Source: Alistipes sp.
GTDB lineage: Bacteria; Bacteroidota; Bacteroidia; Bacteroidales; Rikenellaceae
NCBI GenBank assembly: GCA_017504485.1
Contig: JAFVRC010000040.1
Coordinates: 19,821-83,820 of the forward strand
Length of the DNA: 64,000 nt
Direction: 5' to 3'
Made by a program: the position numbers and the translations under genes. The notes beneath the pieces were generated by a model. The model was not told the origin of the DNA. It ran no database searches and saw only the letters and a program-made list of their open reading frames with translations. This document shows, piece by piece, positions 1 through 64,000 of the stretch (position 1 is the stretch's first letter; every line of letters begins with the position of its first letter).

Positions 1-804
1 CTCATAACCTCCGACGTGGGTGTCGATACGACAGTCAAGATTATCAACCGCATAGAGGAGCGCGTAGCACGCGACAAGTATCTCGGCACCGAGGAGCTCG
101 ATGCCATACTGCACGACGAGATAGCCTCGCTCATGGAGCAGGCCGAGGGATCGGCCGATACCTTTGGCCTCGATGCCAAGGAGGGCGAGCCTTATGTGGT
201 GATGGTCGTGGGTGTGAACGGCGCAGGCAAGACCACCACCATCGGCAAACTCGCGGCACAGCTCACGCGCGCGGGCAAGAGAGTATATATAGGTGCGGCC
301 GACACGTTCCGCGCAGCAGCCATTGACCAGCTCGGCGTATGGGCCGAGCGCGCCGGAGCGACAATGATTCGCCAGGATATGGGTTCCGACCCTGCGTCGG
401 TGGCCTACGACACTCTGCGCTCGGCCGTAGCCAACAAGGCCGACGTGGTGCTCATCGACACGGCAGGCCGCCTGCACAACAAGGTGGGACTGATGAACGA
501 GCTGACCAAGATACGCAACGTAATGTCGAAGGTCATCCCCGATGCACCGCACGAGGTGATGCTCGTTTTGGATGGTTCGACAGGCCAAAATGCCTTCGAG
601 CAGGCGCGACAATTCACACAGGCTACGCGAGTTACGTCGCTCGCCATCACGAAGCTCGACGGCACGGCCAAGGGTGGTGTGGTGATAGGCATCAGCGACA
701 CGTTCAAAGTGCCGGTGCTATACATAGGCATTGGCGAGGGTATTGACCAACTCCGCATCTTTGATCGTCACGACTTTGTTAATGCACTCTTCGGCAGAGG
801 ATAA
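1..804 (+). CDS. ftsY: Signal recognition particle receptor FtsY (5' end outside window)
   Basis: FtsY is the SRP-receptor GTPase that docks ribosome-SRP complexes at the inner membrane for co-translational insertion. The reading frame is open from base 1, and the residues before the first in-window GTG (LITSDVG) are typical internal FtsY sequence, so the true start and the acidic N-terminal region lie upstream. The NG domain is visible: P-loop [10 protein letters not shown] (bases about 212-241), the [10 protein letters not shown] motif, DTAGR, and [10 protein letters not shown] close to the C-terminus. The end ([11 protein letters not shown]) is the normal family end. The stop lies 7 bp before rimO, so the two genes are probably co-transcribed. 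Confidence 0.97.
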
Positions 805-811
805 CCCGAAA

Positions 812-2104
812 ATGAAAATCGTAAATATCATAACGCTCGGCTGTGCGAAGAATCGTGTAGATTCGGAGCACGTTGCCGCACAGCTCGCCGAGGCGGGCTA
901 TGAGATTCGCTTCGACAGCGACCGCACCGATGCGAAGGTTGTCGTCATCAACACCTGCGGTTTTATCGGCGATGCGAAGGAGGAGAGCATCGACACTATA
1001 CTTTCGTGCGTAGAGGCAAAGCGTGCAGGGCTCATCGACAAGCTCTTCGTCATTGGTTGTCTCTCGGAGCGATATGCCGATGAGCTACGCGAGGAGATTC
1101 CCGAGGTGGATGACTACTTCGGCGCACGCACCTTCGACGGCGTTGTACGCGCCTTGACGGGCGACTACCGCGAGGATATAGAGACCAAGCGCGAGCTCTC
1201 CACACCAAAGCACTACGCCTACCTCAAAATTGGCGAGGGGTGTAATTGGCGATGTGGCTACTGCGCCATTCCGCTCATCCGCGGTAAGCACCGCTCGGTG
1301 CCTATCGAGCAGGTCGAAGAGGAGGCACGCAACCTTGCGGCCAAGGGTGTGCGCGAGTTGATGGTCGTGGCGCAAGATACGACCTACTACGGTGTCGATT
1401 TGTATGGCGAGCGACGGCTGGCCGAGCTGCTCGAGAGGCTCTGCCGTGTGGAGGGCATCGAGTGGATACGTCTGCACTACGCCTACCCGACTGACTTTCC
1501 GCAGGATGTCATCGAGGTTATGGCTCGCGAGCCGAAGATATGCAAGTATCTCGACATCCCGCTGCAGCACCTTGCGGACAATCAATTAGAGTTGATGCAC
1601 CGCCGCCACACGAAGGCCGAGGCTCTCGCACTCATCGAGCGACTGCGCACGGCAATACCTGACATCGCCATCCGCACGACGATGTTGGTAGGCTACCCTA
1701 ACGAGAGTGCCGCCGACTATGAAGAGCTGTGCAACGAGGTAAAGCACTTGAAATTCGATCGCCTCGGCGTATTCCCATACTCAGAGGAGGAGGGCACCTT
1801 CTCGGCCACACATCTCTCGGACAATGTGCCACAGCGTGTGAAGGATTATCGCGCCGAGCATCTGATGGCCATACAGGCCGAGATATCGCACGCGAAGAAC
1901 GAGGAGCGCATAGGCCGTGTGGAGCGTGTGATTATCGACGGACGCTCGGGCGACTACTACATCGGTCGCTCGCAGTACGACTCGCCCGAGGTTGATGAGG
2001 AGATTTTGATAGAGAGCAGCAAACGCCTTATGAGAGGCCGATTCTACGAGGTACGCATCACCGCGGCCGACGACTTCGACCTCTACGCCGAAGTGGTGAA
2101 ATAG
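812..2104 (+). CDS. rimO: Ribosomal protein S12 methylthiotransferase RimO
   Basis: RimO is a radical-SAM enzyme that adds a methylthio group to the conserved aspartate of ribosomal protein S12. The protein is about 430 residues, normal for the family. The N-terminal UPF0004 domain begins ITLGCAKNRVDSE and carries the auxiliary cluster cysteines (NTCGF, GCLSERY). The radical-SAM motif CNWRCGYCAIP (CxxxCxxC) follows with RGKHRS, and the end is a TRAM-like domain. I chose ATG 812 because the family starts right at MKIVNIITLGC. An upstream in-frame TTG at 731 would lie inside ftsY and add unrelated residues. Confidence 0.96.
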   Translation: MKIVNIITLGCAKNRVDSEHVAAQLAEAGYEIRFDSDRTDAKVVVINTCGFIGDAKEESIDTILSCVEAKRAGLIDKLFVIGCLSERYADELREEIPEVDDYFGARTFDGVVRALTGDYREDIETKRELSTPKHYAYLKIGEGCNWRCGYCAIPLIRGKHRSVPIEQVEEEARNLAAKGVRELMVVAQDTTYYGVDLYGERRLAELLERLCRVEGIEWIRLHYAYPTDFPQDVIEVMAREPKICKYLDIPLQHLADNQLELMHRRHTKAEALALIERLRTAIPDIAIRTTMLVGYPNESAADYEELCNEVKHLKFDRLGVFPYSEEEGTFSATHLSDNVPQRVKDYRAEHLMAIQAEISHAKNEERIGRVERVIIDGRSGDYYIGRSQYDSPEVDEEILIESSKRLMRGRFYEVRITAADDFDLYAEVVK

Positions 2105-2162
2105 TCGCCGACGAAGACAAAAAAAGTTCTACTAACCGATGGCGTTCTTCCCGATTTTTTCG

Positions 2163-2170
2163 TATTTTTG
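2163..2170 (+). promoter_or_regulatory. Bacteroidetes -7 promoter element
   Basis: TATTTTTG matches the Bacteroidetes TAnnTTTG -7 element, 25 bp before the next start codon. No good -33 TTTG is visible. Confidence 0.5.
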
Positions 2171-2194
2171 TAACAGCAATTTTGAATTTTACAT

Positions 2195-3403
2195 ATGGCA
2201 CAGTATCAACTTAAAGAGGTTTTGACCAAGGCCGACGAGCGCGAGTGGCTCTATGCCGACCGCCCGATATACAAAGGCAACCGCAACTGGGTATGCCCGC
2301 TGAACGACGATATTTTGAAGGTTTTCGACCCGGCACGCAACGATATGTTTGCCGATGGTGAGGCCATCCGTTGGATCGCCATCGATACCACAACGGGCAA
2401 GGCTGTAGGTCGTATCGCCGCCTTCTATCACCGTGAGACGGCCGCCGGCTACGAGCAGCCGACGGGAGGTTGCGGCTTCTTCGAGTGCATCGAGTCGCAG
2501 GAGGTGGCCAACATGATGTTCGACGCCGCGCGTATGTGGCTCGCCAGCCGCGGAATGGAGGCGATGGATGGCCCGATAAACTTCGGCCCGCGCGACTCGT
2601 GGTGGGGTCTGTTGGTCGATGGCTACGAGTTCCAACCTCTCTACGCCAACCCTTACAACCCGCCATACTACAAGGAACTCTTCGAGAACTACGGATTCCA
2701 GAACTACTTCAATCAGAACACCTACCTCTGGCGTGTCTATGATGATTCGCTCAACGACGTGGTGCTCGAGAAGGCCAAGCGCGTGATGGCTACGCCGGGC
2801 TACCACTTCGAGGACGTACGCAACATAGACCTCGACGAGGCGGCCGAGAATCTGCGCATCATCTACAACAAGGCATGGGCCCTCTTCACGGGCGTAAAGC
2901 CAATGGACAAGGAGGAGGCGCAGCAACTCGTCAATACGCTCAAGCCGATCATAGACCCCAACATCATCTTCTTTGCCTACTTCAACGACGAGCCTATCGG
3001 CTTCTTCGTAATGGTGCCCGACCTAAACCGCATAATCGGCAAGTTCAACGGTAAGTTCGGCATTATCAACAAGCTGCGCCTACTGTGGGAATTGAAGGTG
3101 CGCAAGTCGTGCGACCGCATCTTCGGCATCATCTTCGGCATAACGCCCGAGTTCCAGGGCAAGGGTATCGAGAGCGGCATGATGCGCTACATCCTCGAGA
3201 CCTACATCCGTAGCGAGCGCAACCACTACAAGACCATCGAGTTTGCATGGATTGGTGACTTCAACCCTGTGATGAACCGCATGATCGAGCGTTATGTCTG
3301 CGCCACGCGCCATAAGATGCACACGACTTACCGCTATCTGTTCGACCGCACCCGCGAGTTCCACCGCTGCCCACGATTGGGTTTGCGCCGAACGGAAAAC
3401 TGA
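2195..3403 (+). CDS. GNAT-type acetyltransferase-like protein
   Basis: A cytoplasmic protein of 402 residues with no signal peptide. The C-terminal half (about residues 250-385) looks like an N-acetyltransferase fold: ANIIFFAYFNDEP followed by GFFVMVPD, then the acetyl-CoA-binding-like stretch GITPEFQGKGIESGMM (R/Q-x-x-G-x-G/A type), then FAWIGDFNPVMNRM. The N-terminal part with MDGPINFGPRDSWW resembles large Bacteroidetes proteins annotated only as GNAT-domain or hypothetical. The substrate is unknown. It has its own promoter and a strong terminator, so it appears monocistronic. Confidence 0.75.
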   Translation: MAQYQLKEVLTKADEREWLYADRPIYKGNRNWVCPLNDDILKVFDPARNDMFADGEAIRWIAIDTTTGKAVGRIAAFYHRETAAGYEQPTGGCGFFECIESQEVANMMFDAARMWLASRGMEAMDGPINFGPRDSWWGLLVDGYEFQPLYANPYNPPYYKELFENYGFQNYFNQNTYLWRVYDDSLNDVVLEKAKRVMATPGYHFEDVRNIDLDEAAENLRIIYNKAWALFTGVKPMDKEEAQQLVNTLKPIIDPNIIFFAYFNDEPIGFFVMVPDLNRIIGKFNGKFGIINKLRLLWELKVRKSCDRIFGIIFGITPEFQGKGIESGMMRYILETYIRSERNHYKTIEFAWIGDFNPVMNRMIERYVCATRHKMHTTYRYLFDRTREFHRCPRLGLRRTEN

Positions 3404-3422
3404 AAACGGAAAGCGGAAAACT

Positions 3423-3462
3423 AAAGAACTTGCCGAGCGATTTGCCCGGCAAGTTCTTTTTT
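3423..3462 (+). terminator. Rho-independent terminator
   Basis: A 13-bp perfect stem (3423-3435 with 3447-3459) whose 3' arm runs into six T. It ends the acetyltransferase-like transcript. Confidence 0.9.
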
Positions 3463-3521
3463 CATTAGCTATTTTAGTGAGATTAAAGAATTTAGGGAGT
3501 TTAGCGATACGCTTTTATTTT

Positions 3522-4328
3522 CTAGAAGGTACAACCTAATTTAATTGTTGCTCCATGAAATAAAGAGGTCTGCAAAGTCGTTTTTTCTATTGAATAGCTT
3601 TCAACCGCAGGAAGTGTCCGAAGTGAGTAAGACACACCTAAATATAAACCACAGCGAGCCGAAATTCGGTAATTAAGACCAAAGCCGGGAACAAGCAAGC
3701 CTCCGATTGTATTAAATTTGCGTACATCATTATATGAGAATTGCAATTCTCCCTTAGGTCCAAAATTTCCTCCTGCCGACATGTAGAGAAAAGGTTGCAA
3801 TCTACTATTTGTTATATAATATCTAAAATGGATGTACAGCGGGAAACTTATTCGATTGTATGATAAATGATAGTATGGATCAACTCTCTTTGTACCATAT
3901 TTGTGATATTCAAAACCTAATCCGGCTCCAAGATATATAGCATTTGAAAATCGATAACCACCAATATAATCCAATCCAAGTGATATCTTCATTCCGTCTT
4001 CGCTTACCAATTTATTGCTAACTGTTGACAAATTAAATTCAACGGATTGCTGAAACCCTTTCTGACTCTTTTCGAGTTCCTCAATTAGTTTTGTTTTTTC
4101 TGCCTGTTTAGCAATCAATTTCTTTTCTTGCTCTACTGCTCGTTTATCATTGCTACTATCCCTCTCTTTCTCCGAAAGTTTAGTCTGCGCATCATCCTCA
4201 GTATTCTTTTTGATGACATCTTTCTTCGAGGTTTCGACTTTTATAATAGTAGTAGCCCGTATATTTTGAGCTGTCGTGTTATTGATACCCACTATCAAGG
4301 CGAGTATAAATATAATTGCGTAGTTCAT
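3522..4328 (-). CDS. Outer-membrane beta-barrel protein with N-terminal coiled coil
   Basis: An envelope protein of 268 residues that I cannot assign to a named family. It has a signal peptide (hydrophobic IIFILALIVGI, then NTTAQN). Next comes a charged, Lys/Glu-rich helical stretch (about residues 35-95, probably coiled coil). The rest alternates aromatic and polar residues (GGYRFSNAIYLGAGLGFEY, FPLYIHFRYY, LYLGVSYSLR) and ends in ...LGCTF, typical of an 8-strand porin-like barrel with a C-terminal aromatic residue. Its start overlaps the stop of the upstream lipoprotein gene in an ATGA, so the two are translationally coupled. Both genes are visibly richer in A and T than their neighbours, which may mean recent acquisition. 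Confidence 0.75.
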   Translation of the reverse strand: MNYAIIFILALIVGINNTTAQNIRATTIIKVETSKKDVIKKNTEDDAQTKLSEKERDSSNDKRAVEQEKKLIAKQAEKTKLIEELEKSQKGFQQSVEFNLSTVSNKLVSEDGMKISLGLDYIGGYRFSNAIYLGAGLGFEYHKYGTKRVDPYYHLSYNRISFPLYIHFRYYITNSRLQPFLYMSAGGNFGPKGELQFSYNDVRKFNTIGGLLVPGFGLNYRISARCGLYLGVSYSLRTLPAVESYSIEKTTLQTSLFHGATIKLGCTF

Positions 4329-4819
4329 CGTTTTTTCTTTAATAAATTAGCAAAATTGGATTTATTTGTTTGAGTTGGCTGCACCTTAGGTTGCACCCCT
4401 CTCTCCTGATAATACTTGCTAATCCACATATCATCTTCTTTCATTGAGCGGAAATTGACAAAACGAGCAGGATATCCAGTTACCATGACTTCAAGTTTAC
4501 CCTCTTTATTAGTATCAACATTTACTATTGCGCCTACTAATGTATCTGCATTATATCTCTTTGCAGTTCTCAATAACGCAATATTTTTGTAATTGTCAAT
4601 ATCATTCAGAATAGCAGTTGTAACTGTAACATCAAATGTATGCAACTCTGATACGCTTTGCTCGGATATTAATTGTAGGTCGGCAACCAATGGTGTTACA
4701 ACTGCATTTAGGGCAGGCTCTATATTTCTCCCTTCTGCCTCCCTGTAAATAATTTGTTGTGGCGCTGCGCACGAAGCTAACAATAGCATTGAAATGCCAA
4801 GGATAAATGTTTTTTTCAT
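4325..4819 (-). CDS. Lipoprotein of unknown function
   Basis: A protein of 164 residues with a clear type II signal peptide: MKKTFILGISMLLLASC, lipidation at Cys17. The mature part has no motif I recognise. It is a small mixed alpha/beta domain containing RTAKRYNADTLVGAIVNVD and VMVTGYPARFVNF, followed by a basic tail (LLKKKR). The Tyr-Pro-Ala-Arg-Phe ending resembles small Bacteroidetes lipoproteins that precede envelope proteins. I chose ATG 4819 over an upstream in-frame ATG at 4933 because only 4819 places the signal peptide at the N-terminus. It overlaps the barrel gene by 4 bp and is probably its partner. Confidence 0.75.
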   Translation of the reverse strand: MKKTFILGISMLLLASCAAPQQIIYREAEGRNIEPALNAVVTPLVADLQLISEQSVSELHTFDVTVTTAILNDIDNYKNIALLRTAKRYNADTLVGAIVNVDTNKEGKLEVMVTGYPARFVNFRSMKEDDMWISKYYQERGVQPKVQPTQTNKSNFANLLKKKR

Positions 4820-4909
4820 AGTAATTTGGTTTTTAGTTAAACACATGTTCTTGTTGCCGTCAGATGACAACCGCTTAACTAAAAAAGAAGAAGCGTGGAT
4901 AATGCCTAC

Positions 4910-5027
4910 TGATAAGAAGGTACGACCAAGCACCTATACGAACATAAGCACACCCACGCCATAAGGCGTGAGCATTTAGTGTGCCTATTGTGTGTTCGTA
5001 GTAATAAATTGGTCGTTTTACTTATCA
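4910..5027 (-). promoter_or_regulatory. Long imperfect hairpin in the leader of the lipoprotein operon
   Basis: Five complementary blocks in register form one long interrupted stem around an ATAA loop (4961-4964): 4910-4916 with 5021-5027, 4923-4929 with 5009-5015, 4939-4944 with 4993-4998, 4948-4953 with 4979-4984, and 4955-4960 with 4965-4970. That is 32 base pairs, separated by asymmetric internal loops. If the -7 element at 5082-5089 is used, the whole structure is transcribed in a leader of about 255 nt ahead of the lipoprotein gene. A smaller hairpin (5150-5154 with 5158-5162) lies further upstream. No other gene is seen between 4820 and 5261. Confidence 0.6.
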
Positions 5028-5081
5028 ACAACAATAGCCTAAATGCCATCTATAAGAATTGCGTATTCCGCAATCCGATTA

Positions 5082-5089
5082 CAAATATA
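5082..5089 (-). promoter_or_regulatory. Reverse-strand -7 promoter element for the lipoprotein operon
   Basis: TATATTTG on the reverse strand matches TAnnTTTG. No exact -33 is seen. It lies upstream of the long hairpin. Confidence 0.45.
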
Positions 5090-5221
5090 GCGACTTATTT
5101 TTGATTTTCCGCAATAGAGGCGAAAAAAAATGACATCCGTTGCCATTAAGGGCTGAAAGCCCGTTTGCCATTCAATGCCATAAATTCTCCAAAAAACTTT
5201 TAATTTTTAATTTTTAATTCT

Positions 5222-5229
5222 TAATTTTG
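5222..5229 (+). promoter_or_regulatory. -7 promoter element of gcvT
   Basis: TAATTTTG matches TAnnTTTG, 32 bp before the gcvT ATG. It is directly preceded by an AT-only repetitive tract (5199-5221) built from AATTTTT units. Confidence 0.55.
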
Positions 5230-5261
5230 TAAGCAGAACGAACTTAAAACTACATAAAACT

Positions 5262-6356
5262 ATGAAAACCACAGTTTTTACAAAGTATCACATTGCAAAT
5301 GGCGCCAAGATGGCTGAGTTTGCAGGTTACAATATGCCTATCGAGTTCTCGGGCATCAACGACGAGCATATGACCGTGCGCAATGGCGCAGGTGTCTTTG
5401 ACGTGAGCCATATGGGCGAGATCTGGGTGAAGGGCGAGCATGCCACGGCCCTCTTGCAGAAGATCGGCACGAATGATGTCACGAAGCTCTACGATGGCAA
5501 GGCGCAGTACTCGTGTATGCCCAACGGACGTGGCGGCATCGTCGATGACATCATCATCTACCGCTACTCGGAGCAGAAGTACCTTATCTGCGTAAATGCA
5601 GCCAATATCGAGAAAGATTGGGCGCATATTTTGGAGCAGGGCAAGGCCTTCGGTATGCGTGAGGGTGTGGAGTTGGAGAACGCCTCCGACCGCATCTCGC
5701 AATTAGCAATTCAGGGACCTCTCGCAATGAAAATCGTGCAGAAGATGTGCGAAGAGGAGGTTGAGAATATGGAGTACTACACCTTCCGTCAGTTGCAGTG
5801 CGCCGGCTGCGAGGTCATCCTCTCGATGACGGGCTACACGGGCTCGGGCGGCTGCGAGATATATATGCACAACGAGGATGCCGACCACATCTGGGAGGAG
5901 CTATGGAAGGCAGGCGAGGAGTACGGCCTCAAAAACATCGGTCTCGGAGCACGCGACACGCTACGCCTCGAGAAGGGCTTCTGCCTCTATGGTGACGAGA
6001 TTGACGACACCACATCGCCTATCGAGGCGGGCCTTGGTTGGATAACTAAGTTTGTCGAGGGAAAGGATTTCATCGACCGCGAGTTGCTCGCCGAGCAGAA
6101 GGCCAATGGCGTGGAGCGCAAGCTCGTGGGTTTGAAGATGATTGACCGCGGTATTCCGCGCCACGAGTATCAGGTTGCCGATCTCGATGGCAACATCATC
6201 GGTCATATCACGTCAGGCACCATGTCGCCATGCCTCAAGGTGGGTATCGGTATGGCCTACGTCAAGACCGAATTTGCGAAGGTGGGCACCGTCGTTGCGG
6301 TCATCGTCCGCGGCCGACTCTTGAAGGCCGAGGTGGTAAAATTGCCGTTTGTCTGA
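5262..6356 (+). CDS. gcvT: Aminomethyltransferase, glycine cleavage system T protein
   Basis: GcvT transfers the aminomethyl carbon from the H-protein lipoyl arm to tetrahydrofolate, releasing ammonia. At 364 residues it has normal length. Family landmarks are the N-terminal MPIEFSGINDEH, FDVSHMGE (5398-5421), TNDV near residue 72, YTGSGGCEIY, GLGARDTLRLEKGF with the folate-contacting region, and the C-terminal domain with GHITSGTMSPCL. The other glycine-cleavage genes (P and H) are not next to it, which is common in Bacteroidetes. The gene ends 19 bp before a glycosyltransferase gene. Confidence 0.97.
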   Translation: MKTTVFTKYHIANGAKMAEFAGYNMPIEFSGINDEHMTVRNGAGVFDVSHMGEIWVKGEHATALLQKIGTNDVTKLYDGKAQYSCMPNGRGGIVDDIIIYRYSEQKYLICVNAANIEKDWAHILEQGKAFGMREGVELENASDRISQLAIQGPLAMKIVQKMCEEEVENMEYYTFRQLQCAGCEVILSMTGYTGSGGCEIYMHNEDADHIWEELWKAGEEYGLKNIGLGARDTLRLEKGFCLYGDEIDDTTSPIEAGLGWITKFVEGKDFIDRELLAEQKANGVERKLVGLKMIDRGIPRHEYQVADLDGNIIGHITSGTMSPCLKVGIGMAYVKTEFAKVGTVVAVIVRGRLLKAEVVKLPFV

Positions 6357-6375
6357 TGATCAATCCACATCACAC

Positions 6376-7152
6376 ATGACCAACAACTCAATACCCAAGG
6401 TAATACACTACTGCTGGTTCGGCCATAACCCGCTCCCTCCGTTAGCCGAAAAGTGCATCGCTTCGTGGCACAAATATATGCCCGACTACGAAATAAAAGA
6501 GTGGAATGAGGACAACTTCGATGTCTATATGACGTCATACACCGAGGAGGCCTATCGAGCAAAAAAATATGCCTATGTAAGTGATGTAGCCCGCTTTTGG
6601 ATTCTGTACCACCACGGAGGCGTATATTTTGACGTAGATGTGGAACTCGTAAAACCAATAGACGACATATTGGAACGCGGGCCCTTTATGGGACTTGAGG
6701 AGCTCCTTGACCCTTGGCTCGGAACAACAGCAGCAGTAGCCGCAGGCTTGGGCATGGCTTCACCACCGAGCCTCCCATTCTTTGGCGAAATGCTTGATTT
6801 CTACAATAACAACCATTTCTTTACTCCAAAGGGTAAATTAAAGGAGACGGTCGTGCTACTCGTAACGCGTAAGTTATTGGCCAAGGGTGGTTACGATGTT
6901 GATAGAGTGTCACTCTGTGCTGATATATACATCTACCCCAACGAGTATTTCAATGCGATGTCTTCGTTCTCGAAAGAGATTACTATAACGCCAAATACGC
7001 GCAGTATCCATCACTACGCAGGCTCGTGGGTCGATAAGACACAAGGCAAGATGGGCAAGTATACGCTGCGTGCAAAAAATTTCTTCACAATGTTCTACGT
7101 TTGGAACAGACGACGATTGGAGGCTCTATCGCGGCTTCTTGGCATGCGATAG
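6376..7152 (+). CDS. Glycosyltransferase with DXD sugar-binding region (GT32-like)
   Basis: A protein of 258 residues that opens with IPKVIHYCWFG, the signature of the capsular/OCH1-like Gly_transf_sug family. SDVARFWILYHHGGVYFDVDVELVKP follows, giving the nucleotide-sugar motif D-V-D in its usual context. It is predicted to be cytoplasmic and to act in cell-surface polysaccharide synthesis. The ATG at 6376 is preferred. A TTG at 6349 would add nine residues and overlap gcvT. The A/T content is higher than in gcvT, as is usual for surface-polysaccharide genes. It is followed after 42 bp by a GT4 gene, probably the same unit. Confidence 0.88.
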   Translation: MTNNSIPKVIHYCWFGHNPLPPLAEKCIASWHKYMPDYEIKEWNEDNFDVYMTSYTEEAYRAKKYAYVSDVARFWILYHHGGVYFDVDVELVKPIDDILERGPFMGLEELLDPWLGTTAAVAAGLGMASPPSLPFFGEMLDFYNNNHFFTPKGKLKETVVLLVTRKLLAKGGYDVDRVSLCADIYIYPNEYFNAMSSFSKEITITPNTRSIHHYAGSWVDKTQGKMGKYTLRAKNFFTMFYVWNRRRLEALSRLLGMR

Positions 7153-7194
7153 CACCAATCGCCACAGCACCATAACCTCAATCAAACCCTAGCA

Positions 7195-8373
7195 ATGGCA
7201 AACATATCCTTTATTCTCGACGAACTACCAGGAGGAGGTACAGAACGTGTCACTCTCAACCTTGCACGTCCATTAACCGAGCTTGGACACAAAATATTTA
7301 TCTTTGTGCACAGTATTAATCTCGACAAGCTACCGGTACAAGATTTACCATTCGAGTACATTATGCTGCCTCATCCCGCTCGCCGTTCGAAGAATTACCC
7401 AACGGTTATCGAGGCTATTCGCAAGCACAATATCGAGGTATTCTTTGCGCCGGTTTGTTTTCCGCGCTATATGCCCAAGCTGCACGCACTCGGAATATGC
7501 AAGATAATCTATGTGCTACACAGCCGCCCATTCTATGAGCTTCTCAACAAGTACGATGCTTTGGTCCGCATACCACACCGCACGTTCAAATATATATGCC
7601 GCACATATCTCCTCGATTGGCCCCTCTGGAAGCTAGGATATTTCCACTTCAAATTCCGCCAACGCTACAAGATGATATATCGCAATAGCGATGCTTTCGG
7701 AGTACTCTTCGACAGCTACGGCCAATATATTGCCAAGGAGTTAGACATTGAATACGACGGCTCGAAGTTCATCACCTTGCCAAATCCGATTGTTGCAAAT
7801 AATGCAGGCAAGGACAACTCTAAAGCGCATGAGAAGGTCGTTGGGTACGTTGGTCGTCTGACATACTACGACAAGCGTGTCGATCGTCTATTGGCCGTAT
7901 GGCACAAAATATATGAACAATTTCCCAATTGGAGGTTGTGGATTGTAGGCGAGGGTGGCGACTACCCGAACCTCAAACAATATGTCGAAGAGAACAATCT
8001 GCCGCGCGTGGAGTTTCTCGGCTATGCGCCTAACGTCGGAGAGCTATATCCGAAAATGGACATCGTGTGCCTTACCTCGCAATACGAAGGATGTCCGATG
8101 GTACTTCTCGAAGCACAAGATTACGGTTGCGCAACAATCGCCTTCGATTGTTGTAGCGGCATCGGCGAGATACTTGCTCCAAACTACGAAAACGGCGTAT
8201 ATGTACCCAATGGAGATATTGATGCGTATGCCGAGGCTCTTAGTCGCCTAATGAGCGACGAATCCCTGCGTTCCAAAATAGGGAAAAATGGAATGGAGAA
8301 TGTAAAACGCTTCTCTGTAGAGAACAGCGTGGCACAATACGATGCACTGATTCGCAGACTGTGTACCAAATAG
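7195..8373 (+). CDS. Glycosyltransferase family 4 protein
   Basis: A GT-B fold retaining glycosyltransferase of 392 residues. The N-terminal acceptor domain has DELPGGGTERVTLNLA, the usual glycine-rich start. The C-terminal donor domain has VGYVGRLTYYDKRVDRLL, LWIVGEGGDYPNLK, VEFLGYAPNVGELY and the E-x7-E motif region SQYEGCPMVLLEAQDYGC with the two catalytic-site glutamates. With the preceding GT32-like gene it probably adds sugars to a surface glycan. The acceptor and linkage cannot be read from the sequence. No terminator is obvious after it. Confidence 0.93.
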   Translation: MANISFILDELPGGGTERVTLNLARPLTELGHKIFIFVHSINLDKLPVQDLPFEYIMLPHPARRSKNYPTVIEAIRKHNIEVFFAPVCFPRYMPKLHALGICKIIYVLHSRPFYELLNKYDALVRIPHRTFKYICRTYLLDWPLWKLGYFHFKFRQRYKMIYRNSDAFGVLFDSYGQYIAKELDIEYDGSKFITLPNPIVANNAGKDNSKAHEKVVGYVGRLTYYDKRVDRLLAVWHKIYEQFPNWRLWIVGEGGDYPNLKQYVEENNLPRVEFLGYAPNVGELYPKMDIVCLTSQYEGCPMVLLEAQDYGCATIAFDCCSGIGEILAPNYENGVYVPNGDIDAYAEALSRLMSDESLRSKIGKNGMENVKRFSVENSVAQYDALIRRLCTK

Positions 8374-8417
8374 ACTTATGTTTGGGGTGTTGCAACGATT
8401 TTTTCTCGATTTGGCAC

Positions 8418-8453
8418 AATTTTTAATTCTGAATTTTTAATTCTGAATTTTAA
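8418..8453. repeat. AT-rich 14-bp tandem repeat upstream of tRNA promoter
   Basis: The unit AATTTTTAATTCTG occurs at 8418-8431 and 8432-8445 and is followed by a partial third copy. It abuts the tRNA promoter. A closely similar tract precedes the gcvT promoter. Confidence 0.7.
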
Positions 8454-8457
8454 TTTA

Positions 8458-8465
8458 TATCTTTG
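8458..8465 (+). promoter_or_regulatory. -7 promoter element of the CAT tRNA
   Basis: TATCTTTG, an exact TAnnTTTG, lies 25 bp upstream of the tRNA. Confidence 0.6.
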
Positions 8466-8489
8466 CACCCACAAACGGGGAAACCCGAT

Positions 8490-8564
8490 GGATCCTTAGC
8501 TCAGTTGGTTAGTAGCACCTGACTCATAATCAGGGGGTCGTAGGTTCAAGCCCTACAGGATCCA
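8490..8564 (+). tRNA. tRNA with CAT anticodon (probably Ile2, otherwise elongator Met)
   Basis: A full cloverleaf. The acceptor is GGATCCT/AGGATCC, the anticodon stem CCTGA/TCAGG with loop CTCATAA (anticodon CAT), the T stem GTAGG/CCTAC, and A is the discriminator. CCA is not encoded. The GACTCATAATC anticodon arm plus TTCAAG resembles tRNA-Ile2, whose C34 is modified to lysidine, more than elongator Met. The D arm is odd: one extra T (TTAGTAGC instead of TTAGAGC) leaves only three D-stem pairs. Confidence 0.9.
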
Positions 8565-8568
8565 CAAC

Positions 8569-8609
8569 AGCAGAGGCTGACTTATTCGGAAGTCAGCCTC
8601 TGCTATTTT
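8569..8609 (+). terminator. Rho-independent terminator after the CAT tRNA
   Basis: A 15-bp stem (8569-8583 with 8590-8604) with a 6-nt loop, followed by TATTTT, directly behind the tRNA. Confidence 0.88.
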
Positions 8610-8638
8610 CATACAATAGGCAACCTATCGGAGAGATG

Positions 8639-9400
8639 CTATATGCGGTCGGTCAGTTCCAACTTGCGATTTATCGAGGCGGCCGTAGCGAGCACAAGGT
8701 CGAGAATCTCCTGCTCATTGGCAAGGCGGGAAGATGGCAGATAGACACCCACACTGCCGGCGACATGGCCACCTCGCCAGAGAGGCGCAGCAAGGCCGAC
8801 AATACCGTTGCTATTGAAATCGATTTCGTAGCCCTCCTTGCGAATCTTGTTGAGCCGACGACGGAACTCGAGGTCGGGATTATCGCCCTCATATATTGCG
8901 GGCCACTCACTCTCGGCAGGCAGGCCATTGCGAATGATGAACTTCTCGAGGTGGTCGGGGGTATAGTTTGCCAATATCACACGTCCCGTATTGGCCGAAT
9001 AGACCGACTTATCTATATTCGTGCGCACGATAAGTTCACGGTCGGGCGTCGTATGAAAGAGTACGATACGCTTATCGTTCTTGATAATGGAGAGTATGGC
9101 ACTCTCGTTAGTGACGCGCCCCAACGAAGCGACATCCTCGCGTGCAATCTTCGTCAAATCCTCGTTTACAACAGCTGTGCCCGTCAGCTTGTAGAACATA
9201 TAGCCGAACTTATAGCCGCGACGCGGCGCACTCTGCTGCACATATCCGTGTGAGGCGAGGGTCTTAATGATGTTGGCACAGGTACCATGATCCAGTTCCA
9301 ACTCATCGGCAATCTCGCTCAAAGGGTACTCTCGCTGCGGATTTGAGGCCAACAGCTCGATAATACTCATCGCCTTAATAACACTTTGAATAAGCGGCAT
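8639..9400 (-). CDS. IclR-family transcriptional regulator of the sugar-acid operon
   Basis: A protein of 253 residues with the IclR layout. The N-terminal winged helix (residues about 5-65: SVIKAMSIIELLA, YPLSEIADELELDHGTCANIIKTLASHGYV) is followed by an effector-binding domain (about 80-250) containing ANTGRVILANYTPDH and the C-terminal GSVGVYLPSSR strand. IclR proteins such as KdgR commonly respond to sugar acids or keto-deoxy acids. The gene is divergent from the MFS-led operon, and two near-identical palindromic sites occupy the 126-bp gap, one abutting each start codon. This suggests autoregulation and control of the operon. The effector is unknown. Confidence 0.92.
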   Translation of the reverse strand: MPLIQSVIKAMSIIELLASNPQREYPLSEIADELELDHGTCANIIKTLASHGYVQQSAPRRGYKFGYMFYKLTGTAVVNEDLTKIAREDVASLGRVTNESAILSIIKNDKRIVLFHTTPDRELIVRTNIDKSVYSANTGRVILANYTPDHLEKFIIRNGLPAESEWPAIYEGDNPDLEFRRRLNKIRKEGYEIDFNSNGIVGLAAPLWRGGHVAGSVGVYLPSSRLANEQEILDLVLATAASINRKLELTDRI

Positions 9401-9401
9401 A

Positions 9402-9418
9402 ATTTAACATTATAAAAT
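9402..9418. promoter_or_regulatory. Candidate IclR operator, regulator-proximal copy
   Basis: ATTTAACATTATAAAAT is a near-palindrome (one mismatch in 6-5-6). It lies 1 bp upstream of the iclR-type start codon and is a near-copy of the site 100 bp away. Confidence 0.5.
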
Positions 9419-9465
9419 TCGACAACAAAGTTCGGAAAATATTCCATACTTTCAAACATTATCAC

Positions 9466-9473
9466 TACATTTG
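9466..9473 (+). promoter_or_regulatory. -7 promoter element of the sugar-acid operon
   Basis: TACATTTG matches TAnnTTTG and lies 53 bp before the MFS start codon, between the two operator copies. Confidence 0.55.
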
Positions 9474-9501
9474 CAATGTTTTAAGTCAAATAAGTACTCT
9501 T

Positions 9502-9518
9502 ATTTTACATTATAAAAT
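9502..9518. promoter_or_regulatory. Candidate IclR operator, operon-proximal copy
   Basis: ATTTTA-CATTA-TAAAAT is a perfect 6-5-6 inverted repeat 8 bp before the MFS start codon and downstream of the -7 element, so a bound repressor would block elongation. Confidence 0.55.
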
Positions 9519-9526
9519 TAACAGCA

Positions 9527-10783
9527 ATGAAAACTGCAAGAAATGGTTACAAATGGGAGCTGATTTTGATGCTCTGGTTTGCCTTTTTTCTCAATCAAGG
9601 TGATCGTCAGGTCTATGGTGCGATAGTCGAGGATATCCAGACCGCCCTTGGTCTGAGCGGCCTCGAGGCAGGATTGGTAGTGACGGTATTCACCGTGGTT
9701 TACGGCTGTCTCGCTCCGTTTGGCGGATATGTCGGCGACTTTTTGAGCCGCAAATGGATTGTCATCACCTCGCTGATAGTATTCAGTCTCGGCACTCTCT
9801 TCACCGGTTTCGCCGGCGCAATGGGTAGTTTTGCCCTTATATACCTTATTATAATGCGCGGTATTGCGACGGGCGCAGGCGAAGCGTTCTATAATCCGGC
9901 AGCCATCTCGCTCATCACGCAGCACCACGAAAAGACTCGCGGCACGGCCATCTCGTTGCATCAGTCGGCCCTTTATGTGGGCATTATGGCGAGTGCAATT
10001 ATCGCCCCACTCATCTCCAAGACCTTCGGTTGGAACTACGCCTTTATCGGCTTCGGCGTATTCGGCTTGCTGGTAGCCACATATTGCATATTCAGGATGC
10101 AGGATACTCCGCAAATCAAGGAGCAAACCGAGCGTATCCCATTCGGCGAGCTTATCAAGGGTATTTTCTCGAAAAAGACCATTTGGCTGTTGGCTTTTGC
10201 CTTCGGCTGTCAGGTATTTGTAAATATAGGCATAACCACTTGGGCTGCGAAGTTCTTCAACCTGAAGTTCTTCGGTGGTGAGAATCTCCCTATGGCCAGC
10301 TCGATAGCTATGCTCACGAGTTGCGGCTTCGCAATCTTCGGCGTTATGGTCGGCGGTCGCATGTCGGACAAAATGGCCCAGAAGAGCAAATTGGCGCGTA
10401 TGTACACCGAAGCTATCGGTCTGCTGTTCGGCACGCCGTTCCTCCTGATGGTAGGTTGGGCATCGAACATTTGGGTAGCAGGCGTGGCGATGTCGCTGTA
10501 TGGCATCTTCCGCGGTGTGTATGACTCGAATATCTATGCTGCGATGTTTGACGTTATCGATCCGAAGTTACGCGCCTCGTCAGTCGGTATCCTCACCGCC
10601 TTTGCCTTTATAGTCGGCTGCCTCGCACCGATATACCTCGGCGCAGTGCAGGGCGACGGTACAAGCATCGAGAGCTTCGGTTGGGGCATCTCGTCACTCG
10701 GACTCTTCTTCCTCGTAGGAGGTCTGCTGATTGCTTTCGCGGCCAAATTCACATTCCTCAAAGAGCGCTACGAAGAGAAATAA
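9527..10783 (+). CDS. MFS transporter (sugar-acid porter-like)
   Basis: An inner-membrane protein of 418 residues with about 12 hydrophobic segments and no signal peptide. NQGDRQVYGAIVEDIQ near the N-terminus corresponds to the NYxDRxxL signature of the anion:cation symporter branch that includes hexuronate and galactarate carriers. The loop 2-3 motif GGYVGDFLSRKWIVI and the second-half counterpart GGRMSDKMAQKSKLARM are present. As first gene of the operon divergent to the IclR regulator it probably imports the substrate handled by the downstream dehydratase, SDR, lactonase and aldolase. The exact substrate is inferred only at class level. Confidence 0.88.
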   Translation: MKTARNGYKWELILMLWFAFFLNQGDRQVYGAIVEDIQTALGLSGLEAGLVVTVFTVVYGCLAPFGGYVGDFLSRKWIVITSLIVFSLGTLFTGFAGAMGSFALIYLIIMRGIATGAGEAFYNPAAISLITQHHEKTRGTAISLHQSALYVGIMASAIIAPLISKTFGWNYAFIGFGVFGLLVATYCIFRMQDTPQIKEQTERIPFGELIKGIFSKKTIWLLAFAFGCQVFVNIGITTWAAKFFNLKFFGGENLPMASSIAMLTSCGFAIFGVMVGGRMSDKMAQKSKLARMYTEAIGLLFGTPFLLMVGWASNIWVAGVAMSLYGIFRGVYDSNIYAAMFDVIDPKLRASSVGILTAFAFIVGCLAPIYLGAVQGDGTSIESFGWGISSLGLFFLVGGLLIAFAAKFTFLKERYEEK

Positions 10784-10806
10784 TAGCTAAAGAAATACGA
10801 AACATC

Positions 10807-12204
10807 ATGAAACGTTTACTGATACTTCTTTTTGGTGTAGCCGCAAGCCTCTCGCTGTCGGCTCAAGAGTCGTTCGGTCACCTCAAGGCCCGTCACACGT
10901 CGCCATGGTTCCGCGAGAGCGTGAGCTACCAGCTCGTCGTGCGTAACTTCAGCGAGGAGGGTACCTTGAAGGGCGCCGAGAAGGGGCTGAAAAGACTCAA
11001 GGATTTGGGTGTGGGTGTCATCTACCTCATCCCTGTCTGTGAGTCGGATACCGATATGGATCGCAATGGCTGGAGCCCGAAGCAGATTCGTGCCGGCTTC
11101 AACGACCCGCGTAACCCATACCGCATCAGCGACTACCTCCATGTCGATCCCGAGTATGGTACGGATAAGGATTTGAAGGACTTTATCGCCACGGCTCACA
11201 AGCTTGGCATGCGTGTGCTGCTCGACCTCGTGTTTGCTCACTGCGGCCCATCGGCCAAGGTGCTGAAGGAGCATCCGGAGTACTTCCTCTATGACGAGAA
11301 CGGCAAGCTGAGGCTGACGCGCTGGAACTTCCCGATGTTCGACACCAAGAAGCCGGAGACGTGCGACTACTTTTTGGGCATCATGAAGCACTATATGACC
11401 TACTACGGCGCTGACGGCTTCCGTTGCGATGTTTGCGAATATGTACCTATCTCGTTCTGGGAGAGCGCTCGTCGCGAGTTGGAGAAGATTAAGCCAGATA
11501 TGGTAATGATTGCCGAGTCGGATTTGCTCGAAAATACCTGCTACGCCTTCGACGCGAACTATGGCTGGGAGATCTGCACCGATGTAGTCAAGGCATTGGT
11601 TGTGGCAGAGGCTGTAGGTATTCAGAAGAATATAAAGGTGCCGTGGCGAGAGGGCTTTGCTCGCGCTCGCAAGGTGCACGAGGAGATGACCGCCAAGCGT
11701 CCAAAGGGCTCGCTCAACTGGAATATGTACGAGAATCACGACCTGGCGGAGTACTCACAGCACAACCGCATTGAGAAGACTTGCGGCAATGCCGCTTGCG
11801 AGGTGATGCTGGCGCTGACCTTCGCCTTGGACGGTGTGCCATTCATCTTCAATGGTCAGGAGATAGCCTACGACAAGCGTCTTTCGTTCTTCGGCCATAA
11901 GAACAGCTGGATCAACTGGAAGGTTGACGGTGCAACCGAGGCGGCCAAGCATAGAACGGCGAAGATTAAGGAGTGGACGAAGATGCGCAAGGAGCAGAAG
12001 GCTCTCCCTTACGGTGCAACCGAGTGGATTGACAACAGCTACCCGGCCGATATCATCTCGTTCAAGCGCACACTCGAGGGACACGACGACGTGCTCTTCA
12101 TCGGCAATTTCTCGGATGTGTCGGTCGAGTTTACGCTCGCCGACGGCACGAAGTACTCTTTCAAGCCGTGGGAGTACATCTTCAAGCCACTGCCTAATAA
12201 GTAA
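10807..12204 (+). CDS. Secreted GH13 alpha-amylase-family protein, copy 1
   Basis: A protein of 465 residues with a signal peptide (LLILLFGVAASLSLSA, cleavage before Gln20) and a GH13 (beta/alpha)8 barrel. The conserved regions are recognisable: region I DLVFAH (D140, H145), region II GFRCD with nucleophile D208, region III IAES with acid/base E237, and region IV ENHD with D312. All three catalytic carboxylates are therefore present. A short C-terminal beta domain (FIGNFSDVSVEFTLADG) ends the protein. Only 25 bp separate it from a close paralogue. The long-range layout suggests a small oligosaccharide substrate. The ATG at 10807 is chosen for the signal peptide. No SusC/SusD pair accompanies it. 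Confidence 0.9.
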   Translation: MKRLLILLFGVAASLSLSAQESFGHLKARHTSPWFRESVSYQLVVRNFSEEGTLKGAEKGLKRLKDLGVGVIYLIPVCESDTDMDRNGWSPKQIRAGFNDPRNPYRISDYLHVDPEYGTDKDLKDFIATAHKLGMRVLLDLVFAHCGPSAKVLKEHPEYFLYDENGKLRLTRWNFPMFDTKKPETCDYFLGIMKHYMTYYGADGFRCDVCEYVPISFWESARRELEKIKPDMVMIAESDLLENTCYAFDANYGWEICTDVVKALVVAEAVGIQKNIKVPWREGFARARKVHEEMTAKRPKGSLNWNMYENHDLAEYSQHNRIEKTCGNAACEVMLALTFALDGVPFIFNGQEIAYDKRLSFFGHKNSWINWKVDGATEAAKHRTAKIKEWTKMRKEQKALPYGATEWIDNSYPADIISFKRTLEGHDDVLFIGNFSDVSVEFTLADGTKYSFKPWEYIFKPLPNK

Positions 12205-12229
12205 CCCGATTTTTTAACGCAATAAACTG

Positions 12230-13603
12230 ATGAAACGACTATTTGCAACCATCGCATGTTTAGCTTTCGGCCTTGCGGCCATGGCGCAGGAGAACTGCAG
12301 CCACTTCAACGCACGCCACACTCCGGCATGGTTTCGCGAGGGCGTATCCTACCAGATTATGCCTCGCTGCTTCAGTGAGGAGGGTACGCTGAAGGGTGCC
12401 GAGAAGCACCTCGAGCGTCTTGCCGACCTGGGTATATCGGTGGTATATCTGCTTCCGGTTAATGTGGCGGATACAGATATGGATAAGAGCAAGTGGAGCC
12501 CGCGCCAGCTCGCCTCGGGCTTCAACGACCCGCGCAACCCGTACCGTGCGGGCGACTACTTCAGCGTCGATCCCGAGTATGGTACCGACCAGGACCTGAA
12601 GGACTTCGTGAATAAGGCGCACTCGCTCGGCATGAAGGTCTTCCTCGACCTCGTGTTTGCACATTGCGGCCCTGCGGCGGATGTTGTGAAGAACCATCCG
12701 GAGTACTTCCTCTACAAGGAGAACGGCGAGATGGAGCTCACGCGCTGGAACTTCCCGAAGTTTGACATGAACTACATCGGCGCTCGTAGATATTTCAAGA
12801 GCGTCATGAGCTACTACCTGGCCCACTACAATGTGGACGGCTTCCGCTGCGACGTGGCACACCGTATCCCTATCTCGTTCTGGGAGGAGGCGCGTGCCGA
12901 GGTGGAGGCCCTGAAGCCGGACTTGGTGATTGTTGCCGAGTCGAGCCGTCCTTACGATATGCGCTACGCCTTCGATGCCGAGTATAACTGGAGCATTGGC
13001 CGGTATGCCATGCGCAAGATTCTCGACAAAGATCCCGAGTTTGCCGATAAGGGCGGTATGGCCTACGTGCGCAGTCAGCACGGCAAGAATGCAGCGGTAC
13101 GACCAAAGGGTGCGCTGCATTGGAATATGACCGAGAACCACGACTTTGCGACCGACGATTTCGAGAACCGTCAGGAGAAGCGTTGGGGCAACGCTTGCTG
13201 CGAGTTGCAGCTCGCCTTCTCGTTTGCCATCGACGGCGTGCCGTTCCTCTTCAACGGCCAGGAGATTGCCCACGCGAAGCGAGTGTCGCTCTTCGGCCAC
13301 AAGGATTGCTGGATAGACTGGAAGGCGGACGGTGCAACCGAGGTGGCGAAGGATCGTACTGCAAAGATTAAGGCATGGGCCAAGATGCGCAAGGAGCAGA
13401 AGGCCCTCTCGTATGGCGCAACCGAGTGGATCGACAACGACCATCCTGCCGAGGTGCTCTCGTTCAAGCGCACGCTCGAGGGTGCGGCAGACGTGCTCTT
13501 CGTCGGCAACTTCTCGGACAAGGAGCTGAAGGTGAAGCTCGCCAACGGTGCGAAATATACGCTTGCCCCTTGGGCATACGTCTTTGCTCCGCAAAAGAGA
13601 TAA
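12230..13603 (+). CDS. Secreted GH13 alpha-amylase-family protein, copy 2
   Basis: A tandem paralogue of the preceding gene (457 residues), colinear through about residue 260. It has a signal peptide (MKRLFATIACLAFGLAAMA), region I DLVFAH (D140, H145), nucleophile D208 in GFRCDVAHR, acid/base E237 in VAES, and transition-state residue D305 in ENHD. Copy 2 has His211 after the nucleophile where copy 1 has Glu211, and the stretch between regions III and IV is shorter. These differences lie around the active site and suggest different specificities. The C-terminal halves are again very similar (GATEWIDN motif in both). Confidence 0.9.
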   Translation: MKRLFATIACLAFGLAAMAQENCSHFNARHTPAWFREGVSYQIMPRCFSEEGTLKGAEKHLERLADLGISVVYLLPVNVADTDMDKSKWSPRQLASGFNDPRNPYRAGDYFSVDPEYGTDQDLKDFVNKAHSLGMKVFLDLVFAHCGPAADVVKNHPEYFLYKENGEMELTRWNFPKFDMNYIGARRYFKSVMSYYLAHYNVDGFRCDVAHRIPISFWEEARAEVEALKPDLVIVAESSRPYDMRYAFDAEYNWSIGRYAMRKILDKDPEFADKGGMAYVRSQHGKNAAVRPKGALHWNMTENHDFATDDFENRQEKRWGNACCELQLAFSFAIDGVPFLFNGQEIAHAKRVSLFGHKDCWIDWKADGATEVAKDRTAKIKAWAKMRKEQKALSYGATEWIDNDHPAEVLSFKRTLEGAADVLFVGNFSDKELKVKLANGAKYTLAPWAYVFAPQKR

Positions 13604-13645
13604 TACGATATATTTAAATAACAAACCCACTAAAAATATTTAGTT

Positions 13646-14836
13646 ATGAAAATTACTGACATGAGAGTTCGCGTTGTTGCCATTCCGATGAATGCGCAAC
13701 TCCGCCACAACACGGGTGTTCACCCGGGTTACCTTCTGCGAAACATCGTAGAGATTTTCACCGATGAGGGTATTGTCGGTCTCGGCGAGTGCGGCGGTGG
13801 CGATGCCAAGGCCGCTCTGCTGAAGCTCAAGCCAAGAATCATCGGCCTCGATCCATTCGACTTGGAGACCATCAAGATGAAGGTCTTGCGTAGCATCTAC
13901 TACATGTCGAATGCACGCCTTTATGGTGCCATCGAGATTGCCTGTCTCGACATTCAGGGTAAGGTTGCCGGCGTGCCTATGCACCGTCTGCTCGGTGGTG
14001 CTTTGCGCGACCGTATTCCGATGATTGCCTACCTCTTCTGGCGTTACGACCGTCCGGGTGGCGGCCACGACGAGTGTGCCGAGGATATGGCCGACTTCTG
14101 CGTCGAGCTCCACGAGACGCTCGGTGTGAATGCCATGAAGCTCAAGGCCGGCGTAAAAGACCCTATGGAGGAGGTTCGCGTACTGGAGCTCTGCCGCAAA
14201 AAGTTGGGCGACGACTTCGGTTTGCGTATCGACCCTAACGGCGTATGGAGCGTAGCTACCGCCATCAAGGCCGGTAAGCGTATGGAGGAGCTCGAGCCGC
14301 AGTACTTCGAGGATCCATCGTGGGGCTTGGAGGGTATGCGTGCCGTGCGCGAGAAGGTAAATATTCCGCTCGCTACGAATATGTACCCTAACAAGTTCGA
14401 CGACCTCGGCCCTGCAATCCACATGAACTCTATCGACATCATCCTCACCGACCTCCACTATTGGGAGGGCCCTCGCGGCGTGAAGGACTTGGTGGCCGTA
14501 TGCCGCACGTTCAACCTCGGTGTTGCGATGCACTCGGGTGCCGAGTTCGGTATCGAGTTGGCAGCGATGCTCCACACCGCATCGACTATCCCGCAGATGA
14601 CCATGCCGGGCGATGCTCACTACCACTACCTCGAGGACGATATCATCGAGGGTGGCCTGATGAAGTACGAGGATGGTTGCATCAAGGTTCCGGAGGGTCC
14701 GGGCTTGGGCGTATCGCTCGATGAGGACAAGATGAAGTTCTACGAGAAGTACTACGAGAAGCACGGCGACTACTACGCACGCTTCCACCAAGACCCATAT
14801 CGTCCTGAGTGGTATCCAATCGTAGGAGGAATTTAG
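13646..14836 (+). CDS. Enolase-superfamily sugar-acid dehydratase (glucarate dehydratase subgroup)
   Basis: A protein of 396 residues with an N-terminal capping domain and a (beta/alpha)7-beta barrel. Active-site residues can be read directly: KxK base motif K165-L-K167, metal ligands D196 (RIDPNG), E222 (YFEDP) and N245 (ATNMY), and a His-Asp dyad H296 (MHSG) with D269. The Asp-Glu-Asn ligand set is the mark of the glucarate dehydratase subgroup, which removes water from acid sugars to give 2-keto-3-deoxy products. It sits 1 bp before an SDR gene and in one operon with a lactonase and an RraA-like aldolase. The actual acid (aldarate or aldonate) is not determined. Confidence 0.88.
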   Translation: MKITDMRVRVVAIPMNAQLRHNTGVHPGYLLRNIVEIFTDEGIVGLGECGGGDAKAALLKLKPRIIGLDPFDLETIKMKVLRSIYYMSNARLYGAIEIACLDIQGKVAGVPMHRLLGGALRDRIPMIAYLFWRYDRPGGGHDECAEDMADFCVELHETLGVNAMKLKAGVKDPMEEVRVLELCRKKLGDDFGLRIDPNGVWSVATAIKAGKRMEELEPQYFEDPSWGLEGMRAVREKVNIPLATNMYPNKFDDLGPAIHMNSIDIILTDLHYWEGPRGVKDLVAVCRTFNLGVAMHSGAEFGIELAAMLHTASTIPQMTMPGDAHYHYLEDDIIEGGLMKYEDGCIKVPEGPGLGVSLDEDKMKFYEKYYEKHGDYYARFHQDPYRPEWYPIVGGI

Positions 14837-14837
14837 T

Positions 14838-15605
14838 ATGTTCGACCTTAAAGGCAAAACAGCACTTGTAACTGGTAGCGGTCAGGGCATTGGCAGAGCC
14901 ATTGCCCTGCTGCTTGCCGAGCAAGGTGCGCGAGTAGTTGTCAATTGGCGGTCGCACGACGAGGTTGCACAGCAAACCTTCGATGCGTTGGACGCTATGG
15001 GCGCCAACTACCTGCGCTGGAAGTACGACTTGGCTTCGGACAGCATCAAGGAGGATTGGGAGGCCTTCGCTCGCGAGAACAACATCGCGGCCGACATCCT
15101 CGTCTTGAACGCCTCGATGCAGATTCGCAACGATTGGGAGAATATCACTTTCGAGGAGTTCGACCAGCAGATGCACGTCAATCTCCGTGCCTCATTGGCT
15201 CTTATTCAGGCCTGTGTGCCGGCTATGCGCGAGCGTAAGTGGGGACGTATCGTCACCATCGGCAGCGTGCAGCAGTACCGCCCGAATACAGCCATGGCTA
15301 TCTATGCCACAACGAAGTCTGCGCAGCGCAACCTCGTGCTGACGCTCTCGGTGGAGCTTGCCGGCGACGGCATCACCATCAACAACGTCGCTCCGGGTGC
15401 TATCGAGACGGTGCGTAATGAAGCTGTTCTGGCGGATGCCGCTTTCAGAACAAAAATCGAAAATTCGATTCCGGTCGGCTTCGTAGGTCAGCCGCAGGAC
15501 ATCGCTCCTGCCGTGTTGCTGCTCTGCTCGGAGGAGGGCCGCTATATTACGGGTACAGATATTTTGGTTGATGGCGGTATGGCCATCCCTTTCACAAAGA
15601 AGTAA
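14838..15605 (+). CDS. SDR-family oxidoreductase (candidate sugar dehydrogenase)
   Basis: A classical short-chain dehydrogenase of 255 residues. The cofactor motif GSGQGIG (residues 13-19), NAS near 91-93, catalytic Ser143, Tyr156 and Lys160 (YATTK) and the C-terminal ITGTDILVDGG are all present. Overall it resembles FabG-like 3-oxoacyl-ACP reductases. However, there is no acyl-carrier gene nearby, and it lies between a sugar-acid dehydratase and an RraA-like protein, so a role on a sugar, sugar acid or keto-deoxy acid is more likely. NAD or NADP preference cannot be fixed: NWRSHDE after beta-2 would allow NADP. Confidence 0.88.
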   Translation: MFDLKGKTALVTGSGQGIGRAIALLLAEQGARVVVNWRSHDEVAQQTFDALDAMGANYLRWKYDLASDSIKEDWEAFARENNIAADILVLNASMQIRNDWENITFEEFDQQMHVNLRASLALIQACVPAMRERKWGRIVTIGSVQQYRPNTAMAIYATTKSAQRNLVLTLSVELAGDGITINNVAPGAIETVRNEAVLADAAFRTKIENSIPVGFVGQPQDIAPAVLLLCSEEGRYITGTDILVDGGMAIPFTKK

Positions 15606-15626
15606 ATTAATCTTAAATTCAGAAAA

Positions 15627-16370
15627 ATGAGTGTAGATCAATACAAGAAAGAGGTCGGCATGATGAACCTCGACAAGCTTATCGAGGCTCGCGAGGGCAT
15701 TTGCGATAAGAAATTCCCAATTTCGGACAAGGAGCTTTTGGCGCGTTTCGAGCAGCTCTATCTTGGTGCTGTGAACGACGTTATGCGCGAGTTCTGCCTG
15801 CTCAACCAGGCTCTGCCTAACCGCATCAAGCCGTTGCGCGAGTATCAGACCGTTGCCGGCTTTGCCTTCACGGTGAAGAGTGCGCCTAACGTGAAGATTA
15901 CGGGCGAGATGGAGTTCCGCACGCAGATGCTCGACGAGCTCGGCGAGGATCACTTCGTCATTTGGGACACGAGCCGCGATCAGGAGGCAACACTCTGGGG
16001 CGGTGTGATGACCTCGACTGCCAAGGGCAAGAAGGTTAAGGCCGCCTGCATCGACGGAGGTATCCGCGATACGCACCAGATTCTCGAGGCCGACTTCCCA
16101 ATCTTCTACGAGTACCGTATCTCGAATGGTTCGCTCGGTCGCTGCCTCATTACCCATTATCAGACTCCAATCAAGATTGGCGACGTAACCATCAAGCCGG
16201 GTGATGTTATCCTTGGCGATATCGATGGCGTGTTGGTTGTGCCACGCGAGATTGCCTATGATGTGCTCGTGCGTGCCGAGGAGATCAAGGAGAACGAGAA
16301 GAAGATTTTCTCGTGGGTACATGAGGGCCAGACCATTCAGGAGATTAAGGACAAGGGTGGATATTTCTAG
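15627..16370 (+). CDS. RraA-like aldolase/decarboxylase family protein
   Basis: A protein of 247 residues with the RraA-like fold shared by the RNase E inhibitor RraA and the class II HMG/CHA aldolases (4-hydroxy-4-methyl-2-oxoglutarate aldolase). The family core is visible: GGVMTSTAKGKKVKAACIDG followed by GIRDTHQI, holding the conserved Arg-Asp pair that binds substrate and divalent metal, and IKPGDVILGDIDGVLVVP near the C-terminus. Such enzymes cleave or decarboxylate 2-oxo acids to pyruvate. In this operon a keto-deoxy sugar acid produced by the dehydratase would be the natural substrate. That assignment is inference. Confidence 0.8.
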   Translation: MSVDQYKKEVGMMNLDKLIEAREGICDKKFPISDKELLARFEQLYLGAVNDVMREFCLLNQALPNRIKPLREYQTVAGFAFTVKSAPNVKITGEMEFRTQMLDELGEDHFVIWDTSRDQEATLWGGVMTSTAKGKKVKAACIDGGIRDTHQILEADFPIFYEYRISNGSLGRCLITHYQTPIKIGDVTIKPGDVILGDIDGVLVVPREIAYDVLVRAEEIKENEKKIFSWVHEGQTIQEIKDKGGYF

Positions 16371-16373
16371 GCT

Positions 16374-17390
16374 ATGTTGTCCGCACTAAAACTAATGTCA
16401 ATGGCGATTTTGGTCGGAACAAATACGCCCTATTGGGGGCATACATTCCTTGCGGAGGGCAATGATAAAATCTATGCCCTCCGTAGCCTTTCCGGCTCCT
16501 CATCACTCTGCGTGTTCGACGGTACGCAGTTGAAGGGGCAGGGAGGGCTCGTCGAGCTGTCGTCGCTACAAGCTATGATGGCCGAGGGAACAACCCCCGG
16601 CGAGCATTCGTGCCACATAACACTGCTCGATAGGGAGGCCGTGGTTGCCGACTATACGAGTGGAACGCTCACGCTCTACCCTCTTGCGGCCGATGGCTCG
16701 CTCGAGGGCGAGCCTCGCATCGTGCACTTCTCCGGTTCGGGGCCGCACCCGAAGCGTCAGCTGTCGCCGCACATCCACTCCTCTTCGCTCTCGCCCGACA
16801 AGGCAACCCTTATCGTTGCCGACCTCGGCACCGACCGCCTCTACCGCTTCGACGTGAAGCAGGGGCGTGCCGTAATGCCATACACACCTGTCGTGTTGCC
16901 CGAGGGTTGCGGCCCTCGACACACAGCATTCAGCCCCGACGGGCGCTTTCTCTATGTAGTCACGGAGCTGAGCGACGAAGTGTTGGTATATCGTACAGAC
17001 GACTACTCGCTACTTGAGCGTCACTCGCTCAATGGTGAAAATCCGCAGGGCGGAGCACATATCGCCCTAAGCCGCGATGGTCGCTACCTCTATGCCACGC
17101 TGCGCGTGAGTAGCACGGCCAATGCTGCAGCGTGCAAGCTCGCCGATGGCGTTGCCGTCTTCGAGCGCAATGCCGACGGCTTGTTGCGCCGTGTCGGTTA
17201 TCGTACTACCGGAGGTCATCCGCGTCACTTTGCACTCTCGATTGACGGAGGTTCGCTTATCGTAGCGTGCCGCGACAGCAACAGTGTGGAGCTCTACCCA
17301 ATCGACCCGACAAGCGGAGCTCTCGGCGATTGCATCGACAAAGTCGAGGTGTCGAATCCGGTATTCGTATTACCACTATCTGGCAGATAA
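16374..17390 (+). CDS. Seven-bladed beta-propeller lactonase
   Basis: A protein of 338 residues related to YbhE-type 6-phosphogluconolactonase. Repeated blades show the family pattern: VADYTSGTLTLYPLAADGSL, then SPHIHSSSLSPDKATLIVAD and LGTDRLYRFDV, then GPRHTAFSPDGRFLYVVTEL, GGAHIALSRDGRYLYATLR, and GGHPRHFALSIDGGSLIVA. No convincing signal peptide is seen, so it probably acts in the cytoplasm. The start is uncertain: ATG 16374 is 3 bp after the previous stop, but 16395 or 16401 would also fit. In this context it would open an aldonolactone made by the SDR. The domain also occurs in proteins of other function. Confidence 0.85.
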   Translation: MLSALKLMSMAILVGTNTPYWGHTFLAEGNDKIYALRSLSGSSSLCVFDGTQLKGQGGLVELSSLQAMMAEGTTPGEHSCHITLLDREAVVADYTSGTLTLYPLAADGSLEGEPRIVHFSGSGPHPKRQLSPHIHSSSLSPDKATLIVADLGTDRLYRFDVKQGRAVMPYTPVVLPEGCGPRHTAFSPDGRFLYVVTELSDEVLVYRTDDYSLLERHSLNGENPQGGAHIALSRDGRYLYATLRVSSTANAAACKLADGVAVFERNADGLLRRVGYRTTGGHPRHFALSIDGGSLIVACRDSNSVELYPIDPTSGALGDCIDKVEVSNPVFVLPLSGR

Positions 17391-17410
17391 CCAACAAAAA
17401 CCCAGCCTTT

Positions 17411-18271
17411 ATGAGAAAAGCTATTATCATATTGGTCGCTCTGGCAGCAATTTGCTCGGCACAGACAGCCTCCGCTTGGGGTGGTTGGACACACAAGTTT
17501 ATCGCACACACCGCCGATAAATATCTCGAGCCGGAAGTGAAAGCGAAGGTCGATAAGTATCTCGGCTCTCCGATGATAGACCATTGCACCTGGATGGATC
17601 AGATTCGCAAGCCTATTCGCAAGAAAAGTCATCCCGACCACGAGAGATTGCAGCCGTACCGTCCGTCGCTTCTCTGGCACGGAATGGTCTTGGACGAGAA
17701 GTTCCGCCCAAGTGACAAGCGTGCTGCGAAGGGCCGAGGTGCCTTGTATCCAAATCTTGAGAAGAGCATCGAGAACTTGCGTAACTATCGCAATATGACA
17801 GACTCGGCCGTAGCCGTAAATCTGAAGTATGTGATACACATGATGCAGGATATGCACTGCCCGTCGCACGTCTTCTACACCGAGTTCCCGGACTGCTTCG
17901 GCGGAGAGCCTTCGGGCCCTGCCGGTCGAATGTTTATGCGCGTCTATTACGAGGGCAAGAAGACCACCTACCACGCCGTGTGGGACGGTCTATCCATTCG
18001 TGTTCTCTATCCGGAGTGCGGCAAGGATTTCGAGCTTTTCCGCCAGAAGATGGATAAGTACACTCCGAAGCAGCGTGCCAAGTTATGCCGCGGAACACTC
18101 CTTGATTGGGCTACCGACACGGGCAAGCGTTGCCGCCCAATCTACAACAAAGTGGAGCCGCAAGACCATATAGACCGCGATTTTCTCTTGGGCTATCGCA
18201 AGATTTCCGAGGGACAGGCGATGCGCTCGGCGTACCGTCTTGCCCATCTGCTGAACGAGATTTTCAGGTAG
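17411..18271 (+). CDS. Secreted S1/P1-family nuclease, copy 1
   Basis: A zinc-dependent single-strand nuclease/3'-nucleotidase of 286 residues. The signal peptide (AIIILVALAAICSAQTASA) is cleaved before Trp, so the mature N-terminus is W-G-G-W-T-H. Trp1 and His6 are known zinc ligands of this family. The other ligands are present: Asp in WMDQIRK, His in LLWHGM, HMMQDMHCPSH (H-x3-D-x5-H) and YHAVWD (H-x3-D). It lies 20 bp after the lactonase and shares its operon, an unexpected place for a nuclease. It is more diverged from the two tandem copies at 46-48 kb than these are from each other. Confidence 0.9.
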   Translation: MRKAIIILVALAAICSAQTASAWGGWTHKFIAHTADKYLEPEVKAKVDKYLGSPMIDHCTWMDQIRKPIRKKSHPDHERLQPYRPSLLWHGMVLDEKFRPSDKRAAKGRGALYPNLEKSIENLRNYRNMTDSAVAVNLKYVIHMMQDMHCPSHVFYTEFPDCFGGEPSGPAGRMFMRVYYEGKKTTYHAVWDGLSIRVLYPECGKDFELFRQKMDKYTPKQRAKLCRGTLLDWATDTGKRCRPIYNKVEPQDHIDRDFLLGYRKISEGQAMRSAYRLAHLLNEIFR

Positions 18272-18357
18272 CCGCTCACCTGCCTCGCGCTTGACAAAGC
18301 CTCTTTAACCTTGCGATTGCGTTGTGGCGGATGATATATTGATAAAAAAATTGTGAG

Positions 18358-18376
18358 CGAAGAGGTTATATCTTCG
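18358..18376. promoter_or_regulatory. Inverted repeat overlapping the kdgK promoter region
   Basis: CGAAGA-(7)-TCTTCG, a perfect 6-bp inverted repeat 9 bp upstream of the -7 element, is a candidate operator. It differs from the IclR sites. Confidence 0.4.
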
Positions 18377-18385
18377 ATTATTTTG

Positions 18386-18393
18386 TATATTTG
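18386..18393 (+). promoter_or_regulatory. -7 promoter element of the hexuronate operon
   Basis: TATATTTG matches TAnnTTTG and lies 67 bp before kdgK. Confidence 0.55.
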
Positions 18394-18420
18394 TGGGGTT
18401 GTCAAAGATAGGCAACCCCA
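18394..18420 (+). promoter_or_regulatory. Hairpin at the 5' end of the hexuronate mRNA
   Basis: TGGGGTTG (18394-18401) pairs with CAACCCCA (18413-18420) over an 11-nt loop, right at the predicted transcription start. It could stabilise the mRNA or be regulatory. Confidence 0.45.
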
Positions 18421-18460
18421 CCCTAATTTTGAGTCATTGATTTTTTAAAAGATACAACAG

Positions 18461-19483
18461 ATGAAAAAGATTGTAACATTCGGAGAGATTATGCTCCGCC
18501 TCAGCACCCCGGGCAACAGCCGCTTCGTGCAGTCGGATAGCTTCGACGTAGTATATGGCGGTGGCGAGGCCAACGTCGCAGTGAGCCTTGCCTCGTATGG
18601 CCACGACGCATACTTCGTAACCAAGCTGCCGAGCCACGAGATTGGCCAATCGGCTCTCAATGCTCTGCGCCGCTATGGCGTGCATACCGACTATATCGCC
18701 CGTGGCGGCGAGCGTGTCGGCATCTACTACCTCGAGACGGGTGCCTCGATGCGCCCATCGAAGGTTATCTACGACCGTGCGCACTCCTCGATTTCGGAGG
18801 CCGAGCCTACCGACTTCGACTTCGACAAAATAATGGAGGGTGCCGACTGGTTCCACTGGTCGGGCATCACGCCGGCAATCTCGGACAAGGCTGCCGAACT
18901 CACGCGCCTCGCCTGCGAGGCAGCAAAGCGTCACGGCGTAAAGGTGTCGGTCGATTTGAACTTCCGCAAGAAGCTGTGGACGAAGGAGAAGGCGCAGTCG
19001 GTTATGCGTCCGCTGATGCAGTATGTCGATGTATGTATCGGCAACGAGGAGGATGCGGAGCTCTGCCTCGGTTTCAAGCCCGATGCCGATGTTGAGGGTG
19101 GCAGAACCGATGCCGAGGGCTACAAATCAATCTTTGCGGCTATGGCCAAGGAGTTTGGTTTCGAGTATGTCATTTCGACGCTGCGCGAGTCTTTCTCGGC
19201 TTCGCACAACGGCTGGAAGGCGATGATTTACGACGGCAAGGAGTTCTACGAGTCGCGCCGCTACGACATCAACCCTATCGTCGATCGCGTGGGTGGAGGC
19301 GATGCCTTCTCGGGCGGTGTTATCCACGGCCTGCTCACCAAGGCTACGCAGGGTGAGGCTCTGGAGTTTGCGGTGGCTGCTTCGGCCTTGAAGCACACCA
19401 TTCCGGGCGACTTCAATATGGTTTCGGCCGACGAGGTCGAGGCCTTGTGCGGTGGCGATGCAAGCGGCCGCGTACAGCGTTAA
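18461..19483 (+). CDS. kdgK: 2-keto-3-deoxygluconate kinase
   Basis: A PfkB-family sugar kinase of 340 residues that phosphorylates 2-keto-3-deoxy-D-gluconate to KDPG. Seen here are the N-terminal GEIMLRLSTPG, the substrate-binding GGGEANVAVSLA, SVDLNFRKKLW typical of KdgK, and the catalytic/anion-hole motif DRVGGGDAFSGG near residue 275 with the base Asp. It is first gene of the hexuronate operon and is directly followed by the KDPG aldolase gene, the next enzyme in the pathway. The start at ATG 18461 fits the family. Confidence 0.95.
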   Translation: MKKIVTFGEIMLRLSTPGNSRFVQSDSFDVVYGGGEANVAVSLASYGHDAYFVTKLPSHEIGQSALNALRRYGVHTDYIARGGERVGIYYLETGASMRPSKVIYDRAHSSISEAEPTDFDFDKIMEGADWFHWSGITPAISDKAAELTRLACEAAKRHGVKVSVDLNFRKKLWTKEKAQSVMRPLMQYVDVCIGNEEDAELCLGFKPDADVEGGRTDAEGYKSIFAAMAKEFGFEYVISTLRESFSASHNGWKAMIYDGKEFYESRRYDINPIVDRVGGGDAFSGGVIHGLLTKATQGEALEFAVAASALKHTIPGDFNMVSADEVEALCGGDASGRVQR

Positions 19484-19508
19484 ACATTTAATACGATGAC
19501 AGAGTATT

Positions 19509-20174
19509 ATGGCACGATTTGACAAGATTGCAGTTCTAAACAAGATTCAGACGACGGGCATCGTTCCCGTATTCTATAACGGCGATGCGGAGATTGCCAA
19601 GCAGGTCGTGAAGGCCTGCTACGAGGGCGGCATTCGCGCCTTCGAGTTCACTAATCGCGGCGACTTCGCGCACGAGGTATTTGCCGAGGTGGTTAAGTAT
19701 GCCGCCACGGAGTGCCCCGAGATGGCCGTAGGCGTAGGCTCGGTGGTAGATGCACCGACCGCCTCGCTCTACATACAGCTGGGCGCGTGCTTCGTCGTAG
19801 GCCCGCTCTTCAACCCCGATGTTGCGAAGGTGTGCAACCGCCGCCTTGTGCCCTACACGCCGGGCTGTGGCTCGATTACCGAGGTAGGCATGGCACAGGA
19901 GGCCGGCTGCGACCTATGCAAAGTATTCCCGGGCGATGTCTTGGGCCCGAAGTTCATCAAAGGTTTGATGGCCCCTATGCCGTGGAGCAAGATTATGGTT
20001 ACAGGAGGTGTGGAGCCTACGACCGAAAATCTCTCGTCGTGGTTCAAGGCCGGAGCCTTTGCCGTAGGTATGGGCAGCTGCCTCTTCCCTAAGCAGTTGG
20101 TAGCCTCGAAAGATTGGGAGGCCATCAGCCGCATCTGCGCCGAGTCGATTGACGTAGCTGCAAAGTTGAAATAA
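19509..20174 (+). CDS. eda: KDPG / 4-hydroxy-2-oxoglutarate aldolase
   Basis: A class I aldolase of 221 residues that splits KDPG into pyruvate and glyceraldehyde 3-phosphate. The Schiff-base lysine is K138 in CKVFPGD and the catalytic glutamate is E46 in FEFTNRG. The phosphate-binding loop [12 protein letters not shown] and GMGSCLFPK complete the site. It is one of the longer Bacteroidetes Eda types. It lies 25 bp after kdgK and 18 bp before the transporter gene, so substrate phosphorylation and cleavage are co-expressed. Confidence 0.94.
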
Positions 20175-20192
20175 CCTAAAAACCTTAACTAT

Positions 20193-21626
20193 ATGAAGGA
20201 CAAGATGTCAAACTACCGCTGGGCAATATGCGCCATGCTCTTCTTCGCCACGACCATCAACTATATGGATCGTCAGGTGCTGTCGCTCACATGGAAGGAT
20301 TTTATCGCCCCGGAGTTCAACTGGACCGATTCGGACTACGGTACGATTACCGGCTTCTTCTCAATCTTCTATGCCATCGCCTGCCTCTTCGCGGGTAAGT
20401 TCGTGGACTGGATGGGAACAAAGAAGGGTTTCCTTTGGGCTATCGGCATCTGGTCGCTGGGTGCTTGTATGCACGCAGGCTGCGGGTGGGCAACAATAGA
20501 GCTCTTGGGCTACGAATCGTTGGAGGCTCTCAAAGCGGTAGAGGCGGGCTCGAAGGCCGCAATGGTCATAGCGTCACTCAGCGTATGGCTCTTCTTGATT
20601 TGCCGCGCAATCCTCGCTCTTGGTGAGGCCGGCAACTTCCCGGCCGCCATCAAGGTCACAGCCGAGTATTTCCCGAAGAAAGACCGCGCTCTGGCGACAT
20701 CATTGTTCAACGCAGGTGCCTCGGTAGGAGCTTTGGCTGCGCCACTGACCGTACCTATCTTGGCACAAACTCTTGGTTGGGAGATGGCCTTCATCATAAT
20801 CGGAGTTCTTGGCTTTGTCTGGATGTTCTTCTGGGTGTATATGTACGAGAAGCCGGAGAACTCAAAGCACGTGAATAGTGCCGAGTTGAGCTACATTCTC
20901 CAGGACGATAAGGAGGCTTCGACCGAGATGAAAACTACCGATGAGAATAAGACGATTCCGCTGATTAAGTGCTTCGGCTACAAGCAAACGTGGTCATTCA
21001 TCGCCGGCAAGTTCTTCACCGATGGCGTTTGGTGGTTCTACCTCTTCTGGGCTCCGGCATATTTCTCGGAGTGTGGCTACGGCATGGATACGATACAGGG
21101 CAAGATGCTTGTATTCGTTCTCTATCTGATTGTCACCGTCGTTTCGATTGGTGGCGGCTACCTGCCGAAGTTGTTCGTCGAGAAGATGGGTATGGAGCCA
21201 TACTCGGGACGTATGCGTGCGATGTTAATCTTCGCCTTCTTCCCTCTCTTTGCCCTCTTTGCCCAGCCATTACAGGGCATCTCGGTTTGGTTCCCAGCCG
21301 TGATTATCGGTATCGCAGGCGCAGGACATCAGGCTTGGTCGGCCAACCTTTTCTCGACCATTGGCGATATGTTCCCTAAATCTACCATCGCCACCGTCAC
21401 CGGAATCGGTGCCATGCTCGGCGGTTGCAGTTCATTCCTCATCAATAAGGGTGCAGGTATGCTCTTCACTTATGCCGAAGCACAGGGTTCGGCCTTTACG
21501 TTTGCCGGTTTCGAGGGCAAGCCTGCGGGATATATGATTGTATTCTCGTTCTGCGCGGTGGCCTATCTGGTAGGATGGATTATAATGAAGTTACTCGTGC
21601 CAAAATACAAGCGAATTGAGTTATAA
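20193..21626 (+). CDS. MFS hexuronate transporter (ExuT-like)
   Basis: An inner-membrane carrier of 477 residues with about 12 membrane segments, of the anion:cation symporter family. The N-terminal NYMDRQVLSLTWKDF is the hallmark of ExuT/UxuT-like hexuronate porters, followed by GKFVDWMGTKKGFLWAIGIW (loop 2-3). EAGNFPAAIKVTAEYFPKKD, typical of the family, is also present. A second cytosolic insert lies near residues 235-255. Placed inside the uxu/kdg operon, it most likely imports glucuronate and/or galacturonate by proton symport. Confidence 0.92.
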   Translation: MKDKMSNYRWAICAMLFFATTINYMDRQVLSLTWKDFIAPEFNWTDSDYGTITGFFSIFYAIACLFAGKFVDWMGTKKGFLWAIGIWSLGACMHAGCGWATIELLGYESLEALKAVEAGSKAAMVIASLSVWLFLICRAILALGEAGNFPAAIKVTAEYFPKKDRALATSLFNAGASVGALAAPLTVPILAQTLGWEMAFIIIGVLGFVWMFFWVYMYEKPENSKHVNSAELSYILQDDKEASTEMKTTDENKTIPLIKCFGYKQTWSFIAGKFFTDGVWWFYLFWAPAYFSECGYGMDTIQGKMLVFVLYLIVTVVSIGGGYLPKLFVEKMGMEPYSGRMRAMLIFAFFPLFALFAQPLQGISVWFPAVIIGIAGAGHQAWSANLFSTIGDMFPKSTIATVTGIGAMLGGCSSFLINKGAGMLFTYAEAQGSAFTFAGFEGKPAGYMIVFSFCAVAYLVGWIIMKLLVPKYKRIEL

Positions 21627-21632
21627 AAGCGT

Positions 21633-22445
21633 ATGAATATGTTCTGTGTGAAGGATAAGGTTGTCGTAATCACTGGCGGTTACGGCGTATTGGGTGCCTC
21701 GATGGCTCGCTGCCTGGCCGAGCAGGGTGCGCACGTCGCAATCATTGGCCGCAAGGCTGAGCGCGGTGAGACTCTGGCGGCTGAACTCTCGGCGCTCGGC
21801 GCCGAGGCAATCTTCTGCAAGGCCGATGTGCTCGACAAGGAGGCTCTCACTGCAGCTCGCGAGACTATCGTGGCCAAGTGGAGAGCTATTGACGTGTTGA
21901 TAAATGCTGCGGGTGGCAATATGCCTGGTGCAACGATTATGCCCGACCAGAACTTTTTGGACATCGATTTCGCGGCCTTTGGCGGAGTCATAAACCTCAA
22001 CCTGATGGGCACGGTTATCCCGACCGTCATCTTCGGCGAGCAGATGGCCGCGCAGAAGAGTGGCTCGATAATCAACATCTCGTCAATGACGGCACAGCGC
22101 GTCGTGACGCGCGTCGTGGGCTACTCGGCCTCGAAGTCGGCAATCGACAACTTCACGCGCTGGATGGCTGTCGAGATGGCCAAGAAGGTGGGCGAGGGTG
22201 TGCGTGTCAATGCCATTGCACCGGGTTTCTTCCTCACCGAGCAGAACCGCACGTTGATGACCAATCCAGACGGCTCGCTCAGCGACCGTGCGAAGGATGT
22301 GGTGCGCGTAACGCCGTTTGGCCGTCTCGGCAGAGCCGAGGAGTTGCACGGAGCGGTGCTCTTCTTCGCAAGCGAGGCTTCGCACTTTGTGACGGGCGCG
22401 GTGCTGCCTGTCGATGGTGGTTTCAGCATATTCAGCGGAGTATAG
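21633..22445 (+). CDS. uxuB: SDR-type D-mannonate oxidoreductase (fructuronate reductase)
   Basis: A protein of 270 residues: a short-chain dehydrogenase with cofactor motif TGGYGVLG (14-21), NAAGG (91-95), catalytic Ser151, Tyr164 and Lys168 (YSASK), and the long insert DFAAFGGVINLNLMGTVIP found in UxuB enzymes of the Bacillus YjmF type. It reduces D-fructuronate to D-mannonate with NADH. It is unrelated in sequence to the long-chain UxuB of E. coli. It starts 6 bp after the transporter and stops 3 bp before uxuA, the next pathway gene, which strongly supports the assignment. Confidence 0.9.
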   Translation: MNMFCVKDKVVVITGGYGVLGASMARCLAEQGAHVAIIGRKAERGETLAAELSALGAEAIFCKADVLDKEALTAARETIVAKWRAIDVLINAAGGNMPGATIMPDQNFLDIDFAAFGGVINLNLMGTVIPTVIFGEQMAAQKSGSIINISSMTAQRVVTRVVGYSASKSAIDNFTRWMAVEMAKKVGEGVRVNAIAPGFFLTEQNRTLMTNPDGSLSDRAKDVVRVTPFGRLGRAEELHGAVLFFASEASHFVTGAVLPVDGGFSIFSGV

Positions 22446-22448
22446 GCT

Positions 22449-23633
22449 ATGGCAGAGGTATATAGATGCGAGCAGTGCTGGCGTTGGTACGGTCCGAATG
22501 ACCCCGTATCGCTGTCGGACATCCGTCAGGCGGGTGCTACGGGCATAGTCAATGCCCTGCATCACATTCCGAATGGCGAAATATGGAGTGTCGAGGAGAT
22601 TCTCGCTCGCAAGCAGATTATCGAGGAGGCGGGCCTACGCTGGTCGGTAGTCGAGAGTGTACCCGTACACGAACACATAAAGACGCGCACAGGCGACTTC
22701 GAGCAATATATCGAGAACTACAAGCAGAGCATCCGCAACCTTGCTTCGTGCGGCATAAAGACCATAACCTACAACTTTATGCCCGTGCTCGATTGGACAC
22801 GCACGGACCTTGCCTACGAGATGCCCGATGGCAGCCGCGCTCTGCGCTTCGAACGTGCCGCATTTGTCGCTTTCGACCTCTTCTTGCTGCGCCGCCCGAA
22901 TGCCGAGGCAGAATATACGGCAGAGGAGCGGGAGGTTGCACGCCAACGCTTCGAGCGAATGAACGATGAGGAGCGCAATCGTCTGGTGCGCAATATGATT
23001 GCCGGACTTCCGGGCTCCGAGGAGAGCTTCACACTGGAGCAGTTTCAGGCGGAGCTCGACCGCTATCGCAACATCACGCCCGAGCGTCTGCGCCAAAACC
23101 TGATACTCTTTCTTCAGGAGGTATGTCCTGTGGCCGATGAGGCAGGTGCCGTGATGGTTATCCACCCCGACGATCCGCCGATGTCGATTCTCGGGCTACC
23201 ACGCATAATGAGTTGCGCTGAAGATTTCGCACGACTGATAGAAGCCGTGCCTAACCCAAGCAACGGACTATGCCTCTGTACGGGCTCGCTCGGCGTGAGC
23301 AGTGCGAATGATTGCGCGGCGATGATGCAACGCTTTGGCGACCGCGTGGGCTTCGTACATCTGCGCAGCACGGAGCGCGATGCGGATGGCAACTTCCACG
23401 AAGCGAACCACCTCGAGGGCGATGTGGATATGTACGGCGTAATGAAGGCTCTCTTGGAGTTGCAGCAGCGGCGCGGTGTGTCGCTACCGATGCGCCCCGA
23501 CCACGGACACCAGATGGTCGATGACCTGCGCAAAAAGACCAATCCCGGATACAGCTGCATAGGCCGTCTGCGCGGCCTCGCGGAGCTGCGCGGTCTGGAG
23601 ATGGGTATCGCCAAATCACTCTTTGAAAACTAA
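22449..23633 (+). CDS. uxuA: D-mannonate dehydratase
   Basis: UxuA dehydrates D-mannonate to 2-keto-3-deoxy-D-gluconate. At 394 residues it has typical length. Landmarks are the N-terminal [50 protein letters not shown], the metal-site stretch [17 protein letters not shown] (His and Asp), [18 protein letters not shown] and MRPDHGHQM near the C-terminus. The product feeds KdgK at the start of the operon. It lies between uxuB and uxaC with gaps of 3 and 18 bp. Confidence 0.96.
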
Positions 23634-23651
23634 CAAAAACCTGAAAATACC

Positions 23652-25061
23652 ATGAAAGCTTTTAACGACGAAAACTTCTTGTTGCAGACCGAGACGGCCC
23701 AAAGGCTCTATCACGACCACGCAGCAAAAATGCCTATTATCGACTACCACTGCCACCTCATCCCCGAGTATGTAGCGAATGACCATGTGTTCGAGAACCT
23801 CTCGAAGATTTGGCTCGAGGGCGACCACTACAAGTGGCGTGCGATGCGTACCAACGGTATCGACGAGCGTTACTGCACGGGCAAGGATACGACCGATTGG
23901 GAGAAGTTCGAGAAGTGGGCCGAGACGGTGCCTTACACCATGCGCAACCCTCTCTATCACTGGACTCACCTCGAGCTTAAAACCGCTTTCGGTGTCGATA
24001 AGTTGCTGAATCCTTCGACGGCTCGCGAGATTTACGACCACTGCTCGGCAATGTTGCAGACTCCCGAGCGCTCGGCACGCGGCCTTATGCTGCACTATAA
24101 CGTCGAAACCGTCTGCACGACCGACGACCCTATCGACTCGTTGGAGCACCACATCAAGTGCGCCAAGGACAACTTCGGCGTGAAGGTGTTGCCGACATGG
24201 CGCCCTGACAAGGCTATGGCGGTGGATAATCCTGCCGCTTTCCGCACCTATATCGACCGCTTGGCCGAGGTTAGCGGCGTGGATATTCGCTGCTTCGACG
24301 ATGTGTTGGCAGCATTGCAGGTGCGCCACGACTTCTTCGAGAGCGTTGGCTGCCGCCTCTCCGACCACGGCATCGAGGAGTTCTATGCCGAGGATTATAC
24401 GCACGGCGAGATTGAGGCCCTCTTCCAGAAGGTATATGGCGGCACGGCCCTTACGAAGGAGGAGATTAAGAAGTACAAGACCGCGATGATGGTAGAGTTT
24501 GCGATTATGGACCACAAGAGCGGCTGGACACAGCAGTTCCACTATGGCGCAATCCGCGACAACAACAGCCGTATGTTCGCGCAACTCGGCCCTGACACGG
24601 GCTTCGACTCGATAGGCGACTTCACGGTGGCCAAGAATATGTCGAAGTTCTTCGATATGCTCGACCGCGAAGACAAGCTCACCAAGACTATCATCTACAA
24701 CCTCAATCCTCGCGACAACGAGCTTATCGCCACGATGCTCGGCAACTTCCAGGATGGTCGCTACGGCGCAGGCAAGATTCAGTTCGGCTCGGGCTGGTGG
24801 TTCCTCGATCAGAAGGATGGTATGGAGAAGCAGATGAACGCCCTCTCGGTGCTCGGTCTGCTGAGCCGCTTCGTGGGTATGCTTACCGACTCGCGCTCGT
24901 TCCTCTCTTATCCGCGCCACGAGTACTTCCGCAGAACGCTCTGCAACCTTATCGGCAACGATGTGGAGAACGGGCTGTTGCCGGCCAGTGAGATAGAGTT
25001 CCTCGGGCAGATGGTCGAGGATATCAGCTACAACAACGCTAAACGATACTTCAACTTTTAG
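23652..25061 (+). CDS. uxaC: Glucuronate (uronate) isomerase
   Basis: UxaC converts D-glucuronate to D-fructuronate and D-galacturonate to D-tagaturonate. The protein is 469 residues, usual for the family, with an amidohydrolase-like barrel. Motifs seen are PIIDYHCHLIPEYVAND, IWLEGDHYKWRAMRTNG, HWTHLELK, VCTTDDPIDSLEHH, LPTWRPDKAM and GSGWWFLDQKDGM. No uxaA/uxaB (tagaturonate branch) genes are seen, so this operon as it stands completes only the glucuronate/fructuronate branch. Confidence 0.96.
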   Translation: MKAFNDENFLLQTETAQRLYHDHAAKMPIIDYHCHLIPEYVANDHVFENLSKIWLEGDHYKWRAMRTNGIDERYCTGKDTTDWEKFEKWAETVPYTMRNPLYHWTHLELKTAFGVDKLLNPSTAREIYDHCSAMLQTPERSARGLMLHYNVETVCTTDDPIDSLEHHIKCAKDNFGVKVLPTWRPDKAMAVDNPAAFRTYIDRLAEVSGVDIRCFDDVLAALQVRHDFFESVGCRLSDHGIEEFYAEDYTHGEIEALFQKVYGGTALTKEEIKKYKTAMMVEFAIMDHKSGWTQQFHYGAIRDNNSRMFAQLGPDTGFDSIGDFTVAKNMSKFFDMLDREDKLTKTIIYNLNPRDNELIATMLGNFQDGRYGAGKIQFGSGWWFLDQKDGMEKQMNALSVLGLLSRFVGMLTDSRSFLSYPRHEYFRRTLCNLIGNDVENGLLPASEIEFLGQMVEDISYNNAKRYFNF

Positions 25062-25067
25062 GCAACG

Positions 25068-25727
25068 ATGACTCGACCATGCCTCGCCGTCTTCGACCTC
25101 GACGGCACACTCCTCGACACGATTGGCGACCTTGCCGCCTCGTGCAACGAGATGCTCGCGCAACGCAACCTGCCGCAACACTCGCTTGACGAGTACCGCA
25201 AGATGGTTGGCAACGGCATTATGCGCCTCGTCGAGCGTGCCCTGCCCGAGGAGTTGCGCACCGCAGAGTATGTCGCCGAGGCACGCCGCGACTTCGTGGC
25301 CTACTATATCGACCATATAGACCTGCACACTCACCCCTATGAGGGTATTGTGCAGGTCATCAAGGAGTTGCAACGGCGCGGCTGGCGTCTCGCCGTTGCC
25401 TCCAATAAGTTCGACGAAGGAACCAAGAAACTTATCGGCAAGTTCTTTGCGCCGCACACCTTCGAGGTTGTCTATGGCAATCGCGAAGGGGTACCTCTAA
25501 AGCCGGATGCCACGCTGCTACGCACGATTGCCGAGGAGTGCCATACGCCCATCGAGCAATGCTGGATGGTTGGCGACTCGGGCATAGATATCATCACGGC
25601 CCGCAATGCCGGCGCACGCTCGATAGGTGTAACGTGGGGCTTCCGTAGCCGCGAGGAGCTCGAAGCGGAGGGTGCCGACCATATCGCCACGCGCCCATCG
25701 GATATCCTCACGCTGCTCGAGGCATAG
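25068..25727 (+). CDS. HAD-superfamily phosphatase (phosphoglycolate phosphatase-like)
   Basis: A HAD subfamily I hydrolase of 219 residues. Motif I FDLDGTLLDT carries the nucleophile Asp10 and Asp12, motif II lies in LAVASNK, the conserved Lys in PLKPDATLL, and motif III in VGDSGIDIITARNAG. A helical cap domain fills residues 20-90. Gph-like enzymes act on phosphoglycolate or other small phosphoesters. Its position 6 bp after uxaC suggests a housekeeping role for hexuronate-derived phosphates, but this is not certain. Confidence 0.88.
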   Translation: MTRPCLAVFDLDGTLLDTIGDLAASCNEMLAQRNLPQHSLDEYRKMVGNGIMRLVERALPEELRTAEYVAEARRDFVAYYIDHIDLHTHPYEGIVQVIKELQRRGWRLAVASNKFDEGTKKLIGKFFAPHTFEVVYGNREGVPLKPDATLLRTIAEECHTPIEQCWMVGDSGIDIITARNAGARSIGVTWGFRSREELEAEGADHIATRPSDILTLLEA

Positions 25728-25751
25728 AAAAGCGAAAAAAGTGTAATATTT

Positions 25752-25782
25752 TTTGCGCTTTTCCAAATTATCCTTATCTTTG
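25752..25782 (+). promoter_or_regulatory. tRNA-Ala promoter (-33 and -7)
   Basis: TTTG (25752-25755), 19 bp, TATCTTTG (25775-25782): an exact match to the Bacteroidetes housekeeping promoter. Confidence 0.8.
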
Positions 25783-25793
25783 CCCTCACGATC

Positions 25794-25867
<74 letters not shown>

Positions 25868-25877
25868 CAACAAAAAG

Positions 25878-25901
25878 AAAGAGGGTTTTGCCCTCTTTTT
25901 T
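25878..25901 (+). terminator. Terminator after tRNA-Ala
   Basis: AAAGAGGG (25878-25885) pairs with CCCTCTTT (25891-25898), followed by T residues. Confidence 0.85.
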
Positions 25902-25937
25902 GTTGGAATACGACGGTTCGGCGAGTGACCTCTTTTC

Positions 25938-26021
25938 TCCTCCTTTCCCAAAGGAGGATGGGTATTGTTTTCGATACCTATGGCAGTGAGTGGGCGGGCA
26001 GAGAACTAAAAACTCCCACTC
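25938..26021. other. Three consecutive hairpins between convergent transcripts
   Basis: Stems are 25938-25946 with 25950-25958 (9 bp, 3-nt loop), 25961-25965 with 25974-25978 (5 bp), and 25988-25994 with 26015-26021 (7 bp). They lie just beyond the 3' end of glnN (reverse strand) and may end or protect its mRNA. None has a clean T-tract on the reverse strand. Confidence 0.4.
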
Positions 26022-26057
26022 CATTAACGCCTATCAACCACCTGTACAAAAGATTAA

Positions 26058-28232
26058 CTACTTGACAAACAATATCTCGCGATACTTCGGCAGTGTCCAA
26101 ATCTGGTCATCGACAACCTCCTCGAGCTTATCCACCTCATTGCGAATGCGGTCGAAATAAACGGCCACGGTGTCGTGATAGGCTATGGCCTTCTCGCGCA
26201 TAGAGTCGATACGATTGGCACGCTTGCGGCACTCGACCATCTCGTGTGTGAGGGTTTGAATGGTTGCTGTGCGTTCCTGAATCATCTTGATAAGGTCGGT
26301 ATCGGTATGCGACTTGAGGCCTATCTGGTGCATCTTCCACACCTTGTCGAGCAGCACCGATTCATACTTCGAGGCGATAGGCACGATATGGTTCATCGCA
26401 ATGTCGCCCAACACGCGGGCCTCAATCTGCACCTTCTTGACGTATGTCTCCCACTTAATCTCGGCACGCGCCTCGAGTTCCTTGCGGCTATATACACCCT
26501 GCGACTCGAACATCTCGACCGTCGCAGCATCGAGGTAGCGGTCGATATTCAGAGGGGTGCCCGATACGCAGTCGAGGCCTCGGCGTGCAGCCTCCTCGCG
26601 CCACTCTTCGGAGTAGCCATTGCCATCGAAGCGCACGGCGCGGCAGGAGCCTATCAACTCGCGCAGAGTCTCGTATATCGCCTTATCCCTCTTCTCGCCA
26701 CGCTCGATACGCGCATCCACTGCACGGCGAAAGCTGACAAGTTGCTCGGCCACCGCCGTATTGAGTACAATCATCGCATCGGCACAGTTGTCCGATGAGC
26801 CCACGGCGCGGAACTCAAAGCGGTTACCCGTGAAGGCAAAGGGCGAGGTGCGATTGCGGTCGGTATTGTCCAATAGGAGCGACGGAATCTGCGTAAGGCC
26901 ACCCATACGAAAGACATTCTTCGAGTCGAAACGTATATCCTCATCGTCGAGCGATTGCTCAATCTTATCCAGCACCTCCGACACCTGCGTACCGAGGAAG
27001 GTCGAGATGATGGTCGGCGGAGCCTCACCTGCACCCAAGCGGTGCTCATTCGACGCACTCATCACCGAGGCCTTCAACAGACCATTGTGTCGATGCACGG
27101 CGGCGATAACATTTACGAGAAAAGTTATGAATTGCAGATTCTCGAAGGCCGTATATCCCGGGCTCAAGAGATTTACCCCCGTATTGGTCCCGAGCGACCA
27201 GTTGTTGTGCTTGCCCGAGCCATTGATGCCCTTGAAAGGCTTCTCGTGCAACAATACACGGAAGTGATGGCGCGTAGCCACCTTGCCCATGATGGTCATC
27301 AGCAGCTGGTTGTGGTCGTTGGCGAGGTTGGCCTCCTCGTATATCGGTGCCAACTCGTATTGGTTGGGTGCCACCTCGTTGTGGCGTGTCTTGAGAGGTA
27401 TGCCGAGTTTCAGACACTCGTACTCGAGATCCTTCATAAACTCCAACACGCGCTGCGGAATGGCACCAAAGTAGTGGTCGTCGAGTTGCTGGTTCTTCGC
27501 CGCTTCGTGCCCCATCAGTGTACGTCCCGTCTGCACAAGGTCGAGGCGTGCCGACCACAGCGAGTCATCGACCAAGAAGTACTCCTGCTCCCAGCCGAGG
27601 AACACCGTCACGCGCGACACATTGCGGTCGAAGTAGCGGCATACCTCGACAGCTGCATCGCTCACGGCCGTAATAGAGCGCAACAGCGGCGTCTTGTAGT
27701 CGAGGGCCTCGCCCGTGTACGATATGAACACGGTAGGTATGCAGAGTGTCGTATCGACGATAAAGGCGGGCGATGTAGGATCCCACGCCGAGTAGCCACG
27801 CGCCTCGAAGGTATTACGGATACCGCCACTCGGAAACGACGAAGCATCGGGCTCCTGCTGTACAAGCACCTTGCCCGAGAACTCCTCCAACATGCCACCC
27901 TCATGGTCGGGCTCCGAGAAGGAGTCGTGCTTCTCGGCCGTACCACCTGTCAGTGGTTGAAACCAGTGGCAATAGTGGTCGGCACCATGCTCCAATGCCC
28001 ATTGGCGCATACCTGCGGCGATAGCATCGGCCGTTTCGCGCGTGAGCGGGGTCTTGTTCTCGATGGTATCGAGCAGAGCCTCGTAAGTCTGCTTGTTGAG
28101 ATATTTGCGCATCTGGCGACGGCCAAAGACACGCTCACCAAAGTAGTCCGACGGATTGGCACTCGGAGCTTTCACCTCAACGGGGGCGTGCGACAGCGCC
28201 TTTTCGAGCATTCTGAATCGTAGTAACGACAT
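26058..28232 (-). CDS. glnN: Glutamine synthetase type III
   Basis: A protein of 724 residues, the length of GSIII enzymes common in Bacteroidetes and cyanobacteria. It makes glutamine from glutamate, ammonia and ATP. The order of motifs is typical: HYCHWFQPLTGGTAEKHDSF, GGIRNTFEARGYSAWD, GWEQEYFLVDDSL (metal-binding glutamates), LKTRHNEVAPNQYELAPIYE, FKGINGSGKHNNWSLG (ATP and glutamate region) and NRTSPFAFTGNRFEFRAVGS. The C-terminal extension of about 150 residues is helical. It is monocistronic with its own reverse-strand promoter. Confidence 0.97.
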   Translation of the reverse strand: MSLLRFRMLEKALSHAPVEVKAPSANPSDYFGERVFGRRQMRKYLNKQTYEALLDTIENKTPLTRETADAIAAGMRQWALEHGADHYCHWFQPLTGGTAEKHDSFSEPDHEGGMLEEFSGKVLVQQEPDASSFPSGGIRNTFEARGYSAWDPTSPAFIVDTTLCIPTVFISYTGEALDYKTPLLRSITAVSDAAVEVCRYFDRNVSRVTVFLGWEQEYFLVDDSLWSARLDLVQTGRTLMGHEAAKNQQLDDHYFGAIPQRVLEFMKDLEYECLKLGIPLKTRHNEVAPNQYELAPIYEEANLANDHNQLLMTIMGKVATRHHFRVLLHEKPFKGINGSGKHNNWSLGTNTGVNLLSPGYTAFENLQFITFLVNVIAAVHRHNGLLKASVMSASNEHRLGAGEAPPTIISTFLGTQVSEVLDKIEQSLDDEDIRFDSKNVFRMGGLTQIPSLLLDNTDRNRTSPFAFTGNRFEFRAVGSSDNCADAMIVLNTAVAEQLVSFRRAVDARIERGEKRDKAIYETLRELIGSCRAVRFDGNGYSEEWREEAARRGLDCVSGTPLNIDRYLDAATVEMFESQGVYSRKELEARAEIKWETYVKKVQIEARVLGDIAMNHIVPIASKYESVLLDKVWKMHQIGLKSHTDTDLIKMIQERTATIQTLTHEMVECRKRANRIDSMREKAIAYHDTVAVYFDRIRNEVDKLEEVVDDQIWTLPKYREILFVK

Positions 28233-28265
28233 AATTCGATTGTTGCTTTGATTGCTTTACTCTCG

Positions 28266-28273
28266 CAAAGATA
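28266..28273 (-). promoter_or_regulatory. -7 promoter element of glnN
   Basis: The reverse strand reads TATCTTTG, an exact TAnnTTTG, 33 bp before the glnN start codon. Confidence 0.6.
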
Positions 28274-28321
28274 TGCGTTTTTGCCAAAACAACACAATAA
28301 TTCCGCGAAAAACTTTTGCGA

Positions 28322-28393
28322 TTTATTGTTTTTCGATATGCAACCAACGGCGCAGCGCAGCAACACGATTATTGCTTTATCGTTTTTCGATAT
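28322..28393. repeat. 18-bp direct repeat in the glnN/secreted-protein intergenic region
   Basis: Copies at 28322-28339 and 28376-28393 differ at one position (TTTATTG versus TTTATCG, then TTTTTCGATAT in both). They are 54 bp apart, between the divergent promoters. Confidence 0.6.
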
Positions 28394-28426
28394 TTACAAC
28401 AAACAGTACAGCCTTACAATAACAAT

Positions 28427-28457
28427 TTTGCTATTTCGAAAAGATTTAGTAAGTTTG
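28427..28457 (+). promoter_or_regulatory. Promoter (-33 and -7) of the DUF6259-like gene
   Basis: TTTG (28427-28430), 19 bp, TAAGTTTG (28450-28457): an exact consensus, 33 bp before the ATG. Confidence 0.75.
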
Positions 28458-28490
28458 CGAAACGAACAACCAAACAAACTATAATCCTAT

Positions 28491-30605
28491 ATGAGAACTA
28501 TCCGTACACTAATCGCTCTACTTGCATGCCTTGCCATCTGCATTGCGGCCGAGGCAAAGAGCCACACTCTCAAAAACGACAAAGTGCAGGTCACTATCGA
28601 CAAGCATGGCTCGCTCGTCGAACTGCGCAACCTCTTGACAGGCCACAACTACGCCTCGGGCGGCTACCTCTGGCGCATGTATTACGACACACACGACGAG
28701 CAGGAGATTGAGGTCATCGGCGGCGAACAGTCACCCGTCATATCGAGCAACGACGACATCATTATCATCGCCTACGACAAACTCCGCGTGCGCGGCATCA
28801 AGACCGCCATCAGCCTAACACTGCGCGTGACGCTCGACGGCGAAAATGTACGTTTCGCCTCGACCGTGAAGAATGACGTGGAGCACAGCGTGGTACGCGA
28901 GTTGCAATATCCGCTGGTGCGCAACGTAAATCTCCCGGCCGACCACCAACTGATTACGTCGCAGAACAGCGGTCGTCTCTACAGCGATCCAAGGAAAATC
29001 ATTATGGAGAAGTCGAACAAGATTCCGTATCGCACACCGGCACAAATTTTCCGCCAGTACGACTGTCTCTACGGAGCCTCGGCCTCGATGAACTGCTACA
29101 TCTTGGCAGGCGAGAAGCAGGGTCTCTATGTGGGCAGCCACGACGCAACAATTCAGGATACATGGCACGGCCTGCGACTCTATGCCGACAAGGATAAGAA
29201 GTTCACCGAGCTCGAGTTCGGTCTATTCAAGTACCCACAGTGCTTCGTGGGCGAGAAGTGGTCGAACAACAGTAACATTCTCTCGCCTTATGTCGGCTCG
29301 TGGCACAAGGCTGCCGACAAATACGGCAAGTGGGTACGCGCCTCGTGGTGGGATCATCACGACGCTCCGCAGTGGATTCGCGAGATGAAGTCGTGGCAGC
29401 GCGTAATCTTCAAGCACCAATACGGCAACTACCTCTTCAAGTACTCGGACCTCTACGGCCGTATGCAGAAGGCGGGCGAGAGCGTCGATGCGGATGCCGT
29501 CTTTGCCTTCGGTTGGTGGAAAGAGGGCATGGACAGAGGCAACCCCGCCTACACCCCTGATGACACGCAGGGTGGCGACGAGGGGTGGCGCAAGGCTATC
29601 GAGAAGTTCAAAAAGAGCGGGCAGAAGCTGATTATGTACTACAACGGGCAGCTCATCGACACCGAGAGCGAGTTCTACAAGAGTGGCGATGGTAAGCGTA
29701 TAAGTTACAAGAGCCCGTCGAACACGGAGGTCGCCGACCAATACCGCTTCTCGGGCAAGGGAACGTGGCTGGCCGAGTATCAAGCCGTAACCTTCGTTAT
29801 GGCCGACACTCGTCATCAGGTATGGCGCGACAAGCTGGTGGAGATGGCCGACCGCGCACACCGCAACGGTGCAAATGCCGTATTCTACGACCAGCTCGGC
29901 ATTGGCTTCCAGCAGAAACGTCCGTGGGACACCTCGCGAGAGTTCTCTGTGCCCAATAACCGCCTTATCTACGACAAGGGCCAGACATTGAAATATCTGC
30001 GCACATACCTCGAAAATAAGTACGAGTCCGACTTCGGCTTCGGAACGGAGCAGTTGAACGACTACACCTCGCAGTGGGTTGATTTCGTGCATATCACGGG
30101 TATCAAACACGGCAAGGAGAACTTCTCAGAACTCTTCCGCTACACCTTCCCGGAGGTTATCTTCACGGATAGAAACATACGCGACGACACCAACATCGAG
30201 CCTCGCGTGAATATGACTCTGCTCAAGGGCCTGCTCAACGACATCGAGATTTACCGCTGCCGCAGCCTTATCGACGAGACACCTCACTATCAGGCATATT
30301 TGGCAAAGGTTAATGCCATTCGCAACCGCTACAACGACTGTCTGATGCTCGGCACTTTCCGCGACATCTTCGGCTTCGATAGTTCGAACAAGCAGGTGCA
30401 GGCCAAGGCTTTCGTCGGCAAGCGCCGTATGGCCATCGTAGCGACAAACGAGTTCAGCAAGGAGCTGCTCACCTCGACAATAAAGGTGCCGGGCTACCGC
30501 TACGTCGAGAGCTCAACACTCGGCAATGCGAAGGTCGCCGAGAACGGCACATACGTCACCCTCGGTCAGCACGATTTGGCAGTGCTCGTCTTCGAAAAGG
30601 AGTAA
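28491..30605 (+). CDS. Secreted glycoside hydrolase-like protein (DUF6259 type)
   Basis: A protein of 704 residues with a signal peptide (LIALLACLAICIAAEA, then KSHTL). An N-terminal beta-sandwich region (about 25-290: LKNDKVQVTIDKHGSLVELRN, as in carbohydrate-active enzymes that pack against a barrel) is followed by a barrel-like region (about 300-600) with FAFGWWKEGMDRGNP, KLIMYYNGQLIDT, NGANAVFYDQLGIG and VFYDQLG-type strands with acidic ends. A small C-terminal beta domain follows. I recognise it as similar to Bacteroidetes DUF6259 proteins related to retaining alpha-glycosidase clans. The catalytic residues cannot be named safely. It is monocistronic, with a strong promoter and terminator. 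Confidence 0.7.
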   Translation: MRTIRTLIALLACLAICIAAEAKSHTLKNDKVQVTIDKHGSLVELRNLLTGHNYASGGYLWRMYYDTHDEQEIEVIGGEQSPVISSNDDIIIIAYDKLRVRGIKTAISLTLRVTLDGENVRFASTVKNDVEHSVVRELQYPLVRNVNLPADHQLITSQNSGRLYSDPRKIIMEKSNKIPYRTPAQIFRQYDCLYGASASMNCYILAGEKQGLYVGSHDATIQDTWHGLRLYADKDKKFTELEFGLFKYPQCFVGEKWSNNSNILSPYVGSWHKAADKYGKWVRASWWDHHDAPQWIREMKSWQRVIFKHQYGNYLFKYSDLYGRMQKAGESVDADAVFAFGWWKEGMDRGNPAYTPDDTQGGDEGWRKAIEKFKKSGQKLIMYYNGQLIDTESEFYKSGDGKRISYKSPSNTEVADQYRFSGKGTWLAEYQAVTFVMADTRHQVWRDKLVEMADRAHRNGANAVFYDQLGIGFQQKRPWDTSREFSVPNNRLIYDKGQTLKYLRTYLENKYESDFGFGTEQLNDYTSQWVDFVHITGIKHGKENFSELFRYTFPEVIFTDRNIRDDTNIEPRVNMTLLKGLLNDIEIYRCRSLIDETPHYQAYLAKVNAIRNRYNDCLMLGTFRDIFGFDSSNKQVQAKAFVGKRRMAIVATNEFSKELLTSTIKVPGYRYVESSTLGNAKVAENGTYVTLGQHDLAVLVFEKE

Positions 30606-30626
30606 TTTCGTTTAACGATAACAAGC

Positions 30627-30664
30627 GTGAAGCGGCCTAAAAACAAGGGCCGCTTCACTTTTTT
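30627..30664 (+). terminator. Rho-independent terminator
   Basis: An 11-bp perfect GC-rich stem (30627-30637 with 30648-30658) followed by six T. Confidence 0.93.
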
Positions 30665-30770
30665 GGCTCAATTTGGATACAATATGAAAAATTATTGTTA
30701 CCTTTACGCGATGTTTATAGGCTTTGAACTAAAAATAGTATATTTTTACCCTAAACTAAATTAAAAAACT

Positions 30771-32606
30771 ATGGCAACAAACAATCGTGAAAAGTTATTC
30801 GCCGAATTCCCACCGGTTTCGACCGAGGCGTGGGAGGCTGCGATAACTGCCGACCTCAAAGGTGCCGACTATGAGCGCAAGTTGGTATGGCGTACCACGG
30901 AGGGCTTCAACCTTCGTCCATACTACCGCGCCGAGAACCTTGAGGGTCTTGAAACTCTGGGCGCTCAAGCCGGTGAGTTCCCTTATTTGCGCGGAGTAAG
31001 CACCGACAACGCTTGGCTTACTCACCAGACTATCAAAGTCGCTTGCCCGAAGGAGGCCAACGCTACGGCCCTCGCAATGCTCGAGGCAGGCGTTGATTCG
31101 CTCGGCTTCTGCTTCTGCGAGGCCGAGGTAGAGCCTACCGCAGAGAGCATCGATACGCTTCTAGCAGGCATTGTTCTCTCGGCAGTAGATGTAACCGTTT
31201 GCGGCAAGTACGCCGCAAAGGCCGGTGAGCTTATCCTCGCCAAGGCCGAGAAGGAGGGCGTGGCAAAGGCCGACCTCCGTCTCAACATCGCCCTCGACCC
31301 GCTCGTTAAGGGCATGACTGTCAAGGGTGCTTGCTGCGACTGCGAGGCTCTCGTGAAGCTCGTCAAGGAGACACAGGAATACAAGAAGGTTCGCGTAATC
31401 ACCGTTTCGGGCCACTACTTCTCGGATGCCGGTTCGACTATCGTTGAGGAGTTGGCATTCTCGCTCGCCGCGGCTCACGACTACCTCGTATGGCTCATGG
31501 AGGAGGGTTGCACGATTGACGAGGTTGCTCGCAAAGTACGCTTCTCGTTTGCCGTAACGTCGAACTACTTTATGGAGATGGCAAAGTTCCGCGCTGCACG
31601 TCTTTTGTGGGCCAACATCGTTAAGAAGTATGAGCCTGCGTGCGACTGCTCGTGCAAGCTCTACGCTCACGCCCGCACGTCGGCTTGGAACCAGACGGCC
31701 TACGATCCTTATGTAAATATGTTGCGTGGCACGACCGAGGCTATGTCGGCCGCTATCGCAGGCGTTCACTCGTTGGAGGTTCTTCCATTCGACCACTCAT
31801 ATGCAGAGCCTTCGGAGTTCTCGTACCGCATCGCGCGTAACGAGTCGCTCCTCTTGAAGCACGAGTCGCACTTCGACCAGGTTATCGACCCGGCCGGTGG
31901 TTCATACTATATCGAGAACCTGACCAACTGCATCGCCAACGAGGCGTGGAAGCTCTTCCTCGAGGTTGAGGAGAAGGGCGGCTACGAGGAGGCCCTCAAA
32001 GCGGGCTTCATCGTTGAGCGCGTAAAGGCTTCGGCTGCCGCAAAGGACAAGGCCGTAGCTACTCGTCGCCAGATTCTGCTCGGTGCCAACCAGTACCCTA
32101 ACTTCACGGAGGTTGCCGACGTTGCCGTTTCGACCGAGGCCGTAACCCGCGCCGAGGGCGAGAACGTAATCACCCCATATCGTGGTGCTATGGCATTCGA
32201 GTCGATGCGTCTTGGTGTTGATCGCAGCGGCAAGGAGCCAAAGGCGTTTATGCTCACCTGCGGCAGCCTCGCTTGGGCTCGCGCTCGTGCGCAGTTCTCG
32301 TGCAACTTCTTCGCTTGCGCCGGCATCCGCGTAATCGACAACAACTTCTTCAAGACTGTTGAGGAGGGTGTCGAGGCGGCACTCGCATCGAAGGCCGAGA
32401 TTGTAGTTGTTTGCGCCTCGGACGACGACTACGCAGAGGTAGCTCCAAAGGTTCAGGAGATGCTCGGCGGCAAGGCTATCCTTGTTGTTGCCGGTGCTCC
32501 TGCTTGTGCCGAGGAGTTGCAGTCGAAGGGTATTAACAACTTTATCAACGTCAAGAGTAATGTCCTCGAAACTTTGAAGGGCTACTTGGCACAGATGGGT
32601 TTCTAA
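30771..32606 (+). CDS. mutA: Methylmalonyl-CoA mutase small subunit
   Basis: A protein of 611 residues, the non-catalytic partner of the B12-dependent mutase interconverting methylmalonyl-CoA and succinyl-CoA on the way to propionate. It opens FAEFPPVSTEAWEAAITADL, has a mutase barrel containing HARTSAWNQTAYDPYVNMLR, and PAGGSYYIENLT. Its C-terminal B12-type domain is degenerate: the DxHxxG cobalamin-ligand motif of the large subunit is absent, as is normal for MutA. It is followed after 18 bp by mutB. A -7-like TATATTTT (30739-30746) precedes it, but no exact promoter is seen. Confidence 0.96.
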   Translation: MATNNREKLFAEFPPVSTEAWEAAITADLKGADYERKLVWRTTEGFNLRPYYRAENLEGLETLGAQAGEFPYLRGVSTDNAWLTHQTIKVACPKEANATALAMLEAGVDSLGFCFCEAEVEPTAESIDTLLAGIVLSAVDVTVCGKYAAKAGELILAKAEKEGVAKADLRLNIALDPLVKGMTVKGACCDCEALVKLVKETQEYKKVRVITVSGHYFSDAGSTIVEELAFSLAAAHDYLVWLMEEGCTIDEVARKVRFSFAVTSNYFMEMAKFRAARLLWANIVKKYEPACDCSCKLYAHARTSAWNQTAYDPYVNMLRGTTEAMSAAIAGVHSLEVLPFDHSYAEPSEFSYRIARNESLLLKHESHFDQVIDPAGGSYYIENLTNCIANEAWKLFLEVEEKGGYEEALKAGFIVERVKASAAAKDKAVATRRQILLGANQYPNFTEVADVAVSTEAVTRAEGENVITPYRGAMAFESMRLGVDRSGKEPKAFMLTCGSLAWARARAQFSCNFFACAGIRVIDNNFFKTVEEGVEAALASKAEIVVVCASDDDYAEVAPKVQEMLGGKAILVVAGAPACAEELQSKGINNFINVKSNVLETLKGYLAQMGF

Positions 32607-32624
32607 ACGAAGGAGGAACACGAA

Positions 32625-34745
32625 ATGAGAGCAAAATTTGCAGAATTGAAATATGCGGGCGGCGCAGCTGCTTGCAACGCCGAGGCCAAGGAGCCTTGGC
32701 TCACTGCCGAGCAGATACCCGTAAAGGATAACTACACGGCGGCAGATTTGGAGGGCATGGAGCACCTGAACTATGCAGCAGGTCTCGCACCATTCCTTCG
32801 CGGTCCATACTCGACGATGTACGTTATGCGTCCTTGGACTATCCGTCAGTACGCAGGTTTCTCGACGGCCGAGGAGTCTAACGCCTTCTATCGTCGCAAC
32901 CTCGCAGCCGGTCAGAAGGGTCTCTCAGTGGCCTTCGACCTCGCTACACACCGCGGCTACGACGCCGACCACCCTCGCGTAGTAGGCGACGTAGGTAAGG
33001 CTGGTGTGTCGATCTGCTCGGTTGAGGATATGAAGGTGCTGTTCAACGGCATTCCGCTCGACAAGATGTCGGTGTCGATGACCATGAACGGCGCAGTACT
33101 TCCTGTCTTGGCGTTCTACATCGTTACGGGCTTGGAGCAGGGCTGCACGCTCGACCAACTCGCCGGCACTATTCAGAACGACATCTTGAAGGAGTTCATG
33201 GTGCGTAACACCTATATCTATCCTCCGAAGTTCTCGATGAAGATTATTGCCGACATCTTCGAATACACGTCGAAGAATATGCCGAAGTTCAACTCAATCT
33301 CCATCTCGGGTTACCACATGCAAGAGGCAGGTGCTACGGCCGATATCGAGTTGGCTTACACGTTGGCTGACGGTCTGGAGTACCTCCGTGCAGGTATCAA
33401 CGCAGGTATGTCGATTGACGCCTTCGCTCCGCGCTTGTCGTTCTTCTGGGCTATCGGTATGAATCACTTTATGGAGATTGCCAAGATGCGTGCAGCGCGT
33501 ATGCTGTGGGCAAAGATTGTTAAGCAGTTCGACCCGAAGAATCCGAAGTCGCTCGCGCTGCGTACACACTCGCAGACGTCGGGTTGGTCGCTCACCGAGC
33601 AGGATCCATTCAACAACGTAGGCCGTACGGCTATCGAGGCCATGGGTGCAGCGCTCGGTCACACGCAGTCGCTCCACACCAACGCCCTCGACGAGGCTAT
33701 CGCTCTGCCTACCGATTTCTCGGCGCGTATTGCTCGTAACACCCAGATTTACATCCAGGAGGAGACCAACGTATGCCGCACCGTGGATCCATGGGCAGGT
33801 TCGTACTACGTCGAGAGCCTCACCAACGAGATTGCGCACAAGGCGTGGGCACTCATCGAGGAGGTTGAGAAGCTCGGCGGTATGGCCAAGGCTATCGAGA
33901 CCGGTATCCCGAAGATGCGTATCGAGGAGGCCGCTGCTCGCACGCAGGCCCGCATCGACTCGGGTGAGCAGAAGATTATCGGTCTGAACGAGTACCGCCT
34001 TGCCAAAGAGGCTCCAATCGATATCCTCGCAGTGGACAACACCGCAGTTCGCGAGAGTCAGATCAAGCGCCTCAACGAGTTGAAGGCCAACCGCGACCAG
34101 GCTGCCGTAGATAAGGCTCTGGCCGCTATCACCGAGTGCGTAAAGACGGGCAAGGGCAACCTGCTCGAGCTGGCTGTTGAGGCTGCAAAGGTACGTGCTA
34201 CGCTCGGCGAAATCTCGTATGCTTGCGAGGTGGAGGTAGGTCGCTACTCGGCTGTTATTCGTTCAATTTCGGGAGTTTACAGTTCAGCTATGAAGAGAGA
34301 TGACAATTTCGAGAAGGCAAAGCAGATGTGCGCCGACTTCGCGAAGAAGGAGGGCCGTCAGCCTCGTATTATGATTGCGAAGCTTGGTCAGGACGGTCAC
34401 GACCGTGGTGCCAAGGTTGTCGCTACCGGTTATGCCGACATCGGCTTCGACGTGGACATGGGCCCTCTGTTCCAGACCCCTGCCGAGGCTGCAAAGCAGG
34501 CCGTAGAGAACGACGTACACGTTGTAGGTGTATCGTCGCTCGCCGCAGGTCACCTCACGCTCGTTCCACAGATTATCGAAGAGCTCGGTAAGCTCGGCCG
34601 TGAGGATATCGTTGTGGTTGTGGGTGGCGTTATCCCTGCACAGGACTACGACCAACTCTACCGCGATGGTGCTGCTGCCATCTTCGGCCCTGGCACGAAG
34701 ATTCCTGATGCAGCAATCAAGATTCTCGAGATCCTCAACGACTAA
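32625..34745 (+). CDS. mutB: Methylmalonyl-CoA mutase large subunit
   Basis: The catalytic subunit, 706 residues. Seen are [20 protein letters not shown] (CoA and substrate tunnel), [39 protein letters not shown], and a functional C-terminal B12 domain with [17 protein letters not shown], where His of DGHDRG is the lower cobalt ligand, then GVSSLAAGH and [12 protein letters not shown]. In Bacteroidetes the enzyme runs in the succinate-to-propionate direction. No meaB chaperone or epimerase gene is adjacent. Confidence 0.98.
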
Positions 34746-34766
34746 TCGTTTGACGGATATATGACG

Positions 34767-34803
34767 GAAGGTCGTGCCTTGTCGGGTGCGACCTTCTTCT
34801 TTT
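34767..34803 (+). terminator. Terminator of mutAB
   Basis: GAAGGTCG (34767-34774) pairs with CGACCTTC (34789-34796), followed by a T-rich tract. Confidence 0.85.
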
Positions 34804-34856
34804 ATGGGCAGCGAGGTATAAAAATCGGGGCAAAGCGTATTTTTTTCTCATTTTTT

Positions 34857-34887
34857 TTTGAAAAAGCGAAAATTTGTTCTACTTTTG
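34857..34887 (+). promoter_or_regulatory. tRNA-Gln promoter (-33 and -7)
   Basis: TTTG (34857-34860), 19 bp, TACTTTTG (34880-34887), 17 bp before the tRNA. Confidence 0.8.
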
Positions 34888-34904
34888 CACTCGCAAAGCA
34901 ACGA

Positions 34905-34975
34905 TGGGCTATGGTGTAATGGTAACACTACAGATTCTGGTCCTGTCATTCCAGGTTCGAATCCTGGTAGCCCAA
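34905..34975 (+). tRNA. tRNA-Gln (CTG)
   Basis: A 71-nt cloverleaf with acceptor TGGGCTA/TAGCCCA (weak U1-A72 pair typical of Gln), D stem GTGT/ACAC, anticodon loop TTCTGGT (anticodon CTG) and T arm CCAGG/CCTGG. The lowest anticodon-stem pair is an A-C mismatch. Confidence 0.94.
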
Positions 34976-34991
34976 CAACACAGGCAACGCA

Positions 34992-35026
34992 AGGAGATGT
35001 CGAGAGAACTCGACATCTCCTGTTTT
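34992..35026 (+). terminator. Terminator after tRNA-Gln
   Basis: A 13-bp perfect stem (34992-35004 with 35009-35021) with an AGAA tetraloop, followed by GTTTT. The remaining 35027-35194 holds nothing I can name. Confidence 0.9.
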
Positions 35027-35194
35027 ATACACCTGCGGCACACAAAAATCGCTACACTTCATTCAAGGCCTAGGCATGCTTGCTCGCAGGCCAAATATAC
35101 GGGCTCTCGGTAGTGAGCGGTGCGCTCCAAGACTTGAAAGAGTTGAGGTGCTCGTAATTAAATGTGATTCGCGAGATATTCGACGCAGAGGAGA

Positions 35195-35836
35195 TTACTC
35201 CACAAAACGAATTTTCGACAGATCGCGCTGCTTGGCTTCGGGAGCCTCATCGGCATAACCCACCGCAAGGGCATAGCGCAGGCGATAGCCCTCCGAAAAG
35301 CCGAGTGAGGCGAGCTTCTCCTTGCCCTTCGGGTGGTGTTCGTTAAGCACCATAAGCGGCATACCGAGGCAGCAGGTGCCGAGGCCGAGTTCGTAGGCTG
35401 CAAGCATCATATTCTCGCCGAGCAGGCCGGCATTCAAGTCACTATAAGCATCCCCCTTAGCCGCCACAAAGATTACGGCAGGGGCATTGCGGAACATATT
35501 TTTGAAGTCGGGCGTAAGCATCTTATCGCCCGTAGGCGTTCCTTGGATTTGCTCGACAAAGATAGCCGTACACTCGTCAATCCACGCCTTCGAATCGACG
35601 ATACGCAACTCCCAATCCTGCGAATTCATAGCACTTGGAGCCGCCACGCCGCACTCGGCAATCTTCTGCAACTTCTCGCGCTCGACACTCTTGTCGCTGT
35701 ACTTACGGATACTGCGACGCGCCTCGATAGCCTCGATTACGCCACCCTTCGCTTCACTCTTACGGCTCTGCTGCACGAAAAGCACCACACCAAGAGCCGC
35801 CACACACAACACGACGATTAGAATCATTCGTTTCAT
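35195..35836 (-). CDS. Membrane-anchored nitroreductase-family protein
   Basis: A protein of 213 residues. The N-terminal hydrophobic stretch (IVVLCVAALGVVLFV) is an uncleaved anchor or signal, which is unusual for this normally cytoplasmic FMN family. The nitroreductase domain follows: AIEARRSIRKYSDKSV (phosphate-binding Arg-Arg-Ser), APSAMNSQDWEL, NAGLLGENMMLAAYELGLGT and the C-terminal YALAVGYADEAPEAKQR. The substrate is unknown. It lies 72 bp downstream of the 3' end of the Hdr-like operon but has its own -7 element. Confidence 0.9.
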   Translation of the reverse strand: MKRMILIVVLCVAALGVVLFVQQSRKSEAKGGVIEAIEARRSIRKYSDKSVEREKLQKIAECGVAAPSAMNSQDWELRIVDSKAWIDECTAIFVEQIQGTPTGDKMLTPDFKNMFRNAPAVIFVAAKGDAYSDLNAGLLGENMMLAAYELGLGTCCLGMPLMVLNEHHPKGKEKLASLGFSEGYRLRYALAVGYADEAPEAKQRDLSKIRFVE

Positions 35837-35864
35837 AGCTTCACATTTTTATTGGTTTACACCT

Positions 35865-35872
35865 CAAAGATA
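35865..35872 (-). promoter_or_regulatory. -7 promoter element of the nitroreductase gene
   Basis: The reverse strand reads TATCTTTG, 28 bp before the start codon. Confidence 0.6.
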
Positions 35873-35908
35873 CAATAATTTTCCGATTTTCAAAGGAGCC
35901 GGCAGCGA

Positions 35909-37705
35909 CTACTTTCGGGGCAGAGCCTCGGCAACCACCTCGGCAAGATCGCGCACGCCGCCCTTGGCAGTGCGCTGCAAGGCCTTCTTGCAGAGCGGAC
36001 ATGAGGTGACAATCGTCGCGGCCCCCGTAGCCTCCAACTCGTCGGTGACACGCGAGGCAAGCTTGAGCTGCTGTCCATCCGTGATGGCCGTATTGGCCAG
36101 CGACGAACCACAACAGAGGGCATTGCGGCGGTTATGCTCCGCCTCGGCAAGCTCGCCCACAGCCTCGATAACCGTGCGTGGTGCATCGTAGATACCGCCA
36201 CCGCGCCCCAGTTCACACGGGTCGTGGTAGGCATAGCGCACATCGCCGCGCTCCAACACAAGGCGACCGGAGGCGATAAGTCGCTCGATATACTCCGAGT
36301 GGTGCAACACCTCGATATGCTCAAGAGCATAATCCTCCTTGAAGGTTTTGAGGCATATAGGGCACGACGTAACAAGCGTCGTGATGCCATGCTTATGGAA
36401 GAGTGAACGGTTGAACTCCATCATCTTATGCGCCGAGTCGGTCTCGCCCGAGAGCTTCAGCGGGCGACCGCAGCAGACACTACCCTGCCGATCGGCCCAC
36501 CACACCTGATCGCCTACAGCCTCGAAGATGCGCTCCATTGCACTCATCGTGCGCGGTGTGAGGAGCGTCATACAACCGGCAAAGTAGCCCACCTTGCCGC
36601 TACCCTCCGAGCGGTCGATATCGCGGAAGTAGCCATAGCGACGCTCATTCGGGATATTGCGCATCAGTGCGCGGGAGTTAAGGCGCAGCGTATTGAGGTT
36701 GATACCTACGGGGCATACTGCCTCGCAACGGCCGCACATAAGGCAGTTGTTGGCCACCGATTGCTTCAACATATTGTAGCGACGATCGCGCAGGAAATAG
36801 ACCGACTGCACATCGTGTATGCCCAAGTCGGCTTGCAGCTGGCACGGGTCGATACATATTCCGCAACGCGAGCATGACTGCACCTCAAAGTAATCGATTG
36901 CACCCTTCTCTTCGCGCGGGCGCAGGCGATAGTTACGCAGAAAGATAAGCGGTATCTCCGTAAAGATGTGCATATAGCGCGAGAATGGCATTGCCACGAA
37001 GAAGCCACCGAGGGCTATCGAGTAGAGCCACCACGCAGGCTCGAAGGCATACGACAGCAGACGCTCGCCAAAGATTGATGCGAGCAGCGAGCCACAGGAA
37101 CCGGTGAGGAAGCTGCCCCCACCATAGAGTGCCACCGTAATACTCTCGGCAACAAGGCGCAGCGGGAAGATAAACCACAAGAACGACATCGCCAGACGGT
37201 CGCCCGTCGTGTGCTTCGTAGCACGACGCATACCGAGCGAGCGCGAGCTAAATCGCTTGAACCACGCCAACGCAACACCCGACAGCACGAAGGCGAGCAG
37301 CAGATCCATCACAAAGTCGAAGTACGGCTTATGCTCCGTCACGACTCCCTGCGCAGCGAAGTATTTGAAGAAGACGTGCCCCTGCAACGGCACGGGCGCG
37401 AAGCCCATATAGGCCATTGTCTCGATCCACCCCACGGCGATAAGTAGGAACCACCCCAGAGCTAGCGACATGTGCATATATCCGAGGCGCGGGTCTATGC
37501 GGAAGATGCGCACATGGAGCAACGACTCACGCACGACCTCCCACACCGAGCGCAGCGTGGCAAGGCTCGGAACGCCCTTCGCTACGAGCCTCTTATCCTC
37601 GTGCGTAAGGGCCACAAACCACGACACATACTTCCACGCCAGCACGATGAACAGAATAATCGTGCCGATGATGAACGGAAGCGTGAATGGAGCGTAGAAG
37701 TTCAT
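35909..37705 (-). CDS. Hdr-like membrane-anchored iron-sulfur oxidoreductase (NarI-like plus HdrD-like)
   Basis: A protein of 598 residues, a fusion. Residues 1-265 contain five membrane segments resembling cytochrome b subunits (NarI/HdrE/DsrM type), with histidines suited to haem b ligation in YMHMSLALGW (about residue 77) and SRYMHIFTEIP (about residue 258). Residues about 285-355 hold two 4Fe-4S clusters (CSRCGICIDPC, CLMCGRCEAVCP). The C-terminal half has two CCG domains (FAGC...CCGRPL...CPICLK and HDPC...CCGSSL...CPLCKK), each able to bind a non-cubane 4Fe-4S cluster as in HdrB/HdrD. It is the last gene of the Hdr-like operon and probably links it to menaquinone. Confidence 0.87.
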   Translation of the reverse strand: MNFYAPFTLPFIIGTIILFIVLAWKYVSWFVALTHEDKRLVAKGVPSLATLRSVWEVVRESLLHVRIFRIDPRLGYMHMSLALGWFLLIAVGWIETMAYMGFAPVPLQGHVFFKYFAAQGVVTEHKPYFDFVMDLLLAFVLSGVALAWFKRFSSRSLGMRRATKHTTGDRLAMSFLWFIFPLRLVAESITVALYGGGSFLTGSCGSLLASIFGERLLSYAFEPAWWLYSIALGGFFVAMPFSRYMHIFTEIPLIFLRNYRLRPREEKGAIDYFEVQSCSRCGICIDPCQLQADLGIHDVQSVYFLRDRRYNMLKQSVANNCLMCGRCEAVCPVGINLNTLRLNSRALMRNIPNERRYGYFRDIDRSEGSGKVGYFAGCMTLLTPRTMSAMERIFEAVGDQVWWADRQGSVCCGRPLKLSGETDSAHKMMEFNRSLFHKHGITTLVTSCPICLKTFKEDYALEHIEVLHHSEYIERLIASGRLVLERGDVRYAYHDPCELGRGGGIYDAPRTVIEAVGELAEAEHNRRNALCCGSSLANTAITDGQQLKLASRVTDELEATGAATIVTSCPLCKKALQRTAKGGVRDLAEVVAEALPRK

Positions 37706-37706
37706 A

Positions 37707-38042
37707 TTAAAAATCTCCCAATTTACGTTTTATGAGCATCACCACACCGCGCGTATTGATGCCGCGCGGACAGAGCAGACGACACTTGCCGCAGAGCATA
37801 CACTTGTTCATCTCCTCGTAGGCACCAGCATACTCGCCGCGTCGCACCAATGCATGCACCTTGCGGAAGTTAAACGACGTGAGGTTACCGGCCGTGCAGG
37901 AGGCTGTGCAGGAGCCGCAACCAATGCAGGTCTGCAACTCGGGCATCTCGAGCAATATCTCGTCGCTCTTGCGCAGGTTGTTGCGATCGATATCTATAAC
38001 TCGTGGCTTCGAGATTCCGAAGCCGAAATTCACACTTGCCAT
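37707..38042 (-). CDS. HdrC-like 4Fe-4S dicluster protein (short)
   Basis: A protein of 111 residues with two cysteine motifs, CIGCGSCTASC (about 39-49) and CMLCGKCRLLCPRG (about 81-94), giving two 4Fe-4S clusters as in HdrC or QmoC N-terminal domains. No membrane segment is seen. It starts 7 bp after the HdrA-like gene and stops 1 bp before the membrane-anchored subunit, so it probably carries electrons between the flavoprotein and the membrane protein. Confidence 0.88.
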   Translation of the reverse strand: MASVNFGFGISKPRVIDIDRNNLRKSDEILLEMPELQTCIGCGSCTASCTAGNLTSFNFRKVHALVRRGEYAGAYEEMNKCMLCGKCRLLCPRGINTRGVVMLIKRKLGDF

Positions 38043-38049
38043 ACCTCTG

Positions 38050-39060
38050 TTACCCCTCCTGTTTATTCAGATAATCGACTATCGAGTCGGCCACCACAAC
38101 ACCCTCGTTGAGCACCTCGCCGATACTCTTCGGGGCAGTAATGGTGCCGGCATAGAAGATACCCTCGCGCGACGAGCGCACATTACCTGCAAAGAGGTCG
38201 GCCGCACGCATAAAGCCACTATCGGCAAGGCGAAGGCCAGCACTCTCGGCAAAGCGCACATTATCGTCGTTGGCACGCATACCGACCAACAAAATCAACA
38301 TATCGACCGACATGCGCAACGGGCGGCCCGTCAGCGTATCTTCGGCCTTAATCTGAATGCAACCATCCATCAGCGGACTCGCCTCCGAGATGCGGCCTCG
38401 CACGAAGTGAACATTGTAGTTACGTTGGGCAGTATGATAGAGTTCCTCATAGCCCGGGCCGAACATTCTAATGTCCATATAGAAGTTGAACACATCGGCC
38501 TTCGGATATAGTTTTTTGAGTTCGATAGCCTGCTTAACGCCCGTTATGCAGCACACCTTCGAGCAGTGACGCTGGCATACCTTCTCGTCGCGCGAACCTA
38601 CGCAGTGCAGTATTGCCACACGGCGCGGTGACCGCTCCGGCATACGCCCCTCGGCCATCATTCGCTCGATATCGACCGACGTATATACGTTGTCGTAGAT
38701 GCCATAGCCATACTCCTCTTTGAGGCGAGCATCGAAGATTGTCGAGCCACTGCACAGGGCCACCGCATCGCAATCTATGCGCTCACCATCAGCTAATTCG
38801 ACGCGGTGATTGTCAAACTGCACCACCTCGCAGCCGAGGTGCACCTCGATGCCCTGCTCCTTGACGGCACGCATAAGCGGCTCGACGACGTCGGCCGACG
38901 GTATGAAGGTCGGGAAGAGCAAGTACCAATTACGCACCTTGCCTCCGAGCTGCGCTTCGCGCTCGATAATTATAGGCTCCTCGCCAAGTGCGCGGAGGCG
39001 CAAGGCCGTCTGCATACCTGCAACACCGCCGCCAATTATCACTACTTTCCGTGCTCTCAT
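38050..39060 (-). CDS. HdrA/QmoA-like FAD-binding subunit (short form)
   Basis: A protein of 336 residues. The FAD-binding Rossmann motif VVIIGGGVAGMQTALRL lies at the N-terminus. LGGKVRNWYLLFPTF and ILHCVGSRDEK with clustered cysteines (QRHCSKVCCITGVKQA), typical of HdrA/QmoA, follow. It lacks the ferredoxin insertions and C-terminal domain of full-length methanogen HdrA. The start ATG 39060 overlaps the stop of the preceding CCG-domain gene in an ATGA. An in-frame ATG at 39096 would lie within that gene. Confidence 0.87.
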   Translation of the reverse strand: MRARKVVIIGGGVAGMQTALRLRALGEEPIIIEREAQLGGKVRNWYLLFPTFIPSADVVEPLMRAVKEQGIEVHLGCEVVQFDNHRVELADGERIDCDAVALCSGSTIFDARLKEEYGYGIYDNVYTSVDIERMMAEGRMPERSPRRVAILHCVGSRDEKVCQRHCSKVCCITGVKQAIELKKLYPKADVFNFYMDIRMFGPGYEELYHTAQRNYNVHFVRGRISEASPLMDGCIQIKAEDTLTGRPLRMSVDMLILLVGMRANDDNVRFAESAGLRLADSGFMRAADLFAGNVRSSREGIFYAGTITAPKSIGEVLNEGVVVADSIVDYLNKQEG

Positions 39061-40142
39061 TTCTTTATGTCGTATAATGTTACGCCGGCACTGCAATTGA
39101 CCGCAGCGGCGGCCGGTTTTCCGATATATTTACCCTTCGGGCCGAGGTACTTGGTCGAGGGGTCATACTCCACGCCCATCTTCTCGAGCAGCGGCTCGAC
39201 ATCAACGGCGTGCATCTGCATACCCAACTCCCACGGGTCGTAGCCCAACACAAGGCCGGCCATCTCCTCGTAGGTGAGCACCGGTATGCCGTGGCCATGG
39301 GCTCCATAGGTAGTGCCCTCCATCTCGGCAATTGTATATTGCCACTTATCGAGAAACATCGAGCAGCCCGGGCAGTTGCAGACGATAAAGTCGGGACGAT
39401 ATGGAGCCATACTCTCGAGTTTCTTCTGCGAGTTGGCCACCGAGTAGCCACGGTTGGCCTGCACCAAGTAGTTGCGGAAACCGAAGCCGCAGCAGTGGCG
39501 ACGCTCGGGATAATCGACCACCTCGCCACCCCACGACTCAATCATACCTGCCAAGACATACGGGAACTCCGAACCTCCGATACCGCTCTTCGGGAATATC
39601 TTGGCATAGTGGCACCCGATATGCTCGACCACGCGCAACGGTTCGCCTGTCAAGGCGTTCACAAGCGGCCGTTTCATACGCTCGGCAATCTCCTTGCGAA
39701 GATGGAATATGACATCCGAAGTGTGCGCCAAACTCTTGGGCTTAACAAGCTCGCGCCCCGTAGCCTTGAATAGATTTTCGCGCGTGCGCTCCTCGGTCTC
39801 GGGAAACTCTTCCCAGGTGTTGAGAATCTCGGTATAGATACCAAACGAGGTTATGCACGACGAGGTGAAGTTCTCGTAGCCCGCCTCGTGCATAAGCGCA
39901 AATTGGCGCGCCACGACCGTCATAATGGTCTCGAACGGCACGATATCCGAGTGATAACCGATACCCGTGCAAGAGGTATGCAGCGGATCGTCAAAGATAT
40001 CCTTGCCGAGGTCGTTGCGCAGAATATCAAGAAAAGCCTTTTCGCTCCCCGGAAAGAAGTTTTGGCGTATGCAGCTACGCGCATAGTAGTACTTATCGTC
40101 GGCAATATCCTTTTGGTACTCCTCCCATTTAGTTCTTCTCAT
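39057..40142 (-). CDS. HdrB-like protein with two CCG domains
   Basis: A protein of 361 residues. The first CCG-type motif is spread over SCIRQNFFPG, TSCTGIGYH and SSCITSFG. The second is canonical: HIGCHYAKIFP, then RRHCCGFGF, then CNCPGCSMF. Such motifs bind the non-cubane 4Fe-4S clusters where heterodisulfide or other thiol chemistry occurs in HdrB. No membrane segments are present. It lies 3 bp after the HdrC-like gene and overlaps the HdrA-like gene by 4 bp. Confidence 0.9.
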   Translation of the reverse strand: MRRTKWEEYQKDIADDKYYYARSCIRQNFFPGSEKAFLDILRNDLGKDIFDDPLHTSCTGIGYHSDIVPFETIMTVVARQFALMHEAGYENFTSSCITSFGIYTEILNTWEEFPETEERTRENLFKATGRELVKPKSLAHTSDVIFHLRKEIAERMKRPLVNALTGEPLRVVEHIGCHYAKIFPKSGIGGSEFPYVLAGMIESWGGEVVDYPERRHCCGFGFRNYLVQANRGYSVANSQKKLESMAPYRPDFIVCNCPGCSMFLDKWQYTIAEMEGTTYGAHGHGIPVLTYEEMAGLVLGYDPWELGMQMHAVDVEPLLEKMGVEYDPSTKYLGPKGKYIGKPAAAAVNCSAGVTLYDIKK

Positions 40143-40145
40143 AAC

Positions 40146-40841
40146 CTACTCCTCCGCTAATGTATTTTGCGTGAATACGTCCATCATATAGTTCTCGTCA
40201 GCACCATTATAGCCCATCTCGCGAGCCTTCTGCTCCGAGTATCGCTCGATATCATCGAAGAACTCCTTGCCGCCACTCACTTCGAAGATACGATGAAGCT
40301 CCTGCATCGTTGCCTCCGAGCAGCGGCGCAATGCACCGGCACCCTCGCGACCATACGAAGGAGTGAAACGTGCGTATATATCCTTATCGTTATCGAAAAC
40401 CCATCGCCACACGGTACCCTGCTCGGGGTGTAGGTCGGGCGATATATTACGCGGAACGAGGCAATAGCCGCTCTTCATGATATTCTCGCCAATAGTGCGC
40501 TTCAAGGCGAGTTGTTGGCGACCTCGCGCACTCTCGACGAAGTAGCCCATACGCTGCGACAAGGTGCGTAGCCCCTGAATGATATAACCCGGGGTATTGC
40601 CGCGCGGACAGCGCGGACGGCACGACATACATTGACCACAGTACCAGATTGTTTCGCTGCGCAGCAGAGCCTCGATAGTCTCATCGTCGCGCATCTGCAC
40701 GGCCGAGATAATCTGCCGCGGGTCGTAGTCATAGAACTCGGCTGCCGGACATATTGCCGTACATACGCCGCAGTTCATACAGGCCTTCAAACCCTCGCGC
40801 ACTCGGATATCCTCATACAACTTATCGAACAATTTGCCCAT
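40146..40841 (-). CDS. HdrC-like 4Fe-4S dicluster protein (long)
   Basis: A protein of 231 residues with ferredoxin-like motifs CMNCGVCTAICPAAEFYD (about 21-38) and CGQCMSCRPRCPRG (about 68-81). The remainder is helical and has no known domain. It is first gene of the five-gene Hdr-like operon, behind a reverse-strand -7 element. HdrC passes electrons between HdrA flavin and the HdrB clusters, and the same role is likely here. Confidence 0.88.
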   Translation of the reverse strand: MGKLFDKLYEDIRVREGLKACMNCGVCTAICPAAEFYDYDPRQIISAVQMRDDETIEALLRSETIWYCGQCMSCRPRCPRGNTPGYIIQGLRTLSQRMGYFVESARGRQQLALKRTIGENIMKSGYCLVPRNISPDLHPEQGTVWRWVFDNDKDIYARFTPSYGREGAGALRRCSEATMQELHRIFEVSGGKEFFDDIERYSEQKAREMGYNGADENYMMDVFTQNTLAEE

Positions 40842-40863
40842 AATTCACCACTTATATCTGTGG

Positions 40864-40871
40864 CAAAGGTA
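40864..40871 (-). promoter_or_regulatory. -7 promoter element of the Hdr-like operon
   Basis: The reverse strand reads TACCTTTG, 22 bp before the first start codon. No exact -33 is seen. Confidence 0.5.
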
Positions 40872-40937
40872 GAAAATCGTCGAGGTTTGAGGCTCGGTAT
40901 TTATACCTATATTTACATAGGAGGCAACCAAACTGCC

Positions 40938-41945
40938 CTATTTAAGACGAATAAGTCGCCCCTGTTCAAGCACCTCGCCACGACCAAGACGGTTCAGGCG
41001 GGCGAGCGAGCGCTCGCGAATGGCATAGGACTGCGAGAGCGAATAGAGAGTCTCGCCACGGCGCACCTCGTGGTGCATGACATTGCCGAGCCAATGGCTC
41101 TTTTTACGCTCGATATAGACGATATTGCCGGCCTTGAGCTCGGCATCCTTCGCCACGTCGTTGAACGAGCAGAGCGTGCGCCCCGAAATGCCGAACTTGC
41201 GGCCTACGCCTCGGTATGTATCACCCTCTTTGGCAATGACATAGTAGGTTTGGTTGGTGCGATAGATGGTATAGCCCTCGTGGGTATTGACCGAGACGTG
41301 AAAAGCGTCGGCGCCAACAGCCGGCAGAGCCGAACTCTGCATCTCGAACCACGTTTCCGTATTTGCGGTTGCACCCTTATTGGCTGCATAGATTTTGGCA
41401 CCATCCTCTTTGTCAAGCAGATAGAGTTTATGCTGCTCGATAATCTTGACAAGTCGCTCGGCATAGTCTGGCGCCGTAGCATACCCCGCCGCCTTCAAAC
41501 CGCGAGCCCAACTGCGATAGTCGGTCGATGGGTAGGCAAAGAGCGAGTCGTAGCGCGGCGACGAGTCGAGGAACTCTGCATGGTCGAGATATGAAGCCTC
41601 GACCGACGGATAGGCTCTGAAGCACTCGCCCTTCGCATCGTCGTCGTGATAGACGCGGTCTCCCTTCCAGCTCTTCTTGCACTTGATGCCGAAGTGGTTA
41701 TTCGAGCTACGCGAGAGGTGGCTGTTGCCGCTATCCGATTCGAGAATACCCTGCGCCATAGTGATACTTGCCGGAATACCATAACGCTCCATGTGGGCGA
41801 TAGCGATTGCCTTATACCGCTCGACATACTCTTCGAGCGTCTGTTTTACGCTGCCGGCCGCCTCTGCGGAGAGCGCAACGATGGTAAAAACGACAAATAA
41901 GAGAGAGAATTTGGAAATTGCTATTGCTTTTTGCGAAAATTTCAT
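40938..41945 (-). CDS. Secreted glucosaminidase (GH73) with LysM domains
   Basis: A protein of 335 residues that cuts peptidoglycan glycan strands. After a signal peptide (FSLLFVVFTIVALSAEA) the FlgJ/GH73 domain spans about residues 35-190. It contains GIPASITMAQGILESDSGNS with the likely catalytic Glu, SNNHFGIKCKKSWKGD, FRAYPSVEASYLDHAEFL and AGYATAPDYAERLVKIIEQH. Two LysM-like repeats follow (about 225-265 and 285-335: HEVRRGETLYSLSQSY). It is divergent from the DUF4254 gene, with both promoters in the 81-bp gap. Confidence 0.93.
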   Translation of the reverse strand: MKFSQKAIAISKFSLLFVVFTIVALSAEAAGSVKQTLEEYVERYKAIAIAHMERYGIPASITMAQGILESDSGNSHLSRSSNNHFGIKCKKSWKGDRVYHDDDAKGECFRAYPSVEASYLDHAEFLDSSPRYDSLFAYPSTDYRSWARGLKAAGYATAPDYAERLVKIIEQHKLYLLDKEDGAKIYAANKGATANTETWFEMQSSALPAVGADAFHVSVNTHEGYTIYRTNQTYYVIAKEGDTYRGVGRKFGISGRTLCSFNDVAKDAELKAGNIVYIERKKSHWLGNVMHHEVRRGETLYSLSQSYAIRERSLARLNRLGRGEVLEQGRLIRLK

Positions 41946-41953
41946 TATCTTTG
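41946..41953 (+). promoter_or_regulatory. Promoter of the DUF4254/GT9 operon
   Basis: TATCTTTG, with ATTG 19 bp upstream (41923-41926) as a near -33. Confidence 0.6.
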
Positions 41954-41980
41954 TAATTACAATTAACCTGTATCCGTCAG

Positions 41981-41988
41981 CAAAGATA
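41981..41988 (-). promoter_or_regulatory. -7 promoter element of the glucosaminidase gene
   Basis: The reverse strand reads TATCTTTG, 35 bp before the reverse start. The forward promoter lies between it and that start, so the two transcripts overlap at their 5' ends. Confidence 0.55.
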
Positions 41989-42026
41989 GCAAACTTTCGC
42001 TAAACGACGACTAAAATTTTACAAAT

Positions 42027-42629
42027 ATGTTTACAGAAAAGGCAAATAAGATTTTCGAACAGGTCATTGCCGACTATCATTCGATGGACAGCGTCGATGC
42101 ACAGAACCATAACCCTTTCGAAAAGGGCTCCATCGAACACCTGCTTTATGAGAAGAATTGGGTGGATGCCGTACAGTGGCACCTCGAGGATATCATTCGC
42201 AACCCGGAGATTGACCCGGTAGAGGCTTTGGCCATCAAGCGCCGCATCGACCGCTCGAACCAGGTGCGCACCGACATGGTGGAGTACATCGACTCGTATA
42301 TGCTCGATAAATATAAGGATGTCGAGGTGGCTGCCGATGCCAAAATCAACACCGAAACTCCGGCTTGGGCTATCGACCGCCTCTCGATTCTCGCCCTGAA
42401 GATATACCACATGCAGCAGGAGGTGCTCCGCGAGGATGCCTCCGACGAGCACCGTGCCGCTTGCCAGAAGAAGCTCGACGTGCTCCTCTCGCAGCGCGTG
42501 GATCTCTCGACCGCCATCGAGGAGCTCATCGAGGATATCGAAGCCGGCCGCAAGTATATGAAGACCTACAAGCAGATGAAGATGTACAACGACCCGGCCC
42601 TCAATCCGGTTCTCTATGGAGCGAAATAA
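42027..42629 (+). CDS. DUF4254 family protein
   Basis: A cytoplasmic, all-helical protein of 200 residues. I recognise it as DUF4254, a Bacteroidetes family usually found beside a family 9 glycosyltransferase, from NPFEKGSIEHLLYEKNWVD, AIKRRIDRSNQVRTDMVEYI and AWAIDRLSILALKIYHMQ. No catalytic motif is visible. It overlaps the GT9 gene by 14 bp, so the two are translationally coupled and may act together in lipopolysaccharide core synthesis. Confidence 0.88.
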   Translation: MFTEKANKIFEQVIADYHSMDSVDAQNHNPFEKGSIEHLLYEKNWVDAVQWHLEDIIRNPEIDPVEALAIKRRIDRSNQVRTDMVEYIDSYMLDKYKDVEVAADAKINTETPAWAIDRLSILALKIYHMQQEVLREDASDEHRAACQKKLDVLLSQRVDLSTAIEELIEDIEAGRKYMKTYKQMKMYNDPALNPVLYGAK

Positions 42630-43647
42630 TCTGCCTCGACATATTCTGGTCCTCCGCACCTCGGCAATGGGTGATGTGGCAATGGTGCCGCACGCTATTC
42701 GTGCGCTCAAAGCTGCCTATCCGGAGGTGAAAATCACGGTGGCAACACGCAAGCTCTTCGAGCCTTTCTTCCGCGGTCTCGATGTCGATTTCGTATTCCT
42801 CGACCTCGACAACAAGCACGCTAATTTCAAGGGTTTATGGGGCTTTGCACAGTACCTCCGCAGCCTCGGCATTGATGCTGTGGCCGACATGCATCGTGTC
42901 ATCCGCTCGCTCATCATAACCTTCGGTCTGCAACTACACGGTATTCGTATTGCGCATATCAACAAGGGTAAAATCGAGAAGTGGTTTCGCGTGGGTTATA
43001 GCAAGGCCGATGCCGTGCCGCTGAAGCATACGGTGGTGCGCTACTGCGACGTATTCCGCCGCCTCGGCTTTGAGTTCCCGGACCCCGAGCCGCTGACCAC
43101 ACGCCCCGACTACAAAAACCCGATGGGCGAGAAGCAGGGAACGTGGGTAGGCTTCGCCCCATTCTCGGCACACGAAGGCAAGACCTATCCGGAGGATATG
43201 CGCGAAGGAGTTGTTGCACTACTCTCGGCCAAGTACGATCGAATATTTATCCACAGCGGCGTGGCACATGAGGCCGAATTCGCAAAGGAGATGGAGCAGA
43301 AATATCCGAATGTCACGGCTCTAATTACGCGCGTGAAACTCGCCGAGGAGATTGAGCTTATCTCACACCTCGACTGCGTAGTGTCGATGGATTCACTGGT
43401 GATGCACCTCGCATCACTCACTGCCACACCGGTAGTATCGGTGTGGGGAGCGACGCACCCCGAACTCGGATTTCTCGGCTATGGTGCCGACCCGGAGGGT
43501 GTGCTACAGAAGGAGATGGAGTGCCGCCCATGCTCAACATACGGCAAGACCCCGTGCAAGTACGGCGACTGCCGTTGCATGCGTGCCATAACGCCTGAAA
43601 TGATCGCCGAGCGCGTGGCGTATATCATCGAAAAGAACAGGAAATAG
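42616..43647 (+). CDS. Glycosyltransferase family 9 (heptosyltransferase-like)
   Basis: A GT-B glycosyltransferase of 343 residues. Seen are the N-terminal ILVLRTSAMGDVAMVPHAIR (as in WaaC/WaaF), KITVATRKLFEPFFRGLD, WVGFAPFSAHEGKTYP, CVVSMDSLVMHLASLTATPV, VSVWGATHPE, and the C-terminal CMRAITPEMIAERV. ADP-heptose or a related sugar transferred to the LPS inner core is the family role. It is coupled to the DUF4254 gene. A GC-rich hairpin lies 8 bp after the stop. Confidence 0.93.
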   Translation: MERNNLPRHILVLRTSAMGDVAMVPHAIRALKAAYPEVKITVATRKLFEPFFRGLDVDFVFLDLDNKHANFKGLWGFAQYLRSLGIDAVADMHRVIRSLIITFGLQLHGIRIAHINKGKIEKWFRVGYSKADAVPLKHTVVRYCDVFRRLGFEFPDPEPLTTRPDYKNPMGEKQGTWVGFAPFSAHEGKTYPEDMREGVVALLSAKYDRIFIHSGVAHEAEFAKEMEQKYPNVTALITRVKLAEEIELISHLDCVVSMDSLVMHLASLTATPVVSVWGATHPELGFLGYGADPEGVLQKEMECRPCSTYGKTPCKYGDCRCMRAITPEMIAERVAYIIEKNRK

Positions 43648-43654
43648 CCACACA

Positions 43655-43682
43655 GCGCAGCCTTCTCCCTCTTGGGCTGCGC
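43655..43682. terminator. Hairpin between convergent GT9 and ung genes
   Basis: GCGCAGCC (43655-43662) pairs with GGCTGCGC (43675-43682). The T-tract is poor, so it may act as a shared transcript end in both directions. Confidence 0.5.
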
Positions 43683-43711
43683 GGCATAATCACCGATACA
43701 TATTCACACGA

Positions 43712-44374
43712 TTACCAGACGATTGGCTCCTTGCCGATGCCTGCGAGGTAGGCGTTTGCCTGCGAGAAGTGGCGCGAGCCGAAGAACCCTCGATACGACG
43801 ATAGTGGCGACGGGTGCACTGATTTGAGAATCAGGTTGCGCGACGGGTCGGCAATCGAGCCTTTGCGCTGCGCGTAGCTACCCCACAACATATAGACCAC
43901 ACCCTCGCGACGTTGTGCTATAGCACGCACCACGGCATCGGTGAACTGCTCCCAGCCGCGCCCTGCGTGCGAGGCCGCCTCGTGAGCACGCACCGTGAGC
44001 ACCGAGTTAAGCAGCAGCACGCCCTGCTCGGCCCAGCGGTCAAGGTTGCCACTCGACGGGATGGTGGCTCCCGTATCAGAGGCTACCTCCTTGAAGATAT
44101 TCTGCAACGACGGTGGAAAAGGCACTCCGTCATCTACCGAAAAGCAGAGGCCATTGGCCTGCCCGTCACCATGATAGGGGTCTTGGCCAATAATCACCAC
44201 CTTGAGTTGCTCGACCGGACACTTATCGAAGGCTCGAAAAATATTACGGCCCGCAGGAAAGACCTCATGTGCGGCATACTCACCCCTCACAAACTCGACA
44301 AGCGAGGCGAAATAGGGCTTCTCGAACTCCTCGCGGAGCAACTCCTTCCAATCTTCGGCGATGCGTACTTCCAT
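43712..44374 (-). CDS. ung: Uracil-DNA glycosylase
   Basis: A family 1 UDG of 220 residues that removes uracil from DNA. The water-activating motif GQDPYHG (residues 63-69, Asp65) is followed by GLCFSVDDGVPFPPSL, LLLNSVLTVRAHEAASHAG and the DNA-intercalation loop HPSPLSSYRGFFG. The start ATG 44374 is chosen because family members begin just before the WKELLREEF helix. An upstream in-frame ATG at 44428 adds a basic unrelated stretch. A near -7 (TACCTTTA, reverse strand, 44398-44405) precedes it. Confidence 0.97.
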   Translation of the reverse strand: MEVRIAEDWKELLREEFEKPYFASLVEFVRGEYAAHEVFPAGRNIFRAFDKCPVEQLKVVIIGQDPYHGDGQANGLCFSVDDGVPFPPSLQNIFKEVASDTGATIPSSGNLDRWAEQGVLLLNSVLTVRAHEAASHAGRGWEQFTDAVVRAIAQRREGVVYMLWGSYAQRKGSIADPSRNLILKSVHPSPLSSYRGFFGSRHFSQANAYLAGIGKEPIVW

Positions 44375-44458
44375 AACTCTACGATTTTTTGGTGGTGTAA
44401 AGGTACAAAATTTTCGATTTCGCAACACGAGAGCAAGTGATTATTTGCGAAAAAACAT

Positions 44459-44466
44459 TATCTTTG
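44459..44466 (+). promoter_or_regulatory. -7 promoter element of the galM-deoD-nuclease operon
   Basis: TATCTTTG, 26 bp before the galM ATG. Confidence 0.6.
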
Positions 44467-44492
44467 TAGCGATAAAACCTAACAGACCTATT

Positions 44493-45632
44493 ATGAACCT
44501 TACAAAAACTCTATTATTCGCCGTGCTGATGATCGCGACATCGTGCTGCGGCAAGCGAGGCGCCGAGTCGCAAATCGCGCTGTTGGACAAATCGGCATTC
44601 GAGGCGACCATTGACGGCAAGGCCACTACGCTCTACACATTGAGGGGCGGCAATCTTACGATGCAGGTGACGAACTATGGCGGCCGCGTCATTTCGCTCT
44701 GGGTGCCCGACCGCAACGGCAACTACGCCGACGTGGAGATTGGCTACGAGAATATCGACCGCTACATCAACAATACGGGTGAGCGTTATCTGGGAGCCAC
44801 GGTAGGCCCTGTAGCCAACCGCATCGGCGGTGGCAAGTTCACGCTTGACGGTGCCGAATACGCACTGCCGCAGAACGACAATGGCAACACACTGCACGGC
44901 GGAACGCTGGGTGTGGATCGCATCGTCTGGGATGTTAAAGAGGCTACCGATAGTAAGTTGCTACTCCTCTGCACGCTGCCCGACGGCCAAGACGGCTTCC
45001 CCGGCAACCGCACGATAGAGATGACCTACGAACTCACACCGCAGAACGAGTTTGCCGTATCGTACAAGGCGACGACCGACCGCACGACGGTGATGAACCT
45101 CTCACACCACTCGTTCTTTAACCTCGAGGGCGACGGCGAGGGCACAATTCTCGACCATGTGATGCAGATTGCGGCCGATCATATCACGCCCGTCGATGCG
45201 AAGCTCATACCTACGGGCGAGCTGCAGCCTGTCGAGGGCACGCCTTTCGACTTCCGCACGCCGACAGCTATTGGCGAGCGAGTGAACGCAGACCATCTGC
45301 AGCTCAAGGCGGGTGCAGGTTACGACCACAACTGGGTGCTTTCGCGCAAGGATGACGGCAAGCTCTTCAAGGCGGCCGACGTATATTCGCCAAAGAGCGG
45401 CCGCGGCATGGAGGTATGGAGCGACCAGATAGCCCTCCAATTCTACTGCGGCAACTTCTTCAACGGCTCCTATACGAATAAGTACGGCAAGCCGATACTC
45501 TACCGCGGAGCCATCGCGCTCGAGACACAGCGTTACCCCGATGCACCAAACCAACCATCGTTCCCGAGCATCGTGCTACATCCGGGCCAGACATATACCC
45601 ACTCGTGCACCTACAAGTTCTACACTAAATAG
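44493..45632 (+). CDS. galM: Aldose 1-epimerase, predicted lipoprotein
   Basis: A galactose mutarotase-like protein of 379 residues. The first 20 residues form a lipoprotein signal (LLFAVLMIATSC), so unlike E. coli GalM it is probably periplasmic or outer-membrane bound. The family core is QVTNYGGRVISLWVPD, GNTLHGG (with the conserved His), NLSHHSFFNLEG (second His), DHNWVL and TQRYPDAPNQPSFPS, whose Glu/Asp context fits the catalytic base region. ATG 44493 gives the signal peptide. It heads an operon with deoD and two S1/P1 nucleases, which could mean that the sugar handled is ribose or deoxyribose released from nucleosides. That is inference. Confidence 0.93.
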   Translation: MNLTKTLLFAVLMIATSCCGKRGAESQIALLDKSAFEATIDGKATTLYTLRGGNLTMQVTNYGGRVISLWVPDRNGNYADVEIGYENIDRYINNTGERYLGATVGPVANRIGGGKFTLDGAEYALPQNDNGNTLHGGTLGVDRIVWDVKEATDSKLLLLCTLPDGQDGFPGNRTIEMTYELTPQNEFAVSYKATTDRTTVMNLSHHSFFNLEGDGEGTILDHVMQIAADHITPVDAKLIPTGELQPVEGTPFDFRTPTAIGERVNADHLQLKAGAGYDHNWVLSRKDDGKLFKAADVYSPKSGRGMEVWSDQIALQFYCGNFFNGSYTNKYGKPILYRGAIALETQRYPDAPNQPSFPSIVLHPGQTYTHSCTYKFYTK

Positions 45633-45640
45633 TTAAGACT

Positions 45641-46345
45641 ATGACACCTACACCACATATCGGCGCGGCATACGGCGAGATTGCCGACCGCGTAATTATG
45701 GCGGGCGACCCGCTACGCGCCAAATTTATGGCTGAACGTTACCTCGAAAGCCCGCAGCTCGTAAACGAGGTACGCGGCATGTACTGCTACACGGGCACCT
45801 ACAAGGGCAAGCGCGTGTCGGTCATGGGACACGGCATGGGCATATCGTCAATCGGCATATACACGCACGAATTGTTCAACTTCTACGGCGTAAAGCGCAT
45901 AATTCGCACCGGCTCGGCAGGCTCGTATCAGGCCGACCTGCATATCGGCGACATAGTTATCGCGCAGGGCGCGTGCGACAACTCGAACTTCGCAGCGCAG
46001 TTCGGTCTGCCGGGCACCTTTGCTCCGATAGCCGACTACGGGATGTTGAGCGCAGCGGTCGATAAGGCCAAGGAGATGGGCGTAAAGTATGCCGTGGGCA
46101 ACATCCTCGCCAGCGAGATATTCTACAACGACAACCCTGAGGCGTGGAAACAGTGGCAGAAGATGGGTGTATTGGCCGTCGAGATGGAGGCCTCGGCACT
46201 CTACATGAACGCCGCCCGCAGCGGTAATGCCGCACTCTGTATCTGCACAATCTCCGACTCGCTCGTCACACATGAGGAGACCACGGCCGAGCAGCGCGAA
46301 AAGACCTTTACCGACATGATGGAGATAGCTTTCGAGATAATATAA
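45641..46345 (+). CDS. deoD: Purine nucleoside phosphorylase
   Basis: A hexameric PNP of 234 residues that cleaves purine (deoxy)nucleosides to base and (deoxy)ribose 1-phosphate. Motifs are MAGDPLRAKFMAERYL, VMGHGMGISSIGIYTHELF, RTGSAGSYQADLHIGDIVIA, AVEMEASALYMNA (ribose-binding Glu-Met-Glu) and the catalytic Asp in CTISDSLVTHE. The length is typical of the E. coli type. It stands 8 bp after galM and 8 bp before the first nuclease gene, which fits a nucleic-acid salvage operon. Confidence 0.97.
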   Translation: MTPTPHIGAAYGEIADRVIMAGDPLRAKFMAERYLESPQLVNEVRGMYCYTGTYKGKRVSVMGHGMGISSIGIYTHELFNFYGVKRIIRTGSAGSYQADLHIGDIVIAQGACDNSNFAAQFGLPGTFAPIADYGMLSAAVDKAKEMGVKYAVGNILASEIFYNDNPEAWKQWQKMGVLAVEMEASALYMNAARSGNAALCICTISDSLVTHEETTAEQREKTFTDMMEIAFEII

Positions 46346-46353
46346 CACACGAT

Positions 46354-47124
46354 ATGAGAAGATTCGCACTCGCCATTATGTTGCTTTGCGCCGTCGGCAC
46401 CGCCTCGGCATGGGGTGTTGTCGGACATCGCATCATCGTCGAGTTGGCCAAGCGGCACATGACCGACAAGGCGAAGGAGAATGTGGCCAAGTATATGCCA
46501 TACGACATCACGAAGGATGCCGTATGGATGGACTCGCACCGCAAGGACAAGCCTATTCGCTACACGCACCATTGGCACTCGTTCCGCTACGACGACCAGA
46601 AGCGTTACGACATCAACCCGAGTGCCCGCCGTGGCGACGTGGTACGCGCACTCGAAATCGCCGACTTCAACCTCTCGCGCTACAAGGAGTGCTCGGACTC
46701 GACGGTGGTGATGAATATCCGTATGCTCATACACTTTGTAGGCGATATGCACTGCCCGTCGCACGCCGACCCACTATGGAAGGGCTGGGGCCTGAAGGTA
46801 AACTTCAAGGGCAAAACCTACAACGACTTCCATTACATCTACGACATCATGCCGCAGTGGCTCTACGGCAAGAAGAAGTATATCGAGGCAGCTGCAAAGC
46901 TCGACACCTACTCGAAGGGGCAGCGCAAGAAGGTGTGCAAAGGTTCGCTACGCGATTGGGCCGATGAGACTGCACGCCTGACGAGCATCATCTACGAGTG
47001 GAACCCCGTGGAGGGCAACCTGCGCGAGGACACCATCGAGATATCGACCGATATGACCAATACGCAGCTGCGCAATGCCGGCTACCGCTTGGCGTACTTG
47101 CTCAACAAATATTTCGGTAAATAA
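46354..47124 (+). CDS. Secreted S1/P1-family nuclease, copy 2
   Basis: A protein of 256 residues with a signal peptide (FALAIMLLCAVGTASA). The mature N-terminus is Trp-Gly-Val-Val-Gly-His, giving zinc ligands Trp1 and His6. Further ligands are Asp in WMDSHRK, His in HHWHSFRY, LIHFVGDMHCPSH (H-x3-D-x5-H) and FHYIYD (H-x3-D). The full trinuclear zinc site is therefore present. It is followed after 8 bp by a third paralogue. It would degrade single-stranded DNA/RNA and remove 3'-phosphates in the periplasm. Confidence 0.93.
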   Translation: MRRFALAIMLLCAVGTASAWGVVGHRIIVELAKRHMTDKAKENVAKYMPYDITKDAVWMDSHRKDKPIRYTHHWHSFRYDDQKRYDINPSARRGDVVRALEIADFNLSRYKECSDSTVVMNIRMLIHFVGDMHCPSHADPLWKGWGLKVNFKGKTYNDFHYIYDIMPQWLYGKKKYIEAAAKLDTYSKGQRKKVCKGSLRDWADETARLTSIIYEWNPVEGNLREDTIEISTDMTNTQLRNAGYRLAYLLNKYFGK

Positions 47125-47132
47125 TCCCAACT

Positions 47133-47921
47133 ATGAAACGAATAATACTCATAGCTGTCGTGTTGCTGTTTGTTGCCGGAAGTGCCTCGGCATGGAACGG
47201 CCTCGGCCACCGAACGGTTGTCGAGATTGCCAAGCGACACCTCACCGATGAAGCAAAGGCCAATATTGCCAAATACATGCCTTACGACATCGTGAAGGAG
47301 GCATCGTGGATGGACCGTAACCGACTCGGTTCACCGTGGCCATACTCGAATGATTGGCACTCGCTCTACTACGACTCGAAGCTACGCCACGACCCCAATG
47401 GCAAGATAGCGCACGGCGACTTGGCGCGTGCCTTGCATTTGGCCGACCACAACCTGCGGATGTATCGCGAGCTGACCGACTCGGCCGTGATGTACAACCT
47501 GCGAGCCATACTACACTTCGTCGGCGACATGCACTGCCCTGTGCACGTTGCCAAGCAGGGCGCACGCTCGGGAGGCAAGAACCCTGTCTATTTCAAGGGA
47601 CAGCGGTTCAATTCGTTTCACTCCTTCTACGACCGCACGCCGATGCTCATACACGGTGCCGACACACCCCATACGCTCATCGCTGACCGTATAGATATCG
47701 CCAAGAAGAGCGAGCGCAAGAAGATATGCAAGGGTACGATAGACGACTGGATTAACGATGCGATACGTCGCACATGTATCATTCACGAGTGGAACCCTAA
47801 CGATGGCACAAAGGAGCTGCGCGACAACACCCTCGAGCTATCGACACCGCTCGTAAACGACCAGCTGCGACGTGCCGGCTACCGCCTCGCCCACCTGCTC
47901 AACATCTACTTCGCCGAGTAG
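47133..47921 (+). CDS. Secreted S1/P1-family nuclease, copy 3
   Basis: A protein of 262 residues with a signal peptide (ILIAVVLLFVAGSASA) and mature start Trp-Asn-Gly-Leu-Gly-His. Zinc ligands are kept: WMDRNR, DWHSLYYD, LHFVGDMHCPVH and FHSFYD. It is closely related to copy 2 (shared KRHLTDEAKANIAKYMPYDI-like region and C-terminal NDQLRRAGYRLAHLLN), so a local tandem duplication is likely. An insertion (AKQGARSGGKNP) sits between the fourth and fifth ligand groups. It is last in the operon and is followed by a terminator. Confidence 0.93.
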   Translation: MKRIILIAVVLLFVAGSASAWNGLGHRTVVEIAKRHLTDEAKANIAKYMPYDIVKEASWMDRNRLGSPWPYSNDWHSLYYDSKLRHDPNGKIAHGDLARALHLADHNLRMYRELTDSAVMYNLRAILHFVGDMHCPVHVAKQGARSGGKNPVYFKGQRFNSFHSFYDRTPMLIHGADTPHTLIADRIDIAKKSERKKICKGTIDDWINDAIRRTCIIHEWNPNDGTKELRDNTLELSTPLVNDQLRRAGYRLAHLLNIYFAE

Positions 47922-47947
47922 GCAAAGGCAGGACGATGCATATAAAA

Positions 47948-47981
47948 ATGGATGGGGGGGGTTGCTCCTATCCATTTTTTT
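47948..47981 (+). terminator. Terminator of the nuclease operon
   Basis: A 10-bp stem with two G-T pairs (47948-47957 with 47966-47975) followed by seven T. It overlaps the upstream part of the metK promoter. Confidence 0.85.
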
Positions 47982-47983
47982 GT

Positions 47984-47991
47984 TACCTTTG
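47984..47991 (+). promoter_or_regulatory. -7 promoter element of metK
   Basis: TACCTTTG matches TAnnTTTG, with GTTG at 47961-47964 (19-bp spacing) as a near -33 inside the terminator loop. The start of transcription would fall just before the riboswitch. Confidence 0.65.
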
Positions 47992-48003
47992 CGGCGTAAT
48001 TCG

Positions 48004-48100
48004 AATGTGGAGGGATTTGGACTGCTTGCAACCACACTAAAAAAGTGCTAAACCGGCAACTCTTTTTCGTGCGGCGTATCTGCCTCAAGTCCCATCCCCG
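48004..48100 (+). promoter_or_regulatory. SAM-II riboswitch in the metK leader
   Basis: The SAM-II pattern is clear. P1 is TGTGG (48006-48010) with CCACA (48032-48036). The conserved loop has GATTT (48014-48018) and GCTTGCA (48024-48030). An A-rich segment follows, then AAGT-GCTAAA (48043-48052). GCTT of the loop can pair with AAGT (one wobble) to form the H-type pseudoknot. The aptamer ends near 48056, about 90 nt before the metK ATG. Downstream 48088-48092 and 48094-48097 can pair with 48019-48023 and 48013-48016 inside the aptamer, a possible competing fold. SAM made by MetK would repress its own gene. Confidence 0.85.
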
Positions 48101-48144
48101 ATTACAAAATATTTGAGTAATCAAACAAAATAAAGGATATAACT

Positions 48145-49392
48145 ATGGGATTTTTATTCACTTCGGAGTCCGTTTCGGAGGGACATCCGGATAAAGTTTC
48201 AGACCAGATTTCAGACGCCATCCTCGACGAGTTTCTGCGCCGCGACAGTGAGGCAAAGGTAGCCTGCGAGACACTCTGCACCACGGGCCTTGTAGTCGTG
48301 TCGGGCGAGGTGCGCTCGGATGCGTATGTCGATATTCAGGGCACGGCACGCCGCGTCATCGATCGCATAGGCTACAACCGCAGCGAATTACAGTTCGACG
48401 CCGCATCGTGCGGCATCATGTCGGCCATACACGAGCAGTCGGCCGACATCAATCAGGGCGTTGTTCGCGCCACGGAAGAGGAGCAGGGAGCCGGCGACCA
48501 AGGTATCATGTTCGGCTATGCCACGCGCGAGACTCGCGAGTTGATGCCTGCCACGCTTATACTCTCGCACGTCATCCTCAAAGAGTTAGCCGACATACGC
48601 CGCGAGGGCAAGGTAATGTGCTACCTGCGCCCCGATGCCAAGAGCCAGGTAACCATCGAGTACGACGACAACCGCCGCCCTCTGCGCGTGCATACGATTG
48701 TCGTATCTACGCAGCACGATCCCGAGGTCGATGCTCCGCAAATCAAGGAGGATGTGCGCACGATACTCATTCCGCGTGTGAAGGCTCGCTTGGAGCGTGC
48801 CAATGATCCACTTGCCGAGCTTATCGGCGAGGAGTATATCCTGCACGTCAATCCTACGGGCAAGTTTGTAATCGGTGGCCCGCACGGCGATACAGGACTT
48901 ACGGGCCGTAAGATTATCGTCGATACATACGGTGGTCGCGGAGCACATGGCGGCGGCGCATTCTCGGGCAAGGACTCCTCGAAGGTGGACCGCTCGGCAG
49001 CCTATGCCGCACGTCACATAGCCAAGAATATGGTGGCAGCAGGTGTTGCCGATGAGGTACTCGTGCAGTTGAGCTACGCCATCGGCATCGCGCAGCCGCT
49101 CTCGATATATGTCGATACCTACGGCACAAACCACCTCTCGATTAGCGAAGGTGAGATTGCCGAGCGCATAGGTCGCCTCTTCGACCTGCGCCCTGCGGCC
49201 ATCGTGCGCCGCTACGGCTTGAAGAACCCTATCTTCGAAGCTACGGCCTCCTACGGTCACTTCGGCAACCGCCCCTACACGAAGGCGGTGAAGTTCATCG
49301 AGAATGGCGTGGAGGTAGAGCGCGAAGTGGAGTTCTTCGCGTGGGAAAAGACCGATGCTGTCGATGCTATTCGTGCCGAGTTCGGGTTGTAG
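48145..49392 (+). CDS. metK: S-adenosylmethionine synthetase
   Basis: MetK joins methionine and ATP to give SAM. The protein is 415 residues, slightly longer than E. coli MetK. Motifs are [20 protein letters not shown], the ATP-binding [11 protein letters not shown], the C-terminal [20 protein letters not shown] (phosphate loop) and [15 protein letters not shown]. It is expressed from its own promoter through a SAM-II leader and ends in a good terminator, so it is monocistronic. Confidence 0.98.
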
Positions 49393-49414
49393 AGTCACCA
49401 CACATACATCACAT

Positions 49415-49454
49415 AGGGTGTGTTTCCGATATATCTTGGAGCACACCCTTTTTT
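49415..49454 (+). terminator. Terminator of metK
   Basis: AGGGTGTG (49415-49422) pairs with CACACCCT (49442-49449), followed by T residues. Confidence 0.85.
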
Positions 49455-49572
49455 CATCATAAACTACACGAAAAAAGTCTGTTTAGGAGCTGCGGAGTAT
49501 GGAAAAACCTCACAAAAACTTTTTTCCCTCAAAATAGCCCGACTTTTAGACCGAAGTATGCTTTTTTTTACT

Positions 49573-49580
49573 TATCTTTG
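49573..49580 (+). promoter_or_regulatory. -7 promoter element of the V-type ATPase operon
   Basis: TATCTTTG, 91 bp before the atpE start. Nothing else is recognised in 49455-49670. Confidence 0.6.
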
Positions 49581-49670
49581 CAGGAGTTTATGCACGCGCG
49601 CACACGAGCGCGGTTACGACAAACTGAAAGACAAACAATATCAATCAATAATATTCAATACAAAAGACCT

Positions 49671-50279
49671 ATGGATAACAAACTTAAAGAACTGACCGAC
49701 AGCCTGTATGGCGAGGGTTTGGCAAAGGGTCGCGCAGATGCCGACCGCTTGATTACGGAGGCAAAGGCCGAGGCCGAGAAGATTCTTTCGGAGGCAAAGG
49801 CCGAGGCCGAGAAGATTATCAAGCAGGCAGAGGTGAAGGCTGCCGACACACAGAAAAACTCGATGACCGAGATTCAGATGGCCGGTCGTCAGGCGATTGC
49901 TAAGATTAAGAGCGAACTTGCCGAGGCGATTATCGCCAAGAGCACGGCTGAGGCAACAAAGTCCGCCACGCTCGACGTTGAGTTCATCAAGAAGATGCTG
50001 CTTGCTGTAGCCGAGAATTGGAACGGCGCAGGCGAGAAGACCGAGCTTACGGCACTTCTGCCGGAGGCTCTCGAGAAGGAGTTTGCTTCGAAGTTCGAGG
50101 CTTCGGCCAAGGAGATGCTCGCAGCAGGCGTTGAGGTGGGCTACTCGAAGGAGGTGAAGAGCGGCTTCAAGGTGGGTGCCAAGAATGGCGGCTACTACAT
50201 CGCCTTCACGGATGAGAGCTTCGCTGCACTCATGGAGCAGTATCTGCGCGAGAAGGTTTCACAAATGCTCTTTGCATAA
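49671..50279 (+). CDS. atpE: V-type ATPase subunit E (peripheral stalk)
   Basis: A protein of 202 residues. The N-terminal half is a long Ala/Glu/Lys-rich helix (about residues 20-80), with an 11-residue repeat EAKAEAEKILS/EAKAEAEKIIK as expected for the right-handed coiled coil of the E-G stalk. The C-terminal domain (about 100-200: SGFKVGAKNGGYYIAFTDESFAALMEQYLREKV) is the usual globular cap that binds A3B3. ATG 49671 is chosen as it starts the stalk helix, and the frame upstream has no family similarity. It is the first gene of the operon. Confidence 0.9.
   Translation: MDNKLKELTDSLYGEGLAKGRADADRLITEAKAEAEKILSEAKAEAEKIIKQAEVKAADTQKNSMTEIQMAGRQAIAKIKSELAEAIIAKSTAEATKSATLDVEFIKKMLLAVAENWNGAGEKTELTALLPEALEKEFASKFEASAKEMLAAGVEVGYSKEVKSGFKVGAKNGGYYIAFTDESFAALMEQYLREKVSQMLFA
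49758..49817 (+). repeat. 33-bp period tandem repeat inside atpE
   Basis: 27 identical bases at 49758-49784 recur at 49791-49817, a shift of 33 bp or exactly 11 codons. Confidence 0.9.
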
Positions 50280-50285
50280 GCGGCT

Positions 50286-51143
50286 ATGTTCTCGAACCAA
50301 TACTATACACTCGTAGCCGGCTTCCGCGAGTACGCTCTCGATGCCGAGAACAAGGGTTTCGACATCTCCGAGATACTCACGGAGGTTGAGGAGGCACTCT
50401 CGTCTGCGGACTACAAGTGCGTACAACTGCTCTACGCCTACTACGACTGCGAAAACTTGATCGGCCTACACAACGGCTCGTCGGCCCACAACCCTCTGGG
50501 ACGCCTCACGGCTTCGGAGGTTGCCGAGGAGCTCAAGTCGCCGTCGCATCTGCCTGAGTCGCTGGCTCGCGTTCTGCGCGCATACGCCGCACCCGAGGGC
50601 GAGGATGCCGAGGTGGTAGATGTGCAGCAGCCATTCGGTCGTGCGTTACTTTCGGCTTACTACAAGGAGTGCGCCGCGTCGAAGTCGCGCTTCCTCAAAG
50701 CGTGGGCAGAACTCGACCGCTCGATTCGCAATATCGTAGCTGCGGCCGAGGCCCGGCGTCGCAACATCTCCATCGAGAGCGTTGTTGTGGGCGAGGGCGA
50801 GGTGGCAGATACACTGCGCCGCTCGTCGGCCGCCGACTTCGGTCTGCGCGGCGAATTGCCATTCATCGAGCAGCTCATCGCCGCCGTGAATGACGAGCAC
50901 AACATGCTCGAGAAGGAGCGCAAGATTGACTCAATACGTTGGAACGAGGCTTCAGAGCTATCGTCCTTCGACTATTTCGATTTGAACGCCGTTCTGGCAT
51001 ACCTCGTCAAGGTCAATATGGTGGCTCGCTGGAGCACTCTCGACCGCAAGACGGGCCGCGAGATGTTCGAGCGTCTCATGGCAGACCTCGATGGCAAAGA
51101 TTTGATTAATAAACACCTGAAAGATAATGAAAACAGTAGGTAA
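50286..51143 (+). CDS. DUF2764 family protein of the V-ATPase operon
   Basis: A mainly helical protein of 285 residues that I recognise as DUF2764, found in V-ATPase operons of Bacteroidetes and Spirochaetes. It starts YYTLVAGFREYALDAENKGF, has LYAYYDCENLIGLHNG, and includes LDRSIRNIVAAAEARRRN. No membrane segment is seen. No separate C (or F) subunit gene is present in the operon, and its size and helical nature would suit a role like subunit C, the link between rotor and membrane. That role is inference. Its end overlaps atpA by 17 bp. Confidence 0.85.
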   Translation: MFSNQYYTLVAGFREYALDAENKGFDISEILTEVEEALSSADYKCVQLLYAYYDCENLIGLHNGSSAHNPLGRLTASEVAEELKSPSHLPESLARVLRAYAAPEGEDAEVVDVQQPFGRALLSAYYKECAASKSRFLKAWAELDRSIRNIVAAAEARRRNISIESVVVGEGEVADTLRRSSAADFGLRGELPFIEQLIAAVNDEHNMLEKERKIDSIRWNEASELSSFDYFDLNAVLAYLVKVNMVARWSTLDRKTGREMFERLMADLDGKDLINKHLKDNENSR

Positions 51144-52878
51144 AGTTAGTGGTATTATCTCGAACATCGTTATCGTGAAGGCCGAGGGTGCTGTCGGCCA
51201 GAACGAGATATGCTATGTTTACGCAGGCGATACCAAGATGATGGCCGAGGTCATCAAAGTTACGGGCGATGATGCCTATGTGCAGGTTTTCGACGCTACA
51301 CGCGGCCTGAAAATCGGCGATAAGGTTGAATTTGAAGGACACATGCTCGAGGCGACGCTGGCCCCGGGATTGCTGTCGCGCAACTACGACGGTTTGCAGA
51401 ACGACCTTGAGAAGATGGATGGTCTGTTCATCTCGCGCGGCTCGATTACCGACCCAATAGATTTCGAGCGCACTTGGGAGTTCAAGCCGCTAGCCAAGGT
51501 GGGCGACAAGGTATCTGCCGCTTCGTGGCTCGGCGAGGTCAAGGAGCAGTGGATTACCCACAAGATTATGGTACCATTCGTCATGACGCAGAGCTACACG
51601 GTCAAGAGTGTAGCCGCCGAGGGCGAGTATAAGGTTACGGATACGATTGCCGTTGTGACAGATAGCGAAGGCAACGACCATAATATTACGATGGTGCAGA
51701 AGTGGCCGGTGAAGCAGGCCGTGCGCTGCTACACGGACAAGCCGCGCCCTTCGCGCGTGATGGAGACCGGTGTTCGCGCTATCGACACCTTCAACCCGCT
51801 AGCCGAGGGTGGTACGGGCTTTATTCCCGGCCCATTCGGTGCGGGCAAGACGGTGCTTCAGCACGCTATCTCGAAGCAGGCCGAGGCCGACGTTATCATC
51901 ATCGTTGCGTGCGGCGAGCGTGCAAACGAGGTGGTGGAGATTTTCAAAGAGTTCCCGGAGCTTATCGATCCACATACAGGCCACAAGCTCATGGAGCGTA
52001 CCATCATCATCTGCAACACGTCGAACATGCCTGTTGCGGCGCGTGAGGCATCCGTATATACAGGTATGACCATCGGTGAGTACTACCGCTCGATGGGTCT
52101 CAAGGTGCTCGTTATGGCCGACTCGACATCGCGTTGGGCACAGGCTCTGCGCGAGATGTCGAACCGCTTGGAGGAGCTCCCGGGACAGGACGCCTTCCCG
52201 ATGGACCTCTCGGCTGTAATCTCGAACTTCTACTCGCGTGCCGGCCTCGTGAAGCTGACCAATGGCGAGACGGGCTCGGTAACCTTCCTCGGAACGGTGT
52301 CGCCTGCCGGCGGTAACCTCAAGGAACCGGTGACCGAATCGACCAAGAAGGCCGCCCGTTGCTTCTACGCTCTCTCGCAGGGCCGCGCCGACTCGAAACG
52401 TTACCCTGCTATCGATCCACTCGACTCGTACTCGAAGTATCTCGAGTATCCGGAGGTAGAGGCCTACCTCGGCGAGAAGATCGAGAAGGATTGGGTGAAG
52501 CTCGTATATCGCGGCAAGACCCTCGTGCAGCGTGGTAAGGAGGCTAACGACCAGATCAACATCCTCGGTGACGACGGCGTACCTGTCGAGTACCACGAGC
52601 GTTTCTGGAAGTCGGAGCTTATCGACTTCGTGGTGTTGCAGCAGGATGCCTTCGACGACATCGATGCCAACTGCCCGATGGAGCGTCAGCAGTTTATGTA
52701 CAAGAAGGTGCTCTCGATTTGCGAGCACGACTTCACGTTTGCCGATTTCGAGGCTTGCTCGAAGTTCTTCAAGGGACTCATTAACCTCTTCCGCCAGATG
52801 AACTACTCGGAGTGGCAGAGCGAGAAGTTCTACGACTACGACAAGCAGATTGATGAATATGTAGCTAACGCCAAATAA
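51127..52878 (+). CDS. atpA: V-type ATPase catalytic subunit A
   Basis: The nucleotide-hydrolysing subunit, 583 residues. The Walker A is GPFGAGKT (235-242), the catalytic glutamate region is ACGERANEVVEIFKEFPEL, and VLVMADSTSRWAQALREMSN carries the Walker B region. The A-type non-homologous insertion (about 110-200) that separates A subunits from F-type beta subunits is present. It starts within the DUF2764 gene. Confidence 0.98.
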   Translation: MKTVGKVSGIISNIVIVKAEGAVGQNEICYVYAGDTKMMAEVIKVTGDDAYVQVFDATRGLKIGDKVEFEGHMLEATLAPGLLSRNYDGLQNDLEKMDGLFISRGSITDPIDFERTWEFKPLAKVGDKVSAASWLGEVKEQWITHKIMVPFVMTQSYTVKSVAAEGEYKVTDTIAVVTDSEGNDHNITMVQKWPVKQAVRCYTDKPRPSRVMETGVRAIDTFNPLAEGGTGFIPGPFGAGKTVLQHAISKQAEADVIIIVACGERANEVVEIFKEFPELIDPHTGHKLMERTIIICNTSNMPVAAREASVYTGMTIGEYYRSMGLKVLVMADSTSRWAQALREMSNRLEELPGQDAFPMDLSAVISNFYSRAGLVKLTNGETGSVTFLGTVSPAGGNLKEPVTESTKKAARCFYALSQGRADSKRYPAIDPLDSYSKYLEYPEVEAYLGEKIEKDWVKLVYRGKTLVQRGKEANDQINILGDDGVPVEYHERFWKSELIDFVVLQQDAFDDIDANCPMERQQFMYKKVLSICEHDFTFADFEACSKFFKGLINLFRQMNYSEWQSEKFYDYDKQIDEYVANAK

Positions 52879-52886
52879 ATTTTGTT

Positions 52887-54206
52887 ATGACAACACGAGC
52901 TTTTCAAAAGATATACACAAAGATTGACAATATCACCAAAGCAACCGTGACGCTCCGCGCAACGGGCGTGGGTAACGACGAGTTGGCTACCGTGGGAGGC
53001 CGCCTCGCACAGGTGGTAAAGATTATGGGCGACAGCGTGACGTTGCAGGTGTTTGCCGGCACCGAGGGCTTGGCTACCAACTCCGAGGTTATTTTCCACG
53101 GCGAGCCACCGAAGCTTCGCGTATCGGACAACCTCGCAGGTCGCTTCTTCAACGCCTATGGCGAGCCACTCGAGGGTGGCGAGCAGCTCGAGGGCGAGGC
53201 ACGCGAGATTGGCGGCCCGACGGTAAATCCGTTCCGCCGTCTGCAACCTTCGGAGCTTATCGCTACGGGTATCGCAGGTATCGACCTCAACAACACGATT
53301 GTTACCGGCCAGAAGATTCCGTTCTTCGCCGACCCTGACCAGCCATACAACGCCGTGATGGCAAACGTGGCGCTGCGTGCCAAGGCCGACAAAATTATCC
53401 TCGGCGGTATGGGACTGACAAACGACGACTTCCTCTACTTCAAGCAGGTGTTCGAGAATGCCGGTGCGTTGGACCGCATCGTGTCGTTCGTAAATACGAC
53501 CGAGAACCCGCCGGTAGAGCGACTCCTCGTGCCTGATATGGCCCTCACGGCTGCCGAGTACTTCGCCGTAGATAAGGGCGAAAAGGTGCTGGTACTCCTG
53601 ACCGACATGACGCTCTACGCCGATGCGTTGGCTATTGTGTCGAACCGTATGGATCAGATTCCGTCGAAAGACTCGATGCCTGGTTCGCTCTACTCGGATT
53701 TGGCCAAGATTTACGAGAAGGCCGTGCAGTTGCCTAATGGCGGTTCGATTACGATTATCGCCGTAACTACCCTCTCAGGTGGCGATATCACGCACGCTAT
53801 TCCGGATAATACGGGTTACATCACCGAGGGACAGCTCTTCCTGCGCAACGACTCCGATACGGGCAAGGTTATCATCGACCCGTTCCGCTCGCTGTCGCGT
53901 CTGAAGCAGCTCGTTATCGGCAAAAAGACGCGTGAGGACCACCCACAGGTGATGAACGCCTGCGTACGTCTTTATGCCGATGCGGCTAACGCAAAGACGA
54001 AGCTCGAGAACGGTTTCGACCTCTCGGACTACGACGAGCGTGCCTTGAAGTTTGCGAAGGACTACTCGGAGAAGCTGCTGGCTATCGACGTAAATATCGA
54101 GATCACCGAAATGCTCGACACAGCCTGGGCACTCTTTGCCGAGTACTTCTCGAAGGAGGAGGTTGCAATCAAGGCTGAACTTATCGAGAAATACTGGAAA
54201 GCATAA
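52887..54206 (+). CDS. atpB: V-type ATPase regulatory subunit B
   Basis: A protein of 439 residues, homologous to the A subunit but without a functional P-loop, as is normal. PFFADPDQPYNAVMANVALR, VLVLLTDMTLYADALAIVSNRM and SITIIAVTTLSGGDITHAIPDN are seen. It forms the alternate A-B hexamer. It lies 8 bp after atpA and 7 bp before atpD. Confidence 0.97.
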   Translation: MTTRAFQKIYTKIDNITKATVTLRATGVGNDELATVGGRLAQVVKIMGDSVTLQVFAGTEGLATNSEVIFHGEPPKLRVSDNLAGRFFNAYGEPLEGGEQLEGEAREIGGPTVNPFRRLQPSELIATGIAGIDLNNTIVTGQKIPFFADPDQPYNAVMANVALRAKADKIILGGMGLTNDDFLYFKQVFENAGALDRIVSFVNTTENPPVERLLVPDMALTAAEYFAVDKGEKVLVLLTDMTLYADALAIVSNRMDQIPSKDSMPGSLYSDLAKIYEKAVQLPNGGSITIIAVTTLSGGDITHAIPDNTGYITEGQLFLRNDSDTGKVIIDPFRSLSRLKQLVIGKKTREDHPQVMNACVRLYADAANAKTKLENGFDLSDYDERALKFAKDYSEKLLAIDVNIEITEMLDTAWALFAEYFSKEEVAIKAELIEKYWKA

Positions 54207-54213
54207 CTAAACG

Positions 54214-54825
54214 ATGGCAATCAAATTTCAATATAACAAGACTTCGCTCGGCGAGCTCGGAAAACAGCTAAAAATGCGCCAGAAGGCACTCCCTACGATT
54301 AAGAGTAAGGAGTCGGCGCTGCGTACCGAGGTTAAGCGTGCGAAGGACTCGGCTGCCAAGTACCGTCGTCAGTTGGACTCGCTCATTGCGGAGTACGACT
54401 ATATGATGGCACTTTGGGGAGAGTTTGATTGTACACTACTCGGCGTAAAGGATGTAGAGCTCCACTCGCAGAAGATTGCCGGAGTACGCATCCCACTGCT
54501 TGACCACGTTGTCTTCAACGAGAAGCCTTTCGACCTCTTCTCCTCGCCGGCCTGGTACGGCGACGGAGTGGAGTTGCTGAAGCGCATCGCAACGTTGGGC
54601 ATCGAGTTCGAAATCTACAACCGTCAGACCGAACTCCTGGACTATGCACGCCGCAAAACAACTCAAAAGGTAAACCTCTACGAGAAGGTACAGATACCCG
54701 GGTACGAGGATGCCATACGCAAGATTAAGCGATTTATGGAGGACGAGGAGAACCTCTCTAAATCGGCACAGAAAATCGTCAAGACTCGCCAGCAGGCTGC
54801 CGCAAAGGAGGGCGGAGAGAGATGA
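54214..54825 (+). CDS. atpD: V-type ATPase subunit D (central stalk)
   Basis: A protein of 203 residues predicted as two long antiparallel helices, which form the rotor shaft inside the A-B ring. The N-terminal helix (KTSLGELGKQLKMRQKALPT) and the C-terminal helix (LYEKVQIPGYEDAIRKIKRF) are typical of subunit D. The end overlaps atpI by 4 bp (ATGA). Confidence 0.94.
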   Translation: MAIKFQYNKTSLGELGKQLKMRQKALPTIKSKESALRTEVKRAKDSAAKYRRQLDSLIAEYDYMMALWGEFDCTLLGVKDVELHSQKIAGVRIPLLDHVVFNEKPFDLFSSPAWYGDGVELLKRIATLGIEFEIYNRQTELLDYARRKTTQKVNLYEKVQIPGYEDAIRKIKRFMEDEENLSKSAQKIVKTRQQAAAKEGGER

Positions 54826-56678
54826 TTGTAAAGATGATGAAATACAATATCGTGCTCTTCTCGCCGGAGCGTGAGCGCTTCATCGAGCGTCTGCGTGAGT
54901 TGGGAATGGTCGATATAACCACCTCGGGATGGGAACCTACCGAGGAGGATAGAACCCTTGTCACCGACATCGAGAGCCGCACGAAGGCTATCGCTGCGCT
55001 CGAGCAATTCGCCGCAAGCGAGGAGTACACGGCCGGTGCCGCGAAGATTGAGGGCAAGGTGTTCGAGGCCTATCGAATGGCGCAGGAGACTATCTCCGCA
55101 GCCAGGGCTGAGATTGCACGCTCGGCAAAGCTGCTCGACGAGTGGATGCCGTGGGGTGACTTCGACTGCTCGGTGCTCGCCAAGTTGGCCGAGGGAGGCG
55201 TAGTGCTACGCTACTTCGTGGCACAAAGCGCGACCTTCAACAAGAGTCGCGAGGAGTGGTGCGAGCACTATAATATCGAGGTTATCGATGAGGATAGCTC
55301 GGTGGTGCGCTTCGTGGTGATAGGCTCCGGCAAGGAGGATATCGCCATCGACGCACAAGAATTGAAGGCTCCGACGAAAAACAACACGGAGTTGAAGGCC
55401 GAAATCGAGAGAAACGAGAAGAAGGTCGAGGCACAGAACGCTGTTTTGAGTGCCGCGGCCGATGCTCGTGCGGAAATTGAGGCGGAACTTGCTGTGCTGA
55501 AGTGCAAGATGCAGGATGTACGCATCGAGGCTACGGCCGACAAGGCTGCCGAGGGTCTGCTGCTTGTCATGGAGGGCTGGGCCGAAAAGGCTACGTCGGA
55601 GCAGGTAGATGCCGTGTTGAATGAGTATCCGAATGTTGTCTATATCAAGGAGGAGCCAACCGAGGAGGATGATACGCCTGTGAAGTTGCAGAACAATCGC
55701 TTCGCCCGTCTGTTCGAGATGATTGGCGGCTTGTACGCCCTGCCGAAATACGGCACACTCGATATGACGCCGTTCTTTGCACCATTCTATATGCTCTTCT
55801 TCGCCATCTGTCTGAACGATGCCGGCTACGGAGCTATAATCTTTGCACTCGGCCTCGCGTTGGCGATAAAGAGCATGAAGATGCGCCGTGTGGCATATCT
55901 GACGATGATTTGCGGCGGTGCAACGACACTCTTCGGATTATACACGGGCTCGCTCTTCGGCATGAGCATACCGTCGTTGATGGGCTACGAGAATATAGCC
56001 GACTGCCCTATTCCGTTCCTCGACTTCCAAGGTAAGTTCTTCTCGTGGTCGCTGGCTCTCGGAGTATTCCAGATTCTGCTCGGCATGTTGCTCGACATCG
56101 TGTTCAAGGCACGCATCTTTGGCATTACATCGGTATTCGCCAAACTCGGATGGTTCATCGTGCTGCTGTCGGGATGTCTTGCCGGAGGGTTGCAGTTGCT
56201 CAACGAAGCGTGGGTTATACCCGGCTTCACGACCTCGTCTGTAGCCTTCTATGTAGCGATGGGCATAGGTGCCGTACTGATGCTCTTCTTGAACAATGTG
56301 AAGCGTAATCCGCTGGTAAACTTCGCTTCGGGATTATGGGATACCTATAACAATATTACGGGCCTGTTGAGCGACGTGCTGTCGTACATCCGACTCTTCG
56401 CCATCGGCTTGTCGGGTGGTGTATTGGCGCAGGTATTCAACTCGCTTGCTCTCGGACTAACGGGCCTCGACGGTGGTATCGAGCAGTTTGGTGTGGCGAC
56501 CATCTTCCAGATTCTGGGAGCCACGGCAATACTCCTGGTAGGCCACGGCATCAACCTCTTTATGTCCTCGATTTCGTCATTCGTACACCCTATGCGACTG
56601 ACCTTCGTGGAGTTCTACAAAAATGCAGGCTTCGAGATGACGACACGCGCCTTCGAGCCTCTTACGAAAGAGAAATAA
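54822..56678 (+). CDS. atpI: V-type ATPase subunit I (membrane a-subunit)
   Basis: A protein of 618 residues. The N-terminal half is cytoplasmic with coiled coil (about 190-250). The C-terminal half has about seven to eight membrane segments starting near residue 315 (MTPFFAPFYMLFFAICLNDAGYG). The essential Arg next to the c-ring is likely in LLSDVLSYIRLFAIGLSGGV near residue 520. It forms the ion half-channels. The last segment shows SSISSFVHPMRLTFVEFYKN, a strong signature of the family. Confidence 0.97.
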   Translation: MIVKMMKYNIVLFSPERERFIERLRELGMVDITTSGWEPTEEDRTLVTDIESRTKAIAALEQFAASEEYTAGAAKIEGKVFEAYRMAQETISAARAEIARSAKLLDEWMPWGDFDCSVLAKLAEGGVVLRYFVAQSATFNKSREEWCEHYNIEVIDEDSSVVRFVVIGSGKEDIAIDAQELKAPTKNNTELKAEIERNEKKVEAQNAVLSAAADARAEIEAELAVLKCKMQDVRIEATADKAAEGLLLVMEGWAEKATSEQVDAVLNEYPNVVYIKEEPTEEDDTPVKLQNNRFARLFEMIGGLYALPKYGTLDMTPFFAPFYMLFFAICLNDAGYGAIIFALGLALAIKSMKMRRVAYLTMICGGATTLFGLYTGSLFGMSIPSLMGYENIADCPIPFLDFQGKFFSWSLALGVFQILLGMLLDIVFKARIFGITSVFAKLGWFIVLLSGCLAGGLQLLNEAWVIPGFTTSSVAFYVAMGIGAVLMLFLNNVKRNPLVNFASGLWDTYNNITGLLSDVLSYIRLFAIGLSGGVLAQVFNSLALGLTGLDGGIEQFGVATIFQILGATAILLVGHGINLFMSSISSFVHPMRLTFVEFYKNAGFEMTTRAFEPLTKEK

Positions 56679-56702
56679 CAAACAAATTCAATAACTAATT
56701 AA

Positions 56703-57173
<471 letters not shown>

Positions 57174-57191
57174 GGTAACCGACAACAAAAG

Positions 57192-57229
57192 ATGTATGGT
57201 GGTCGAGGATTCGGCTACCATACATTTTT
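57192..57229 (+). terminator. Terminator of the V-type ATPase operon
   Basis: An 11-bp stem with one G-T pair (57192-57202 with 57215-57225), followed by five T. Confidence 0.88.
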
Positions 57230-57255
57230 ATAAACCTAAATAATCTCTATTAGCT

Positions 57256-58185
57256 ATGCTATTCAGCATTATTGTTCCGATATACAATGCCGAGAAGTAT
57301 CTGCGACGCTGCATCGAGAGCATTCTCGCCCAGACGGAGGGAGACTTCGAATTGTTGCTTGTCGATGACGGCAGCCGAGATGGCAGCCTCGCCATCTGCC
57401 AAGAGTATGCTGCAACAGATAGCCGCATAAAGGCCATGCACAAGGAGAACGGCGGCGTTAGCTCGGCTCGCAATCATGGCCTTGACAACGCTACGGGCGA
57501 CTATATCATGTTCGTTGATGCAGATGACTACATAACGCCCGACACTTTAGAGCAGTGCAGACCATACACACCCGAGTATGACATCGTAAAATTCTCGGCC
57601 ATTTGGGTTGCATCAAGTGAGTCTAAATGGCCTTTCACCATTCCTGCTGCAAAACATCGAAAGCAATATATAAAGCAGATTATCAGCCGCAAAGGCATAC
57701 TTGCTGTTTGGGGAGGGGTATTCCGTCGAGATTTATTCACTAAAAACGATATACGCTTTAATCCCAATATTGCTGTAGGTGAAGATTGGCTAGTCTCGGC
57801 AACACTCGCATACCATAGCAAAAACATTAAGACCATTCCGAAGGCTCATTGTTATATATACGACCGCAGTAACGAGTCTAGTTGTTGGAATAATATGAAC
57901 GTAAAGAGAGCTATACAGCAGTTGGAGGTTGTCTACCTGATTCGCAATATGATTCCATCAGGCTATAACGCTATATTCCGCAAACAGATATGTCGTATTT
58001 TAGCACAAGATATCATTAATACATTTGGGCTTGAAGAGAGCTGTCGTGCCATGACTGAATATCCGAGGCCAATCGCGACGTTAGGGCTATGGGATATTTT
58101 CTTGTTGGCCGCAGGACCAAAGAGGAAGTTGCTTATGCTAAAGGTTTGGAGTAGGTGCCGACAACTCAAGCTGCAGCAAAAATAG
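57256..58185 (+). CDS. Glycosyltransferase family 2 protein
   Basis: A GT-A glycosyltransferase of 309 residues. Seen are FSIIVPIYNAEKYLRRCIES, LLVDDGSRDGSLAICQEYA, HKENGGVSSARNHGLDNATG and MFVDADDYI with the metal-binding D-A-D-D motif. The C-terminal part is AT-richer and varied, as usual for surface-glycan enzymes. No membrane segment is seen apart from a weak C-terminal hydrophobic patch (LGLWDIFLLAAG). It is a lone gene between the V-ATPase and folate operons, with no promoter found. Confidence 0.93.
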   Translation: MLFSIIVPIYNAEKYLRRCIESILAQTEGDFELLLVDDGSRDGSLAICQEYAATDSRIKAMHKENGGVSSARNHGLDNATGDYIMFVDADDYITPDTLEQCRPYTPEYDIVKFSAIWVASSESKWPFTIPAAKHRKQYIKQIISRKGILAVWGGVFRRDLFTKNDIRFNPNIAVGEDWLVSATLAYHSKNIKTIPKAHCYIYDRSNESSCWNNMNVKRAIQQLEVVYLIRNMIPSGYNAIFRKQICRILAQDIINTFGLEESCRAMTEYPRPIATLGLWDIFLLAAGPKRKLLMLKVWSRCRQLKLQQK

Positions 58186-58195
58186 TCATCGTTCC

Positions 58196-58684
58196 CTATC
58201 GCACGCGCTCGTAGTCGATAAACGAGAAGGGTGCATCGAACTCCTCACCTCGCGCAAACTCCTCGCGTGCGAGCTCGCGCCACTGCGACATATCGAGCTG
58301 CGGGAACGAGGTGTCGCCCTCATACTGACGATGCACGACGGTCAGATAGAGGCGATCGGCAAGCAGCAGAGCCTGCTCATAGATCTGCGCACCGCCTATG
58401 ATAAACACCTCCTCGTCGTGCGGAAAGAGCGCAATAGCCTCCTCCAACGAGTGCGCCATAAGACATCCGTCGAATGCTGTATCGCCACGCGTAATTACGA
58501 CATTGGTACGCTTGGGGAGCGGTCGGCCGATAGACTCATAGGTCTTGCGCCCCATCACTACGGGGTGCCCGCTCGTCGTGGTGCGAAAGCGGCGCATATC
58601 CTCGCGGATATTCCACAGCAGAGCGTTCTTATCGCCGATTACTCCATTCTCGGCTATGGCAACTATAATCGAGACCATACTCAT
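58196..58684 (-). CDS. folA: Dihydrofolate reductase
   Basis: DHFR reduces dihydrofolate, the by-product of ThyA, to tetrahydrofolate. The protein is 162 residues. Motifs are SIIVAIAENGVIGDKNALLW (with the Met20-type loop), the acidic active-site residue in IREDMRRF, VVMGRKTYESIG and VFIIGGAQIYEQAL. The start is 58684 or 58678 (ATG AGT ATG). Frames further upstream are not family-like. It follows thyA by 5 bp in the usual thyA-folA order. Confidence 0.97.
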   Translation of the reverse strand: MSMVSIIVAIAENGVIGDKNALLWNIREDMRRFRTTTSGHPVVMGRKTYESIGRPLPKRTNVVITRGDTAFDGCLMAHSLEEAIALFPHDEEVFIIGGAQIYEQALLLADRLYLTVVHRQYEGDTSFPQLDMSQWRELAREEFARGEEFDAPFSFIDYERVR

Positions 58685-58689
58685 CTGTT

Positions 58690-59589
58690 TTAGAAAGACA
58701 TCGGTGCTTTGATTGTCGGATGCGGATCGTAACCCTCGAGTGTGAAGTCCTCGTAGCAGAAGTCGAAAATCGAGCGACGAGCCGGATTGATACGCATCGT
58801 AGGAAGTGGTCGCGGTGTGCGTGACAGTTGCTCGGCCACCTGCTCGAAGTGGTTGAGATATAGGTGCGTATCGCCCGTCGTATGGATAAACTCGCCGGGC
58901 TCGAGGTCGCACACCTGCGCAATCATCATCGTAAGCAGCGCATACGATGCAATATTGAACGGCACGCCAAGGAAGGTGTCGGCACTACGCTGGTAAAGCT
59001 GGCACGAGAGGCGGCCATCGGCCACATAGAACTGGAACAAGACGTGGCACGGCGGCAGAGCCATATCATCCACCTCGGCCACATTCCATGCCGAGACAAG
59101 CATACGGCGCGAGTCGGGGTTGCGACGGATAGTCTCGATAACCTCCGAAATCTGGTCGATACTCTCGCCATTAGGGCGCGGCCACGAGCGCCACTGATAG
59201 CCATAGACGTGGTTCAGGTCGCCAAAGCGATACCCATCGATGGGCGACTCTACGCCCTCGCTTGCCGCATGCAGGAACGACTCCATATCGATAGGCAACA
59301 CCCCGTGTCGGCAACAGAGTTCATTGTAGTAGCGATAGGCATCGTTATCCCATATATGTACTCCGTTATTGACCAAATACTTGATATTGGTGTCGCCCTT
59401 CAAGAACCACAACAATTCGTGGATGATACCCTTCAAGAATACGCGTTTGGTCGTAAGCAGCGGGAAGCCTTTCGATAAATCGAAGCGCATCTGGTGGCCG
59501 AATACACTCTTGGTACCCGTGCCCGTGCGGTCGCTCTTCACCACACCCTCATCGGTAATGCGGCGCAAAAGGGTTAGATATTGCTCCAT
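58690..59589 (-). CDS. thyA: Thymidylate synthase
   Basis: ThyA methylates dUMP to dTMP using methylenetetrahydrofolate. The protein is 299 residues, with an insertion of about 30 residues relative to E. coli around [20 protein letters not shown]. The catalytic nucleophile is Cys181 in [54 protein letters not shown] and [10 protein letters not shown] are also present. It lies between lpxH and folA in one operon. Confidence 0.98.
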
Positions 59590-59601
59590 ATACTTTTCGA
59601 A

Positions 59602-60330
59602 TTAGATTGTTTTAAGTGTTATCGTGCCCTTATCATCGAGGGCAACATAGTTCGGGCGGCTCTGCCAATCGCCCATGAACAGAAGTCGGCGAGGTGACGA
59701 CACATCGGCCATGCGGTGCATGTGTCCGAAGATGAAGTAGTCGATATCGCTATGCTCGCGGCCATACTCATCTGCATAATCAATCAGCGGCTGCAACACC
59801 TCGGCGCCACGCTCCTCGCCGTGCGACTTGCGCGACTTGCCGCTCCACCAATGGCCGAATTGCAGTGCGAGGTCGGGATGCACAAACCACGAGAAGAGCC
59901 ACTTGAGGCTGCGCGAGCGGAATAGTCTGTTCATCAGTCGCAACATCGGCAGATTGTCGATATTCATATTGTCGCCATGCGCAATGAAACAACGCTTGCT
60001 CGAGAGTTGCTCGACAATTGGACCGAAATGAAGCTCCACGCCGCACTCCTCGGCGAGATAGTCGTTCATCCACATGTCATGGTTGCCCGTAAGCATCACA
60101 ATCCGTATGCCGCGGTCGCTCATCGAGGCAAGCTGCCCGAGGATACGCACGAAACCCTTGGGTACCACACGCCGATACTCGAACCAGAAGTCGAAGATAT
60201 CGCCCACCAGAAAGAGAGCCTCGGCATCGTGCTCGATGCTTCTCAAAAATTCGAGGAAGCGATGCTCGACAGCACGCGCCTCGGAGGCATCGCCCGAGCC
60301 TAAATGTATATCTGACACGAAATAGTACAT
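59602..60330 (-). CDS. lpxH: UDP-2,3-diacylglucosamine diphosphatase
   Basis: LpxH cleaves UDP-2,3-diacylglucosamine to lipid X in lipid A synthesis at the inner membrane surface. The protein is 242 residues. All calcineurin-like metallophosphatase motifs are visible: SDIHLG (residues 6-11), GDIFDFWFEYR, GNHDMW, AHGD and GHMHR. The insert with hydrophobic and basic residues (NRLFRSRSLKWLFSWFVHP) is typical for the membrane-associated lid. It lies 12 bp before thyA and 15 bp after the thioredoxin-like gene. Confidence 0.94.
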   Translation of the reverse strand: MYYFVSDIHLGSGDASEARAVEHRFLEFLRSIEHDAEALFLVGDIFDFWFEYRRVVPKGFVRILGQLASMSDRGIRIVMLTGNHDMWMNDYLAEECGVELHFGPIVEQLSSKRCFIAHGDNMNIDNLPMLRLMNRLFRSRSLKWLFSWFVHPDLALQFGHWWSGKSRKSHGEERGAEVLQPLIDYADEYGREHSDIDYFIFGHMHRMADVSSPRRLLFMGDWQSRPNYVALDDKGTITLKTI

Positions 60331-60345
60331 AGCTCCATACCTTTT

Positions 60346-61488
60346 TTAGTCAAGTAGTTCGGCGAGTCGCTTGTCGAGCGCCGTGCTGTATATATCTTTT
60401 GCAATGATGTTACCCTTGCGGTCGATAAGGAAGTTCGACGGCAGCTTGCGGACATTGTAGAGCCCCAGAAGCGGCGAGCGCTCGCCACGGAAGTCGCAAA
60501 CCGACACCCACGGCAGACGCTGCTCCTGCACGGCACGAATCCACACGGCCTTCGACACGTCGGCCGCCACCTGATAGACGCGGAAGCCGCGCTCCTCGTA
60601 TTTGTCGTATATCTCCTTCAGATCGGCATTCAGCGCATTGCTGTTACCCAACTCGGCCGACCAAAAATCGACCAACACCACATTGCCTTCGAGCGATGAG
60701 AGCGATACTCGATTGCCGTACATATCCGGAGCTTCGAGGTCAGGATAGGTACGCGTCTCTATGGAGCTAATCAGCGAAGCGCGAGCCTCCATACGGGCGA
60801 TATCGTTATTCAGACGCACAAGGTATGGCGATGCGGGATAGACCTCCGAGAGGGCATCAGCCACCGTGCGGTAGTAGATAAGATCGCTATCCGGCCCTAC
60901 GAGATAATTCTCCGCCGGCAGTCGCTGGTAGAGGGCATAGACAGCCGCCACGTTGGACTTATGCTCGATGATAAAGGATATCTGATTGCGCTTCACGGTG
61001 TTGCGAGTGTGATTGTATAGCAGGTTGAGTTCTCGCTGCTCATCCTCATCGGCACGCGCATATTGCTGCATAATGGATTGCAGTTCCTGCTTGCCGGCGA
61101 TATAGTCGCGATTGAACTTGCGCAACAACTCCGACTCCTCGGAGCCGCTGACCGTATAGTTCTCCATCACGCTGCCCAGCGAGCCGAGTTCCACACGCTC
61201 ACCACGCGAAAGCAACAGCGGAATACGCACATTGTTATAGACGACGTGGTACATCGACGGGGTGGCATCGGCATCCTCTACCACAAAGCGATAGAAGCCA
61301 TCCTCGGCCAACATCACCGTGTCGAGCGTCTGCAAGCCCGAAGGTAAGATCTTCTCAAGATAGACATTGCGAGCATTCAGCCCAAGGAACTTGCCCGACA
61401 CCTCCACGCGCGTCGAGTGGCAGCCAACCATCACGACTGCCGCCGAGATGGCGCATACAACGACAAATATTGCACTCCTCATACTCAC
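60346..61488 (-). CDS. Lipoprotein with thioredoxin fold lacking the CXXC motif (TlpA-like)
   Basis: A protein of 380 residues. The lipoprotein signal (FVVVCAISAAVVMVGC, lipid on about Cys23) is followed by a DUF4369-like beta domain (about 28-130). A helical linker comes next (about 130-240), then a thioredoxin/AhpC-TSA domain (about 245-380) with LEGNVVLVDFWS and the cis-Pro loop LPSNFLIDRKGNII. The usual W-C-x-x-C is replaced by WSAELGNSN, so neither active-site cysteine is present. A structural or binding role is likely instead of thiol redox. It lies in the operon DUF4290 - this gene - lpxH - thyA - folA. Confidence 0.85.
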   Translation of the reverse strand: MSMRSAIFVVVCAISAAVVMVGCHSTRVEVSGKFLGLNARNVYLEKILPSGLQTLDTVMLAEDGFYRFVVEDADATPSMYHVVYNNVRIPLLLSRGERVELGSLGSVMENYTVSGSEESELLRKFNRDYIAGKQELQSIMQQYARADEDEQRELNLLYNHTRNTVKRNQISFIIEHKSNVAAVYALYQRLPAENYLVGPDSDLIYYRTVADALSEVYPASPYLVRLNNDIARMEARASLISSIETRTYPDLEAPDMYGNRVSLSSLEGNVVLVDFWSAELGNSNALNADLKEIYDKYEERGFRVYQVAADVSKAVWIRAVQEQRLPWVSVCDFRGERSPLLGLYNVRKLPSNFLIDRKGNIIAKDIYSTALDKRLAELLD

Positions 61489-61518
61489 TTTTTACATAGG
61501 TTTCTCTTCGACAACGCG

Positions 61519-62196
61519 CTACTTCTGTACGGTATTGTGTCGCACGTTGTGTTTGGGTTTATTTTTCTGCGGCACGCCGCCCTTCGCCGTGCGCGTCTGA
61601 TGCTTGCCGCCACGCCCCGACGGAGTATGCGGCATTTGGTTCTGTTTATAGTCACTATGGAGGTTTTTGAGGCTCTCTTCGTTCAGCACAATATCCTCTC
61701 CGGCCATCGCGCGTATATCCTTTATAACAATATCGTTGTTCGGATGCTCCTGATTATACTCGTAGCTCTTGGCTCGCATATATCGCAGTATGTCGCAGAG
61801 GCTTGCCGTCGAGTCCTCATCCTTATGCTCGGCTATCGTGCGAACCATACGCGACACATACTTGCCGTAGTGCTTGAAGCGTATATAGGACTGCGGATAA
61901 GGCAACCGCTCAGGCTTAATCATCAAGTCTTGCCGCGACGGCTGCGGATAAGGGCTATCGACATCCAGACGGAAGTCCGACATAATGAACATATGGTCCC
62001 ATAGTTTGTGGGTAAAATCGGCCGTATCACGCAACAGCGGATTGAGGTTACCCATAACGGCAATAACGGCCTTCGCTTGGCGCGTGCGCTCTGTGCGGTC
62101 CTCGATTTCGAGCAACGAATCGACCATCTCCTGAATATGGCGACCATACTCGGGCAGCAACAACTTACGACGTGTGTAGTTATAATTCTTGTTCAT
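61519..62196 (-). CDS. DUF4290 family protein
   Basis: A cytoplasmic protein of 225 residues. I recognise it as DUF4290 (Bacteroidetes-specific) from YNYTRRKLLLPEYGRHIQEM, MGNLNPLLRDTADFTHKLWD and RFKHYGKYVSRMV. The function is unknown. A basic, low-complexity tail (about residues 190-225, rich in Lys, Gln, Gly and Pro) might bind nucleic acid. It is first gene of a reverse-strand operon that continues to folA. No promoter is recognised in 62197-62386. Confidence 0.88.
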   Translation of the reverse strand: MNKNYNYTRRKLLLPEYGRHIQEMVDSLLEIEDRTERTRQAKAVIAVMGNLNPLLRDTADFTHKLWDHMFIMSDFRLDVDSPYPQPSRQDLMIKPERLPYPQSYIRFKHYGKYVSRMVRTIAEHKDEDSTASLCDILRYMRAKSYEYNQEHPNNDIVIKDIRAMAGEDIVLNEESLKNLHSDYKQNQMPHTPSGRGGKHQTRTAKGGVPQKNKPKHNVRHNTVQK

Positions 62197-62386
62197 ACGA
62201 TATTACGGGATTACTGCAGTTGCTTGATGGCGAATAACCTGCCACTCGGCGCTCACTACTCTACGACATTCGGCCCTTACCATAGCTCGCGTAGGCGCAA
62301 CCGCTATCCCGTTTGGAATAAAATTTCACTCTCAGGCACCATCCTACAGCCCGACCGAACAATTAGGCTTTTCGGAAACAATGCCC

Positions 62387-62394
62387 TACTTTTG
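62387..62394 (+). promoter_or_regulatory. -7 promoter element of the sigma-54 activator gene
   Basis: TACTTTTG matches TAnnTTTG, 46 bp before the ATG. Confidence 0.5.
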
Positions 62395-62440
62395 ACGCAT
62401 ATCAACTGCAAAAATACAATTTTTTTTCAAAGCAACAAAT

Positions 62441-63586
62441 ATGGCAAAGGTTTTAATTCTGGAACATTCAAAAAGCATGCGCAACACCCTGCGCGAAAGA
62501 TTGGAGTACGAGGGCTTCTCGACCGAGGGGGCCGAGACAGTCGAGGCGGCGAGTGCTATGTGTCAAAAGATTCCATTCGACGCCATTATCACCGACCACT
62601 CGGCACCCTTCGGCGAGAATGATATCCCCTTCATCGTGCTGTCGGCCGAGAACAGCATCGAGTCGGCTGTCGAAGCGGTGCGCAACGGAGCCTACGACTT
62701 CATAACCAAGCCGATAGATATGAACCGGCTGCTCGGGGCTCTGCGTCGCATCGTGGCAACCGAGGACGAGGAGCCACGGTTGCCCATACGCCACAAGAGC
62801 ACAACACGCGCACGCAGCGCACGCCCCGACTGCCAAACAATAGAGCCCATCGTCGGCGAGAGCCCCGAAATTGCACAGGTACGCACGCTTATAGAGAAGG
62901 TGGCCACCTCCGAGGCGCGTGTGCTTGTGACGGGCGAAAATGGCACGGGCAAGGAGCTGGTGGCACGATGGCTGCACTGCAAGAGCCGCCGCGCAAACGC
63001 TCCGTTTGTCGAGGTGAACTGCGCGGCCATACCCTCCGAACTTATTGAGAGTGAACTCTTCGGACACGAGCGCGGAGCCTTCACTTCGGCCATCAAGCAG
63101 CGCAAAGGCAAGTTCGAACAGGCCGATGGTGGCACCCTCTTTATGGACGAGATAGGCGATATGTCGCTATCGGCACAGGCGAAGGTGTTGCGAGCATTGC
63201 AAGAGCGCAAGATTTCGCGCGTGGGTAGCGACCGTGATATAGACGTCGATGTGCGCGTCATCGCCGCGACAAACAAGAATCTGCGCCACGAAATCGAGCA
63301 GGGCAACTTTCGCGAAGACCTCTACCACCGTATAGGCGTAATTCTCATAAAGGTTCCGGCATTGCGCGAGCGCAAGGGTGATGTGCCGATTCTCGTTGAG
63401 CACTTCATTGCGACCATCTGCAACGAGTACCACATCCCCTACAAGCCGATAGACACCAAGGCTGTCGAGGTGCTCTCGGCACGCCCTTGGAGCGGTAATA
63501 TACGCGAATTGCGCAACGTCATCGAGCGGCTTATCGTGCTCTCCGGCGAGCGCATACTTCTCTCGGATGTCGAACAATATTGCTGA
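62441..63586 (+). CDS. Sigma-54 activator-like response regulator without DNA-binding domain
   Basis: A protein of 381 residues, against about 450 for NtrC. The N-terminal receiver is shortened and degenerate: the usual acidic pair after beta-1 is Glu8-His9, but Asp52 (IITDHS) and Lys90 (ITKP) remain. The AAA+ domain (about 138-375) has Walker A GENGTGKE (165-172), the sigma-54 contact loop as GAFTSA instead of GAFTGA (212-217), Walker B LFMDEIGD, and FREDLYHRIGV. The protein stops after LLSDVEQYC, so no Fis-type helix-turn-helix is present. No histidine-kinase gene is adjacent. It may activate from solution or may be regulatory in another way. Confidence 0.9.
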   Translation: MAKVLILEHSKSMRNTLRERLEYEGFSTEGAETVEAASAMCQKIPFDAIITDHSAPFGENDIPFIVLSAENSIESAVEAVRNGAYDFITKPIDMNRLLGALRRIVATEDEEPRLPIRHKSTTRARSARPDCQTIEPIVGESPEIAQVRTLIEKVATSEARVLVTGENGTGKELVARWLHCKSRRANAPFVEVNCAAIPSELIESELFGHERGAFTSAIKQRKGKFEQADGGTLFMDEIGDMSLSAQAKVLRALQERKISRVGSDRDIDVDVRVIAATNKNLRHEIEQGNFREDLYHRIGVILIKVPALRERKGDVPILVEHFIATICNEYHIPYKPIDTKAVEVLSARPWSGNIRELRNVIERLIVLSGERILLSDVEQYC

Positions 63587-63645
63587 CAAGTGCTCTTAAA
63601 GCGACTAACAGCAGGGCAGAAGGGAGCTATATAATAAATAGGTAT

Positions 63646-63666
63646 AGCCCCAAAACGGGGCTCTTT
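63646..63666 (+). terminator. Terminator of the sigma-54 activator gene
   Basis: AGCCCC (63646-63651) pairs with GGGGCT (63657-63662), followed by CTTT. It lies 59 bp after the stop. Confidence 0.7.
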
Positions 63667-63731
63667 AGGCCAAAACACAAACTTTTTTTACAAATTTTTG
63701 CCTGACTCTTTTATTTTTCGCAAAACTATTC

Positions 63732-63739
63732 TATCTTTG
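63732..63739 (+). promoter_or_regulatory. -7 promoter element with no protein gene behind it
   Basis: TATCTTTG, an exact TAnnTTTG. No coding frame follows before the tRNA promoter. Confidence 0.55.
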
Positions 63740-63745
63740 CACTCG

Positions 63746-63836
63746 ATTTTCTACCACAACTCTGCGCAAAGCATCCGCAAATGCCAGTAGAAGTGGGGCG
63801 GAAATCCGGTTCTTTGAGAAAAAGAGAATTTTTTTG
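63746..63836 (+). ncRNA. Candidate small RNA
   Basis: About 90 nt between the -7 element at 63732 and a T-tract at 63829-63835 preceded by a weak stem (TTCTTT with AAAGAGAA). Inside, TTCTAC (63749-63754) can pair with GTAGAA (63787-63792) and GCAT (63771-63774) with ATGC (63781-63784), giving a nested structure. No similarity to a known RNA is recognised. Confidence 0.35.
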
Positions 63837-63845
63837 CTCCAAAAT

Positions 63846-63876
63846 TTTGAGATGTCAAAAAAAATCACTTACTTTG
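63846..63876 (+). promoter_or_regulatory. tRNA-Thr promoter
   Basis: TTTG (63846-63849), 19 bp, TTACTTTG (63869-63876), one mismatch to TAnnTTTG, 19 bp before the tRNA. Confidence 0.6.
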
Positions 63877-63895
63877 CACTCCGATTGGTTACAAC

Positions 63896-63969
63896 GCCGA
63901 TGTAGCTCAGTTGGCCAGAGCAGCTGATTTGTAATCAGCTGGTCGGGGGTTCGAATCCCTCCATCGGCT
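63896..63969 (+). tRNA. tRNA-Thr (TGT)
   Basis: A 74-nt cloverleaf with acceptor GCCGATG/CATCGGC, anticodon stem GCTGA/TCAGC with loop TTTGTAA (anticodon TGT), and T arm GGGGG/CCCTC-type pairs. The discriminator is T and CCA is not encoded. Confidence 0.95.
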
Positions 63970-64000
63970 CAACTTAACACAAGGCAACGCCAATTGAAAT

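Follow-up and report, generated by a model that had tools for sequence, protein, structure and literature searches.

A candidate two-arm hexuronate operon in Alistipes sp. with a conserved RraA-family protein

Introduction

Members of the RraA family carry names in model and PDB entries as different as RNase regulator, demethylmenaquinone methyltransferase and aromatic-acid aldolase. In the HMG/CHA aldolase, an Arg-Asp pair is described as serving enolate stabilization and metal binding (PMC5065237). The nearest Bacteroidota precedent that we found for an RraA-family protein acting on a keto-deoxy sugar diacid appears to be FlDet from Flavobacterium sp. UMI-01, which is reported as a 2-keto-3-deoxy-D-glucarate dehydratase/decarboxylase (PMC8563752; sequence LC519890). 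An oxidative hexuronate route composed of uronate dehydrogenase, the lactonases UxuL/UxuF and glucarate dehydratase has also been described (PMC6353982, PMC12076931). Here, we analyzed a window of 64,000 nucleotides from Alistipes sp., a gut bacterium (the whole stretch of DNA under study), in which an RraA-family gene lies among sugar-acid genes.

Results

Organization of the operon

The eight genes from MFS1 to the S1/P1 nuclease were found to be open reading frames on the forward strand, placed as in an earlier note on this DNA (Table 1), and Pfam bore out the transporter, two GH13 proteins, dehydratase, SDR, RraA-family protein, lactonase and nuclease that the note had listed there. Neighbors within 9527..18271 were separated by 1-42 bp, a spacing typical of an operon-like arrangement. 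These genes are real, but the run was longer than had been proposed: after a 189-bp gap, it continued on the same strand up to 25727 with six sugar-acid genes and one phosphatase, and the divergent IclR gene had been missed. The two GH13 proteins scored 110.5 and 104.0 bits against the Alpha-amylase family and shared 59% identity; a third paralogue elsewhere in the genome was 74% identical to GH13 protein B.

Table 1. Genes and predicted operator copies at the locus.
Feature	Position	Strand	Supporting match
IclR-family regulator, KdgR-like; divergent from operon	8639-9400	-	PF01614/PF09339
Predicted operator, copy 1	9403..9417		1 mismatch to TTTTAYAWTRTAAAA; iclR start 2 bp away
Predicted operator, copy 2	9503..9517		no mismatch to TTTTAYAWTRTAAAA; 9 bp before mfs1 ATG
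MFS transporter (MFS1)	9527..10783	+	PF07690 MFS_1, 158.7 bits
GH13 protein A, secreted-looking	10807..12204	+	PF00128 Alpha-amylase
GH13 protein B, secreted-looking	12230..13603	+	PF00128 Alpha-amylase
Enolase-superfamily dehydratase (dht), glucarate dehydratase subgroup	13646..14836	+	MR_MLE_C, 180.3 bits
Classical SDR (SDR1), probable C1 sugar or uronate dehydrogenase	14838..15605	+	PF13561 adh_short_C2, 166.0 bits
RraA-family protein	15627..16370	+	PF03737 RraA-like, 100.8 bits (cut-off 24.5)
Seven-bladed beta-propeller lactonase	16374..17390	+	PF10282, 225.8 bits
S1/P1 nuclease, probable bystander	17411..18271	+	PF02265 S1-P1_nuclease, 79.4 bits
PfkB kinase, probable KDG kinase	18461..19483	+	PF00294
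KDPG/KHG aldolase	19509..20174	+	NF005499, 367.2 bits (cut-off 275)
Second MFS transporter, sugar-acid type	20193..21626	+	TIGR00893, 168 bits (cut-off 395)
UxuB-type D-mannonate oxidoreductase (SDR)	21633..22445	+	NF006132, 359.7 bits (cut-off 281)
UxuA mannonate dehydratase	22449..23633	+	TIGR00695, 588.2 bits (cut-off 199.55)
UxaC glucuronate isomerase	23652..25061	+	NF002794, 655.5 bits (cut-off 387)
HAD phosphatase, phosphoglycolate-phosphatase-like; last gene of the run	25068..25727	+	152.5 bits (cut-off 225)

The UxaC, UxuA, UxuB-type and KDPG aldolase models all exceeded their cut-offs, which gives the gene set of the glucuronate isomerase pathway. The PfkB kinase remained below the KDG kinase cut-offs (259.9 against 440 bits for NF041332; 538.4 against 700 bits for NF041633, kinase half). 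Because this KDG-kinase-like gene and the KDPG/KHG aldolase lie downstream in the same run, the label "non-phosphorylative" previously given to the operon is unproven.

We tentatively read the locus as an IclR-controlled hexuronate operon of two arms, with RraA working on what the dehydratase produces. In arm 1, which would consist of MFS1, SDR1, the PF10282 lactonase and the GudD-like dehydratase, an acidic sugar would be oxidized at C1, the lactone opened and the acid dehydrated, yielding a 2-keto-3-deoxy (di)acid. Most likely, RraA would then split this compound as a class II, metal-dependent aldolase, with pyruvate and an aldehyde of three carbons as the products. Arm 2 would be the classical glucuronate isomerase route of UxaC, UxuB, UxuA, KDG kinase and KDPG aldolase. 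We infer every reaction, the substrate and the preference for aldol cleavage over FlDet-type dehydration/decarboxylation. Judged from the sequences, RraA most likely works after the dehydratase and is likely an aldolase, and the gene set probably degrades an acidic sugar from plant fiber. The substrate is plausibly a hexuronate, (4-O-methyl)glucuronate from xylan.

Predicted operator of the IclR regulator

The regulator scored 65.3 bits against the KdgR model, below its cut-off of 275. The 15-bp near-palindrome TTTTAYAWTRTAAAA flanks the operon head in two copies 100 bp apart and was seen again beside iclR in seven related loci; it is probably the IclR operator. With a consensus drawn up after inspection of those same intergenic regions, the expected count in the window was 0.0 (ten shuffles within 100-base blocks), and genome-wide the excess was modest, with eight sites at no more than one mismatch where the reversed control had four. 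These eight comprised the two sites at the operon, two upstream of a GH10-like gene, a one-mismatch copy approximately 84 bp upstream of the third GH13 paralogue, a site inside called ORFs (C12:25834), a perfect site close to a contig end and approximately 200 bp past a GH28-like gene (C7:38137) and one at C13:559. The motif shared by the operon, the GH10-like gene and the third GH13 gene marks a probable regulon, and its occurrence before the GH10-like gene was counted in favor of the two-arm reading. The predicted operator offers a direct route to the remaining pathway genes.

Active-site residues of the dehydratase

The best NCBIfam model for dht was that of glucarate dehydratase (TIGR03247), with 141 bits against an equivalog cut-off of 828.7; dht belongs to the glucarate dehydratase subgroup, and glucarate dehydratase itself stays a candidate identity. 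Twelve GudD positions, selected from columns already known to be invariant and which we take to be the main active-site residues, were all matched. In particular, H26, Y129, K165, K167, D196 and N198 of dht correspond to GudD H32, Y150, K205, K207, D235 and N237, and E222, N245, D269, H296, S297 and R379 correspond to E260, N289, D313, H339, S340 and R422. Among six further N-terminal loop positions that were mapped (20-25), G24 alone was kept, and GudD N27 is H21 in dht. The related protein GudX has all twelve residues too, so they are no proof of glucarate as the substrate.

The retention of the main GudD residues makes a hexarate product plausible, which would suit RraA as a FlDet-type 2-keto-3-deoxy-hexarate dehydratase/decarboxylase forming alpha-ketoglutaric semialdehyde, with the oxidative hexuronate route running to 2-oxoglutarate. 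We consider this rather unlikely. The activity is reported for the flavobacterial RraA-family enzyme (PMC8563752), and this was also counted against the two-arm reading, given that FlDet, which is no aldolase, is the one RraA-family protein that we found to have been assayed on a keto-deoxy sugar acid. However, the 19 N-terminal residues and the 237-residue length of FlDet, compared by eye, were unlike those of the window RraA. Additionally, the PF00171 aldehyde dehydrogenase that the FlDet route needs was absent in two and single in four of eight hand-picked, incomplete genomes, which was counted in favor of the two-arm reading, and the E. coli GabD query was without a tblastn match in the 68 RraA loci described below.

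Conserved residues of the RraA protein

Chain A of PDB entry 5ir2, deposited as "Cellulase", matched RraA over 222 residues (phmmer, E=2e-129). The Arg-Asp pair, R147-D148, was conserved at all 74 close loci (six of which are duplicates or the window itself) and at 29 of 30 distant ones. Position 126 was Gly throughout the same 74 loci, in contrast to the Asp that comes after the pyruvate-pocket Gly in 3NOJ, and Asp was scarce at this position in distant relatives as well (3 of 27 readable). Alignment with 3NOJ gave 46 bits, and the scores against the NCBIfam models of the HMG/CHA aldolase stayed under their cut-offs (67.9 of 304.5 bits for ligK_PcmE; 78.7 of 179 bits for PRK09262). No RraA relative was found in viral contigs. 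The earlier proposal of a pyruvate-forming aldolase in the last step is plausible in view of the invariant Arg-Asp pair; its weak side is that FlDet, the nearest precedent, is reported as a dehydratase/decarboxylase (PMC8563752).

Gly126 was counted against the two-arm reading, and it would agree with RraA catalyzing some other reaction, for example beta-elimination or decarboxylation, with the keto-deoxy acid or an intermediate next to it as the substrate, in a family with more than one known reaction (PMC5065237; PMC8563752). We find such an alternative improbable, as the Arg-Asp pair is conserved.

Recurrence of the module in other genomes

Two peptide patterns identified close RraA relatives, 74-97% identical, in 68 loci of Bacteroidota, Verrucomicrobiota and KSB1. 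Neighbors were labeled by best tblastn hits (E<=1e-10, with a minimum query coverage of 45%), so that the label "sdr1" may take in unrelated SDRs; 74 of 93 selected unlabeled neighbors were also scanned. Lactate-oxidation-type neighbors occurred at a few RraA loci. A sugar-acid dehydratase shared the locus with RraA in 61 of 68 cases, an association beyond chance, and the dehydratase/SDR/RraA/lactonase set recurred in this survey, as the check proposed in the earlier note required. The dehydratase was GudD-like at 20 loci, of another enolase type at 4 and UxuA-like at 36, and L054 held the other enolase type and a UxuA-like enzyme together. Seven loci were devoid of a dehydratase (L047, L051, L052, L055, L061, L069 and L088), four of them being 5-12 kb pieces. 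Among the three kinds of dehydratase, which can stand in for one another, two look like aldonate dehydratases, a poor fit with a diacid.

Two front ends alternate at RraA, namely SDR with lactonase and dehydratase, which is the arrangement in the window, or UxaC-like with UxuB-like and UxuA-like genes. The RraA tree required seven changes of front-end type versus a shuffled mean of approximately 19, and it contained supported sister pairs with opposite front ends, such as L049/L053 and L100/L106. With switches this few and sisters of opposite type, RraA is the constant core of the module and the front end is its variable part.

An mfs1 homologue was present at 28 of the 68 loci, a lactonase (PF10282 family or SMP-30) at 30, a UxaC-like gene at 26 and a divergent GH115-like cluster, with one member confirmed by Pfam, at 4. 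We place the module in a uronate setting because UxaC, UxuB-type and UxuA genes stand in the same run and because of these UxaC-like and GH115-like counts. A simple xylan link through GH67 and GH115 was rejected: at the 68 loci there was just the divergent cluster, and of 46 genomes searched irrespective of gene position (44 reached via RraA loci plus G000 and G058, the latter two having neither), 14 carried GH67 and 20 carried GH115. Also ruled out as a member of the wider core was kdgK, found at 3 of 68 loci and as a fragment in G058, of the same genus, where a 34-residue kdgK start follows the module with a broken frame at the contig end.

The eight genes do not form one set. SDR, lactonase, dehydratase and RraA recur, but the S1/P1 nuclease was found at none of the 68 loci and GH13 at 3, which removes both from the core and makes GH13 a feature of its own lineage. 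The GH13 counts bear on a semi-phosphorylative Entner-Doudoroff pathway for a neutral sugar, in which GH13 would release glucose, SDR1 and the lactonase would form gluconate, the dehydratase would yield KDG for the kinase and KDPG aldolase, and RraA would be a bypass or side enzyme. This pathway would explain the GH13 genes in the operon, the third GH13 gene behind its one-mismatch motif, the KDG-kinase-like and KDPG aldolase genes directly downstream and the aldonate-dehydratase likeness noted above. The top NCBIfam model of SDR1 is likewise "glucose 1-dehydrogenase", although its 185.5 bits lie under the cut-off of 215; a PDB search at E<=1e-38, a threshold too strict to be informative, gave no match for SDR1. 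With GH13 so rare and the constant gene, RraA, left without a role, we give this pathway little credence.

Returning to the two-arm reading, tblastn with E. coli GarL, GarR and GabD as queries left all 68 loci without a match, and GarK matched at one, L065, where a glycerate kinase lies beside RraA. Among 23 hand-picked genomes, 16, this one included, had a glycerate kinase, and 7 lacked it, including the 100% complete G541. The 16 genomes and L065 were counted for the two-arm reading; the 7 genomes and the missing GarL, GarR and GabD were counted against it. Also counted against it were the 27.6 kb separating dht from RraA in G541 and the 12 sampled genomes whose dht relatives (42-47% identical) occur without a close RraA. 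In those 12, an SDR adjoined dht in 8 and an SMP-30 lactonase in 7, and 5 had no distant RraA within 16 kb around dht.

Discussion

A bolder form of the two-arm reading, to which we assign a slim chance, is that the RraA subfamily makes up a new aldolase class dedicated to 2-keto-3-deoxy sugar acids, within an undescribed 4-O-methyl-D-glucuronate (glucuronoxylan) route with two exchangeable front ends. In such a route, the UxuA/GudD-type dehydration would have the methoxyl group as its leaving group and would release it as methanol. A subfamily of 74-97% identity across three phyla, with three dehydratase types swapping beside it, would give the RraA family a catabolic meaning, and the solved structure 5ir2 would be re-labeled. 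Should 4-O-methylglucuronate be the substrate, one could test what becomes of a major side chain of hemicellulose in bacteria of the rumen and of soil.

Our literature searches returned nothing on RraA with dehydratase and enolase superfamily, or with aldolase and sugar acid, and no RraA end step joined to an SDR/lactonase/dehydratase front end. The earlier remark that no described pathway with this gene set was known holds, within these searches, for that junction and falls for the front end, since the oxidative hexuronate route is described (PMC6353982, PMC12076931).

Apart from its N-terminus and length, FlDet resembles the window RraA in family, in phylum, in its link with uronate catabolism and in the 2-keto-3-deoxy sugar diacid on which it acts, which may also be the substrate here. 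FlDet takes part in the catabolism of alginate (DEHU), where it is accompanied by an aldehyde dehydrogenase and an alginate lyase and, as far as described, is without a sugar-acid dehydratase or lactonase partner (PMC8563752). The HMG/CHA aldolase (PDB 3NOJ; PMC5065237) shares the fold family and the Arg-Asp pair with the window RraA, but it serves aromatic catabolism and has the Asp that is Gly here. The Ashwell pathway (UxaC-UxuB-UxuA-KdgK-Eda) has counterparts in the gene run of the window and no use for SDR1, the lactonase, the GudD-like dehydratase or RraA; at RraA loci of the UxaC/UxuB/UxuA type, divergent copies of these three genes adjoin RraA, unlike the Ashwell genes. By gene types, the module has uronate C1 oxidation, lactone opening and glucarate-type dehydration in common with the described oxidative hexuronate pathway (PMC6353982, PMC12076931). 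In that pathway, as described, a known aldolase or 5-keto-4-deoxyglucarate dehydratase/decarboxylase catalyzes the end step, a place that an RraA-family protein seems to take here.

Gene content and extent of the locus

The eight genes claimed by the earlier note were found at the positions given, with intergenic gaps of 1-42 bp. The run passes 18,271, where a 189-bp gap is followed by more genes of the same run, and a divergent, KdgR-like IclR regulator stands at the head of the operon. The label "non-phosphorylative" was not upheld as stated: a PfkB of KDG-kinase kind and a KDPG/KHG aldolase lie in the same run as UxaC, UxuB-type and UxuA genes, and with these classical glucuronate isomerase genes also present the label cannot be inferred from the locus. 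The genome (G000; 1.92 Mb, 82% complete) revealed one RraA-family protein.

Features of the window and of loci (L) around RraA homologues in other genomes
Feature	Location	Observation
RraA	window 15627-16370	PDB 5ir2 chain A, 433.6 bits, 222 residues; the entry name "Cellulase" looks wrong for an RraA-family protein
Continuation of the run	window, to 25,727	in order: PfkB kinase (KDG-kinase kind), KDPG/KHG aldolase, second MFS transporter, UxuB-type SDR, UxuA, UxaC, HAD phosphatase
DUF6259 protein	window 28491-30605	704 aa; no NCBIfam match at E<=1e-10
CCG/Fe-S and FAD proteins	window 35909-40841 (-)	cluster resembling a heterodisulfide-reductase-type complex
Module of G058	L036:377-4117	
LarA-like racemase, glycerate kinase	L065:1864-4311	between the RraA/UxuA-like pair and kdgK-eda
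Lactate-type neighbours	L055:5531-8213; L057:936-3642 and 7969-10833; L082, L095, L096, L101	
Neighbour clusters 3 and 18	L104:14243-15688, L051:454-2508	examples
Operator-like site	L089:9973	one mismatch; 14 bp ahead of RraA; distant genome
Operator-like site	L095 and L096:7725	one mismatch; right ahead of UxaC-like; distant genomes

Association of RraA with sugar-acid genes

GTDB genome contigs were scanned with an alignment of three RraA orthologues, which revealed 68 loci with RraA 74-97% identical in Bacteroidota, Verrucomicrobiota and, once, KSB1. Labelling of the neighbouring genes with blast and Pfam showed a sugar-acid dehydratase in 61 of the 68: GudD-like, as in the window, in 20, another enolase-superfamily type in 4, divergent UxuA-like in 36, and the last two together in one (L054). 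SDR1 was labelled in 35 loci, a lactonase (SMP-30 or PF10282) in 30, MFS1 in 28, an SSF transporter in 26, UxaC-like in 26, UxuB-like in 25, kdgK in 3 and GH13 in 3; the S1/P1 nuclease was found in none of the 68. The proposed association of dehydratase, SDR, RraA and lactonase is well supported by this neighbourhood search.

The distribution of the module is patchy. Close RraA was found in two genomes of each sample: G000 and the same-genus G058 (96%) among 120 relatives, G000 and G432 (77%) among 393 from the order, and G000 and G541 (79%) among 395 from the phylum. In the phylum sample the close dehydratase (at least 77%) occurred in the same two genomes, lying 27.6 kb from RraA in G541. 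Twelve further genomes of this sample carried a dehydratase 42-47% identical without close RraA, beside an SDR (8/12) and an SMP-30 lactonase (7/12), so the wider dehydratase group operates without RraA of the window type. Seven regions around more distant RraA (about 30-34% identity) were also examined: three contained an enolase-superfamily dehydratase and SDR, two of them with an SMP-30 lactonase; two contained UxuA-like genes and SDR, one with UxaC; and two contained SDR only. Between G058 and the window, the dehydratase (97%) and RraA (96%) are nearly the same, but SDR (78%) and lactonase (57%) are not, and this uneven divergence suggests gene-wise replacement.

Lactate genes were also observed beside RraA modules, LutABC-like L-lactate oxidation genes in two loci (L055, L057) and a D-lactate-dehydrogenase-like FAD/Fe-S gene in five. 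Neighbour clusters 3 and 18 are recurrent secreted-looking proteins; their representatives had no Pfam match at E<=1e-5, and their profiles weakly matched GH39/xylosidase-like and GH5 mannanase structures.

Exchangeable front ends

Two types of front end precede the RraA step: SDR with lactonase and/or dehydratase (type A, 33 tree rows including the window) and UxaC-like, UxuB-like and UxuA-like genes (type B, 25 rows). On the RraA tree the type switches 7 times, compared with a shuffled mean of about 19, and supported sister pairs of opposite type are present (e.g. L049/L053, L100/L106). The UxuA-like tree shows 3 switches against a shuffled mean of 7.3, so this family is also used in both types. 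Parts of both front ends surround the single RraA of L054, and the order dehydratase-SDR-GH2-MFS-SMP30-RraA contains a GudD-like gene in L070, L071, L072, L074 and L105 and a UxuA-like gene in L099. UxuA at least 49% identical to that of the window was found in 34 of 46 module genomes (window included), with none at that level in 12; thus, the variant set is usually, though not always, additional to ordinary UxuA. In the simplest reading, the dehydratase product would be the substrate of RraA.

Predicted operator

The iclR-mfs1 gap contains two copies of TTTTAYAWTRTAAAA, 100 bp apart and one of them with one mismatch; the 64-kb window has no other TTTTAYAWTRTAAAA site at <=1 mismatch. The motif lies immediately upstream of iclR in 7 of 11 iclR-labelled loci (L044, L045, L048, L049, L050, L069, L089), paired at 94-100 bp in four (L044, L048, L049, L069), even where the next gene differs (another dehydratase in L048 and L049; an unlabelled ORF, then GH10-like, in L069). 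It is farther from iclR in L056 and was not found at the same threshold in L058, L085 and L109; overall, 13 of the 68 loci have a site. The G000 genome has 8 sites (reversed control, 4). In addition to those of the operon, a site with one mismatch stands about 79 bp, and a perfect one about 527 bp, upstream of a GH10-like gene, whose family adjoins RraA in other loci and matches solved xylanases; another, with one mismatch, precedes a third GH13 paralogue by about 84 bp. In this species, these sites connect the module with enzymes of the GH10-like and GH13 families.

Dehydratase residues and substrate

The window dehydratase retains 12 GudD residues, chosen from columns previously seen invariant. 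They include the lysine pair, the Asp-His pair and three residues that bind the distal carboxylate in GudD (H32, Y150 and R422). GudX has all 12 too, and among six further loop positions one was retained and N27 was lost. These residues favour a hexarate substrate, short of proof. The exchangeable partners point to an aldonate: the UxuA-like protein scored above the mannonate dehydratase subfamily cut-off (200.2; 191), and the galactonate-dehydratase-like protein below its own (195.5; 311). For the module, a hexuronate appears most likely because UxaC, UxuB-type and UxuA genes lie in the run, UxaC-like genes in 26 of 68 loci, divergent GH115-like genes in 4 and GH10-like genes in many; acetylesterase- and feruloyl-esterase-type neighbours were scarce (SASA 3, BD-FAE 2 of 74 neighbours scanned). 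The boldest candidate, purely inferential, is 4-O-methylglucuronate.

RraA chemistry and comparison with known routes

The Arg-Asp pair, whose roles are described in PMC5065237, is retained in all 74 close loci, of which 6 are duplicates or the window, and in 29 of 30 distant loci. The Asp one residue past the pocket Gly in the HMG/CHA aldolase structure 3NOJ is Gly in the window RraA. Aldolase activity, as proposed earlier, is plausible; glycerate kinase, counted in its favour, occurs in 16 of 23 genomes including G000, adjoins the module together with a LarA-like racemase in L065, and is absent from the complete G541, several genomes being incomplete and the count not decisive. Alternatively, RraA may dehydrate and decarboxylate its substrate as FlDet does; against this, of 8 genomes tested, 2 lack a PF00171 aldehyde dehydrogenase and 4, G000 among them, have just one, although several are incomplete and this too is not decisive.

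The module and its RraA step are the well-supported part of the earlier interpretation, and the view that no described pathway has this set did not stand as worded. The module is better seen as a variant among known sugar-acid routes, with the RraA-family protein as the constant candidate for the last step. The closest functional precedent for this protein is FlDet (PMC8563752), a Flavobacterium dehydratase/decarboxylase of 2-keto-3-deoxy-D-glucarate that belongs to the RraA family.
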